From assembly GCF_008831285.2 (NCBI RefSeq), contig NC_045146.1, positions 12,641,149 to 12,705,148 of the forward strand: a stretch of 64,000 nucleotides of DNA, given 5' to 3'. The stretch's first letter is position 1. Each line of letters opens with the position of its first letter. Under the pieces are notes generated by a model. It made no database searches. It worked only from the letters and a program-made list of their open reading frames with translations, and had not been told where the DNA came from. This document shows positions 1 through 64,000 of the stretch, piece after piece. The stretch comes from Nymphaea colorata. Lineage: Eukaryota > Streptophyta > Magnoliopsida > Nymphaeales > Nymphaeaceae. The position numbers were made by a program, and so were the translations under genes.

Positions 1-251
1 AGAATGAGATGGTATCTCCTAGTCCCTTAGAAACGAAAATGAACAAGCATAGATTGTTCCAAATCCATATATGCCGATTAATCATAATCAGTCAAAACCT
101 AACCGCCCCTCGCAGACCTCCGATGCAACAACGGCTAGGAAAATGGGAGTATCCTAATCTCACCCAGAGAAACAAATTGGAAGCAGAACTCGTGCTTTCT
201 TATAGAAAACAAAAGCAAATAATCTCAGAGAGAGAGAGAGAGAGAGATTAC

Positions 252-464
252 CTCCACAGGCATCGGAGGGGACAGAAGAGGGCATTCGCGCTTGGACAAG
301 ACGCGATCGGCGAGCGACCGGGCAGAGCAAACATCTACATCCGCCGCCGCTGACACCGGCGATCGACCCAAACATGAGAAAATGACAAAAGCCAAGACGA
401 GGACAAAGGCAAGCGGCGACCGACCGCCATGCTGCTCGCAGAAACCCTTCATTTTCGCTATCAT
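252..464 (-). CDS. Possible first coding exon of a secreted or membrane protein (partial, gene leaves left edge)
   Basis: A minus-strand frame opens with ATG at 464 (second Met at 452) and runs 71 codons to a donor-like GAG|GTAATC at 252/251. Its N-terminus looks like a signal peptide: a short polar start, a hydrophobic core (LAFVLVLAFVIFSCL), then small residues (SPVSAA) before a Cys-containing segment. A TATA box lies about 290 bases upstream on the same strand. After the donor the minus strand is a CT-rich microsatellite and AT-rich, intron-like sequence to the window edge. The function cannot be named, and this could equally be 5' UTR. The call rests only on the signal-like composition, phase-0 donor and promoter. 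Confidence 0.3.
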
Positions 465-754
465 CTCATCTCAGAAGAACACCCATTCACATCACCATCC
501 CCCATAAAACCCTAGTCCACCGATCTTTTGCCCCAGGAAGAGCAAAAAACCATGAAAAGTTCACCTCCCTCCATCGCCTCCTCTGCAGATGTCCTTACTC
601 CTCTCTCATGACGACGGCGACCAAACTGACCATGCTGGAGATGGCGGTGATGGCGGCGTTGATCTTCTTTTCCTCTCTCTGTCTCTTCCTTTTTCTTTTT
701 TCCTTTTGGTTCCAAATCGCAACGCTGCCGCCTTTTTTTGACCGACTGGACCTA

Positions 755-762
755 CTTTTATA
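755..762 (-). promoter_or_regulatory. TATA box for the left-edge minus-strand gene
   Basis: On the minus strand the sequence reads TATAAAAG within GTTCTATAAAAGTAGG. It lies upstream of a purine-rich leader and the possible signal-peptide exon. Transcription would start near 725-730. This is a pattern match only. Confidence 0.35.
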
Positions 763-789
763 GAACACACGTACGCCAACGCCCTCCAC

Positions 790-2750
790 TGATCGGATTT
801 AGTCTTTTTTATCTGAATATATAAATTTGATTACATGGTTTAGAAGCAAGTTAATAAGACTTCAACTTCTTCAAAACACGCTTCATTTTCTAACAAGTTA
901 GCTTTTTTTCTTTAACAAAGCAATCAAACAAAGAAAATTCAAACTGTTCTTAATACCACCAAAAGTTGACAAATGATTTTTACATATGAATAGGATCATA
1001 TAAACAATGAAAGTTCAATAACACAAACAAGGGGACAGGGGTTGTGTCATTGATTTGATTTGTGGGGACTATGCTCTTGTACCAAAAACAAGAACATGGA
1101 TTCTACGTAGAAGGGAAAAATAAGAGAGAGAGAGAGAGAAGTTCTCGCTTTGTTTTGAGCCTTGGTACAACTTCTCCACCCAAAAATGTTTGATATCAAA
1201 ATTCTTCATTTGACAAAAAATCTACAGAAAACTCATGGTTTCTTTGTTGAGTTTTCCAAACGCGACCTTGATTTTGTTGATTTTGTGAAAAGTCTAGGTT
1301 AATGTGAGCAAAAGAAAAACAACAGCAAAAAACTAAAGAAGAAGCGATATAGACGAAATATGATCTTAATGTAGACTTCATCTATTTACAGATGATGAAG
1401 TTTCAAAAGTGCACAAAACAAATTCCTTGAAATGGAAATCACCAAATAAGTTAAAAAAATCATTTTAACCTAAACGCCTAATAAATTATTCCATTAAATT
1501 TTCTAAATGTTGTTTTTTGTATAAGGGTTCCATGCTATGTCACAGAATGCCGGATGCCGATGCGATACATCTCAAAAAATTATGATGCGGCGGTACAGTG
1601 AGGGTATTTATTATTATTATTAATTTATTATTATAATATATTAATAATATCAAAATTGATAAAAAAAACTAATAAAAAACTGAAATCAATAGGGTGTGGG
1701 TTGGGTGCGAATCTGGGTCACACCAGCACCTGCATCGCGTAGATGCGAGTGCATCACCAGGGTTGCCGCAACCTGGTGACATAGGTTCCATGGGTAGTTG
1801 GGTACCTGGCTTGATCTTTCATACCTGGTCGGCTCCATTAAAAAAATTTACTAAGTCAGGGTGGGTCGCCCTATATATGTAACCCATATCTTTGTATATA
1901 TATATATATATATAATACTAATAATCAACTCACTTATAAATTTACTCTTCATAAATTTACTCTTCAGGTGTCACGATAGTGCCCTTATAAACTCTTGACG
2001 CATCGTTAAGGGCTCCTACCTACCATCCAACGAGTTGGTCTGACCCCATGCTCATCAAAGCTGTCAGCACTGCAATTTATAAAACGAAGTGATTACATTT
2101 TATTTAATATTCAAAGATCCTTTTAAAATTTTGTATTTTTATTTATTTCTTCAACGCGTACACGTCTAAATTAACCGATCCTTATGGATATTAAATACCG
2201 GGGCCACAAGTATTATTCAATTCATAAATGCAATATAAGCTCACCTAAATCAACCTAAAGCTTGAGCTTTAAATAATGTTATAAATATTAGCTTCTAAGG
2301 GATTTGGCACACCTGGTTGGGTTGCTCACCCTTTGCCTAAAGCATATTAGTGCCTAGACAAAGATCAAACGAATGTTTTTGAGGGCTTGTTTGGCTACAT
2401 AAAAAAGTTTATTTGAGTGTTTCATGAATCTGTTTTAATCTATAAATACAAATTAATACTAATCTTTTATCAAGTATCTATGCTACCAAACAATCCCAAA
2501 GTTTTATTAGGCAAGCAGCAAAGTCTTTCAACCAAAATATAAAACAGGAATTTCATCTAAAAAAAAACAGAATTCTAAAAATCAGTTAGTGATGTTAAAG
2601 TTAAAAATTTAAACATAATTATGAATTTTATTTTATTCAAATATCAGCCCATAAAGGAATATAATCTAAATAGGTCCATCCGGTAGGACCAGTGTCTCCC
2701 TTGAAGCTTCAACACAAACTAACAAGTCTGGTGACCAACCTTTTTAGGTC
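790..2750. other. Intergenic, AT-rich, no gene seen
   Basis: No frame with coding character is visible on either strand. The stretch holds a GA microsatellite near 1123-1139, a TTA/ATT-rich run near 1605-1650, a GC-richer island at about 1540-1870 that contains a hairpin, and a short TA run near 1893-1913. The GC-richer island may be a repeat relic; fragments with similar wording (a 'cctgtaccggcccgcacc' type) occur near 60.87 kb. Confidence 0.5.
1755..1778. repeat. Imperfect hairpin in GC-richer island
   Basis: CACCAGGGTTGC is followed after one base by GCAACCTGGTG. The arms are complementary over 11 bp with one extra G in the left arm, giving a stable short hairpin in otherwise AT-rich DNA. 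Confidence 0.5.
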
Positions 2751-2753
2751 ACC

Positions 2754-2785
2754 CGGGACCGCCGGTCCCGAGACAATGTGTCTCG
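2754..2785. repeat. Two abutting palindromes upstream of a gene
   Basis: CGGGACC-GCC-GGTCCCG (2754-2770) is followed, sharing its last two bases, by CGAGACA-ATG-TGTCTCG (2769-2785). Each has perfect 7 bp arms and a 3 bp loop. They lie about 210 bases upstream of the likely start codon of the next gene and could be a regulatory site or a mobile-element relic. Confidence 0.55.
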
Positions 2786-2994
2786 TGCCTCGGCCTTCTT
2801 CCCTCTCCTTTATCCGACGGCCGCTTCACCAACTGCTGACCGTTAGGTTTGATCAGTAGCGCTGAATGGCCCGTGCCTCCTTCCACCCCTCTCACATAAT
2901 ATCAACAAAACAAACTAGCAGATATCAAGTAGCCAGACCAGTGAATGCTCTAAGAGAGCAAGAAAGCAGAAAGGGAGAAGAGACAACAACACCC

Positions 2995-4583
2995 ATGATG
3001 ACGAAAGGGAAGGGGGAGTACCGCTGCTACTACTCCAACAAGGGTAGCGGCGGTGGAGCAGGCACCGCCGCCATTAAGGGCCGGAGCAGCGGCGTCTGCG
3101 TGACGAAGGAGGAGATCGCCAAGTACTGGAGGAGGAAGAAGATGGAAGAAGAAGAACACCTCTTCTCCGCCGTCAAGGCCGCCGCCAGGATCAAATCCCG
3201 CACCCTCACTGTAAGTTTAATTTGCAGTAACAATCATAGGGATTGAGTTCTTCTAAGTTCAATCCTTCTTTGCGCAATGTACTTGGGGACTAGACGAGAA
3301 GACTCTGCAAAGAAGAGCGGTAGCAGTAGTTGGTAGTTCTTCACCATTCTGCGGATTGCTGCTGATTCTTTTTAGAATGTCGTGATTCTCCGTCATACCT
3401 TCAAGGCAGATCGAATGTTGAGGAAGCAAATTTTTTTATGACCTTTATTTTGCAAAAACTTCTGTGGCTGAATCTTGTGCTAATGGAATTCTCCGTCACA
3501 CTTCCTCTCGCTGTCGCTGCTTTATTGCGGCGCGCTATTGCTAGTTTCCCTTCAAATATGTATTGCAATAAGCACTGAAAGTGAAGGCTGAAAATGGTTG
3601 GTGGGTGAATGATTAATGGAGCAGGAAGAAGAGTACCAGAGGTTCGAGGAGTCGTTGGAATCAAAGCTGGGTGAGAAAGGAGGAGAGGCCAACGGAGGGA
3701 GTGAATGCTCATCAAAGGAGATCCGACTGGGTATCAAGGACTGGTTCGTTCTCCTCCCTTCCTTTGATCTCCAATCTTGCTTCATTCTGCCAGTGATGAT
3801 ACTGTAATTGCTTATTTCTTGGCCTTAATTATGGCTCGATCATCTATTTATGCGCACAGAAATAGAAAAATTAGAGACTTTCAAAGTTAGAAAAATTGAA
3901 AGATTTTATGAGGAGATGGCATCTTGGAATCTGCCGGTTCGATTGAAATCGATTAATTCGGCCCTATTTTAACAACATTGTTTCTGTGTCTCTTTTTATT
4001 GCAAAACTAATAATTCTGGGCCGCACCATACCAAGAATTTGTGCGTTGGTTGTTGAGCTATTGACCAATCTTCAACTTGGAGGTGCTTAAGTTGGACTCT
4101 TAGCCAGGTGAAGATAGTTTCCTTCGTAAAATAATTACTTTTTTATTATCGATACCTTCACTATTGTGCTATCACAAAGTTATTTAGAAAAGATTAAATT
4201 CCATAAGTTAGGCTGGTGTCCTAAACATACCTGAAATACTAAATATTTGACCGAGGAAACTACCGTTGCAACAGTTTTTTGCTTAATTAACACAAGTGGG
4301 TGCCTTAAGCGTTCATCTGCTTACAATAAGTAGTTGCATTATGTTCTTTCAACCTTTTCAGGCTGGCAAACAAGAATATATATATATATATTTGTGTGAA
4401 GCAAGTAGTGTGATTAATATTAATGGTGTGTGCAGGTGGACCAGGAGCTGGTATGCTTATTTGAACCAACCGGCGGTGCAGTCTGCAGATGGAGCAAGGT
4501 TCACCAAGTCAAGCTACATCGTCCACAACTTACGCTGTTTCACCCCCCTCCCTTCTCCTAGCACCGCTTTAGGTGTCTTCTAG
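2995..4583 (+). CDS. Uncharacterised plant protein with a basic 'EEIAKYWRRKKMEEEEHL' region (3 exons)
   Basis: Three exons join in frame: 2995-3210 (ends ACT|GTAAGT), 3625-3743 (after GCAG, ends GACTG|GTTCGT) and 4436-4583 (after TGTGCAG), giving about 160 residues and a TAG stop. The protein has a Gly/Ser-rich N-terminus, a basic-acidic helix (TKEEIAKYWRRKKMEEEEH), an Ala-rich stretch, an acidic segment (EEEYQRFEESLESKLG), then an aromatic KDWW-x4-WYAYLNQPA motif and a Ser/Thr/Pro-rich tail. I recognise this as a small plant-specific family of unknown function but cannot name it. ATG at 2995 was chosen because the in-frame sequence from an upstream Met at 2866 looks like a purine-rich leader. 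The second donor is weak, but the frame and the WW motif across the junction support it. Confidence 0.75.
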
Positions 4584-6145
4584 AAGCTTCTACAATTTAT
4601 ACGAGAATGGCTTTTGAGATTTAATGAATGTACCCGACCGACACTCTCTGTCTCTTGGTTCCTCTTCTTCAGCTGCCTAAGTTTTTCTTATGTTCAATTT
4701 GATGCTGCAAATTGGATTAGAAACCTTGCAATTTGAATGTGTAGTACTTGTTTAAATTATTTATAACATGCCAATTTTTCTATGTATGTTTATTATCTAT
4801 TTCTTAAGATGCATATGGCTCAACATATCTCGTTAATCTTGTATATTTCGGATTGGTTGATAGCTTTGATTACTCCCCACAAATTAATCATTATTCGATG
4901 CGCCAAGATCCGAGAAGAGAAGTTTAAAGATTGAAGGTGGGTTGGAACGGGCCGAACTGCACCAAGAAGTTCACTCGAGGTGCTAGAGTTCAGTGGAACT
5001 CTTAAAATATAATATTTTGAAGATTTCTCATATATGTCTAAATGAAACTGCATAGACACTAAAGGCTCTTTCCATGTTGAGTTTTTTCTCAAAATGTATT
5101 TCGATATGGATAAGGAGAAGGTAACCTACCCCCTAGAGGAGAGATGAACCTCTCTCTACTCCGAGGGTCTATCTAGAGTGGATATACAGTCAACTTGGTA
5201 CTGTGCTCTACCACATGGGTCCATGTGCTTAGCACTCATGAAAATCAAGACAACAATGCAGGGTTTCACATACACCAGTCCAACCAGTTATGTTAAGGCC
5301 CTCATAATATAATGTGCTTTTATCATTGTATAAGACAGAAAAACAAAAGCAACTTTTTTTCATATGATTATATAATTAAGAGGATGTTTGATAAGAACAA
5401 TAATATATTTTTAAAATACATGTTTTGATACTACCATACATGTTTTAATACTACCATATGTTGTTCGGGTGAGAGGAGAAACGTACTAACCCCTTGTTTC
5501 TTAGTGTACAAGGTCTGCTCTAAGTGTCTCAAGATATTACCCTAATTACACTTTAACTTGCACGTCGTTGACCTTCTGTTTACAACAAGTATCTGCTATT
5601 TGATTATTAAATATAAGAACGACATTTAAAATGATGCAATATTTCTTAAGCGAAAAACTTAGTGTTCTTGAAACATGTGCTTTGAGTACATATGTTTTAA
5701 AAACACTATTACCTTTTTTTTAAACACCATGTGAATATTAAAAAAACTATCTTTTGGTGATGCTTAAAAGAAAGAACACAATGTTCTTATGACATATGTT
5801 TTAAAACTCCATGTTCATGTTTTAAAGAATAAAATATAATTGTGTTTAGCTTTTGATTGTTGAATTTAGAAACAATATTTATAATCACATTATATATTTT
5901 TTTATAAAAACGTGGCATTTTTATATATTTTAAAATCATATGTGTGTATTCTGAGACACATGCATCAAAACCATAATGTTTCTATTACCAAACGCTCTTT
6001 TTAGATCTCACATTCTTCTTTTTGAAATGATGAGATAATGACTTCCAGAATAAGGTAATGGCGCAGTTATTAAATAGGGATTGATATGCTAAGGAGGGTC
6101 CGATGGATAAACTGGTGAGGACCCATCCGTTCACTGCCTTCCGAA
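4584..6145. other. Intergenic, AT-rich with degenerate CATGTTTTAAA repeats
   Basis: No coding signal. At about 5415-5460 a roughly 21-22 bp unit (ACATGTTTTGATACTACCAT) occurs twice in tandem, and looser copies of CATGTTTTAAAA continue to about 5970. The early part should hold the 3' UTR of the preceding gene. Confidence 0.45.
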
Positions 6146-6358
6146 ATGGTAGCAGTTCCATTTGATTACGAAGCGGCCGCCCGCCAGTTGAGCTGCGAGT
6201 TGTTCAATGGCAGCAGCTGCTGCACCACGCAGCTTCTTCGTCCACGACTCTTCTCCTGGCCGTCGCCCTCCTCGAAGCGCTACCCGTCATGGGCTTGGCG
6301 TCGAGGCTGTCGCAAGCAGCGGTTCTCCTCTCGCCTGGAGCGCGCGCCGGCCGGTTGA
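6146..6358 (+). other. Upstream ORF overlapping the PPR start
   Basis: ATG at 6146 opens a 70-codon frame that ends at 6358, out of frame with and overlapping the PPR start at 6207. If the transcript includes 6146, this uORF would reduce translation of the main ORF. It has no recognisable domain. Confidence 0.3.
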
Positions 6359-8558
6359 CGTTGAGAAGTCGAGACGAACCCGCTACCCATTGGAGGAAAT
6401 GCCTCAGAGGCAGAGAGAAACTTTTATGTGGAACGCGATGATACGCCGTCGCGTGCAGGACGGATGCTATGATGAGGCCATCGAGATCTTTGCTCTGATG
6501 CTTCGCAGTAATTCTGCCCCTGACCGTTTTACCTTTCCCCTTGTTCTGAAGGCTTGCGCCTGTTCGTCGTCGTTGCGTGAGGGGTGGAAGATCCACTGCC
6601 GAGTCGTTAAGTTGGGATTGGATGCTGACCTATTCGTTGGCAACGCCCTTTTGGCGATGTACGCCAAATGTGGGTTTGTGGAGTGCGCCTGCCAATGGTT
6701 TGAAGAAATGCCGCAGCGGGACGCCGTCTCCTGGAATTCAATGCTGAGCGGGTACGTTTCTAATGGAGATCGCCACAATGCACTGTTGCGCTTTCGACAA
6801 ATGCAGTTTTCACAGGTGGAGGTGGACGATTTTAGCTTCATTGCGGTGCTGCAGGCGTGTGCGCTCGGTAGTTCTGTGCGACATAGGAAAGAGATCCATT
6901 GTCAGGTTATTAGGCGTGGCTTCGAGTCTAATGACATGGTTGAAGCATCCCTTATAGACATGTACTGCAAAAGTGGAAATATGGATGTTGCAGAGAAGCT
7001 ATTCAGCAGGACAAGAAGAAGAGGTGTTGTTGCTTGGAACTCAATGATAGCCGGATATACTCGTAATCGCATGCCCCATGATGCATTCGCTTCTTGCATC
7101 AGGATGCAGCTAGTTGATTTGATCAAGCCTGATCCCGTCACTTGCGTTAGCTTACTCCCTGCTTCGGCTCAATTAAGAGCTCTATTAGTGGGCAAGGCAA
7201 TTCACGCCATTGCAATCAGATGCAAGTTCATCCCCTACCTTGTTCTGGAGACTGCTCTTGTCGACATGTATACAAAGTGCAAGGACCTGAAGTCCGCAAA
7301 AGTCGCATTCAATGCAATTGATGAGAAAAACTTGGTATCATGGAATGCCATGCTTGCTGGTTACTCGCAGAATGATTGCCATGTCGATGCGATGCTACTT
7401 TTCCATGAACTGGTAACGAATGGTCCCTCCAGACCAGATGCCACAACAATCGCAAGCATCCTACCATCATACTCAGAGATTGCATCTCTGAAACAGGGGA
7501 AACAGATACACGGGTACATCATAAAACAAGGATTAGACACGAATATTTTCATCATGAACTCTGTAATTTGTATGTATTCGAAGTGTGGTGACCTGCAATT
7601 AGCACGGAAAGCATTCGATAGTATCCCAACGAAGGATGTCATCTCATGGAACTCCATTATTTCAGGATACGGAGTTCATGGCCAAGGGCATGAAGCACTT
7701 GAGCTTTTTCGTGAGATGAATGAAGCGGGCATGAGACCAAATGCCAGTACTTTTGTTTCTCTACTGTCATCTTGCAGCATGTCTGGTCTAGTTTATGATG
7801 GGTGGAAACTTTTTGAGTCTATGTCGGAAGAGTACGGCATTAGTCCTCAGATTGAACACTATGGGTGTATCATTGACCTACTTGGTCGGATGGGATGTAC
7901 AGATCTGGCTCAAAGTTTTATAGAAAGCATGCCGCTTATACCAACAGCAAGAATATGGGGATCGCTTCTGTGTGCATGCAGACATAATGGTGACATCACT
8001 TTGGCTGAGAGTACAGCTGAAAAAATATTAGCCCTGGAGCATGATAACACTGGCTGCTATATCCTATTGTCCAACATGTATGCAGAAGTTGGTAGATGGG
8101 AAGATGTCAAAAGACTGAGAGCAATGATGAGGCAACAAGGCTTGCAGAAGACAATAGGGGTCTCGGTGTTTGATTGCATCAATCACACCTGCAGCTTCTC
8201 TTATGCAGATAGATCCCATCCCGACTATAGAAGAATTCGCGCTGTGTCAGAAATTCTTTCAGGAATGATAGGTGAAGCCACTTTTGTTACGCGTAGAAAA
8301 TTTAGCTCCAAAGAAGCCTCGGAGAAGAAGGAACATTTGCCAAGCGGTCACAGTGTGAGACTGGCAATTTCGTTTGGTCTCATTTCAACTCCGGTTGGTA
8401 CTCCCATTCTAGTCAGAAAGAATGTCAGACTATGTGGTGGTTGTCACAGTGCTGTTAAATTAATCTCAAAGACATGCCGACGAGAAATCGTAGTGGGAGA
8501 CACGACGCTCTTTCACCACTTCAAAGATGGTAGATGTTGCTGTGGAGATTACTGGTGA
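6207..8558 (+). CDS. PLS-class pentatricopeptide-repeat protein with E and DYW domains, At4g35130-like
   Basis: Intronless, 783 residues. The first 60 residues are rich in Ala, Ser and Arg and low in acid, consistent with an organellar transit peptide. PPR P-L-S repeats run from about residue 70 to 570, with typical phrases such as AVSWNSMLSGY, LVDMYTKC and DVISWNSIISGYGVHG. The E/E+ region follows (about 575-680), then a DYW domain ending RCCCGDYW. DYW proteins bind organellar RNA and usually support C-to-U editing. The metal-binding CxxC is present (Cys743, Cys746), but the HxE motif reads His715-Ser-Val717, so the catalytic Glu is absent. From memory, Arabidopsis At4g35130 has the same HSVRLA wording and similar neighbouring phrases, so this looks like its orthologue rather than a broken gene. 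An out-of-frame uORF overlaps the start. Confidence 0.92.
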   Translation: MAAAAAPRSFFVHDSSPGRRPPRSATRHGLGVEAVASSGSPLAWSARRPVDVEKSRRTRYPLEEMPQRQRETFMWNAMIRRRVQDGCYDEAIEIFALMLRSNSAPDRFTFPLVLKACACSSSLREGWKIHCRVVKLGLDADLFVGNALLAMYAKCGFVECACQWFEEMPQRDAVSWNSMLSGYVSNGDRHNALLRFRQMQFSQVEVDDFSFIAVLQACALGSSVRHRKEIHCQVIRRGFESNDMVEASLIDMYCKSGNMDVAEKLFSRTRRRGVVAWNSMIAGYTRNRMPHDAFASCIRMQLVDLIKPDPVTCVSLLPASAQLRALLVGKAIHAIAIRCKFIPYLVLETALVDMYTKCKDLKSAKVAFNAIDEKNLVSWNAMLAGYSQNDCHVDAMLLFHELVTNGPSRPDATTIASILPSYSEIASLKQGKQIHGYIIKQGLDTNIFIMNSVICMYSKCGDLQLARKAFDSIPTKDVISWNSIISGYGVHGQGHEALELFREMNEAGMRPNASTFVSLLSSCSMSGLVYDGWKLFESMSEEYGISPQIEHYGCIIDLLGRMGCTDLAQSFIESMPLIPTARIWGSLLCACRHNGDITLAESTAEKILALEHDNTGCYILLSNMYAEVGRWEDVKRLRAMMRQQGLQKTIGVSVFDCINHTCSFSYADRSHPDYRRIRAVSEILSGMIGEATFVTRRKFSSKEASEKKEHLPSGHSVRLAISFGLISTPVGTPILVRKNVRLCGGCHSAVKLISKTCRREIVVGDTTLFHHFKDGRCCCGDYW

Positions 8559-9572
8559 CGGGTACATGTCCTTATCTGGTATGCTGAAATATCATACCGT
8601 ATAATATGCAATGCAGAATGCACCAGCAGGCGACGAGGTCACAAGATACCTCAGGTCCGATCTCTTTTGGCTACGGATCAATCTTTGACATATGGTTCTG
8701 TTGAGAGCTGTTTGGTGCTTTCTGCTGCAGACACGTATCAGAACTCAGAGACGTTTGCTCAGAGTATGCAGTGCTCTTGCTATGAAAATGTAATCAAAAC
8801 CTCTATAAAGAAGTCATCAAAGGGAAGAAAACAACTTGATATAAAGGCGGTTTATAGAATAAGCAGAGTCCAATGTGAAGACTTGGAACGCATTATGTAA
8901 TTAAAGCATTCTTTCGTTCTTCTTATTATCTTCTCATATTATACTGATTTCCGTGTACAGTTAAGACATTCTGAATGAACTGCTTATTTTATAAAGTTTC
9001 CTATTTGTCCAACTTTGGGTCTTCCCAGCCTTTTTTAGACAATCCAACTGGATTTTTTTGTATGCTACTGCTGGCAACTGCATATGTTGGCTGTTAAGAA
9101 TTTGTTGGCCATGCTTCTTGTATACGTATTTGCTTATGTTCAACAAATTGGACTGCGAAAATGTACATAACCTCTATTTTATGAAATCGGGTCATGGAGT
9201 TTATCAGAAGAACTTTGTTATAGATGTCTTCGAGTCCCGGTCCATGTCTCGGTGAAAGAAAAAATCAAAGGAGATTCTAGAAAAGGGCTTTTCAACTTTT
9301 GCGTGTATCAGAAAATGTCAAGCTTCTCAAAGACTTAATAATCTGATTCTCATTTTCTAAAGAGGCGGTTTGTCAAAGCGTGTAGAATATGGGCCTTTGG
9401 CGGAAGGGAGAGTGCAATGAAATAGACAAAACCACTAGAAGGAGAATATTGCCGATCAGATGTTCCTTACGCCGCTGCAAAGGGGTTCCCCACTCCTCAA
9501 TTGCCGATCTGCAGCCGGACCATCATCTGCCATCTCGTCTGCAATAACGCCACCACCAACATCCACACAACT
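8559..9572. other. Intergenic, presumed PPR 3' UTR and next promoter
   Basis: Short open frames such as 8667-8900 lack domains and codon character. The segment just after 8558 is probably PPR 3' UTR. Nothing else is recognised before the next start codon. Confidence 0.4.
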
Positions 9573-10116
9573 ATGGATCCAACCTACAGGTTCCCTCCTC
9601 TGATCCCTCCTCTCATTTTTCATCTGTCTTCTTATTTTAGACAGAGTCATCTATGTCGTTGTTTGATATTAAGCTCTGGATCGATTGAATAGTAATATGT
9701 ACTCCATCTGATTGTGTTGATGACCTGTGATAAAATAAAGTTGCGGCAAGTGCGGCGCGTCTCTCAACCTGAGCAAGAGCCACGAATACCCTCCCGACTT
9801 TTACTTCGACGCCGGGAACAAGGGCACCCTCTCCTTCTCATGCGTCGATGGTTCCAGGTTCAATTTCGAAAAGGAGGACAAGATCATGCCCTTCTTTGAG
9901 ACGATCAACTACTGGGGGATCCAGAGGAAGAGGATCAAGATGAAGTGCGTCAGCTGCGGCAGCCTTCTGGGATACGTCTACGACGATGGTCCTCCCCAGA
10001 CGGCGACCCCGGGCCAGTTCCATATGGGCCCAAGCCAGGCCATACCCAGGTTCCCTCGGTTCAGGCTCAAACTCAAGGCCCTTTCCATACAGCCGTCCAG
10101 ACCTTTTTCCTCCTAG
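9573..10116 (+). CDS. Small CxxC zinc-ribbon-like protein, At4g08330-type
   Basis: Two exons: 9573-9589 (ATG GAT CCA ACC TAC AG) and 9741-10116, joined across an AG|T codon to give 130 residues ending at TAG. The product begins MDPTYSCGKCGASLNLSKS, then a segment rich in Phe, Gly and Ser, a second cysteine pair (KCVSCGSLLGYVYDD), then a Pro/Arg-rich basic tail. The two CxxC pairs suggest one zinc ribbon. The layout matches the plant family listed for Arabidopsis as uncharacterised protein At4g08330, with a chloroplast prediction. The first coding exon is only 17 bases and its donor (AG|GTTCCC) is weak, so the N-terminus is less sure than the second exon. The gene is convergent with NRPB1 copy A. 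Confidence 0.72.
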
Positions 10117-11411
10117 AAGATCAGGCTGTCTGCTGCCCGGACCTGGTTATATGGGCCACTCTTTATCATTAATGATTAAAATACGCTTAGTTTACACTGA
10201 ATTTTTTTTTTTGTTAAGACAAAAATTAACATTAAAAAAAAAATAAGACTCTAGAAATTTTTTTTTAACAAATTACCAAAATGTTTTTTTTTCCTCTTTT
10301 ACTACTTTCTATGCGCCTGTACGTGTTTATCTCTACCGACTACCATGTCATGTGAACATGAATTATTGTGCTTGTATATTGTTGAGACTTTCTCGGTTTA
10401 TTTCTTTCAAACTAGCAATCTTGCACCATTGGAGGAGAAACTTGAGTTGATGGTTGACCCAGTTACGTTGTCTTCTAAAGGAAAGGAAATGAGCAGTAGT
10501 AGGCTTATAAAATTCACTGTCTTCTTAGCACGTCACCTGAGCGTTAATACAACGTATTTGTTACCTTGCATTATATTCTTGCATCAGTAATTGCGTCAGT
10601 AAGAGGAATATTCTGATCCTACTGCTAAGAAGAAAGTCCAAACGATACACGACACACAAAAAAGTTAGCACCCACAACCAAATTAAGCACCTACCAGCTC
10701 TCGCCCAAATCATTGCACCAACACCCTCAAGGACATTCCAAACTCTCAATTTTAAACAATACAGTTTAGAGAAGATCGAAGGAGTTCAAGCTAAATTATA
10801 TAAAGGTTAAATTAAATAAAGGTTAGAGAAGTTGGAGGACAGTCACCTTAATTTCCTGGTGCTAAATTTTGTGCTTTTCGAGAACATCTTGACGGAGCGC
10901 AGATCAATCAACTTTGTCTTAGGTTTTTCTAGAAAGCACCTATAGATGCATTAAATCCCATAATTTATCAGTCTAATTGGTTAGATTGGGCAAATTTTCT
11001 TTACAATCGAGATTTCGACTGAATCAAACTTATGAAATGCTCAGAAACTGATTTAGTAGAAGAATAAATAGGAAGATCAAACAACCGCACGGTAGATGGG
11101 TTGTCAATGAATTATCAGATTGCTTCAACCAGAGGGATACACTATAATATCATTTTATAACAGGAAGTAGATGCTTCCTGTCGAATCATAACCTGCCTTG
11201 AACTGGGTCATAGCAAACGAAATGCTATGGAAATTTCAAATACTACACTTGCACATCCATGATCCAGGACGCGAGATGAAAAGAACTGGGCTACTTTGCA
11301 GGATATCCGAGATTGGAAGGCTCCTCTCAACCATCAAAAGCTATCAACTTGCGCCATGCACCGCAGCCTTCGCTTCAGATGAACGAATCAAGAAACGCCT
11401 TTAGCTTTGTG
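10117..11411. other. Intergenic between convergent genes
   Basis: Contains the presumed 3' UTRs of the CxxC gene (plus) and NRPB1 copy A (minus), and several T or A homopolymers near 10200-10290. From about 11120 (GATTGCTTCAACCAGAG) the sequence is homologous to 27009 and 27526, which marks the left edge of the duplicated block. Confidence 0.5.
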
Positions 11412-12382
11412 TCACCGAGTGCTACCCTCGTCCTTATTACTGAACTGTGGTGTATACTGGCTGGTCGATGAGGGAGAATATCCAGGCGCACTGGGGGAGT
11501 AACCAGCACTCGGACTGCAATGAACAGAACGAACTTGTTTAAGCGAAATGAGAAGAAAAGTTGTGAATCTGGAAAGCATGCACAGAAGAAGCAGAGTACC
11601 TGTATGGTGGAGAACTTGGAGTGTAGTCTGGACTGGCAACAGAATAGGTCGGGCTGTAAACAAGGAACAGAAAAAGGAAAGCATCAGCAAAGACACAAAT
11701 CATCTCTTCCTCTATTCCCTCTCTTTCAATGAAAAACTACACCGCGTGTTACTTTGGAACCGAGATTTCAGTGCTAAGAATAAACATCCAAACAGATAGG
11801 GACAAAGACACTCTTCATCAACTTCACCAGACCAACTCCATAAACATAGCGCTCACAACAAAAAAATATTTCGCAACTTCAACTTGAATCATCTGGCATC
11901 AGCCACCTTAGTTGAAGGCATTTATAGCATGCACCTAAACAAACTCCTGAAACTCGGGCTAGTACAAGTCAGATCATTCACATTCCGCCAGATAAGGTTT
12001 TAGGCCATGATAAATCAAGTCCCTACCAAATCTTCTAATCGTTAATTCAAATCAAAATTCCCATTTTGGGCATCTGAGTATATTTGAGATCAGCGTTACC
12101 ATATCCTGACTACAAACATGGCAAGGATCAATCGCGGTCTCAAAATACATTCACAGCTACAAAAGTAAATGCTATCTCTACACAAAAGAAAAAACAGCAA
12201 TGCAAGTAGACACAAAAGATGCATTTACCTGCTTGGACTATATGTAGGACTTGGTGGCGTGTGTGATGGAGATGTAGGCGAATATGATGGTGATGTAGGG
12301 CTGATAAGAAAAAACATAAGATGTCAGTTCAAAAACATGAAGGTATTGCATAAACACTAGACGTCAGTACAATTTATCAAAC

Positions 12383-13011
12383 CTGTAATTTGGAGATGAA
12401 GCACTGTAGGGGCTAGAAGGAGATATCCTTGGACTGCTTGGTGAATATGCCAGGGATGGACTGTAACGAGCTGAAGGTGGATTGTAGCTTGGAGAAGTTG
12501 GGCTGTAGCTTGGTGATGTTGGGCTGTAGCTTGGTGAAGTGGGGCTATAACCAGGCGAGGTTGGACTGTAGGCAGGAGAAGTAGGGCTATAAGAAGGTGA
12601 TGTTGGACTGTAAGTAGGTGAGGTAGGACTGTAAGAAGGTGATGTTGGACTATATGAAGGCGAAGTTGGACTATATGCAGGAGAAGTAGGACTATAAGCG
12701 GGAGAAGTAGGACTATAACTTGGTGAAGTAGGGCTATAACTTGGGGATGTAGGGCTATAGCTTGGCGAAGTGGGGCTGTAACTTGGAGATGTAGGACTAT
12801 AACTGGGTGAAGTGGGAGAGTAAGACGGGCTGGTGGGTGAATATGCAGGACTTGTTGGACTATATCCAGGAGAACTGGGACTGTATGTTGGAGAAGTGGG
12901 ACTATAGCCAGGGGAAGTAGGACTGTATCCAGGAGAAGTTGGACTATAACCAGGGGATGTAGGACTATATCCAGGAGAGGATGGACTGTATCCAGGAGAT
13001 GATGGACTGTA
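12383..13011 (-). repeat. NRPB1-A CTD-coding heptad array
   Basis: The minus-strand reading gives tandem YSPTSPx and YSPSSPx heptads at the end of the large exon, nearly identical base for base to 28877-29505. Position 7 is mostly Ser, Gly, Ala or Thr. The last three small exons continue with degenerate heptads. The array lies downstream of the frameshift. Confidence 0.9.
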
Positions 13012-15139
13012 TCCTGGTGACGAAGATGGTGAGAAAGCCATGCCACCAACATATGGAGAGAACTGTGCATCTGTAATTGGTGATGCACGGATATTTGGGC
13101 TAAACAAGTAGCTTGGGGACATCATGCCTTCATGGAATGGGGTTCCAGTGATGGGTGATCTGGATGGAGTCATGCCAAAGTCCATGCCTTCCATGTAACT
13201 GGGGAGCTGAAGTTCAATAGCTTGCTGTAGCATTTGATCATTCAGATACAAAGCACAGCCCCCCGTGCCGATGGGGGCCAACTGTCCAAGCATGATATTT
13301 TCTGTAACACCTCTTAGATGGTCTGACTCGGCATACACTGCTGCATCCAAAAGAATGTCCACAGTTTCCTCAAATGAACACCTCATCAGAGGTCCTGTGT
13401 CATTACGGTTAATACCATGACGAGTGATGGCCATTAGATGCCCGCGGTAAGTCATAGTATCGCAGAGAATAGCAAGATGTCTATAATTCACATAAGACCC
13501 ATCAAATGATATAACAACTCTCAACTCATCCAGCAGTGCTCGTCTCACAGCTTCTATTCCAAGGACTTCAATCACCTCTATCAAGTGGTTACTTGTTGTT
13601 CTTGTTGCATCCACATCCTCATGACACATAACTGCCAATAAATTGACACCCTCTGTATCCAGCATCCATTCAACTTCAGGTTTAAATCCTTCATTTTCAT
13701 CGAACTTATTTACCTTGCCAGACTTGATAAACACTTTATTGATGTCTGGGATACCACGAAGGGCCATTTCTGTTAACATGTTGCTTTCAATTTTCTTGAG
13801 GAAGACATCATCTTCTGCAGACTCATCTTGCAGTTCACCTTTGGGGGCATCGTCATTCATAATTCGTATACGGAGGATAAGCTTTTCCGCATTATCGTCA
13901 TTGAAGATGCATGTCAAATCGTCATCAAACTCAAGGTTTATTTTTTCTGCGATATCTGCCATACTCAGTTTCTTATCCACCATCATTTCCCTATTCAGTT
14001 CTATCCTAAGCAACCAAGGAGAAATCTTTTCTGGTGCAACCTCTTCATCTGGCATTTCATAGTATGACCTCACAAAATCAATATCCTCTTCAATAATTGT
14101 GGTCATTGGATCCGGATCATACCATACTTCTGTTGCCTGAGTCACACTTCGAAGAGTAGTGTACTCTAAGGCACACTGCACATTTTTGGCCTTCTCCTTG
14201 GTCTTGCTGACCTCAGGTTTGAGATACACAGACAGGGATGGAGTTTTGATTTTCTTGGCAACATTTATGATTTCTCGGAGGCGAGGCACACCAAGTGTAA
14301 CATTTTTTGCACTCACACCAGCATAATGGAATGTATTTAATGTCATCTGAGTTGCGGGTTCACCAATAGATTGTGCTGCTACGCAGCCAATCATCTCACC
14401 TGGTGCAACAAGTGACTGCAGAAAGCGAGACTCAATCTCACCAATGACCCAGTCAAATGCTTCACGTGTAAGCCTATACTCCTTCAACACACGCTTGCTC
14501 GCAAATGTGCTTCTAAGGAGTATATTGAAAAAAAGAGTAGCATTCTTTTGAGCCTCCATACTCATTGCATCCTCACCAGGTACGACCTTCAACCTCTCCT
14601 GAAGCTTGTCAACAGCTTCCACTATCTCCATAGGGTGCATATCAGATGGTCTTCTGAGGTCAACCTTAAACGTCTTTTGTGCATTCCAGATGAGCCTTTT
14701 GAGATTCACTGGCATCGGCCATGAATTGTCCCCAGTGGTAGCAATCTCTGTGGCAAGCTGCCGCCTATCTACTTCAAGCTTCTGAACTTCTGCATGGAAC
14801 ACATTCTGAAACTCTCGAATGGTTTTCAAGTCTTCCACAAAATCAGGTTGCATATAATTTGGAACCCAATTTTCATCATCAAACTCGTATCTGAAAACCT
14901 TATCAAACTCTCCCTTTTTCATTTTTAATGAATCTAGCTTCTGGGATTCAATCCATACAGCATCCATACCATCTTCCCCATAAAGAAACTGAATCACATC
15001 TCCTAACGAGTTCCTGACTGTACCATCATATTTGACCATGATGTCTTCCATAGCTTTTACAAGACGCCTCTGTATGTAACCAGTCTCTGAAGTTTTGACT
15101 GCAGTATCAATCAAACCTTCCCTACCACCCATAGCATGG

Positions 15140-15146
15140 AAAAAAA
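15140..15146 (-). other. Frameshift site in NRPB1-A
   Basis: Seven A on the plus strand between TGG and TTCC, where the intact copy has the eight bases AAAAAGAA (near 31634-31641). One base is missing and the interrupting G is lost. The minus-strand reading changes from Q-E-F-F-F-H-A-M to Q-E-F-F-S-M-L-W and reaches TGA within ten codons. Confidence 0.88.
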
Positions 15147-17554
15147 TTCCTGAGGAGTCAGCCCACGAAGATAGGAGTTCTCCACAAAACCACGACTTTC
15201 AGGCCCATAATCATCTTTAGTAAAATGTGGCAGTGTGCGGTCAATGAAACCAAAAGGAATTCGCTTTCCCTCCACATTCTGTTGACCCACACAAGCGGTC
15301 ATCTGTGAAATATTAATAAAACTTCCTTTAGATCCTGCAGTGACCATAGCTTTCAGGTTATTACTTTCAGATAAGCTCCTCTGAGCACTACTGCCGGCAT
15401 CATCACGAGCTTTGTTCAACACCTATGAAGCAAATCAAATGTAAAAAAAGTACGAGTCAGAAAGTGAGATGGACCACTGGGAAAAAGGAAGATCACAAGA
15501 AAGAGTCAAAGGACCTGATTGACTCTGTTCTCAAATGACTCCATCATGGTTCGCCCAGGTTCAGCTTCCAACTGCTTCTCCTGTGCTGCCTTGATAAGCT
15601 CTTTCACCTCATTTTTTGCTTTAGAGATCGTCTCATTAATCTTTTCCATAGTGGAAGCGTCTGCGATGGTATCTCCAATACCAATGCTAAAAGCATTCTG
15701 CAGAAGCCAATAATTGACAAGCCACTGAGTATGCCCCAAAAACTTGCGTGCAGCATCTGGGCCAACCTCTTCCCTGTATTCAAGTTCATTTATCAATTGC
15801 ATCAGTTTATATAGCATACAACAAAAACACGATGGAACAGAAATGCTTATTACATGGATTAAATTTTCATACCAGATCACATGAATAAGACTTCCAGATG
15901 ATGTACCCATGGTTTTCTTACAGAGAGTTCCTGAGAGAAGTTCTCCCTTCTCTATTCGGACACAAGTATCTCCAGGGGTAATAAATCCTGTTTCTGATTC
16001 TGAGTGCCATGCTGAGTACCTAATTAGATTTATCTGCTTTGGAATTATAAGGTTAAATACTTGCTTGCCTGTCCACAAAGGTCTAGGCTTCAAAATGGCA
16101 GGAGCAGGTATCTTTCCATCGAAATCCTCCCACCACATCAAAATATTCATGAAAACATCCTGCCAAAGATTTAAAATGCTTCATGCATGGAAGACACTTA
16201 AGGACAATAAATAAACTAACTGAAACGTTATCTTAAAGTTTAAATAACTACTTACCTTTTCTATCAAAGTGTCACGCTTTGTTATCTTTCTACATCCAAG
16301 AAGTGTATCCTGCACAATACCCATGACTGGGCGATTGGACTGCGGTGAAACAATACATTTTGGTACCATCATCAACTCCAAGACTTCTGCTCTTGTTTCA
16401 AACGACTGAGGTACATGCATGTTCATTTCATCCCCATCAAAATCAGCATTATATGGTGATGTCACTGATAAATTTAGACGGAAGGTAGAGTAAGGCATAA
16501 TTTTGATCCTATGACCCATGATAGACATTTTGTGCAGACTAGGTTGCCGATTGAAAAGGACAAAGTCTCCATCTATCAAATGCCGCTCCACCTAAGAAAT
16601 ATAATAATACACAATTATCAGAAAGTACAAAAAGTTAAAACCTTAAACCATCGAAGTAACATATTCAATGAGCTAACCAACCTTATACCCCAATTCAAGA
16701 TGGTGATCACTACTCTTTCTCAAATATCGCAGATCAACCCGCTGTCCATCTTCCCTAATGATGTACTTTGCCCCAGTTTTTCCAGGTGGTGGATGAGGTC
16801 CATTCTCAACAAGTTCCTTCAACCTATTATTCAAAGCAAAAAAGGGCAAATGATTAAAATACAAACACTCAAGCATGTGCCGATCTTATTATATAGTGTA
16901 TACCTTTCAATGTTGTATGGAGTAACAGTTTCAGGATATGTCAGATTAAGAGCAATACTCCACGGCACCCCAAGTTCATCAATATTAATAGTTGGATCGG
17001 GAGTAATAACAGTACGTGCAGAAAAATCTACACGCTTCCCCATCAAGTTCCCTCTAATCCGGCCCTCTTTTGCCTTAAGTCTACTGCAAATAGATTTAAT
17101 AGGCCTTCCGGATCTTTGTGTTGCCTGAATGATAAAAAAGGCAATTAGAGATTTCACACTTTGTAGATCACTCATAAATGACAATGCACTTTATGCATAC
17201 CCTTGGTTGACCAGGTAGCTCATTGTCAAAATATGTTGCAATGTGAAACTGCAATAACTGAGCAAACTCCGAAATTATATGTGCAGGAGCTCCATTTCTT
17301 TCCTGCCTCCTGAGATTCTCATTATGTCTAATGATCATTGCCAGCTGATGAGTTAAATCATCCTAAAGGAAGTACGCATACAAAGAAATTGTCATCAGCA
17401 GTCAAAGATGCATGCAAGGAATGCCATGGAATGAAACATTTACAAGTGAAGAAGGCTGGGATACTAACTAGATACTTATACCAACACGTAAGCTGGAATA
17501 TGTATGCAGATTACAGGTGCTTCTAACATATTAAGCAATTCTGGGATCCAAACT

Positions 17555-17563
17555 ACTTGCCTC
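17555..17563 (-). other. GC-AG intron donor in NRPB1-A intron 3
   Basis: The exon ends GTGAG and the intron begins GCAAGT, the usual context for a GC donor. The next exon opens after TTAG with D-D-L-T-H-Q, the conserved continuation. Copy B has the same GCAAGT at 34089-34084. Confidence 0.8.
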
Positions 17564-19667
17564 ACTGCGTGAAGAAGTATCCATCATCACAGATGGCCTC
17601 ACAGGAGGAGGGGGAATGGGAAGGACCTGCAAAATCATCCAATCAGGACGAGCATACTTCGGGTCCAATCCCAGAAGTAAGCAATCCTCATCGCTAATCC
17701 GTTTCAGGACATTCAAAACCTGGAAGACAACATATTGGAAGGTAATTGTTATGCAACCAGAAAAACCTTGTTAGCGAAGGTTGACCATTAGTCATTACGT
17801 TACAGAAGGAACAGAAAATAACATGTTAACAGAACAGGGCCTATGAAAAGTACCCTTTCAGCAGACAGCTGCTGCTTTCTTTCAACTGGTTCAGGAAGCA
17901 TTTGCTCCTGTTCATCAGATTTCTTTCTGGTAATCTTATATTCTGCAATCATCTTCATACCTTCAATTGTTATCTTTGGTTGCATAGCACCACAGCCTCC
18001 ACGCTTTTTCTTCTTTGGAGCATCTTCTAGATCCTGTCCTTGATCCTCATCTATGTCGTTGCCGCCTTCACATTTTTGTTTGTTTTTACAACAATCCAGA
18101 ACTTTCTTCAGTCGAGATTTTGGATTTCTGACTTTCAAGGCTTGCTTGAACCGATGATCGTCCTAAAATGAGGAACAGATACGGATATTTATTTCGCCAA
18201 AATAAAACAATCAAAACTGCAAAGTGTGCACAATATGAAACCATATCCAGAGGGTGTTTTGCTTCCTATGACCAAAAAAATGGTCCAGAAAGCAAGAAAT
18301 GATATTTTTCATTTAAGAATTTGTCAAAGCCAATTAAGCCAACAAAAGCTAAACGTGATAAATTGATCACCTGTAACAAGAACCAAACTATGAAAAATAA
18401 TCAAGCACTAATTTACCAGCGATACAATCCCAGATGCAACACACTAACATATTAGACCAAAACACAGACGCATGAAATATTCCGGTAATGCGCGGATATA
18501 GAAACTGCCACATCGGGAAGCAAATAGGTTAGTTTTCTTGGCCTCAAGATGGAAGAAAGAGCTATCGGAAATAATAATGCAGGAAACCAGGTGAACCAAG
18601 CACCAACCAGCCACAATGATTACGACGAGTGTTAAAGCCACATACATACTCAAGCAACAAACAACATCAACATTCACAAAGTGCAAAGGAAACTAATAGC
18701 AATTTCATTTGCAAGAAGTTGCAGTCCCTGGATCCTAAATGTGCTAAAATCACGACCTTGGAATAACATGTGCTCCCTCCCATATTCATATATCGGAGCT
18801 AAAATACAGGAGACAAAATTTTGCTTCTTCTTGGAGGAGCACCAGAAGAGAATTTCCCCACTGCCGAATTAGAGCATAATGCCTCGAACAGAAGGGGGGA
18901 AATGGAGGAGGGAGTGGCTTCAAGAGAGAAAGGACAACGGACTGTTACAGAAGCATAAATGAGATAGTCACCTCATCAGCAAGAATGTGCGAGCAATTGA
19001 AGCAGACGCAGCGCAGTATAGCGAGCACCGTCTTTATGAACCCGATATGGAACATCGGCTTGGCAAGCTCCAGGTGACCGAAGTGACCGGGGCACTCCGC
19101 CATGTTTGCGGAGCACGTCTCGCACTTCACCTTCCGGTCGATGGTACCAAGTCGGGGATCGCTAAGCCCCGCGGGCTTGGGCTTGCCTCGGTCCATCGTC
19201 TCGCCGTGCTCGATCTGCACGACGGACATCTGGCGGATCTCGTCAGGACTGAGGATGCCAAACTGAACGGTCTGCACCTTGGCGACTTCCGCCGGGGAGT
19301 AAGGAAACCGCGTATCCATGGCTACTCCTCCTCCTTCTCCTACCCTCCTCTCAATTCAACGGCTTCTTCCCCTTTTCCCTCCTCCACTTCCTTTCGATTT
19401 TCCCTTTTTTACAATGTCAAATTCTGCAGTTAACTGACGAAAGATGTCCCCTTAAGAATTCTGTGAATTAGATCAATTGCAGTTGGGGGAAGAAAAAGAT
19501 TATCGAATGGTTGCTTCTCATTTCCCTCCAAAACCCCCCGTTTCTTTTTTCGATTCTTACCCGCTGGACCACCACCACCACCTCACTCGGAGATGGAGGG
19601 AAGGAACCAAACCCTAGCAAGGGCAGGGTGAGAAGAGAACGAACGTAAGATCCTCCCATCGATCACT

Positions 19668-19675
19668 TATTTATA
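19668..19675 (-). promoter_or_regulatory. TATA box of NRPB1-A
   Basis: TATAAATA on the minus strand, about 350 bases upstream of the start codon. Copy B has the same octamer at a similar distance (36213-36220), inside homologous flanking sequence. Confidence 0.6.
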
Positions 19676-20839
19676 GAGCGGGGAGGCCTCCGAGCGTCGC
19701 CGCATCATCCGGGGCCGACCTTCCCCACCATCGGACGGTCCTCGTTACATGGTTTTCATCGGGTCAAACAGTTCGGACTATCCACAATATGACCCGTATT
19801 GTATCCGAGAAGTTTCGGGTCTGGTATAAAAGAAAGGAATCAAACTCGGAACTTATTTGAAAAGATACAGCCAATGCAATCGGGCATTCTTTTAAAAGCT
19901 TTACCTTAAGATGACCTAAGTAAGTTTTCATTAAACTCAATATTTTTTTTTTTGCCTTTTAAGAAATAACAAGCATAATAGCTAATTCCTTAACTTAACT
20001 TAGCTCAACCAAAGTAACAAGACGGTTCATATTAAAAGGTTCTAAAGTTCAAATTAGTGTTTTAGTATTTTTTACATTTCAGTTAGTCTGTATACATTTT
20101 TTAAAGTTTTTTCTTCCAAGATAACTTTTTAAATGTTTTTTTTTGGCACGTTCACGACATATGTAAATTTTTGACACATTTACTACACATTTCATTTTGT
20201 CTGTATGTGTAACGACATATGTGTTCAGGACTTGGTAGATTGGAGGCCGCTAGGTCAAAAAAATTAGAGCCTTTATATCTTTGCTAAAAAATACTCTAAA
20301 AGAAAATGTCAACATCCTAGTACGTTGATAAAAACTAATTTGATATAAAAGAGTCTTAAATTTAAATTGTTTGTTATGAAAAATGTGGATTAAGAGTTGT
20401 TAACTTTTGCTTATCGTGCAAAGACTATTAAAATAAAAAATAATTAAGTATGTTTCTTATCAACATATTCTTAAAATCACATGTGTAAGGTTAGATTGGA
20501 AAAAGATAGTACTTTAATCATCACATGTGTAAGGTCAGATGAGTTATATTTATACTGAAATTTGGGTTACAGAAAGGTAACATTTGCTTCCCCACAACCA
20601 AAATTCCGAATAGTCAATTCTAAAATGTTGACTCTAGAATTGATGAAATAAGAATGAAGATGTCATTTTCCAAACCCGGTCGTGTTTGCATTTTGTTGAT
20701 CTGGTTGCGGAAAAATAAGTTTGCATGTTTGATGGGCATGAAAGATGAAAAATCGGACTGTTGGCAATTACATGTTGTCTTGACATTTTTGCATTTAGTG
20801 ATCATTTTTTCCATAAATTTTTAAAGTTCATCTATCAGG

Positions 20840-20904
<65 letters not shown>

Positions 20905-21681
20905 GAAAAGCTGGTCAGCTATCTTCTCAGATCCCACTCTCAACTACTAGTCGTACCACTCAAGTAATGGAGCCCAAACTAATGATCCTTGTCAATTATC
21001 TGTTCATTTTGTTCGTTGCTAATTAATCATGATCAATCATATATAATAAAATGAGCCAATCTTAGTCAATAAAAGTGGAATATTAAGTAATGTCCTTGGT
21101 TTCACAACCAGGATTAATTTGCCTAATATTTTTAAAAAACTATAACGTCCAACAAATCTGATCCCCGGTAAAATCTTGTGCGTTCAAACAAACCCATGCA
21201 ATGGTGAAATTTTAGGTTTAAATATATAACCACCGATCATGCATGCGGATAAAATTCTGCAGAAACTCAAAATTAAGTTTGATCTTTTCGTGTGTAAGTA
21301 ATTGTTAACCTCCTTCTTGCTGCAGTTGCACTCAAGAAGAAGATCTACGCAGGTCTCGCAGTCGTAAGTTTCACGAATCGGAGAGTGGTTCTTCTGCGAT
21401 TTAGCGAAATGGATGATAGCCATAACAGTAAGGTCCAGCCTTTTGATGAAGAGATTCTTGAATAGACCATTAAACTGTCGAGATCTGTAGGTTTTTTGTT
21501 CCTTTGTTCATATAACACTGGTACAAATCTAAAAAATGCCGGACTTCCTGCCAAGTTTGATGGGCCTTCGCCTTACGGAAGGTGCCACACACCAACAGTA
21601 ACAAAGCAATGAACAATTAGAATTACGATGGAACGTAGTAAAGTAATGAATGAATGAATTGTTGATGCCGTCTGTTGAACG
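19676..21681. other. Intergenic between NRPB1-A and X1
   Basis: To about 19870 the sequence is homologous to the copy B promoter region (for example CGGGTCAAACAGTTCGG at 19754 and 36295). Beyond that it is AT-rich with no gene. It contains a long TA microsatellite, and from about 20930 (CTCAACTACTAGTCGTACCA) short matches to the region upstream of X2 (40447). Confidence 0.5.
20843..20900. repeat. (TA)29 microsatellite
   Basis: Uninterrupted TA dinucleotides for 58 bases. Confidence 0.95.
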
Positions 21682-22155
21682 TCAGTCGATCAGCAACCGG
21701 GGAAGTTCGGCCTGCGTCCGCCTCTTCCACAGGCTCACCTCATTCGTTTTCCGGCGGGGCGGCGCAGCCACCGCGCTCATCCTTATTGCACCAACCGCCG
21801 CCTCGGTGCCCGTAGAGCTCCGCGGCATGGCTTCAGCTGCAGGGAAAGCCAGAAGTCTGTTCCGTCCGCCCATCACGCGCGGCATTCGATAAGCCGAATT
21901 TCTCTGCGAAGGCTGCCTTTTCACCTGCTTCCCCAAGCTGCTTGCACGCGCCAGCTTTTTCTTATCCATGCTCTTGCACCTGACCATCCCCATGCAAGCA
22001 ACGCCTGGGGCAGCCGGCCCATCCTGGGCAAGCTCGCCGGATTTCGCCGAAGTTACGCTGGTGGCCGGCGATGCGTCCAAGTCAAGACTCTTCTCGCCAG
22101 GAAACCAAAACCGGCGAGCCTTGCGGAGGAAACCAGACAGGCTGATGCTCGGCAT
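21682..22155 (-). CDS. Small basic protein X1 (uncharacterised, paralogue of X2 and X3)
   Basis: A single-exon frame of 157 residues, much richer in GC than its surroundings. It begins MPSISLSGFLRKARRFWF, continues through an acidic-to-polar stretch (SLDLDASPA), then a central motif CMGxxRxKSMDKxKLA and ASSLGKQVKRQPS, and ends GAIRM..VAAPPR..T.E.SLW.RRTQAE.PRL.ID. Basic residues dominate. I see no membrane segment, signal peptide or catalytic motif and cannot name the family. Two close paralogues on the same strand at 41.3 and 45.8 kb keep these motifs, the length and a TATA box, and that conservation is the main argument that it is a real gene. Other frames over the same bases are shadows of the GC-rich composition. 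Confidence 0.72.
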   Translation of the reverse strand: MPSISLSGFLRKARRFWFPGEKSLDLDASPATSVTSAKSGELAQDGPAAPGVACMGMVRCKSMDKKKLARASSLGKQVKRQPSQRNSAYRMPRVMGGRNRLLAFPAAEAMPRSSTGTEAAVGAIRMSAVAAPPRRKTNEVSLWKRRTQAELPRLLID

Positions 22156-22335
22156 GGATGAAGCCGGATCTTATTAAACACCACCGATTTAACTACTGCA
22201 ACAAGAAGTACAAAACGAAAGAGAAAGCTTGTGGATATAGTTATGATCAGAAGAAGAGAGGACTGTAACTAGGGATTCGGATGCTGTTGTTGCTGTTGTG
22301 GGAAGTGGGGAAGAGATACGCGCACATGCAGTGCA

Positions 22336-22341
22336 TATATA
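22336..22341 (-). promoter_or_regulatory. TATA box of X1
   Basis: CTATATATGCA on the minus strand, about 180 bases upstream of the X1 start. The same element sits at matching distance before X2 and X3. Confidence 0.55.
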
Positions 22342-22342
22342 G

Positions 22343-24350
22343 CGGCCGCTGCGGGGGAATGGAGGAAGGAGGTGAGAAAGATCAAAGGGATGAGTTTGGG
22401 TCAAAGGGGGCAACCCCACGACCCACCTTATCGCCAACGTTTCTTGGTCTATTACTTTAACGTTAAAGTGTGGGCTCTTCTCCCCTTGAAGACCGGATCT
22501 CCGGCGCCGGCACCGGCGCCGGGGCATATCAGGATCTCTGTCCGGCCCATTATTGCTTTCCCATTTCAAAATATTTCGACCTTCAAAAATCTGTTGTATA
22601 ACATTAGAGTTGTTTTTACTTGTTTATTTTATGTTCGTCACTTTGCTAATGTATTTATACGTATGTGGTAAATCATGTGAACTGTTGGCACATATATATA
22701 AGAGTGTTTGAATGGTTGTGAATCCACGCGCTATCTATTTTCTCAAGTCTTGCTTTCTAAATATAAAGCTAACTGTGCGGTTGCTTAAAAAATTAGCACC
22801 GAACAGATGACTTTGTAACTATCGGAGACAGATTTTGCCAATCGGGAATACGTCTGTTGAATTCTGAAACGCGCCTATTGAAAGTTCATGATTTTTATGC
22901 TCTCACACTTTGGGTTTTGGAAAGCAATTTCTATGGTTAGACGTGTGAACAGAATATTATTATGAAATGCTATGTATGCCACAAAAGAATGGCAGAATAT
23001 GTGGACAACTCTCTCTCTCTTTCTCTCTCATATTTCATTTTTTTTGTTTTGCTTTTGCAGTTTGTTCTTATATCTAAGAGACTTTTTGTACCTAAATTTT
23101 GTTATTCATTATCATTTTATCATATATATATATATATAATATTTCTTTAAAAGGACTTCAAATTATATGAAGATGATGTGGCGTCCACACGAGACCTGGA
23201 CCGGCGACTTGAGTATCCTTCAGCCAAAAACATATTGGTGCCGCCATTAGTGTCCCTACTTCAAAGTTGTTTAGTCAAATAATCAATATCCTAAATATAT
23301 AACTTAATGGATATGATCTACTTAGTTTATACACTTGATGATTATACATGTGATTTCATGTCATCTGAATATGTAATCATGCAAACGTGGTAAATGCCCA
23401 AAAACATATACATGAACAAGTAAATCATTGACTTTAGATCTGCACATCGGTTCATGACCTAAAAAGCCTTGGCCCGTTGATTTTGAGTTTCATAAAGTGT
23501 GGATTAAACGTTCATTTAAGTGTGTATGTGTTTTTCTTTTGTTTATTGACTTGGACGTACGTTTCATTGCGCACATCTACAAGAAACCTCTAAAATTCAT
23601 CCAAATCGACAAACCTGATGCATCACAGCCATGCATGCCAGCTTTGAGTTTAAAGAATTTTCCAGGTTGAAAAATCTACCTGTGGCTTCATGTGGGGGCT
23701 TCTAAGAAGGAGATACGCAGCTGGTTGACATGGTCTATGTGCCTTCTTTCTTTCGTGTTTGCTTCAGCAGCTTAATTCATTTTCATTTAGATAGCGAAAC
23801 TGCTTTTTAGTGTGTTGTCGATGTCTATACTTTTTCGTTAGCTTTAATGCTGTTCTTGGCATTAAGGGAGGTATATATGGCAATCAACAACATATAATAG
23901 ATATATATATATGTATATATTATTATAAATTACCAATAAAAGGATAAAAACTTAATCGGATTTTATGAAAGGAATTTCCCTTAAGCATTAAAACTATGAA
24001 CAGATTCAACCCAAAGGTGGCTATCAGTTCATGAATGGAGAGGTGCAAAAAAATTATGTAGAGAGTTGTATAATGATCAAATTACCCTTGACTAAAGTTT
24101 TTCTTTTTAAAAAAGGCCTTTTACTAGGATAAAAAGGGACTGGAAAAGTTAGAAGTCCAAAAAATACAATTGTTTTTCTCTTGAAGTTCTTGTATCCCAT
24201 GTTTGATATTGATCGAAGATTGTCCTCTCCTTTGGCTTGCTTTTCTTACTTTTAGGGATTAACTTAATTTGTACCGGCCATGTGTTTGATTGCCTCATGT
24301 AGGGCGAGACAACCTTTAAAATTTGTTACAAGTTATCTACAGAAGAAGGG
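22343..24350. other. Intergenic downstream of the X1 promoter
   Basis: AT-rich, with short CT and TA runs (22990-23020, 23122-23140). No frame has coding character. Confidence 0.45.
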
Positions 24351-25390
24351 TTGCTTCCTTACAAAGGAAGCCGTCATGGTGACCATGCTTGGGAGGTTGT
24401 TCATGACCAGCATAACATAAATGGCATCACCATTTACATTTAAATGATGACGTCTTCGCATCAAGTGGCATAGCGTACTCGGTCAGTAGTCGGCAGCTTA
24501 GAAGGTGCGTCGCTGATTCGATTCTTGAAGGTGTTTCCCGAACTGTAAAAGGTGACATCGTGACACTCTATATAGTTGACGAACATATTGTACCCCACAC
24601 AAGTCCCGATGCAGCCAAAGACCCCCAGACTGTAAACGGTGAGATCGTGACCACACATGTCCTGATGCAGCACAGGACTTCAAAGAGCATGAAAAATAGA
24701 GGGACTTTTGGGCTGCTTTTCCATGTTGTGACTTGTTCAGCTCCTACTCACCTTAAAAGATTTCCTCGACTGCCATTTAAGAGAGAGCATTTTTGACTTG
24801 CCTCCATTCTCCATCTTATATGGTTTGGTGGCCCTTATTTTTTCAGGTTCCATTAATGTTATTATTAACGGAAACATATCATCTGCAAATCAAATATTGA
24901 CAATGCATGGTAAATTTTTACTTGATTTGCTGCAGGAAACTAGGGAATTGAACATTGGTAGATCCATTATGGGAAGATCATGCAGTTTAATTCACACTTT
25001 ACCGTTGTTAATATGTTATTGATTACTTGTTCCCGACGATAAGTAACTATGCATATGATCAAGTTTATGGATTTTTATTGAAACCTTTTCATACTGATTT
25101 GTGTTCCTTTGACTGGTAGGTGATGAACTTGATCCGGTCAACATGCATGCATACTCCACAACACAATTACCAACAAATAAATAGGATGCAGGATTAGATA
25201 TGAATCACAAAACTGATTCATTCATTGAATTACAGCGCCGATTTGCTAAATCAGACGTCTGGTGGAGGTCAGAGTTTTTACGGCACTGGATAGAACTAAT
25301 GATATGGCTTAGGATGGCACTCTCAGTTAATATGATCTTGAATAGACGCCATTACGGAATGTGATTAGTTATCGATAAGCTAACAAGCTT

Positions 25391-25440
<50 letters not shown>

Positions 25441-25600
25441 ACAAGAAGAAGACCTGAGAATAGTACAAAGTCTGCAACTACCAGTCAATGAAGCCGTATA
25501 TATGTCAAGTACAAGCCTAAAACTTTTTGGATTTATTCCCAACGTAGGGACAATTTCCGTTCCAGTATTCACACCTTGGTGCATACTGTGGTCAATTATC
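24350..25600. repeat. Degenerate copy of the X tail block
   Basis: Matches to the blocks right of X2 and X3 are visible: GTGACCATGCTTGGGAGGTTG followed by CATTTACATTTAAATGATGA near 24377-24450 (compare 48000-48060), and at 25440-25600 an 'acctgagaatagtacaaagtctgcaactaccagtcaa' type segment matching 45075-45230. An imperfect duplication of about 89 bases (24541 and 24629 onwards) and a TA run at 25394-25438 lie within it. It represents the ancestral tail that was later amplified on the right. Confidence 0.55.
25394..25438. repeat. TA microsatellite
   Basis: About 45 bases of uninterrupted TA. Confidence 0.95.
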
Positions 25601-27000
25601 AAAGGGGCATTTTATATTGCAAATATCTGATGTTTATCTTTATCAGAAAAAAAGAAAATCAAGTATTATAAAATACAGTGACGATGGGCGGATGCAAATA
25701 TATGCATATCTCCTTAAATACCAACCAAATATATCTTATGAAATTTACGATTCTATATATATATATATATATATAGAGGTTGAAAATCAAGTATTATATT
25801 AGTAAATGCAAATTATAAGTTCGTGTGTTGTGTTTAATTTTTTAAACTATACCCAGTAATAATAATACACTATTTAGTTGTCTCCAAATAACGTTGCTTT
25901 TTTTTTTTAACACTTAAAATAACTGTTTGATATTTTTTTATTAACGTTAGAGAGTTCTTCGGGAAAATCTTAATCGCATTAATAAAGTCACACATGTTTT
26001 CAGAGTAAAATGGTAAAGTTTAACAATTAAATTTTCATATCACAAAAGTAAATTTCACCGCCGTAATTTAATGTTGCCAATGTTCATACAAGGGGAAATT
26101 TGAAGTTTGAAGCACAGAGAAAATCTCTAAATATTGGAACCTCTTAAGACCGTTCTACGACTTCAAGCACATGTTCGTTCCGTGCTTCTCACAGATGCCA
26201 TAAATAATTGTTTGAAACATTGATGGTGAGGTTGACAGTGATGACGAGCGCGATCTCAGGAACGATGAACTCAGCGATGATGAAGTTGCTGATGATGAAC
26301 TTGTTTCACACGGGCAATGCGCCGCACATGAAATCAATGTTGTTAGAATCGGTCTCAGTCGGCTGATTCAAATGGAGTGCGCGTTAATGCCATGTGCCAG
26401 CTTTTAATTATTTTTAAATATTTTAAAATTTTATTATTATTATTACTATTATTATCTATTTCATTTCGGTTTAAAGATAACTTTATAATTTTTTGCCAAT
26501 TGACAAATGATCCGAATCATAGGTGAGGGAGATGGGTTGAAATTTATAGAATCAAAATTCAAGACCCACTTAAATACCTGGTCAATAAAACTGAAAGTTG
26601 AGCCCCTTATCACGAATATGTTTGCAGCATTGAAATGTCACCAAATATTGATAAAAATGGGAAAAAAATGTAAATAATTGGAAGGAAAATATCCAAAACA
26701 CAACCTAACTTAGAATCGACAATAATCGAAAGCACACTTAAGCTTTTGCATATTGCTAAAAACATTCTTGAGTTTTTCTAAAAGGATCATAATATTATTT
26801 TTGAACATTTATTTGTCAAATAATCAAATTTTATCATTAAAAAGGGCGTAGATCCGAATCACGAACCTAACAATACAGACCTGACTGTTGTTCTTCAAAA
26901 TTTTCATTTATTCGATAAAATTATGAATACGAACATGAAATATATACATAGTACACACGACCCGATTTAAAGGAGGCAAAAGACACACTTAGTCGTCAAC
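25600..27000. other. Intergenic, no gene recognised
   Basis: Very AT-rich, with a TTA/TTATTA run near 26430-26460. A minus frame at 26155-26337 is Ser-rich because of a GATGATGAA-type repeat on the plus strand and is not supported as a gene. Confidence 0.4.
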
Positions 27001-27470
27001 GAAAGGTCAGACTGCTTCAACCAGATTGATACACTACTATTACTATATTTTTTAGAATGAAGAAGCGTGTTCCTCTCATATGATAATTGATACACCACTA
27101 AACTATTTTTTATAGAATGAAGAAGCGTGTTCCTCTCATATGATAACTTCTGTCTTGATCAACAGCAGTTGTTGCAGGCTATCCCAGCTTCCAAGCGTCT
27201 CCTCTCCAACCATCAAGAGCTATCTATCAACTTGGCTTACTCCACGCACTGCAGCCTTGGCTTCAGATGAATGGGGATCGTCAAGAAATGCCGACTGCTT
27301 CCCGTCCTTATTACTGGACTGTGGAAGTGGTGTGTACCGGCTGCAGGTCATTGCAACCGAGAATCCGGTGTTGGAAACGCCATCCAAACAGATTGGGGCG
27401 AAGACGATTTTTACTCCACCAGACCGACTCCATGAACGTAACGCTCATAAATTAACGATTTTCCCTTTTC
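27001..27470 (-). pseudogene. Degenerate third NRPB1 3' end
   Basis: From CTGCTTCAACCAGATTGATAC (about 27009) the sequence follows the 3' flank of copies A and B: 'caaccatcaagagctatc', 'cgcactgcagccttggcttcagatgaa', 'gtcaagaaatgc' and the last-exon stretch 'ccttattactggactgtgg'. At about 27357 it jumps to a segment like copy A intron 11 (around 11757-11855: 'atccaaacagat', 'caccagacc.actccat'), so the exon 12 region is deleted. The 5' part also holds an internal duplication of about 61 bases (AGAATGAAGAAGCGTG twice, near 27054 and 27115). It is a relic at the junction between the two duplication units and has no coding capacity. Confidence 0.7.
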
Positions 27471-27824
27471 ATTTGTAACATTTTAAAGATATCTGGGAGG
27501 GGGGATTTTCGCTGCTTTTAGATATTGCTTCAACCAAAGCGCTAAAGTATTAACAATATTTTACAACACGAACAAGTTTGATGCTCTCAGCTCATATCTC
27601 GGTCTTGATCTGTCATAACAAACAGAACACTACGAGGTATCAAATACTACAGTGATACCTCCAAGAATTATATGATGAAAAGAACACGACAACTATTGCT
27701 GACTGTCGCAGCTTCAAAGCCTCCCCTCTCAACCATCAAAAAGATATGAACTTGACTTGCACCATGCACCGCAGCCATTGCTCGAGATGAATGGGGACAA
27801 TCAAGAAATGCATTGAGCACGGGT

Positions 27825-30800
27825 TCAACGAGTGCTTCCCTTGTCCTTATTACTGAACTGTGGTGTGTACTGGCTGGTCGATGACGGAGAATATCCAGGT
27901 GCACTTGGGGAGTAACCAGCACTCGGACTGCAATGAGCAGAACGGAAGACTCATTTAAGTGAAAAGAGAAGCAAAGTTGTGAATCTGGTAAACATGCAAA
28001 GAAGATGGAAACCGTGTAATGGCGCTTTGTACCTGTAAGGTGGAGAACTTGGAGTGTAGTCTGGACTGGCAACAGAATAAGGAGGGCTGAAAACAAGGAA
28101 AAGAAATAGAAAATATCAGCAAAGACAAAAAGAACCCACGCTTTCCGACGTTCACCTTCCCTTTCTCTTTTAGTGAAAATCTACCCGGCAAGCATTGTGC
28201 AACTGATAATTCATTGTTAAGACCGACACACAAACAGATGCAAAAACATGCTCTTCATCAACTTCACCTGATGGCCTCTAAACATAGCACTGACAATAAA
28301 ACATTTTGTGACGTCAAACTTGAACCACGTGGCATTGACCACCTCATTTAAAGACATTTAAGGCATGCATAACAGCAAACTGCCGAAACTCAGGTCTATT
28401 CAGGTGAGACCATTCACAGTCCCCCAGATAAGGATTTAGCCCATCAAAATTCTAATCAAGTCCCTCTAAAATCTCCTAATCGTTTAAATCATCTCAAATT
28501 CTCATTTTGCACATCTGACTATTGAAACCAATGTCATCATAACCAGATTACGACCCCTGCATGGTTCAACCATGGCATCCAAATACATCCATAGCTACAT
28601 AAAATAATGCAGTTTGTACACTTGAAAGAAAAACAAAAAAAACAAAAAACAAAACAAAACAAACAAACAAAGCAAAACAAAAGCAATCTGTAAAGACAAA
28701 CAAAATGCATTTACCTGCTGGGGCTATACGTAGGACTTGGTGGTGTGTATGATGGAGATGTAGGTGAATATGATGGTGATGTAGGGCTGTGACGACAAAA
28801 TAGCAAAAAAACAAACAGGTCAGTTCAAATACTGAAGCATCGTATATTATAAACGCTCAATGCCAAAGTTCTGCACCTGTAATTTGGAGATGATGCACTG
28901 TAGGGGCTGGAGGGAGATATCCTTGGACTGCTTGGTGAATATGCCAGGGATGGACTGTAACGAGCTGAAGGTGGATTGTAGCTTGGAGAAGTTGGGCTGT
29001 AGCTTGGCGATGTTGGACTGTAGCTTGGTGAAGTGGGGCTATAACCAGGTGAGGTTGGACTGTAGGCAGGAGAAGTAGGGCTATAAGAAGGTGATGTTGG
29101 ACTGTAAGTAGGTGAGGTAGGACTGTAAGAAGGTGATGTTGGACTATATGAAGGCGAAGTTGGACTATATGCAGGAGAAGTAGGACTATAAGCTGGGGAA
29201 GTAGGACTATAACTTGGTGAAGTGGGGCTATAACTTGGGGATGTGGGGCTATAGCTTGGCGAAGTGGGGCTGTAACTTGGAGATGTAGGGCTATAACTGG
29301 GTGAGGTGGGAGAGTATGATGGACTGGTGGGTGAATATGCAGGACTTGTTGGACTATAACCAGGAGAGCTGGGACTGTATGTTGGAGAAGTGGGACTATA
29401 GCCAGGGGAAGTAGGACTGTACCCAGGAGAAGTTGGACTATAACCAGGGGATGTAGGACTATATCCAGGAGAGGATGGACTGTATCCAGGAGATGATGGA
29501 CTGTATCCTGGTGACGAAGATGGTGAGAAAGCCATGCCACCAACATATGGAGAGAACTGTGCATCTGTAATTGGTGATGCGCGGATATTTGGGCTAAACA
29601 AGTAGCTTGGGGACATCATGCCTTCATGGAATGGGGTTCCAGTGATGGGTGATCTGGATGGAGTCATGCCAAAGTCCATGCCTTCCATGTAACTAGGGAG
29701 CTGAAGTTCAATAGCTTGCTGTAGCATTTGATCATTCAGATACAAAGCACAGCCCCCCGTTCCAATGGGGGCCAACTGTCCAAGCATGATATTCTCTGTA
29801 ACACCTCTTAGATGGTCTGACTCGGCATACACTGCTGCATCCAAAAGAATGTCCACAGTTTCCTCAAATGAACACCTCATCAGAGGTCCTGTGTCATTAC
29901 GGTTAATACCATGACGAGTGATGGCCATTAGATGCCCGCGGTAAGTCATAGTATCGCATAGAATAGCAAGATGTCTATAATTCACATAAGACCCATCAAA
30001 TGATATAACAACTCTCAACTCATCCAGCAGCGCACGTCTCACAGCTTCTATTCCAAGGACTTCAATCACCTCTATCAAGTGGTTACTTGTTGTTCTTGTT
30101 GCATCCACATCCTCATGACACATAACTGCCAATAAATTGACACCCTCCGTATCCAGCATCCATTCAACTTCAGGTTTAAATCCTTCATTTTCATCGAACT
30201 TACTTACCTTGCCAGACTTGATAAACACTTTATTGATGTCTGGGATACCACGAAGGGCCATTTCTGTTAACATGTTGCTTTCAATTTTCTTGAGGAAGAC
30301 ATCATCTTCTGCAGACTCATCTTGCAGTTCACCTTTGGGGGCATCGTCATTCATAATTCGTATACGGAGGATAAGCTTTTCCGCATTATCATCATTGAAG
30401 ATGCATGTCAAATCGTCATCAAACTCGAGGTTTATTTTTTCTGCGATATCTGCCATACTCAGTTTCTTATCCACCATCATTTCCCTATTCAGTTCTATCC
30501 TAAGCAACCAAGGAGAAATCTTTTCTGGTGCAACCTCTTCATCTGGCATTTCATAGTATGACCTCACAAAATCAATATCCTCTTCAATAATTGTGGTCAT
30601 TGGATCCGGATCATACCATACTTCTGTTGCCTGAGTCACACTTCGAAGAGTAGTGTACTCTAAGGCACACTGCACATTTTTGGCCTTCTCCTTGGTCTTG
30701 CTGACCTCAGGTTTGAGATACACAGACAGGGATGGAGTTTTGATTTTCTTGGCAACATTTATGATTTCTCGGAGGCGAGGCACACCAAGTGTAACATTTT

Positions 30801-33800
30801 TTGCACTCACACCAGCATAATGGAATGTATTTAACGTCATCTGAGTTGCTGGTTCACCTATTGATTGTGCTGCTACGCAGCCAATCATCTCACCCGGTGC
30901 AACAAGTGACTGCAGAAAGCGAGACTCAATCTCACCAATCACCCAGTCAAATGCTTCACGTGTAAGCCTATACTCTTTCGACACACGCTTGCTTGCAAAT
31001 GTGCTTCTAAGGAGTATATTGAAAAAAAGAGTAGCATTCTTTTGAGCCTCCATACTCATTGCATCCTCACCAGGTACAACCTTCAGCCTCTCCTGAAGCT
31101 TGTCAACAGCTTCAACAATCTCCATAGGGTGCATATCAGATGGTCTTCTTAGGTCAACCTTAAACGTCTTTTGTGCATTCCAAATAAGTCTTTTGAGATT
31201 CACCGGCATTGGCCATGAGTTGTCCCCAGTGGTAGCAATCTCTGTGGCGAGCTGCCGCCTATCTGCTTCAAGCTTCTGAACTTCTGCATGGAAAACATCC
31301 TGAAGCTCTTTAATGGTTTTCAAGTCTTCCACAAAATCAGGTTGCAAATAACTTGGATCCCAATTTTCATCATCAAACTCAAACCTGAAGACCTTATCAA
31401 ACTCTGCCTTTTTCATTTTTAATGAATCAAGCTTCTGTGATTCAATCCAAACAGCATCCATACCATCTTCCCCATAAAGAAACTGAATCACATCTCCTAA
31501 CGAGTTCCTGACTGTACCGTCATATTTGACCATGATGTCCTCCATAGCTTTTACAAGACGCCTCTGTATGTAACCAGTCTCTGAAGTTTTGACTGCAGTA
31601 TCAATCAAACCTTCCCTACCACCCATAGCATGGAAAAAGAATTCCTGAGGAGTCAGCCCACGAAGATAGGAGTTCTCCACAAAACCACGACTTTCAGGCC
31701 CATAATCATCTTTAGTAAAATGTGGCAGTGTGCGATCAATGAAACCAAAAGGAATTCGCTTTCCCTCCACATTCTGTTGACCAACACAAGCAGTCATCTG
31801 TGAAATATTAATAAAACTTCCTTTAGACCCTGCAGTGACCATTGCTTTCAGGTTATTACTTTCAGATAAGCTCCTCTGAGCACTACTGCCAGCATCATCA
31901 CGAGCTTTGTTCAACACCTGTGAAGTAAATGAAAGGAAAGCACAAGTGAGAAGGAACATGATCACTAGGAAATAAAAAGCTATAGAAACAGTCAAGAACC
32001 TGATTGACTCTATTCTCAAATGACTCCATCATGGTTCGCCCAGGTTCAGCTTCCAACTGTTTCTCCTGTGCTGCCTTGATAAGCTCTTTCACCTCATTCT
32101 TTGCTTTAGAGATCGTCTCATTAATCTTTTCCATAGTGGAAGCATCGGCAATGGTATCCCCAATACCAATGCTAAAAGCATTTTGCAGAAGCCAATAATT
32201 AACAAGCCACTGAGTATGCCCCAAAAACTTGCGTGCTGCATCTGGACCCACCTCTTCCCTATATTCAATTTCATTTATTGATTGTATAGTGTACAACAAA
32301 AATCACCAAGAAGTAACAACATTTAGTAGATTGATTCAATTTTCTTACCAGATAACATGAATAAGACTTCCAGATGATGTGCCCATGGTTTTCTTACAGA
32401 GGGTCCCCGAGAGAAGTTCTCCCTTCTCTATTCGGACACAAGTGTCTCCAGGGGTAATAAATCCCGTTTCTGATTCTGAATGCCATGCTGAGTACCTAAT
32501 CAAATTTATCTGCTTTGGAATTATAAGGTTAAATACTTGTTTGCCTGTCCACAAAGGTCTAGGCTTCAAAATGGCAGGAGCAGGTATCTTTCCAGCAAAA
32601 TCCTCCCACCACATCAAAATGTTCATGAACACATCCTGCCAAAGTATTAAAAGAGCTTATGTAATAGCATGAAGGACTCTTAAGGACACTAACTAAACTA
32701 ACACAATCATTATCTTAAAGTTTAAAAAATCAAATCAACTACTTACCTTTTCTATGAAGGTATCACGCTTTGTAATCTTCCTACACCCAAGAAGTGTATC
32801 CTGCACAATACCCATGACTGGCCGATTGGATTGTGGTGAAACAATACACTTTGGTACCATCATCAACTCCAAGACTTCTGCTCTAGTTTCAAAAGACTGA
32901 GGTACATGCATGTTCATTTCATCCCCATCAAAATCAGCATTATATGGTGATGTCACTGATAAATTTAGACGGAAGGTAGAGTAAGGCATAATTTTTATCC
33001 TATGTCCCATGATAGACATTTTGTGTAGACTGGGTTGCCGATTGAAAAGGACAAAGTCTCCATCTATCAAATGCCGCTCCACCTAAGAAATATAACAAGG
33101 CATATTATCAAAAAATATAAAAGTAAAACCTTCCACCTTTAAAGTAACAAATTCACCGAGCTAACAAACCTTATACCCCAATTCAAGATGGTGATCACTA
33201 CTCTTTCTCAAATATCGCAGATCAACTCGCTGTCCATCTTCCCTAATGATGTATTTTGCCCCAGTTTTTCCAGGTGGTGGATGAGGTCCATTCTCAACAA
33301 GTTCTTTCAACCTAATATTCAAGGCAAATAGGGGTTAACAATTCAGATACAAATAGATATAAAGATATCAACCAAGCATATGTAGATCTTAGTTATATAC
33401 CGTTCAATGTTGTAAGGAGTAACAGTTTCAGGATATGTCATATTAAGAGCAATACTCCACGGCACCCCAAGTTCATCAATGTTAATAGTTGGATCAGGAG
33501 TGATGACAGTACGAGCAGAAAAATCTACACGCTTCCCCATCAAGTTCCCTCTAATCCGGCCCTCCTTAGCCTTAAGTCTACTGCAAATAGATTTAATAGG
33601 CCTTCCGGATCTTTGTGTAGCCTGAATGACAGGAATAGCAATTAGAGATTTCATAATTTGTCCACAAATTATAAATGTTAGTGGACCTTGTGCATACCCT
33701 AGGCTGACCAGGTAGCTCATTGTCAAAATATGTTGCAACGTGAAACTGCAATAACTCAGCAAACTCTGAAATTATATGTGCAGGAGCTCCATTTCTTTCC

Positions 33801-35884
33801 TGCCTCCTGAGATTCTCATTATGCCTTATGATCATTGCCAGCTGATGAGTTAAATCATCCTATAGCAAGCATACATCAAAGAAGTTCTCATTAGCAGTCA
33901 CAGATGCATGCATGAAATGCAATGGAAATGAAATATTAAAAAATGAAACACAGAAAATAGAAACAAATATAATACCTCTATAGTTCCTAAATAGATACTC
34001 AAATCAACAACTAAATGCGTAAGTCTATGCAGATTAGAAGTGCCAGTAACAGGGACAAATCAAACAATACTGGGTCTAAAACCACTTGCCTCACTGCGTG
34101 AAGAAGTATCCATCATCACAGACGGCCTCACAGGAGGAGGCGGAATGGGAAGGACCTGTAAAATCATCCAATCAGGGCGAGCATACTGCGGATTCAACCC
34201 CAGAAGTAAGCAATCTTCATCGCTAATTCGTTTCAGGACATTCAAAACCTGCAACACAATATATTAGAAGAAAGTGTCCCAAAATCGGAAAAATCTTGCT
34301 AGAAAAAGGTTTTATCATTATGTTTAACGAAGGAACAGAAAATAACACGTTAATAGAACAAGGCCTGTGAAAAGTACCCTTTCAGCAGATAGCTGTTGTT
34401 TTCTTTCAACTGGTTCAGGCAGCATTTGCTCCTGTTCATCAGATTTCTTTCTAGGAACCTTGTATTCGGCAATTATCTTCATACCTTCAATTGTTATTTT
34501 TGGTTGCATAGCACCACAGCCCCCACGTTTTTTCTTCTTTGGGGCATCTTCTAAATCCTGTCCTTGATCCTCATCGATGTCATCGCCACCTTCACATTTT
34601 TGTTTGCTTTTACAGCAATCCAAAACTTTCTTCAGTCGAGCTTTTGGATTTCTGATTTTCAAGGCTTGCTTGAACCGATGATCCTCCTAAAAGAACAGAT
34701 TGATAAGGATATATACTTCGTCAATATAAAGAAAATAACAGTAGAAAGTATGCACAATATGAAACCATATCAAACGGTGTTTTACTTCCTACAACCGAAA
34801 AAAAAAATTACAACATTGTTCTTAAGGTCTTGTCACAACTAAAGCCCAAACAATGCTAAACGTAATAAATATCAAGAAGCATGATCACCTGTAACAAGAA
34901 ACAAGCTACACAAAAAGTTGAAGCACCGATCCCCAGTGACATAAATACAGCCGCAACACGACAACATATTGGACAGAAGAAGGTCGTAGAGGGATGAAGT
35001 ATTCCAGTAATGCACGGACCAGAAGAATACAAATTGTCACATTAAGAAGTCACACAGCGCAATTTTGTTCGCCTCAAGATTGAAGAATGAACTATCCAGA
35101 ATACTCTAGTAAAAAAAACCATGTGGAACCAAGCACCAACCAGACATAATGATTGCAAAGAAGGTTAAACCCACATACTCAAGCAACAAACAACAACGGT
35201 ATTCGCAAACGTGCAAATTCATTCCCTTATGAAAAGGAAAACTAATAGCTACTTTAACCTTTAAGTTGCAAGAATTTGCACTTCCGCTCGGTCCAAAATG
35301 TGCTAAGCCTAAAAAATCACAACCCTATAAAAACAAGTACAATCTCCCCGTATTCATATGTCTGCACCAAAAAGACAGAAGCCAGACTATTGTCTCCTTC
35401 GTGGAGGAGCACCAAAAAGAGATTTCCACGCTGCCGAATTAAGGCATAACGTCTCGAATAGCGGGAAAAATTGAGGGAATTGTTTCAAGAGAGAAAGGAC
35501 AACGGGCTGTTACAAAAGCATGGATGAGCTAGTCACCTCATCGGCGAGAATGTGCGAGCAATTGAAGCAGACGCACCGCAGTATAGCAAGGACCGTCTTC
35601 ATGAACCCGATATGGAACATCGGCTTGGCGAGCTCCAGGTGACCAAAGTGACCGGGGCACTCCGCCATGTTCGCCGAGCACGTCTCGCACTTCAACTTCC
35701 GGTCGATGGTACCAAGCCGGGGATCACTAAGCCCCGCGGGCTTGGGCTTTCCGCGGTCCATCGTCTCGCCGTGCTCAATCTGCACGACGGACATCTGCCG
35801 GATCTCGTCGGGACTGAGGATGCCGAACTGAACCGTCCGCACCTTGGCGACTTCCGCCGGAGAGTAAGGAAACCGCGTATCCAT
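27825..35884 (-). CDS. NRPB1: RNA polymerase II largest subunit, copy B (intact)
   Basis: Thirteen exons on the minus strand: 35884-35537, 34686-34378, 34248-34090, 33859-33698, 33621-33401, 33311-33170, 33082-32747, 32635-32349, 32258-32000, 31917-28877, 28786-28715, 28086-28033, 27927-27825. They sum to 5493 bases and 1830 residues, close to the length known for plant NRPB1. Features in order: N-terminal zinc cysteines and histidines (Cys66-x2-Cys69, Cys76-x2-His79, Cys104-109), catalytic NADFDGD with Asp497, Asp499 and Asp501, bridge helix around 826-860 ([12 protein letters not shown]), trigger-loop region near 1102-1121 (LNTFHYAG), and a CTD from residue 1546 of about 35 heptad-like repeats ending in an acidic tail. 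This subunit catalyses mRNA synthesis in the nucleus, and its CTD recruits capping, splicing and termination factors. The start is the conserved [15 protein letters not shown]. Intron 3 has a GC donor. Confidence 0.96.
28877..29505 (-). repeat. NRPB1-B CTD-coding heptad array
   Basis: Tandem heptads, mostly YSPTSPx, on the minus strand at the end of exon 10. Near the end they degenerate ([19 protein letters not shown]). Three further small exons add degenerate heptads and the C-terminal tail. Confidence 0.93.
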
Positions 35885-36212
35885 GGCTACTAGTCCTTCT
35901 CCTTCCCTCCACTCAATTCAATGTCTTCTTCTCCCTTTCCCTCCACTTCTTTTCGCCTTGCCCCTTTTTACAATATCAAATTCCGCAGTTCATCGAATCA
36001 AAGTATCCCACCACCCTGCAATCGATCAATTGTACTTGAGCAAAAGGAAGAGACGATCGTTGCTTCTAATTTCCCTCCAAAACCATCTTTCTTTGTTGAC
36101 GCTTACCCCACCTGCCCGCCGCCGCCACCCCCCCACTCGGCGATGGATGGAAGGAACCACGGCTAAATCGGATGAAATGGGAACAGCAGACAAAACGATG
36201 CCGTCGGTCACC

Positions 36213-36220
36213 TATTTATA
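36213..36220 (-). promoter_or_regulatory. TATA box of NRPB1-B
   Basis: TATAAATA on the minus strand, about 330 bases before the start codon, with the same flank as in copy A. Confidence 0.6.
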
Positions 36221-38130
36221 GAACGAGGAGTCCTCTAGGCGTCGTCGCGTCATCCGGAGCCGACCTTCGCCCCGATCCGACGGTCGGGCTGTCAACGGGT
36301 CAAACAGTTCGGGTATGACCACAAATTGACCCGTATTTAGTTCGATAAGTTTCGGGACTGGAATAAAGTAAAGGAACCGGATCCGGAATCTACCCAAAAG
36401 ATGCGCTCAAGGAACGTTTCCGTCATTGTTTTCTGCCCTTATTATGGTCCAAGTTTGGGTTAATCTCAATAATTTTTCTTTCCTATATGATAGGCAATAA
36501 ACGATATTTTCTATAGAGACTCTTAAGTTTTAAGAGCACATTTAAATCATATATTTCCAACAAGATACTTGTGATTTCTATCTGTTTTTGGATCATTGGC
36601 AGAGCATGAAATTTTTGGTTGAAATGGTACTAATTCAATAACTTCAATCATTTTAGAGGCAATTATGCATACAAATAATAGAATATGTCAAAACAATAAT
36701 TTAAAAATAAACATATTTTGTAAGGCTGAACTGCCCACACAAGCCCCCATTTTTCTTTAACACTATTTTGGACCAAACGGGGCGAAGTTAGGTAGGGCTT
36801 CTTAGGGCATATGTTTCATAGAGCCCAATCTTAAAACTTTGAATTTGTATGTCGAACTTGGGGTCACTGCTCGAAAACTAATTGAAATTTTGTTAACTAT
36901 ATATTTAGTGTCTTTAAAAAAAAAAAATCTAGCTCCACTACTAGAATGGTACAATCCGTATAAAACAAGCTCAACAATAAATTTTTTGTCACTATCCTGT
37001 GTTTAAGTTTAAATAAGTTTGATTACTGTGTAAATGCTATCAATTATTAGAGTAATCTTAAAAGTGCAAATTTTTATGAATGCATTCGTCCATGGCAATC
37101 GAGCACATTAATTCACAAAAAAAAAAACCTTGTTTATAAGTCATCTTCTAGGGCCGAATTTTTTAACAATTTCAAGCTTAGTCGAATTATTAGGCTTATT
37201 GAACCAATTTCAAGTGGCAAGAGTTCCCTAACCAATCCAATATTGTAAGTTAATATTCACTTTTACTTTACTTATATACGAAATCAAATTGACAGTCTTT
37301 ACTTTTTGGCACTTTTGTCCTTCCAAGTTTCAATGACCTATTCAATTAATCAATTAATATCGTTCATAAATACTTAATATCTCTTTTCTTTTTATGCCTG
37401 ATTCAGAAACGACACTGCGTTTTAATCAATTGATCTTTCAACTCTTGTAGTTGATCAACTTTAGGGATTGGCACCCTCTGGAGGCATTTGGCAACAAGAA
37501 CACTAACATAATGTGTGACATGAATTTTTCTTAAAAGATGGCAGATTCACATTATAACATTACTAAAGTGCATGGTTTCATTGAATCTGTCTCAATCTTT
37601 ATAACATATTCATAAAACACTCTCTTAGTAGCAAACACCTCTTTCTAATGACCACTATTAGTTGAACATGCACCCATTGAATTAGGATAATTTTCAATTA
37701 AAACTTTGTTTTCGCCGTGGGGTTGGCTCCCTCCACCAATGTTTGACGGGTTGAGCATGCCTCCTCCAAGGGCGAAAATTTTACTTGTTTTATATTGAAA
37801 TTTTGGAAAATGATATTTCGGCCTTTAGACACTTTAATTCGACACCCCTCATGAAAATTTTATAGTTCCGCCCCTGACCTCCTCCTAGTTCTACCAACTC
37901 TTTCTTGTGTTCTGCCCCGGCCTCCTCCTCCTAGTTCTAGCAACTCGTTCCAAGAAGGTCTTCTATGTTGCAAAGACGATGGCTGATTCAAACACAAGAC
38001 AGGTTAGATGCCTGAGAAGGAGCCAAGGAGGAGGTAAAGGCCTCCACTGTACTTTGCAAGGGCACAGCTGACAAAGAGAGAAAAAATTCCTGCTCCTTTA
38101 CTGCTTCTTCTGAGATTCTTCTCCACTGCT

Positions 38131-38216
38131 TCATCATTCAACAGTTTTTACTCCAAACTCCCATTCATTGCTTTCATCATTCAACAGTTTTTACTCCAAA
38201 CTCCCATTCATTGCTT
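38131..38216. repeat. 43 bp tandem duplication
   Basis: Two head-to-tail copies of a 43 bp unit beginning TCATCATTCAACAG, at 38131-38173 and 38174-38216, identical as read. Confidence 0.9.
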
Positions 38217-39407
38217 TCAAGATGGCATGTGTTTTTACTGGTTTCGTGATGATGGATGAGAACATTCATATTCATCCTTGACAGAGCTGAGATGAAGGGA
38301 ACCTTTTGACATCCATGGAAAATCTAACGTGGGTTTCTTTTGTATTCCGCTGGGAATCACCCCTTCAATGATACTTCGCAGGGAGGGCCACTTAAGATTA
38401 TGAAGCTTTCTCTTATAGCGACTGCTTGACGCAGTCTACGAATGCAGAAACGCTAACCTGTAAGGATATCTTCCTTTATCGGTGAGAATGATCCCCGCTA
38501 TAGTAAAATTTTGCTCACAATGAACTACCAAAACTGTTAGTGCATGAATAGCCCCGAGTGTTACACGTGGTCCACCCTTGACAGGGGTGGAGTCAGAAAA
38601 AATTTTAATAAAAGGTCAAATTAAAGTTTTTAAATTTTGACATTGGTTGAAAAAAAAAATTTAAAAATGTTTATGTAAGATAAAAACAAAAATAAAAAGT
38701 TAAAAGGTTCAAAGACATTTCTTTTTTAAAAATCTCCAAAATATTTTACTCCTACCTCTTTGGTTTTGTGCATATCTGTTGAGTGCACCAACTCATTGTC
38801 ACATGTAGAGATGTTTGACGATAGACACACATTTAAGGGTGGTTTAGTAATTTGAACATTGCATAAATCTAACCAAAAGATAAAATATGTTTGTGATAGA
38901 TTTATGAAACACTCATAAAATCTTTCATTTGCCAAAAAAATCCCTTAATAAAACAAGGCTTTAAGCGAAACAAAAAAATTGAGCTCAGAGTTTGTATCAA
39001 GTGGACGGGCCACAGCAGTCTTTAAAATCAAACTATGGCTCGAGAGATTTCATTCTTTATTAATATAACAAAATTCTGCAACGACGATGATCAGCGAACT
39101 CTGATGGTCTCACTCATCAAGTATATATATACACGGACATGGCTTATGGGCCATAACCCAACACTATACCATACAATTTAATTTTAAACCAGGAAATAAT
39201 AGTTTTATAAGTGCAAATATGACAAAGGAAGAAGATGAACCAAAAGAAGGGTCGGTACAAAAATTTATGCACGAAAGGATTAAAATCTAAAAAGTATATT
39301 TTATATAAAAATTCCTAAAATGCTTCAACACCTCTTCTTTTTTTTCTTTCTTTGGAGTGTATATTTGTTGTATGCACCACAACTCGATCTCACCTTAGAA
39401 ACCAGGT

Positions 39408-39537
39408 ATTTTTCGCCACTACTTCCAGGTATTTTTGCCATTACTTCCAGTTAAATCCAAGAAGGTTCAATTATTTTTCGCCACTACTTCCAGGTATTTT
39501 CGCCATTACTTCCAGTTAAATCCAAGAAGGTTCAATT
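39408..39537. repeat. 65 bp tandem duplication
   Basis: Two head-to-tail copies of a 65 bp unit beginning ATTTTTCGCCACTACTTCC, at 39408-39472 and 39473-39537, with one T/C difference. Each unit itself holds two partial repeats (CGCCACTACTTCCAG and GCCATTACTTCCAG). Confidence 0.9.
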
Positions 39538-41328
39538 AAGTGGCGTAGCCACACCAGCCTCTTAAAAATTCTTTATTTTTACATTGGAATCTTAAATATT
39601 TATTCTTGTATATATATAAGTGCCCTACCAGATTTGATTATTTTTAAACAAATACCTTTTGTGCCTCCGCTACTCGTTCAAGTCAAAATTTCTATGACCA
39701 GGCCATGATATTGATAGTGCATAATCTTAATTACCTTGTCAACCACCTCTTTTCTAATAGCGAGGGTGACTGATCTACAAAGTCAATTAATGAGCATCAG
39801 GCTCGACAAAGTGGGCCTTGGGCGAGTATAAAGGCCTTATTATCAGCCTAGGTTTCTACCAAGCAAAGTCTTTGTTGTTAGTTGAGGCTCGACCCACTTA
39901 ATTATCGGGCTGAGTCCAACTGTCAACTTCATGTCTACTACAGTAGACATTCGGCTTGATGCTCTTATTTGACCCTTTTAATGTTTACTTTTCTCTTATA
40001 TTAGAAAGTCTTAGTGACTTCCTAAGAGAGAGAGAGAATACTTACGAGTGATGGATGACTGTTGAGAAAGGGCACAAGTATCTTGCAGAGGAAAGAGAGA
40101 GAATGAAATAAAAATACAGAAAAGCAAGGTTCAAAGGTGTGTATCGATCGAGCAAAGTTGAGCTAACCCACGATTACCTAGGCCGGGCTGGACTATTATG
40201 GCTATTTTTTTGTTGGGTTAAGTGAGGGACGGATATAAAATTTTGTTTGAAAGAGGCCAAATTAAAGTTTTTAAATTTTAACTAGGATCAAAATATAGTT
40301 TTTTGAAAATTTTATATAAAACAAGTGAAATTTTTTAAAATTCACATGTAAATAATTTTTTTTAAAAAAAAAATTGAGGTGAAACTGTTGGCTGGCGATG
40401 GAAAGGTAGCTAGCTGCTGACTTCATTGTCAGTCTTCTCCCGTCTCTCAACTACTCGTCCAACCCCATCGTATAATGGAGACCAACTATACATAAGCTCT
40501 CCGGCAATTTTTCGTGCATGTTTTCTGAATAGCATGGTTAACTATAATAAAATTTGTGAATCTCAACCTATCATGATTAATCGAAGGAACTTGAATATTA
40601 TGATTAATGAAGAATATAGCATGTCTGCTAATAATTGTAAACTAAATACCAAATATATATATTCTGGAACTGAAAAATTAATTCATTGATTATACAAAGA
40701 ATACCAAAGTCGTACTTGCATATGAGTTTTAATTAATTTGATTATGTAATTTTAGCACATTTAAAACCTTGTATGTGTGTCTTTATGAAAAATCGGAGCA
40801 ATTTAAAATTCAATTTTTGGAAGTTCTTTTCCAAAAACATTAACCATACCCGTGCAATGTCCCTGGTTCAAAACTTAATAAGATATTCTTATGTATCAAG
40901 TAAACCCATTCTAGGATGAATTTTTGCGTTTACAAGACATGAAATTAAACTCCGTTCTCGCTGCTGTTAAATTGCACAAGATCTAAGTATGTTGTAAAGA
41001 CGTTTCACAATCAGATCGTGGTTTCACTTTCCCTACCAATTAATTTGAGCAATGAATAGCCAAGCTGATGATATCAAGAGAATCCGGTCTTTTGATGAAA
41101 ACATTCTTGAAATAATTATTCAAGATCTTTGGGATTTTTTTATCCCTGTTCCAGTACAGATACAAATTTCAATAATGGCAGATCTTCTCCGCCATGTTTA
41201 ATAGGTTTTTGCTTTACAGAACTAAAGAAAACGTCAACAATGAGAATCACAGTAATATATAGCAAACTAATCAGTAAATGAAGAAGCTCAATTTTTAACG
41301 TCTGCATCTTCAAGCCAAGCGTTCAACG

Positions 41329-41808
41329 TCAGTCAATCTGCAACCGGGGAGGTTCTGCCTGGGTCCGCCTCCTCCACAAGCTCTTCTCATCCGTTTCTCC
41401 GCGGGGCGGCGCAGCCACAACATTCATCCTTATCGCACCAATCGCCGCCTTGGTGCCCGCCGAGCGCCGCGGCTCGGCCATGCCTTCATCAGCAGGGAAA
41501 GCCTGCACTTTGTTCCGTCCCCCCTTCAGGCGTGGCATACGATAAGTCGGCTTTCTCTCCGAAGGCTGCCTCTTCACCTGCTTCCCCAAGCTGCTTGCAC
41601 AGGCCAGCTTCTCCTTATCCATGCTCTTGCACCTGATTGTCCCCATGCAAGTAGGGCCTGGGGAAGCCGACCCGCTGTGGGAATGCTCGTCGCCTTTCGC
41701 CGAAGCTCCGGTGGCGGCCGGCGATGCATCCAAGTCCAGACTTTCCTCGCCGGAAAACCAAAACCGGCGAGCCTTGCGGATGAAACCAGAGAGGCTGATG
41801 CTAGGCAT
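41329..41808 (-). CDS. Small basic protein X2 (uncharacterised)
   Basis: Single exon, 159 residues, starting MPSISLSGFIRKARRFWF. It has the X-family layout: basic aromatic N-terminus, SLDLDASPA, a Ser/Gly-rich linker, CMGTIRCKSMDKEKLA, SSLGKQVKRQPSERK, a basic middle and the C-terminal GAIRMNVVAAPPRG...SLWRRRTQAEPPRLQID. It differs from X3 at only a few residues (for example Cys versus Arg in KLAxASS) and from X1 at many. No signal peptide, membrane segment or known domain is seen. The coding part is GC-rich against an AT-rich background. The family is not recognised; retention of the frame in three paralogues suggests it is functional. Confidence 0.75.
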   Translation of the reverse strand: MPSISLSGFIRKARRFWFSGEESLDLDASPAATGASAKGDEHSHSGSASPGPTCMGTIRCKSMDKEKLACASSLGKQVKRQPSERKPTYRMPRLKGGRNKVQAFPADEGMAEPRRSAGTKAAIGAIRMNVVAAPPRGETDEKSLWRRRTQAEPPRLQID

Positions 41809-41978
41809 GGATGAAGGTCGATCTTGGTAAGCACCACCGATTTAAGCACCGTAACAAGGAGTACAGGAAGAAAGTGGGAGAGCTTGTGGATTACGAGAAG
41901 AAGAGAGAACTGTAACTAGGGATTTGGATGCTGTTGTTGTTGTGGAAGTACAAGAACAGACATGCGGAGATAATATGC

Positions 41979-41985
41979 ATATATA
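41979..41985 (-). promoter_or_regulatory. TATA box of X2
   Basis: CTATATATGCAT on the minus strand, about 175 bases before the start codon, inside a promoter shared with X3 and recognisable at X1. Confidence 0.55.
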
Positions 41986-43242
41986 GTGGCCGTGCGGGAG
42001 GGAGAGGAGGAAGGGAGGAGGAAGAAGCACGGGATTGGGTCAAAGCAGGAAGCCCAACGGCCGATGACCGCTTCTTTCTTGTGTTGAAACTTGAAACTCC
42101 TTTTGTGTTGTGGATTGATCCTACGCTCTTCTTCCCTTTTAGTTTTAAATTTTGAAACAAGAAATTGTGCCTTATAATATTAAGGTATGGATGTGGATTA
42201 CAAAAGTATCAAAATTGGTTTTATGAAAAAATGGGCATGTGTTTAGAATTTGGATGCACCTAAAACTCTTTTTATTTTTTTTTAATAGACTGGGGGACGA
42301 GATTATTTAATTCCTGTAGTCATTAACACCCTAAAAAGCTGTTTGGGAGGTCAAATCCGTTTTGAAGTGTCATCCAAACACGACCGTAGTGTGATCTTGT
42401 GAACGTAAAAGATATGCTCAGGAAGGTAAAGAGAACCTGTGAGGGATCGCAAACAACTTCCTCTCGCCCATGTTTGATTGATGGAGGATTGTATTTGAAG
42501 GGTTTGCATTTGCAGGAACATACTCTTGCTTATTGAGTAGAAAAATTGGATCCCTTTCCTTAGAGACCGTTTTACAAGAGTAACTTATTATTATTGTTCA
42601 ACGAATTTGCCTCTAAAAATGAAACAGATTCATGAAACACTTGTCATGGTGTTCATGAATCTATCCTATTTTCTAGAACAGATTCATGAGACAGTAACAA
42701 AGAATTATTATAGCCAAAACAGTCTTTTAAGGGTTTTCTTTACTTTAAACTAACTTTGTAATGGAGAAGTCTATCAACATGTATTTGATTGCTTCTTTGT
42801 ACATTGAGATGAAAGTAGATTTAATGTTTTCTTCGCTGCATAAGTTGATAAAAGGTGAAACCCCATGTAAGAGGACAAATATGAAAGTGAATGACCAAAA
42901 AACCCTTGCAACGGCAAGTGGAAGGGATTATAAGAGTCATCCACTGATTTTAGAGGTCAATCCGAACATTGACAACGCTATACAATGCGATAGTAATCAC
43001 ATTATGTTTCATTTCATTAAAAAAAAAACAAACAAACAGAGAAGGTCCTCTCCTTTTGCCTTGCCCTCAACTTTCATAACTGCTTAGACTTGGTTAAAGG
43101 ATTGATGCTAATGGGAGTTATAATCAAGGATTGGCTTTTTACCCATTACTTGTCCAACCAGCAACCCCTTTGAGGTTTCACATTACTTTAGAAGGTATCG
43201 GCAAAATCAAATATGACCAACTTTCTTCTCATAGATAAGGGG

Positions 43243-43291
43243 TGGCAGGGATGAAACCAAGGGGGGCTTGCAGGGGCCTTGGGCCCCCCTT

Positions 43292-43367
<76 letters not shown>

Positions 43368-43470
43368 TTTTGCATTTGTCTTATATTAGAATTTAAAAAA
43401 ATTATATTTTTGGCCCCTATAAAAATTTTGAGGCTATAATTTGATCATCATGAAAAAATAGTGTCTTCGC
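43243..43470. repeat. Dispersed repeat with TA microsatellite core, copy 1
   Basis: GGTGGCAGGGATGAAACCAA, a G-rich then C-rich stretch ending in GGGCCCCCC, a TA run (43299-43361), then AAAATTTTGCATTTGTCTTA and a 'ggcccctataaaaattttgaggctataattt' type end. The same order recurs near 47618, 49836 and 50626, with a looser copy at 53448-53850. It is probably a non-autonomous transposable-element fragment; no terminal repeats were identified. Confidence 0.65.
43299..43361. repeat. TA microsatellite in repeat core
   Basis: About 63 bases of TA. Shorter runs occur at the same place in the other copies (47649-47671, 49886-49923, 50695-50721). Confidence 0.95.
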
Positions 43471-45791
43471 CCTTGGGTGTGAGGGAATATTACAATCACA
43501 TTTAAAAGATGATGTTATAGGCTGCACTTTAATGGACAACCTTTTTGTGTCTTTTACGGGGCATTTATTCACGGTGACTATGCCCGGGAGACTTGCTGTT
43601 TCCCAAAGCTAATGCTACCACCGGCATATAAATGATGATGTAAATAACATTACGATCCTTGAAAGTCCAAAGCAGCTTTAAAAGTTAGCAGTCTTACGGT
43701 ATATCTTTCAACTTGAGAGCCGTGTGGTACTCTTTAAGATATATCTTTCAACTTGAGTGTCGTGTTTCATGACCTTATAAAACATGATAAGAACACGTGA
43801 TCTATTAAAAAGATTATGTAGATCATATATCTTGATCCAAATCTACAAAATGACAAACAATAAATTATTTGCATGCAGGCAATGCTTCCAACATATAGTG
43901 TCAATATATAGTGTGAACAATTGACCTTTGCTACCACGTCCGAAAATTATGTATTATCGACTATATATATATATATATATATATATATGCAGGCTCCCAT
44001 AATTAAACAATAGAGAACCATAACATTATTAATGTAGACGATTAAGCTAACAATTCCAGAATGCTACTATATAGTAAAATTATAAAGAGCTTTGCATGTA
44101 GCGAGAGCTAGAGACATTATGCAAAGTTTAGTTGGAAAAGCAATTGAACTTTTATCATGCTCATTTGGGTTGCATTTTCTTTGACTGGCAGATGATGAGA
44201 TTGGTTTCGCCAATATATTTTTTGGGTGAGCAGAGAAAACTTTTGTCTAGTAGATAGCTGAAACTTCCACACAACGCATTGTTCTCTTAAGCTAAAAGGC
44301 CTGCTTTGGATACCTGTGGGTACTGCCCTCTCTATGTTTCAGCTTGTCACGAGATTGATACCCCTAACACTTGAAATAGAGTCTAGCCACCTACCAGGCC
44401 GCACCCTAAACAGTTGTGTTGACCCCTCTCAAGGACAGCTCAGTCAACAGAATTAATAACAACTTAATTAAAATGATACAGGTAATAGAGTGTAAGTTAA
44501 TGCTAACTAACATATGATGCTAGAACCTAAGGGGATGTAGATAGCCATGCCATCTACTACTGCCATCTTCAAGCGATTTTTCAATGGTTTTGCTTCTTTG
44601 CTATATTAAACACATAAAATAGGAACGTCAATATACCAGATTTGGATCAGATATCCAACCCAATCATTCAAAAAAAAAGTTAGATACTAAAAAAAAATTA
44701 ACATCTAATTAAGAGATCATATTCAAATTTAAAAAATGACATCCAATCCGAGTTGGATGTACATAAATATATGATTGGATTTGGATATGGATCAGATTTA
44801 GGTTTAAATAAGTATCTTATATCCAATGCCCTTACATTTTGAAATCAAATGGATTTTGTTGGAAATTCTGACTTATAGCCAGTTCAGATTCAAATTGTGA
44901 AATCGGATTCAAATTTGAACTTGATTTTTCTTTGTTCTTATTTGAAGACATTCAAAACAAGGGATATGGTTAAGAGTACATTTGACATCCCAACATTAAA
45001 TGGTAACTATTCAAACATCCTTATCAAATCATTGTAAACAAGAATGATGCGGCATACACAGTCGGACAATGATGAATACCTGAGCACAGTGCAGTCTCCA
45101 ACTACCAGTCAAGTCGTATTTATAAATACTAAAACTTTGGGATGTCCCCAAACACGCTGCCAATTTCCTATAAACCCTCATCCACAGGTTGGTATATTCT
45201 GTGGCGATCAATTACCAACATCATGCAAACGTTTATTGCGCCATCCCTGTGATCCCTTATCCATACCCGTGCAACGTCCCTGGTTCAAAACTTAATCTAC
45301 TTTATTGGGGTCCATATAAGATTTTAGAACTTGTATATTAGGAACTTTATAAGATATTCTTATGTATCAAGTAAACCCATTCTAGGATGAATTTTTGCGT
45401 TTACAAAACATGTAATTAAACTCCGTTCTTGCTGCTGTTAAATTGCACAAGGTCTAAGTATGTTGCAAAGAAGTTTCACAATCAGATCGTGGTTTCACTT
45501 TCACTACCAACTAATTTGAGCAATGAATAGCCAAACTGATGATATCAACAGAATCCAATCTTTTCATGAAAACATTCTTGAAGTAATTATTCGAGATCTT
45601 TGGGATTTTTATCACTGTATAAGTACAGATACAAATTTCAATAATGGCAGAACTTCTCCGCCATGTTTAATAGACTTTTGATTTACTAAAGAAAACCTGA
45701 ACAATGAGGATTACATAACATATAGTAAACTAATCAGTAAATGAATAAGCTGAATTTTTAACGTCTGCATCTTCATGCCGAGCGTTCAACG

Positions 45792-46271
45792 TCAGTCAAT
45801 CTGCAACCGGGGAGGTTCTGCTTGCGTCCGCCTCCTCCACAAGCTCTTCTCATCCGTTTCTCCGCGGGGCGGCGCAGCCACAACATTCATCCTTATCGCA
45901 CCAATCGCCGCCTTGGTGCCCGCCGAGCGCCGCGGCTCGGCCATGCCTTCATCAGCAGGGAAAGCCTGCACTTTGTTCCGTCCCCCCTTCAGGCGTGGCA
46001 TCCGATAAGTCGGCTTTCTCTCCGAAGGCTGCCTCTTCACCTGCTTCCCCAAGCTGCTTGCACGGGCCAGCTTCTCCTTATCCATGCTCTTGCTTCTGAT
46101 CATCCCCATGCAAGTGGGGCCTGGGGAAGCCGACCCACTGTGGACATGCTCGTCGCCTTTCGCCGAAGCTCCGGTGGCGGCCGGCGATGCGTCCAAGTCC
46201 AGACTCTCCTCGCCGGAAAACCAAAACCGGCGAGCCTTGCGGATGAAACCAGAGAGGCTGATGCTAGGCAT
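45792..46271 (-). CDS. Small basic protein X3 (uncharacterised)
   Basis: Single exon, 159 residues, nearly identical to X2 over its whole length, with the same start, central KSMDKEKLA motif and C-terminal RRRTQAEPPRLQID. It sits in the second copy of the roughly 4.4 kb block with the same promoter and TATA box. A plus-strand frame (45822-46277) crosses most of the gene but mirrors GC-rich third positions and is not taken as a gene. The function is unknown. The very high similarity to X2, including silent sites and UTR, points to a recent duplication. Confidence 0.75.
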   Translation of the reverse strand: MPSISLSGFIRKARRFWFSGEESLDLDASPAATGASAKGDEHVHSGSASPGPTCMGMIRSKSMDKEKLARASSLGKQVKRQPSERKPTYRMPRLKGGRNKVQAFPADEGMAEPRRSAGTKAAIGAIRMNVVAAPPRGETDEKSLWRRRTQAEPPRLQID

Positions 46272-46440
46272 GGATGAAGGTCGATCTTGGTAAGCACCAC
46301 CGATTTAAGCACCGTAACAAGGAGTACAGGAAGAAAGTGGGAGAGCTTGTGGATTAGGAGAAGAAGAGAGAACTGTAACTAGGGATTTGGATGCTGTTGT
46401 TGTTGTGGAAGTACAAGAACAGACATGCGGACATGATATG

Positions 46441-46448
46441 CATATATA
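46441..46448 (-). promoter_or_regulatory. TATA box of X3
   Basis: CTATATATG on the minus strand, about 175 bases before the X3 start, with flanks matching X2. Confidence 0.55.
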
Positions 46449-48809
46449 GTGGCCGTGCAGGAGGGAGAGGAGGAAGGGAGGAGGAAAAAGCACGGGATTG
46501 GGTCAAAGCCGGAAGCCCGACGGCCGATGACCGCTTCTTTCTTGTGTTGAAACTTGAAACTCCTTTTGTGTTTTGGATTGATCCTACGCTCTTCTTCCCT
46601 TTTAGTTTTAAATTTTGAAACGAAATATTGTGCCATATTATATTAAGGTATGGGTGTGGATACACATCTCACACAACCAACACAATTGGTTTTATGAAAA
46701 AATGGGTTTGGATTTGGATGCACCTAATTTTTTTTTTTTAATAAAGGGGATGAGATTATCACGATCGGAGTGTGATGTTGTGGACGCAAAAGTGGGGCCC
46801 TTAAAACGTGATCTTGTGAACACAAGAAAACCATGGAGGGACCCCAAACAACTTACTCCCGCCCATGTTTGATTAACGGAGGATTGTATTTATAGGGTTT
46901 GTATTTGTGGGTTTATACTCTTGCCTATTGAATAGAAAAGTTGGATCCTTCCTTTTAGAGACTCACGTATTTGTCTACAAAAATGAAACAAATTCATGAA
47001 ACACTTGTCATGGTGTTATGAATCTATCCTATTTTCTGGGATAAGTTCGCTAGACAGTAACAAAGAATTACCATAGCCAAAGCTTAAGGTTTTTCTTTAC
47101 TTTAAGCTTAACTTTGTAATAGGGAAGTTTGTCTTGTGTTTGATTGCTTCTTTGTGCATTGAGGTGAAAGAAGATTTAATGTTTTATCCCGTGCAGAAGC
47201 TGATAAAAGGTGAAACCCCAAGTAAGAGGATAAATATGAAAGGGTGAAAAAAATACTTATTTAGAAATGACCAAAAAACCCTTGCAATGAGGAAGGGATT
47301 ATAAGAGTCATCCACAAATTTTAGAGGTCAATCCAAACATTGACAACGCTCTACAATGAGATAGTAATCACATTATGTTTCATTTCATAAAAAAAAAAAA
47401 AAACAAATAGACAAGTTTCTCTCCTTTTCCCTTGTCTTCAAGTTTCAGAACTGCTTACACTTCACTAACGGATTGATGCTCATGGGAATTATAATCAAAG
47501 ATTAGCTTTTTACCAATTATTTGTCCAACCAGCAACCTCTTGAGGTTTCACATTACTTCAAAAGATATTGGCAAAATAAAAAATGACCAACTCTCTTTAC
47601 ATGGATAAAGCAAAGACAGAAACAAGAGGGGCTTGCAGGGGACCGCCAATATATATATATATATATATATAACTTTAAAAATTTTACATTTGTCTTATAT
47701 TAAAATTTAAAAAAAAAATAATTTGGCCCTTGTTAACATTTTGAAACTCTAATTCGGTCCTCTTCATAAAAAATCCTAGATCCATCATTGGGTGTGAGGG
47801 AACATTACAATCACATTTAAAGGATGATGTAATTGGCTGCACTTTAATGGACAACATTTTTTGCGTCTTTTGTTGGGCATTTATTCAACCAGCTACACCA
47901 AACCCCTTAAAGTTTCACATTACTTTTTGCAAGGTATCGACCAAATCAAATATGACCATCTCTCTGGATAAGGGGTATGAAGAAGCAGTCACAATGACTA
48001 TGCCCAGGAGACTTGTTGTTTCCCAAAGCTAACACTACCATCAACATTTAAATGATGCTGTAAAGAACATTACCATCCTCACTTTCTTCTACCCACAAGG
48101 TCCAAAGCAGCTTCAAAATTTGGTAGTCTTATGGTATATCTTTCAACTTGTGAGCCGTATTTAAGTATTTACGGTACGCCTTTCAACTTGAGTGCGTGTT
48201 TCATAACCTTATAAAACATGATAAGAACTCATGATCTATTAAACAAATTATGTAGACATTGTATCGCGAACCAAATCTACAAAACGACAAACAATAAATT
48301 AGTTGCGTGCTAGCAACACTTCCAACATATAGTGCCAATATATAGTGTGAACAATTGACCATTGCTACTAAGTCCGAAAATTATATACCCTCAAATAAAT
48401 AAATAAATAAATATATATATATATACATCATAAATCTACAGTCTCCCATAATAAACAATAGAGTGGAGGAAACTTCCGTCTGGTAGATAGCCGAAGCTTC
48501 CACCCAACTCCTTGTTCTCTTAAAGTAAAAGGTCTGCTTTGGATACCTCGGGGCCCCCTCTGTGTTTCAACTTGCCAAGAGATTGATACCCTAACACTTG
48601 AAATGGAGTCTAGCCACCTACGAGCCAGCTCCTAAACAGTTGTGTTGGCCCCTCTCAAAGACGGTTCATAACATACTTAATGACAACTTAATTGAAAGGA
48701 TACAGGTAATAGATCGCATGTTAATGCTAGTTAACATATGATGCTAGAGCCTAAGGGGATGTAGGAAATTTGAATAGTGAGAAAGGGGTACTAGCCATGC
48801 TTCCTGATA

Positions 48810-49883
48810 AAAAACTTTTGATGAGATTATTCAATTCATCTAGTCAAAACACTCTAAAAAGTTGTTTTGGAGGTACACAAGTTGCATTACAAATTCGTTT
48901 TGAAGTGTCATCCAAACACGACCATAGTGTGATCTTGTGAACGCAAAAGTGGGGCCCTTAAGCATATGCTAAGGTAGGTAAAGAGAAACTGTGAGGGATC
49001 TAAACAACTTCCTCTCGCCGATGGGGGATTGTATTTATAGGGTTTGCATTTGTGGGAACGTAGTCTCGCCTATTGAGTAGAAAAGTTGGATCCATCCCCT
49101 TAGAGACTGTTTGACAACAATAATTTCTTGTTATTGTCTCATGAATCTGCCTCTAAATATGAAACAGATTTATGAAACACTTGTCAAGGTGTTGACGAAT
49201 ATGTCCTATTTTTTGAAACAGGTTCATGGAGTAGTGATATAGAATTACTATAGCCAAACAACCTCTTAAGGCTTTTCTTTACTTTAAGCTTAACTTTGTA
49301 ATGGGGAAGTTTGTCTCACATGTGTTTACTTTAAGCTTAACTTTGTAATGGGGAAGTTTGTCTCACATGTGTTTGATTGCTTCTTTGTACATTGAGATGA
49401 AAGCAGATTTAATGTTTTTTCCCCTGCATAAGTTGATAAAAGGTGAAACCCCATTTACAAGGACAAATATGAAAGGTTTCGAAAATACCCATTTAAAAAT
49501 AACAGAAAAAAACCTTGCAACACCAAGTGAAATGGATTATAAGTGTCATCCACTCATTTTAGAGGTCAATCCAAACATTGATAGTGCTCTATAATGAGAT
49601 AGTAATCACATTATATTTCATTTCATTAAAAAAAAACAAACAAACAAACAAACAAACAAGGTTATCTCCTTTTCCCATGTCTTCAAGTTTCCGAACTATT
49701 TACGCTTCGGTAAGGGACTGACGCTCATGAGAATTTTAATCAAGGATTGTCTTTTTACCAATTACGTGTCCAACCAGCAACCCCTTGAGGTTTCACATTA
49801 CTTTAAAAGGTATCAGCAAAATCAAGTATGACCAGGGTGGCAGGAATGGAACCAAGGGGAGCCTGTAGCAGCCTTGGGCCCCC

Positions 49884-49928
<45 letters not shown>

Positions 49929-50595
49929 GCATTTATCTTATATTAAAATTTAAAAAAAATATATTTTGGCCTCTGTTAATATTTTGAAACTATAATTTGG
50001 TCCTCCTCATAAAAAAAATTTGGCTCTGCCCTTAGGTGTGAGGGAACATTGCAATCACATTTAAAGGATGATGTCATTGGCTGCACTTTAATGGACAACT
50101 TTTTTGCACTTTGTACTGGGCATTTATTCAACCAGCTACCCCAAACCCCTCGAAGTTTCACATTACTTTGCATGGTGTCGACCAAATCAAATATGACTGT
50201 CTCTCTAGATAAGGTGTGTGAGGAAGCGGTCACCGTGACATCCCAAGAGACTTGATGTTTCCTAAAGCTAACGCTACCATCAACATTTAAATGATGCAGT
50301 AAAGTGCATTACCATCCTCACTTCCTTTTGCCCTCAAGGTCCAAAGCAGCTTCAAAATTAAGTAGTATTATGGTATATCTTTCAATTTGAGAGACGTGTT
50401 GTAGTCTTTACGATACACCTTTGAACTTGAGTGTCGTGTTTGATAACCTTATAAAACATGATAAGAACTCATGATCTATTAAAAAAATTATGTAGATCAT
50501 GTATCTTGAACCAAATCTACAAAACGACAAACAATAAATTATTTGCATGCAGGCAATGGTTCCAACATATAGTGCCAATATATATATAAATAAAT
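48810..50595. repeat. Tandem block 3 (tail only)
   Basis: Begins with a segment matching 42305 ('gaagtgtcatccaaacacgac') and repeats the tail sub-blocks at 48976, 49440, 49836, 50070 and 50450. It contains no X gene. It also carries a perfect 47 bp tandem duplication at 49278-49371. Confidence 0.7.
49278..49371. repeat. Perfect 47 bp tandem duplication
   Basis: The unit beginning TTTACTTTAAGCTTAACTTT occurs at 49278-49324 and again at 49325-49371 with no difference as read. Confidence 0.92.
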
Positions 50596-50694
50596 CAAAT
50601 ATGACCAGCTCTCTTCTCATGGATAAGAGGTGGCAGGGACGGAACCAATGAGGGGCCTGCAGGGGCCTTGGCCCCCCACCCTAAATATTTTAAG

Positions 50695-50726
<32 letters not shown>

Positions 50727-52830
50727 AATTTGCATTTGTCTTATATTAAAATTTTTTTAAAAACATATTTTGGCCCCTATTAAAATTTTGAAACTATAAT
50801 TCGGTTCTCCTCATGAAAAAATTTTGGCTCTGTCCTTGGGTGTGAGGGAACATTATAATCTCATTTAAAGAATGATGTCATTGGCAGCACTTTAATGGAC
50901 AACCTTTTTGTGTCTTTTAACGGGCATTTATTACATAAGCTACGCCAAACCTCTTGAAGTTTGACATTACTTTGCAAGGCATTGACCAAATCAAATATGT
51001 CTGTCTCTCTCGATAAGAGGGGGTGTGAGGAAGCGGCCTCGGTGACTATGCTCGGGAGACTTGTTGTTTACCAAAGCTAACACTACCATCAACATTTAAA
51101 TGATGTTGTAAAGAGCAGTACCATCCCCACTTCCTTCTGACCTCAAGGTCGATAACAGTTTTAAACTTTGATAGTAGTCTTTACGGTACACATTTTCATT
51201 TGAGTGTTGTGTTATAACCTTATAAAACATGATAAGAACTCATGATCTATTAAAAAAATTATGTAGATCATGTATCTTTAACCAAATCTACAAAACAACA
51301 AACAATAAATTATTTGCATGCAGGCAACGCTTCCAACATATAGTGCCAATATATAGTGTGAACAATTGACCTTTGCTACCATGTTCGAAAATTTTGTATT
51401 ATCGACTTTATATATATATATATACATATATAAATATAAAATAAATCTGCAGGCTCCCATAATTAAACAATAGAAGACCATAAGATTATTAATGTAGACG
51501 ATTAAGCTAACAATTCTAGAATGCTACTATATAGTAGAATGATAAAGAGCTTTGCATGTAGCGAGAGCTAGAGACATTATGCAAAGTTTAGTTGGAAAAG
51601 CCATTGAACTTTTATTATGCTCATTTGGGTTGCATTTTCTTTGACTGACAGATGATGAGATTGGTTCCGCCAATATATTTTTTGGGTGAGTAGAGGAAAC
51701 TTTCGTCTGGTAGATAGCCGAAGCTTCTACACAACTCATTGTTCTCTTAAGATAAAGGTAAAAGGTCTGCTTTGAATACCTCTGGGTACCCCCTTCTGAT
51801 AGGAGATTAACACCCTCTAACACTTAAAATTGAGTATAGCTACCTACCAGCCCGCGCCCTAAACAGTTGTGCTGATCCCTCTCCAAACACCATATTTTGC
51901 ATACATTTTGAAAAATAAAATAAATACTTGATGCCGATTCACAAGATCAAATCACTGAATGAGCCAACTTTAATTACTAAATCAGAAGGTAATATTACAT
52001 GCATGACTTATGATGGCACTCTCCTTACCTCTTCAATTATTGTAAACATTCTAGAAAACATTGTTACTTTAAATTACACTTCGATTTTTTGTACTATCTT
52101 TAAACCACTGCCATCTTCAAGCGATTTTTTAATGGTTTGCTTCTTTGCTACATTAAGCACATAAAATAGGAATGTCAATATACCAGATTTGGATCAGATA
52201 ACCAACCCAATCATTCAAAAAAAAATGTTAGATATGAAAAAAAATTAACATCTAATTAAGAGATCATATTCAAACTTAAAAAATGACATCCAATCCGATG
52301 TACATAAATATCTGATTGGATTTGGATACGGATCAGATTTAGGTTTAAATAAATATCTTATATCCAATGCCCTTACATTTTTGAAATCAGCTGGATTTTG
52401 TTGGAAATTTGGATTTATAGCCAGTTCAAATTCAGATTGTGAAATCGAATTCAAATTTGAACTTGACTTTTTTTTTGTTCATATTTAAAGACATCCAAAA
52501 CAAGGGATATGGTTAAGAGTGCATCTTCAAAGACATCCAAAACAATGGATATGGTTAAGAGTACATTTGACATCCCAACATTAAATGGTAACTGTTCAAA
52601 CATCCTTATCAAATCCATGTAAACAAGAATGATGCGGCATACATACAGTCGGACAAGGATGAAGACCTGGGCACAGTGAAGTCTCCAACTACTAGTCAAG
52701 TCGCATTTATAAATATACAAGTCTAAAACTTTGGGATGGCCCCAAACATGCAGACAATTCCCTTTAAACCTTCATCCACAGGTTGGTATATTCTGTGCCG
52801 ATCAATTACCAAGTTGCATGAATTCATCAT
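50595..52830. repeat. Tandem block 4 (distal tail)
   Basis: Starts inside the dispersed-repeat sub-block (compare 43205) and repeats 50890, 51230, 51450-51660 and 51690-51880, then the 'gatttggatcagat' segment (52185-52480) and the 'accatcca caggttggtatattctgtg' end. It is equivalent to 43205-45240 and gives no sign of a gene. Confidence 0.7.
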
Positions 52831-55800
52831 TTAAACGTTTAATATCTATTCTATCGGAAAAATGAAAATCAAATATGATAACATGCTGTTAGGATCAAGC
52901 CGATGCAATTATGTATACTGTCGTTTGAATTAAACCATTTGTTTCATTGATCAGCTTGAATTTGAATTTAATTGGCAACGAACCAATTGGATTCTGTGAC
53001 CGGTTCAAGAGTGCCGCGCATGTCAACTACTAAGTAAATTTTTATTGAGCTCATAATATTTTCGACGTGCTTGTGGTTTACGAAATCACCTTGACATTGA
53101 AGTTGATTTATATATAGGAAAAGCGACCATGCATGATATGAACAACCATAGATTCACATATTGGAAGGGGCTGAATGTCAAGGACATTATATCCATTTTT
53201 TGTTGGCACTTTCATGTGGACGAGAGACAATCACTCCAGCCCAATCAAACACACCCTTGTTCTGAAGTAATGATATGCACGCGCTTTCTCTCTATCTCTC
53301 TCGGGTGCGCGTGATAAGTTTTCTTTTCCTTTCAAGCCTGAAGAGCAAGCTTAGGGTTTATGGTTGATAGTCTTCACCTTCATTCTCTCCTATAGGATGA
53401 ATGGCTGGATAGCGGAAGCTAAGCCATTTCTTGTCTCGAATCCCTTCTGTCCAGTGGCGGAGCCAGAAAATGTTTGTTGAGGGACACTAACCGATCTCTT
53501 GCTTAAGAAAATGAGTGATTGCAGGGCACTGACTCGGGTCTAGTGTGAGCACCACATGCAGTTAGACCTAGATGGGTCCGACATCTTCTCAATAAAGCTT
53601 TTGCATAAGCCACTAACTGGTTGCACCAACGCACACGTAGATCCACTACAGCCTAACCAAGAGTAGAGGCAGGGGCTATGGTTCCTCTTGGATTAAAAAA
53701 AAAAAAAAATCAAAATTTTACTTGTAAATTTTGAAAATTTTAGTTTTGCTGGCATAAAATTTTTGAAAAATTACATTGGGGTTTCTAACTAAAAATTTGA
53801 AACTATAATTCAGCCTATACAACAAAAATATTTTTAGCTCAGCCCTTAGGCCTAACCCAAAGGCCATGAGTATGCACTTGCTGAAAGTTATGATACATTA
53901 TAAGAGGACTAAAATACTCTTAACACAGGCAGATTATAAGTTCATCGCAGTCTGTGTTAGTTTTTCTAACTTTATCCAACAATATTAATACCCGATTAGT
54001 TATAACAAAATAACTTAGTTTATACGGTTTTCTTGTTAACAATTAAAATATTTATGCGATGTTTTTTTTTTTAAGTTACAATGTCCTTCAAGAAAAAAAA
54101 AAAAACTATTTCTTGGTGATGTTATACGTGTTTTCATCTATAACTCAGCAATTAAGTTTTCAAAAATAATCATATGAATCTTTCTGACTAACCATGGAAA
54201 AACTTAGATACGTTTTTATTTGTCAATTCAGAGACCATGTATAATCAATTGGGCAGACCCATGAGGAGATCTCGGTTGTTTGCTTCAACATTTTTATCTG
54301 CATAATAGTATAAAAATTGTTAGGAAATGGTAATTCACCCATCTTCCTTGGTAAATCACGCCCTTGTTCATAACTTAATATGCTAGATAAATTTTAGAAT
54401 CCTGCTTATTGATTGAAACTACTTGTATGCGTCATACTGGTGCACAAATTTTCATGCATTAGTATGGTTAATAACTAAAAATAAGAACTTTTTAGTTAGA
54501 CAAAAATGAATATGAAAAAAAGTAGAAAAAAAAATACAAAATACATTTTTTTAACAAATTACCAAAATATAATTCCTTCCTTTACTGCATACCCGCGCTT
54601 TCTGTCCTTAGTGATATCCCCTCATTTTGTTGCAAAATAATAAATGGAATCTACAAATTTATCTTGGTCAAATCTACAAGCGATATAGGGAGTTCGTTTT
54701 TCATGCGATTCAGTTGGTTTTTAAACGTGTTGGGTCTTGCCAATCGTTAGAAATATGTGAGAGTTTTCCCTATGATGCAGTTGATAACGTTGATTTTTTA
54801 AACGTTGGACCTTACCAGTCATTATAAAATGTGATGCATGTTTCTAATATTTTCTAGTACCAAATTTGGAAAAAAGAACCATTTATAAAATCACTATGTT
54901 TTTATTTTCAACAAAAAAAACACACACACACAGGCTAAGGGCAAACAAAACATGTCTATATTTCGATTCTCATTGGTCCTATGACTCTGTCTTAAATAGT
55001 GGAGTACGATATCCAAGTTAAAGGGTATACCACTGCTATCATTGATGTTAAAATATCGTGTAAGACCTTACCTTGAAAGTAATGGAGGTAAGGGGCTTCA
55101 CATCGAAAAGCGGATGATGGATGCGAGAATATGAAGTGGAGAAAACACAAATTAAAACCATAGTTTAAAATTGATATGTAACAGAAAAATGTTCATACTA
55201 ATCATCTATGGCTACCAATTCCAGTTTCATCTGAGCCAGTGTGCTCACGAAGAATTTCACACGTTTCAAGTCCTTTCATGTAAATTGATGTTAAGCATAG
55301 CGTGAGAAAATCATGATGCATTTTTAAAATATAATGCGTAAGCTCACATGTGACTCCTAGATATGGGTTTGATACTAGAAGATGAATCTAGATATGATAA
55401 TGATATCTGGATCAGGATTTGATATCTAAGATTTGAAATGTGGGATAATGAATCTAGTCCTATGAAAACAGATTTTAGATCTGAGATTTGGATATGGGAT
55501 CTAAATATAGAAATTGGACTTGGATATGCAATCTAGATTGAGAATCTGAATTCAAATCTCAAATAGTATGAACCTGGACTTGGCTCAACCTGGGCTACTT
55601 CTACTTACCCAAAAAATACACATACATATACACATCACATGATTGTGTCACAATAACATCATGTTTTATTAAACAATAATATAGTGTTTTCAAACAATAT
55701 GTTACATGAACGTGTGTTTGAAAAAATATAATATTGTTCACTTGCTAAATCCGTATGTGACAGTAAACCAACAATCAACGCTCGAGTTCCAACTTAGGCC

Positions 55801-57440
55801 CGCTTATAGAAACAATCGACGTCTTGGTCCAAGTTGTTGGGCCCGATGAGCTCCCCAAAGCACGTTCATTGTGATAGTATAAATGGCTTGGCTCGTCTCA
55901 AACTTAACCTTTTGAGCATTTTATGGGCAATAAATGTCTTAGTTTTTTTTTTTTTTTTTTTTGTGCTTGACTGATTATAGTGCATGGCCTTCACAATATT
56001 ATTTTAGTCTAATGTAGTTTAACTGTCCTCAATGTTGAGCTGAAATTTGATTCAAAAGTTTCATGAAGAACCTAGTTTTTGTCATCCAAACAAAAACCAA
56101 TTTAAAAAATACAAACCTGATTTAAATGTTTTCGTCCAAACAAACAAACTGGTTTAGAAAACAAGGTTTCATGTCATCCAAACATTCCTTAGAAGCTCTT
56201 TGACATTATGTAATTGTATAGAACATTAAAACATTAGAACAAGTTTCGTCAAAATTATGGTAAATGTATAGAACATTAGAACAAGTTTTTCATAAATCTA
56301 TCATAAATTTTGAAGTAGATTCATGTAACACTCACTGGTGTTTCTTTGCAACCATTTATGCATTTGAAATTACTTTATTGTAGTTTTCTGTCATGTCAGC
56401 ACCTGTTATTTTTCTTTTGAAAAGATTTCAGGTACACCCATAAAAAGATTTGACAATAAAAAAAAAATATATACTTAAACTTGTTCTATATTACTAAATA
56501 ACGCCTAATATTTGTGTCGTGTTTATAAATTGTCAATTACATCTAAATTAATGGCAACTTGAGTTGCCCTGATAAGACAAAAATGAACAAAGATAAATTT
56601 GATATCACAAGTTCATATCATATCACTTATTATATGTTAACCGGCTGACTAATATTACTGCTTCATGGTTAACTATGTACAAGCCAGTTTTTTCTTATCA
56701 AAATCAAAATTAGTGGGATTTAGATTTTTCTTTTTCATACCTGCTAGAAAGCTGTGGAAAATTAAGTGCAAGTGGTATGTAAATAGTTAAAAACATGAGA
56801 TATTGATATGAAAACGTATAGTTTATGTGGGACTGGTGCGGGCAACTGCCCACACAGGCCCCGTGCACCTCTGCCGGTCCTTAAGTGTATTTACAAAACT
56901 CAAAATCTTCCCACATTTTAAAAAATGGGTATTGTGATAGTTTTTGCTAACTCGTTAGTTGACATGACATAAATAAATCTATACATGTTCAATTAATTGC
57001 AAATGAATTCAAGCACCTTTTTTTCCAATATAGAAAAGTTAGGTGTGTTTCAAATATTGTGTGCGCTTTAAGTTTTAATTCCGTTCCAAGGTCTCTTTTC
57101 CTCTCGCTCCGGCAGTTGTCTGAACATTTTTGCATCACTAATTAGAGAAAAATTTATTTTTTTTATACAAAATAAACTATGTTTACATGAGTGCAATTTA
57201 TTTAATAATTATAAATTATACCGTGCCACTATTTGCAAGTTCAAAATCATCCCGCCGTTGTTTTATACAAAATCGATTTCTTCAATGAATGGAACAATGA
57301 AATCAGTGGAAACTCTAACAAATTAGCCACAATATAACTCACTGACTCAGGAACGGATGTGCCAATTTATTATAAATTTGGTATGGATTTGAAAATCCCT
57401 GTTTAAAATACCGCGAACCCTTACGTTTCAATTTTACCGA
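52830..57440. other. Intergenic between the tandem blocks and the ALY promoter
   Basis: AT-rich and gene-free. Contains a looser copy of the dispersed repeat (53448-53850, starting with CCAGTGGCGGAGCCAGAAA), a 20-base T run (55943-55962), a degenerate minisatellite of GATATCTAG/GATTTGG words (about 55355-55560), and a second 'ctgcccacacaggcccc' fragment at 56848 that matches 36730. Confidence 0.5.
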
Positions 57441-57450
57441 AGAATTATTT

Positions 57451-57458
57451 TTTGGCGG
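57451..57458 (+). promoter_or_regulatory. E2F-like site upstream of ALY
   Basis: TTTGGCGG fits the plant E2F consensus and lies about 80 bases upstream of the TATA box. A single short match, so only suggestive. Confidence 0.3.
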
Positions 57459-57532
57459 AGGTTTTGTTCCGACCCCCCGCGGCCGCGAGGGCCCGCACCC
57501 GAAATCGAACTTCCGAAGCTCCGTGCTCGATA

Positions 57533-57547
57533 CATATATATTTTAAA
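57533..57547 (+). promoter_or_regulatory. TATA box of ALY
   Basis: ATATATATTTTAAAT precedes a purine- and CT-rich leader typical of plant 5' UTRs. Transcription would start near 57570. Confidence 0.45.
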
Positions 57548-57569
57548 TTATTTCTTCCTCGTTATTTTT

Positions 57570-58824
57570 GAAATTTTGCGTACTAAGGAAATCAAAAGGA
57601 AGGAGAACCCCCAGACCTTTCAAGCTGCGAAGCTCCCTCCATCTATCTTCCTCTCCCTCTCCACATCATGACCCAGGAAGGAGGAGGAGGAGGAGGAGGA
57701 GCAGGAGCAGGAAGGAATTCGACGTCTGCTGCCTATTTTCGATGACGGAAATCAGAGGTGCTTGCATATCTTCTCTTTCTCTCTTTCTCTCTCTCTCTCT
57801 CTCTCATAATCGGAAGTTCTTGTATCTGCTTCTTGCTTGGGGTTTCTTGTCGATTGTTCTTGGCGCTAGGGTTTCCCGCGGATTTTTGGTTTTTCGGATG
57901 TAGTCCCTGTATCCCATCGGGTAGGATGATCTGATGCGCGAAGATTATCGTTATTTGCACCTAAGAATTATGGAGGAGTTGGCTTTTTGGGGTTTGGGTG
58001 CTTGGTGAAATGGGAAGTAGCGCGAATTGGTTGTCACTTCTTGAGTGACTTCGGGAGATTTTTGCTTCCGTTGTTTTAGTTATTCTGATGTTATTGGGAT
58101 TTTGGTTGCTAACTTTTGGTCGCCGGCTCGTTTGGGGATTTTGTTCGTGGTGTTGATTTATGCTGGCGTGATGTGTTCTGATCGACAGGCGTCTGGCTGC
58201 ATAGGAATTTTTAGCTTTCGCCTTCTCCGGTGTTCCTCGCAGATCGTTGCGAAACTCTAGATGTTTTTAAGCGGAAAATGTTTCCAAAACGCCGAGTTTT
58301 TACACGTCCAGACTAAAGACCTTTTGTTATATGATATTTTCTTTGAAGCCCAATGCCAGTTTCGGGGCTTCTCTCGGGCCATCTCTTCTTATTTTTTCTT
58401 TCTTTCCTCTTTTCCCTCACCTGCTCTTCCATCCATTTATTTTCTCCCACTTTCTTCTCCTGCTTCCTTTAAGGAGCAGGTTCCGTGAATGTTGGACATC
58501 CTCCCAGATGGAGATCTGTTCCCGCCTGAACTACTTTTTGGTCGTTGCTTAGAGAACACTTTGTTTAGGCAGCGTTTTCATTGTGATTCTTCTTATAGGT
58601 TTTCCTTGTTACCGAGGATTCCTTATTATTCATGGATTACAGCTGTCGGACTTGCAGCTTATGATTTTTTTGATGATATATTTTGTCATTGCAATTAAGA
58701 TGCTATTTTCTCCGTTTCAGAATAGGTCCAAGAAATTTATATATTTGCTAGCTAAGATGTTTGGCTTGTTTCCAGCATTCTCTCTTGGTGATTAAATTTC
58801 AACACTTATGTTGTTTGTGTGCCA
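57570..58824 (+). other. ALY 5' UTR exon and leader intron
   Basis: The leader (about 57570-57757, with GGAGGAGGA repeats) can end at a donor ATCAGAG|GTGCTT. A CT microsatellite and about 1.07 kb of T-rich sequence follow, up to an acceptor TGTGTGCCAG just before 58825. Short frames inside it have no coding character. The intron is inferred from splice consensus only. Confidence 0.45.
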
Positions 58825-58847
58825 GATTGATCTGGATAAGTGCAAGT

Positions 58848-60515
58848 ATGTCTTCGAGCAAGAGATCTAGGTTTGTGAACAAGAGATTTTCAAAAGTCAA
58901 TGAGGAGCCACATGAGAGAGATGAAGATGGAACCAATAAGAACAAACTACGGGTAAAACTGCCAATTGAGTTTAAAATATAGGAATTGATCATGCATGTT
59001 TGTTTTGTTATTAGCTTTATGTGGATGTTTGAGGGAGCAAATGTAATTGGTAGTATGGGGAGATGGTCTTTTTATGTAACTAATTGCATATTTAAATGCT
59101 TCCTTGTTTAATCAGGGAAGAGTAACAACAAAAGAATAATCTGAAAATGTCACTGATTTTGTTAATGTCAGTTATCTGTATTGTAAATGACTAATTGTAT
59201 TAGTATCATCTTTGTCTATCAGACTGGCTTTTAACAACTCCTCAAAATGTCCATGTAGAAACGGAAGTTGTCTGACATGTTGGGCCCTCAATGGAGTAAG
59301 GAGGAGCTTGAACACTTCTATGAAGCCTATCGCAAGTATGGGAAAGATTGGAAAAAGGTATATCGTATCTAGTACTCTTCATTTCTGAATGGTCGTTGTG
59401 AAAAGAAAAGTTACCCTTTGCTGCTGGTGTTTATCATGTTGATCCTTTGATAATTATCTAGTAGATTCATAGTTGCTGTAAGCTTTGAAAACTTTAGGAG
59501 AACAACTTTCTAGGAAGCTCCATTTAGCAGCCTGCAATCACAGACATGTTTCACCACACTTCATAATTTTCTGAGCAGCTTTCTAGCCTCAAATAAAAAT
59601 GAACCTTTTGTGATGTTGTAATGCACCTTCAATAGATTTCCGTTAAATAAATATTTTAGTTTAAACCTGTGTATGGAAGTCACTGTTGCATTCTGGAGAA
59701 GAGTGACTACCATGCATGTAAACTTTCACACGTGTATGCTGGATTTGAATTGGGGGTCCTCCTAGCATACCCAATTTCCTCTTTGAATTGGCTTGTAAAG
59801 TTTACTGCCCGGCTATTGAGTGATATCTCTTTGGTGCTTGTATCCAGGTTGCTGGTGTAATCCGTAATAGATCAGCAGATATGGTGCATGCTCTCTATAA
59901 CATGAACAAGGTTGGAGATGCTCCTTTCCTCTTTTTTATTATGAATCATCAGGATTAAATATCATTTTGTGTAGTATTATTAGCGACTGAAATGTTTCTA
60001 GGCATAAATAGTAACTTCATGTTATGATTTTGTGGATGACTAGATGTTAATGTTTGAAATTTTAACATTCCTTAAAATGTTAGGCAAGGTATGGTATTGC
60101 TTTAGTGTTAGATAGGTTGCTGGAAAAAGTGTTTGTGGATTGGGTGGATTCATACTTCATCCGGAAAAGCAATAAGATGAGGATATTCATCTACATTTAT
60201 TAAACGTCAATGAAAGGCTACTCTGTGAATGTTCCTCCTGCCTTCTGATGGGAAGTTTTTGCTATGCAGTTCATTGTGCTATGTATACCACCTTGGACTG
60301 TTAATTAAGATAAATTAATAGAGGAAATAAGGGAAAGTGGCTCCAAGTCTAAGTCAAACTAGTATCGAAATGGTCTGGGTGCCCGTGTGCCATGTCAATA
60401 CATGGGTACTTCAATGTAGGCAGTGGTGCCAATGGGGCACAGATCCAAACTGTAAAAGGTAAGTTAAAAAAAGAATATGATAGTGATTGATGCAGTTCTC
60501 CCTATGTCTGTCTGG

Positions 60516-60568
<53 letters not shown>

Positions 60569-63500
60569 AGGCGAAGGGTTTACCTCCTGTCTCCTTTTGA
60601 GATTTTTTCTTAAATTTCTTAACTTTTTAATAATTCTTCTGAAGCATCCTTAATTTTTTATTTTTATTAAAAAATAAGAGAAAAGAACATCCATAACTTT
60701 TATCCCATTCAAAAGAATCCATGGTTTATATATATTCAAAAGAATATCCTTAAATTTTATTCATGTTAAAAAAAACATGTTCATTACAAAATAATCAAAA
60801 CAATATCAACATCAATGTTATATATATATATATACCATAACCCCATGCCCACATTTTTAGAAAATGTGTGTCTGTACCTGTACCGGCCCGCACCAAGATC
60901 TGTACTGGCTCATATGTGGCTCTAAGCATATTCTCACGGTTGAAGTAAACAGTTTTTGTTTTCTATTCTCAATTGCTTGATCAAATTTAGGCTCCCTTGA
61001 GCAGTCTCCAACATGCAAGCCCTAGGATTCTTTGTCCATTTTGTAATGCCATAAATTGCTTGACTTTCATAGTTTCATTTTAATGGGAATACTATATTGG
61101 GAAGCAATACTCTATTATCCATGATTTATCAAGGGACTGAATTGAAGCTGTTGCTCTGATCTCCACTCAACTAGTAGATAGCAGAGCAACCCTCACCGGA
61201 AATGCAAGCTTGTGATTGCAGAATGCAACACTTTCCAATTCCTTTGAACCAACAATTGGAGGAAGAAACAAGTGGATGGAGCAAACAACAGTGATTTTGC
61301 TGAAGGTTGAAGAGAGAGCCATCTTGACCTTTATACTACATGGATTATAGGAGAATCTTTTAAAATATTGTTGAGGATGCATCTAAAAACACAAAATACA
61401 ATGTTCTGAAGTCCACTCAGTTCTAGGTAAAGTTGTTATATGACCACTGCCTTTTTTTAGGGTAAGTCCAACTTTGGGACTCCTACCCTCTTGTATTTTC
61501 TTCATGGATGCTACGTAGCAACCAAATTTTCTTTCTCGGTCAACAGCTTTACTTGCAAGATATAGAAAAAGATATTGATCCAATTCTAAATCTGTTAGTT
61601 GTGCAGAAATGCCTTATTGATACTTGCAAGGAACTCAATTTTACACTCTTGCTCCCTCTTAAATGCATTGTATTTATTATAATGTACTGTGCCTATATGA
61701 ACAATTTTGTGAATAATGGCTGGATGCTTTTCTTCAATTGTAAGAGAAACTTCTTAATCTTGTGGTCCTTTAAAAGTTAAAAATATGCCTCTGTTAGTAT
61801 TTCTTGGTATTTTTATTTGGACATGGTTGTCTTTGGCATGGGATCAAAAAGTTGTGGTTCATTACAATCCATGGATTGTTGGCAGATGTAAGTCTTACGT
61901 GTTACTTTTATTGATGAGAATTATGAATATGCTATACTGAAGCTTATCATCTCTTTGATTGTAATTACGTTTTGACAATTTCCTCTTCTATGTTTTCAAT
62001 TTTCAAGCCTGGATGGTGCCTGTTAGGCTTTTATGGGTACTTGAAAATCTACCTGAGCCATGGATCTGTCATTTTTACATCATTTAATTTGGAATGATGA
62101 TTCCTTGGTTTGGAAGGCTTTTCGAATAGTAAAATTTTGCCTTTAATCTTAATTTGCTGCAGGCCTACCTATCTCTTCCAGAGGGAATTGCATCTGTGGC
62201 TGGACTTATTGCAATGATGACTGATCATTACCATATTCTGGTAAATTTGAATTCTACCTAGAATTGTGCCATCCATGCTTTGTTGTAGTTATATGTGATG
62301 AACATATCAAGTTTTTTGCTTCTTTATTTAATCTTTTCAATGGACTGGTGTGCTACTATGTGGATTACATATTATGTGGTAGTTGTTCGTTTTACAGTTC
62401 TGGTGTATTTTCAATCATTCTTGCATAGGTTGAGTGACTGTCTTCCTAGTAATGTTGACCTCATAGATGAAGAATTGTGGGATAAAAGTTGGTCATCAAC
62501 TGAAGGAATTCACGAACATGGGCCCTTCATACTAGCAATGACACAATGAACCATGACTTTTGTAGCAACGATTACTTTTCTTAAAATAATTGATGAACAT
62601 GAAGTCACTGGAATCTTGAAATATGGCATGTAGTAATGCAATATGTGTCTCTTATGATACATATCTTACATAAAGTAACTATGAAGAAAAACGATGTGAT
62701 AAACCCTTGAAGCTAGTTTCGGTTATGTAACTGTATCAATTGTAACTATGATACACCTCCCGTCTTGTATTCTACAGTACAATGAAAGGTGTATTTTACA
62801 TTGCACCATCAAAACATAACCAAGTGACAAAAAAGGGTTTTTTCTTGAACTTAAAGTTACATGAATTTTTCAAGGCTGAATGTTATGAAAGACGGTCTTA
62901 CACATTTAAATTATGGTACGTATACCAAAATTTTCTCGCCAAAACAATGAAAACTGTTTTTATTGGAAAAATATTTCAATATTTTCAAAATATTGCCAAA
63001 ATGGATTTGTTGAGAAAATGTTGCAATACGACCATCATATCTATTATAAAAAGAATCCTTTTTCACTTTCATGTGCCTTGTTGAAACTTTTAAGAGTGAC
63101 AAGAGTCACAGGACTGTAAAGAAGTAAAACATTAGGGCAAAAAACCTTGAATGTTAAGGGTGTGTTTGGATGTAGGACAAAATGCACTCCAAGATGTATT
63201 TATCCTTGAAATAGGGGTAGTATCTTCAAATTCTCCCACACAAGCTGCACAATTATGTGGTTAGATGTTCACTTTATATCCCCAAAATGAGTTGAAAATT
63301 TTTCAACTGCAACTGATTTTTTAACTTCATCTCTCCTTTGGAAACTAAATGCTTTTCGAATTACTTGTGTTTTTCCACCTCATAAGTTGGTGCAAAAATT
63401 TTGTCCCACCCTGAAATCCAGTGAAGGTGAAATTTTCTTCCTCTAAAAAAATGTCCTTTTCCAATGTCTACCTAGGGGAAATTTCCGTTTTTCTTTGCCC

Positions 63501-64000
63501 TGCCTTAAAAAAAAAAAGTGGACCTGCCCTGATCTAGATAGCCTGAGGCTGGCATTGAAACAAGAGTAGGACCTTGCTTCTCGTGCACAACTTGCTTCTC
63601 ATGCACAATATAAAAAGAACCTTCAAGTGGCATAACTTGTACACAATGTAGGGAAAAAGAAGTATCTGATATGCAACATAGAGAACTTTGCCCGAGTTGT
63701 GTGATGGAGGTGAAGGGCTGATCCTTTCACCTGTGGACAGTCCATTTATGTACCCTTTTGCTTGAACTGGCTTTCCTTTGCTTCCTGAATGACACATCCA
63801 TCCTGTTTTGAGTTATCTTTTAATTCGTCTTTTTTAATTTAAATGCATTTTGGCTAACAGGAAGGAAGCGATAGTGATCATGAAAGCAATGATGGATATG
63901 GGACACCAAAGAAGCCTCAAAAACGTGCTCGGAGGAAATTTCAGTTAAATTCTTCCAAACATGTGGACAAAAATCCTCCTGATTTATTACAACACCAGTC
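58848..64000 (+). CDS. ALY: ALWAYS EARLY protein (LIN9/Mip130-type DREAM complex subunit), 5' part
   Basis: Five exons join in frame: 58848-58952, 59259-59357, 59848-59910, 62163-62240 and 63861 to the window end. The product begins [16 protein letters not shown], then [20 protein letters not shown], continuing as a SANT/Myb-like domain (about residues 43-90: [31 protein letters not shown]), then [20 protein letters not shown] and a basic Lys/Arg-rich segment. These phrases match the conserved N-terminus of plant ALWAYS EARLY proteins, homologues of animal LIN9 and fly Always early. These act in nuclear MuvB/DREAM-type complexes with E2F, RB and MYB factors in cell-cycle and developmental gene control. 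The DIRP domain and C-terminus lie beyond the window. Which ALY paralogue it is cannot be decided. Confidence 0.92.
60519..60562 (+). repeat. GA microsatellite in ALY intron
   Basis: About 44 bases of AG/GA dinucleotides within the long intron between coding exons 3 and 4 of ALY. The surrounding 60340-60900 is repeat-like. Confidence 0.95.

Follow-up and report, generated by a model that had tools for sequence, protein, structure and literature searches.

Two tandem genes for NRPB1 (RPB1), the largest subunit of RNA polymerase II, lie within the window, the whole stretch of 64,000 nucleotides of Nymphaea colorata DNA analysed here (C9:12641149-12705148 of an assembly of 407.8 Mb in 783 contigs), and one of them, copy A, loses its reading frame through the absence of a single base at 15140-15146. 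This missing base is probably an error of the assembly consensus. The two genes and their exons are as follows.

11412..19319, - strand: NRPB1 copy A, with the ATG at 19319 and, in the frame shared with copy B, the terminal stop at 11412; based on exon chain, splice ends, translation and alignment with copy B
19319-18972, 18162-17854, 17719-17561, 17362-17201 and 17124-16904, - strand: copy A exons 1-5
16823-16682, 16591-16256, 16159-15873, 15773-15515 and 15422-12383, - strand: copy A exons 6-10
12300-12229, 11653-11600 and 11514-11412, - strand: copy A exons 11-13
12383..15422, - strand: copy A exon 10 (3040 nt), with bridge helix, trigger loop and most of the CTD, the portion past the gap being out of frame
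27825..35884, - strand: NRPB1 copy B, intact, with 13 exons and 1830 aa; exon 10 at 31917-28877 (3041 nt)

Copies A (19319..11412) and B (35884..27825) each consist of 13 matching exons, whose limits were set by conservation between the copies and by splice consensus, not by transcripts, the exon ends of copy B having been transferred from copy A via the alignment. All 12 introns of both copies have GT-AG ends, except intron 3, which is GC-AG in both (17560-17363 in A; 34089-33860 in B) with a common GCAAGT donor, and a TATAAAT motif is found at 19675 for A and at 36220 for B. The assignment to NRPB1 follows from the likeness of copy A to the intact copy B exon by exon and from the alignment of the bridge-helix and trigger-loop stretches with the RPB1 chains of yeast and further eukaryotes in the PDB; the differences are that the frame of A ends at the bridge helix and that two tandem copies are present here. 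The metal-A motif (N)ADFDGD occurs at residue 495 of B, with identical residues in A. A DNA search of the assembly with 14600-15430 gave two matches, A and B, and the bridge-helix part of B, used as a protein query, gave 12, namely B, A (in two pieces) and nine weaker matches at 29-67% identity, so that only B and the two pieces of A reached at least 94% identity. A and B are thus the only NRPB1 genes found in the assembly. We found no report of a tandem NRPB1 duplication in the open-licence PMC literature.

The lesion itself comprises two features.

15140..15146, - strand: run of seven T on the coding strand, with a single-base gap relative to copy B at B codon 834, equivalent to F813-F815 of yeast Rpb1
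15111..15113, - strand: premature stop codon of copy A, starting at 15113, after 844 residues

The original prediction, which had placed seven A on the + strand at these positions and a one-base shortening in exon 10 of copy A (3040 against 3041 nt), is borne out, and the same bases are found when the whole assembly is consulted. On the coding strand, A reads GGAATT-TTTTTCC and B reads GGAATTCTTTTTCC; this gap is the only one in exon 10 and in the whole coding alignment, the other 12 exons being gap-free. Translation of the exon chain of A ends, as had been predicted, after 844 residues, 835 of them in the native frame and nine foreign. The site was also correctly placed in the bridge-helix codons, as it corresponds to F813-F815 by count along the alignment with yeast Rpb1, whose bridge helix we take to extend from about 810 to 845, which puts the gap at the start of the helix. 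Bridge helix and trigger loop are complete in the reading frame of B and incomplete in A, where the frame is lost at codons 834-836. The heptad-repeat CTD is in frame in B, with 29 YSP(S/T)SP units, and the CTD repeats of A are gap-free but out of frame with the start codon of A; trigger loop and CTD both lie downstream of the premature stop and are missing from the predicted product. The rest of copy A is as intact as had been claimed, with splice ends kept in 12 of 12 introns, an uninterrupted CTD-coding stretch and its own TATAAAT, and in the frame that matches B there is no stop in the 995 codons past the gap. An artefact of the splice model can be ruled out, as the T run begins 276 bases inside exon 10 and a tblastn search with the B protein finds, within the exon, 94 residues that are 100% identical before the gap and, past it, a further 704 aligned residues in the other frame.

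At the site equivalent to the gap, B has an interrupted run, whereas the run of A is an uninterrupted T7. The seven T of copy A could have arisen by two routes. The interrupting base may itself have been lost, or a silent third-position change may have produced a longer run in A from which one unit was then lost; either loss may have happened in the plant or have been introduced by the consensus. The latter route would require a prior substitution and would then meet a site at which slippage and miscalling are both common. Shortening of the run by itself at the site in A also requires an earlier silent third-position change in that copy.

Apart from this gap, copy A carries no other lesion, neither a second gap nor a second stop, and its sequence is that of a gene maintained by selection. 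In one MAFFT alignment of A and B, on which all these gap counts rest, there is one gap in 5,492 aligned coding bases versus 54 gap openings in 2,336 aligned intron bases; for exons 1-9 and the introns between them, the figures are 0 in 2,223 and 39 in 1,611. About 63 coding indels would be expected on the branch of A had it been unconstrained throughout, and with one observed (95% upper bound 4.74) the unconstrained share of the branch is at most 7.5%. Ka/Ks between A and B is 0.046 over 1,829 compared codons, the gapped codon being excluded (0.040 upstream and 0.054 downstream of the gap), and even if all amino-acid differences, as an upper bound, are assigned to a dead copy A, its dead share is at most 13%. 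Because Ka/Ks is this low, copy A has been under constraint for nearly all its history, and an old pseudogene is therefore excluded, by the indel bound as well as by the Ka/Ks bound.

What these bounds leave room for is a very young lesion. Under this alternative, which we consider possible but the less probable, the gap is real and constitutes a very recent null allele of A, either fixed or segregating, whose transcript would undergo nonsense-mediated decay while B supplies Pol II, as a first step towards a pseudogene. With synonymous rates of 2.6-6.5e-9, which may not suit this plant, the Ks of 0.233 upstream of the gap would date the duplication to 18-45 My ago and the lesion to no more than 1.3-3.4 My ago. 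Such an allele is consistent with both bounds, but it requires a narrow slice of time in which no second lesion was acquired. The newborn pseudogene that had been suggested for copy A thus survives as a rival, but it ranks below an error, and the data show only that the lesion must be very young. Copy A resembles a recently disabled tandem duplicate, or single-lesion pseudogene, in its kept introns, its one disabling indel and the intact sister adjoining it, and differs in that it is without other signs of decay and in that the lesion may be absent from the plant. A precedent is found in the Violaceae, where, according to the passages of PMC2834690 that treat these genes, 23 of 73 NRPD2/E2-like Viola sequences are putative pseudogenes. 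These frameshifted paralogs of the Pol IV/V second subunit, as described in the same passages, are likewise duplicates of a nuclear polymerase subunit with one copy disabled; they are NRPD2/E2 genes, however, and the pseudogene of Allexis carries three frameshifts, with stop codons in every frame (PMC2834690), whereas the gene here encodes the largest subunit of Pol II and has one lesion.

The amino-acid differences between the copies also bear on a null allele. There are 32 in total, nine of which fall within codons 912-959 (14913-14770), after the bridge helix. Comparison with outgroup chains, which we take from their entry codes to be yeast, S. pombe (3h0g) and mammal, covered 26 of the 32 and yielded 11 sites at which the outgroup fits one copy only, B agreeing at nine and A at two. 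Sixteen of the differences were read by eye against chains 3h0g and 7ega_o, with B agreeing at 238, 240 and 313, A at 307, a split at 387 and 11 uninformative sites. The other 10 were read from a joint alignment with a yeast segment and a 7ega_o segment, in which B agrees at 912, 920, 928, 930, 932 and 946 and A at 948, three being uninformative; 928 and 930 no longer line up with yeast when A is aligned alone, unlike in the joint alignment. This imbalance, which would favour a null allele, gives a weak hint that A may be changing faster than B, the outgroups being distant and the alignment there leaning partly on B.

Two further features of the locus concern exchange between copies and their loss.

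13936..14340, - strand: probable gene-conversion tract, 135 codons in which A and B agree at every base, from within the trigger-loop region onward
26992..27450, - strand: degenerate NRPB1 3'-end fragment, a short way downstream of copy B and in the same orientation, that retains parts of the 3' flank, of exon 13 and of intron 11

None of 5000 shuffles of all differing codons contained a run as long as the 135-codon run, and 3000 random draws by synonymous site gave it a P of 0.0003. Ks per 100 codons is 0.11-0.35 over codons 1-800, 0.06 over 801-900, 0.30 and 0.19 in the next two hundreds, 0.015-0.065 over 1101-1600 and 0.14-0.36 beyond, and 35-38% of the aligned bases differ between the copies in the introns flanking exon 10. 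These patterns of divergence suggest that gene conversion has probably taken place within exon 10.

Three pieces of the degenerate fragment, 96-105 columns long, are 72-77% identical to A, and one of 36 columns is 86% identical; to B the fragment has 71% identity over 191 columns. About 300 bases are missing between its parts. Because this decayed 3' end persists beside copy B, a further NRPB1 copy has been largely lost at the locus, and such an earlier loss speaks for a null allele of A. The same is true of a tandem HSP70 copy at C5:882300-884700, which has a seven-base deletion relative to its two neighbouring copies and whose frame is otherwise open to the end of the domain, showing that tandem copies do die in this genome.

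To return to the consensus error that we favour, two stretches of exon 10 bear on whether a base could have been dropped from copy A.

14528..14534, - strand: second T7 run in exon 10 of copy A, in frame and of the same length as B 31028-31022; internal control
15049..15239, - strand: substitution-free stretch around the frameshift, 63 compared codons in which A equals B; P 0.10 and 0.21, not significant

The nearest substitutions between A and B, at 15240 and 15046, are 94 bases from the run on each side. Because substitutions are absent over that distance both ways, a short read cannot readily be placed in one copy or the other, and short-read correction may have been hampered at the gap and may have left an error standing. 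The published Nymphaea colorata assembly of 409 Mb in 804 scaffolds was, according to the sections of PMC7015852 that describe it, assembled by Canu from PacBio RSII reads, with Arrow and Pilon used for polishing. The 63-codon identity is not used as a date for the lesion by gene conversion, given its lack of significance. No second haplotype contig with copy A was found among the assembly DNA matches to 14600-15430, which are A and B only.

More direct evidence on the quality of the assembly comes from its plastid contigs. C783, of 159,842 bp, matches the polymerase family in a stretch common to other small contigs, and from this shared stretch and its size we infer that it is the plastome. 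C17, C297, C290 and C710 were each compared with it over one plastid stretch of 3.35 kb; the stretches of C17 and C297 are identical to C783, and those of C290 and C710 show 13 and four gap events, respectively, with no mismatches. In each of the 17 events it is C290 or C710 that lacks one or two bases, within a run of 2-11 identical bases. Differences that are confined to indels, to runs and to deletions are the mark of consensus errors of single-molecule reads. Because the plastid-contig differences are only of this kind, they are presumably errors, and the suspected error class very probably exists in this assembly, which weighs against a real null allele, base losses in runs being seen in two of the four stretches. 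The gap in copy A resembles a homopolymer base-loss error of a long-read consensus in that one base is missing at a single-base run, and it is of the same class as the 17 events; it differs in lying on a chromosome, not on a small unplaced contig, and in that the run of the intact copy is interrupted.

The error class was seen on the small unplaced contigs C290 and C710 only, whose quality may fall short of that of chromosome C9. Among the chromosomal HSP70 matches, 13 with a length of 1,095 bases or above, adding up to 19,224 bases, have no break inside any of them; these were the matches of that length without a stop among 59 in all, shorter exon pieces and obvious pseudogene fragments being excluded, as was one more match of such length, on the small contig C745, that has a stop. 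One of the HSP70 matches, on C5, abuts a break, which is the seven-base deletion mentioned above and not a run error. A tubulin search gave 43 matches, eight of them on small contigs and the rest mostly of one exon each, which were too short per exon and were left unused. Several in-frame TAA and TAG codons and few or no TGA codons were observed in the polymerase matches on C446 and in the tubulin-search matches on C497 and C38, all small contigs; these matches presumably belong to a contaminant eukaryote that would read TAA and TAG as sense, in the manner of ciliates.

Within the NRPB1 pair, the gap affects one of the two seven-base runs in the coding sequence of A. Each copy has five other coding runs that are six or seven bases long, its second T7 among them, and all ten of these are in frame, an observation that counts for a null allele. 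The lengths of homopolymers in the window, which reach 20, are uninformative. Near copy A, the frames of copy B, of a pentatricopeptide gene and of a small two-exon gene are uninterrupted. The pentatricopeptide neighbour, at 6192-8558 on the + strand, is an unbroken PPR reading frame of 788 aa with an E motif and a DYW deaminase domain; the two-exon gene, at 9573-10116 on the + strand, encodes a cysteine-containing protein (CGKCG ... CVSCG), its splice ends having been placed by eye. Repeats that are 75-93% alike occur elsewhere in the window at 21662-22423, 40872-42306, 45343-46759 and 42296-52812, and the repeat reading frames at 21679-22158, 41299-41811, 41329-41838 and 49976-50305 gave no Pfam match.

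An assembly error had been one of the three readings offered for the gap in the original prediction, and it is the best supported of them by virtue of the base losses confined to runs that distinguish the plastid contigs, although the chromosomal coding runs and HSP70 matches are unbroken. We favour a consensus error over a recent null allele because the plastid contigs show the error class and because short-read polishing would be weak at the site, the weighing of the two being a matter of judgement. On this view copy A is a complete tandem duplicate of NRPB1, which purifying selection has maintained, alongside some conversion with B, until now or nearly so. The base, presumably present in the plant, would have dropped out of the consensus at a T run, in an exon whose duplication makes it difficult to tell which copy a short read comes from.

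If the gap is real, copy A might be thought to give a stable, truncated subunit of 844 residues that hinders the assembly of Pol II or has a function of its own. The part in frame does contain the metal-A motif and reaches the start of the bridge helix. A premature stop far upstream of the exon end and followed by introns is, however, the textbook setting for nonsense-mediated decay, and the stop of copy A is separated from the end of exon 10 by 2,728 nt and has three introns downstream, so that decay of the mRNA is predicted. The missing half, moreover, comprises the remainder of the bridge helix together with the trigger loop and the CTD, and the constraint kept past the gap implies that a truncated form could have become the product only recently. 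The truncated or dominant-negative polymerase suggested earlier is thus not supported, and we regard such a product as very improbable.

The constraint past the gap would also be expected if the frameshift were real but tolerated, with slippage of Pol II or of the ribosome on U7 restoring the native frame in some products and A persisting as a low-output gene, and the run is indeed uninterrupted in A and interrupted in B. The canonical slippery heptamer follows the rule X XXY YYZ, to which GAA UUU UUU UCC does not conform, and the 102 nt downstream in A fold little better than shuffled sequences (z -1.16, with 23 of 200 at least as stable; z -0.80 in B). Partial correction of oligo-A frameshifts in atpB, which needs a homopolymeric stretch, is described for the chloroplasts of Oenothera and tobacco in the relevant passages of PMC8254509. 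In the same passages, however, the chloroplast deletions had about 5% residual activity when assayed in E. coli, and transcriptional slippage was judged to need more than an A8 tract (PMC8254509). Copy A and atpB share a frameshift at a homopolymer run of a housekeeping gene; as far as those passages of PMC8254509 go, atpB encodes a plastid ATP synthase subunit, its oligo-A run is near the 5' end, its insertion is best corrected and there is protein evidence, whereas copy A has a one-base loss in a T7 run inside a nuclear gene and is known here from its sequence alone. There is accordingly little to recommend frame restoration, and we give very small credence to the idea that copy A, though frameshifted, is still alive as a gene for the Pol II catalytic subunit, with full-length output by slippage on its own T7. 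Were that reading true, the infidelity of Pol II would set the enzyme's own level.

NRPB1 is the largest subunit of the enzyme that makes plant mRNA, and the state of copy A has consequences under either of the two main readings. Should the gap be real, a core-gene duplicate that was maintained through a synonymous divergence of about 0.23 is being seen just as it is lost, and one intact NRPB1 is left in the assembly. If the gap is an error, as we consider probable, annotation could wrongly lose or split one of the genes, and the living plant would have two working NRPB1 genes in tandem.
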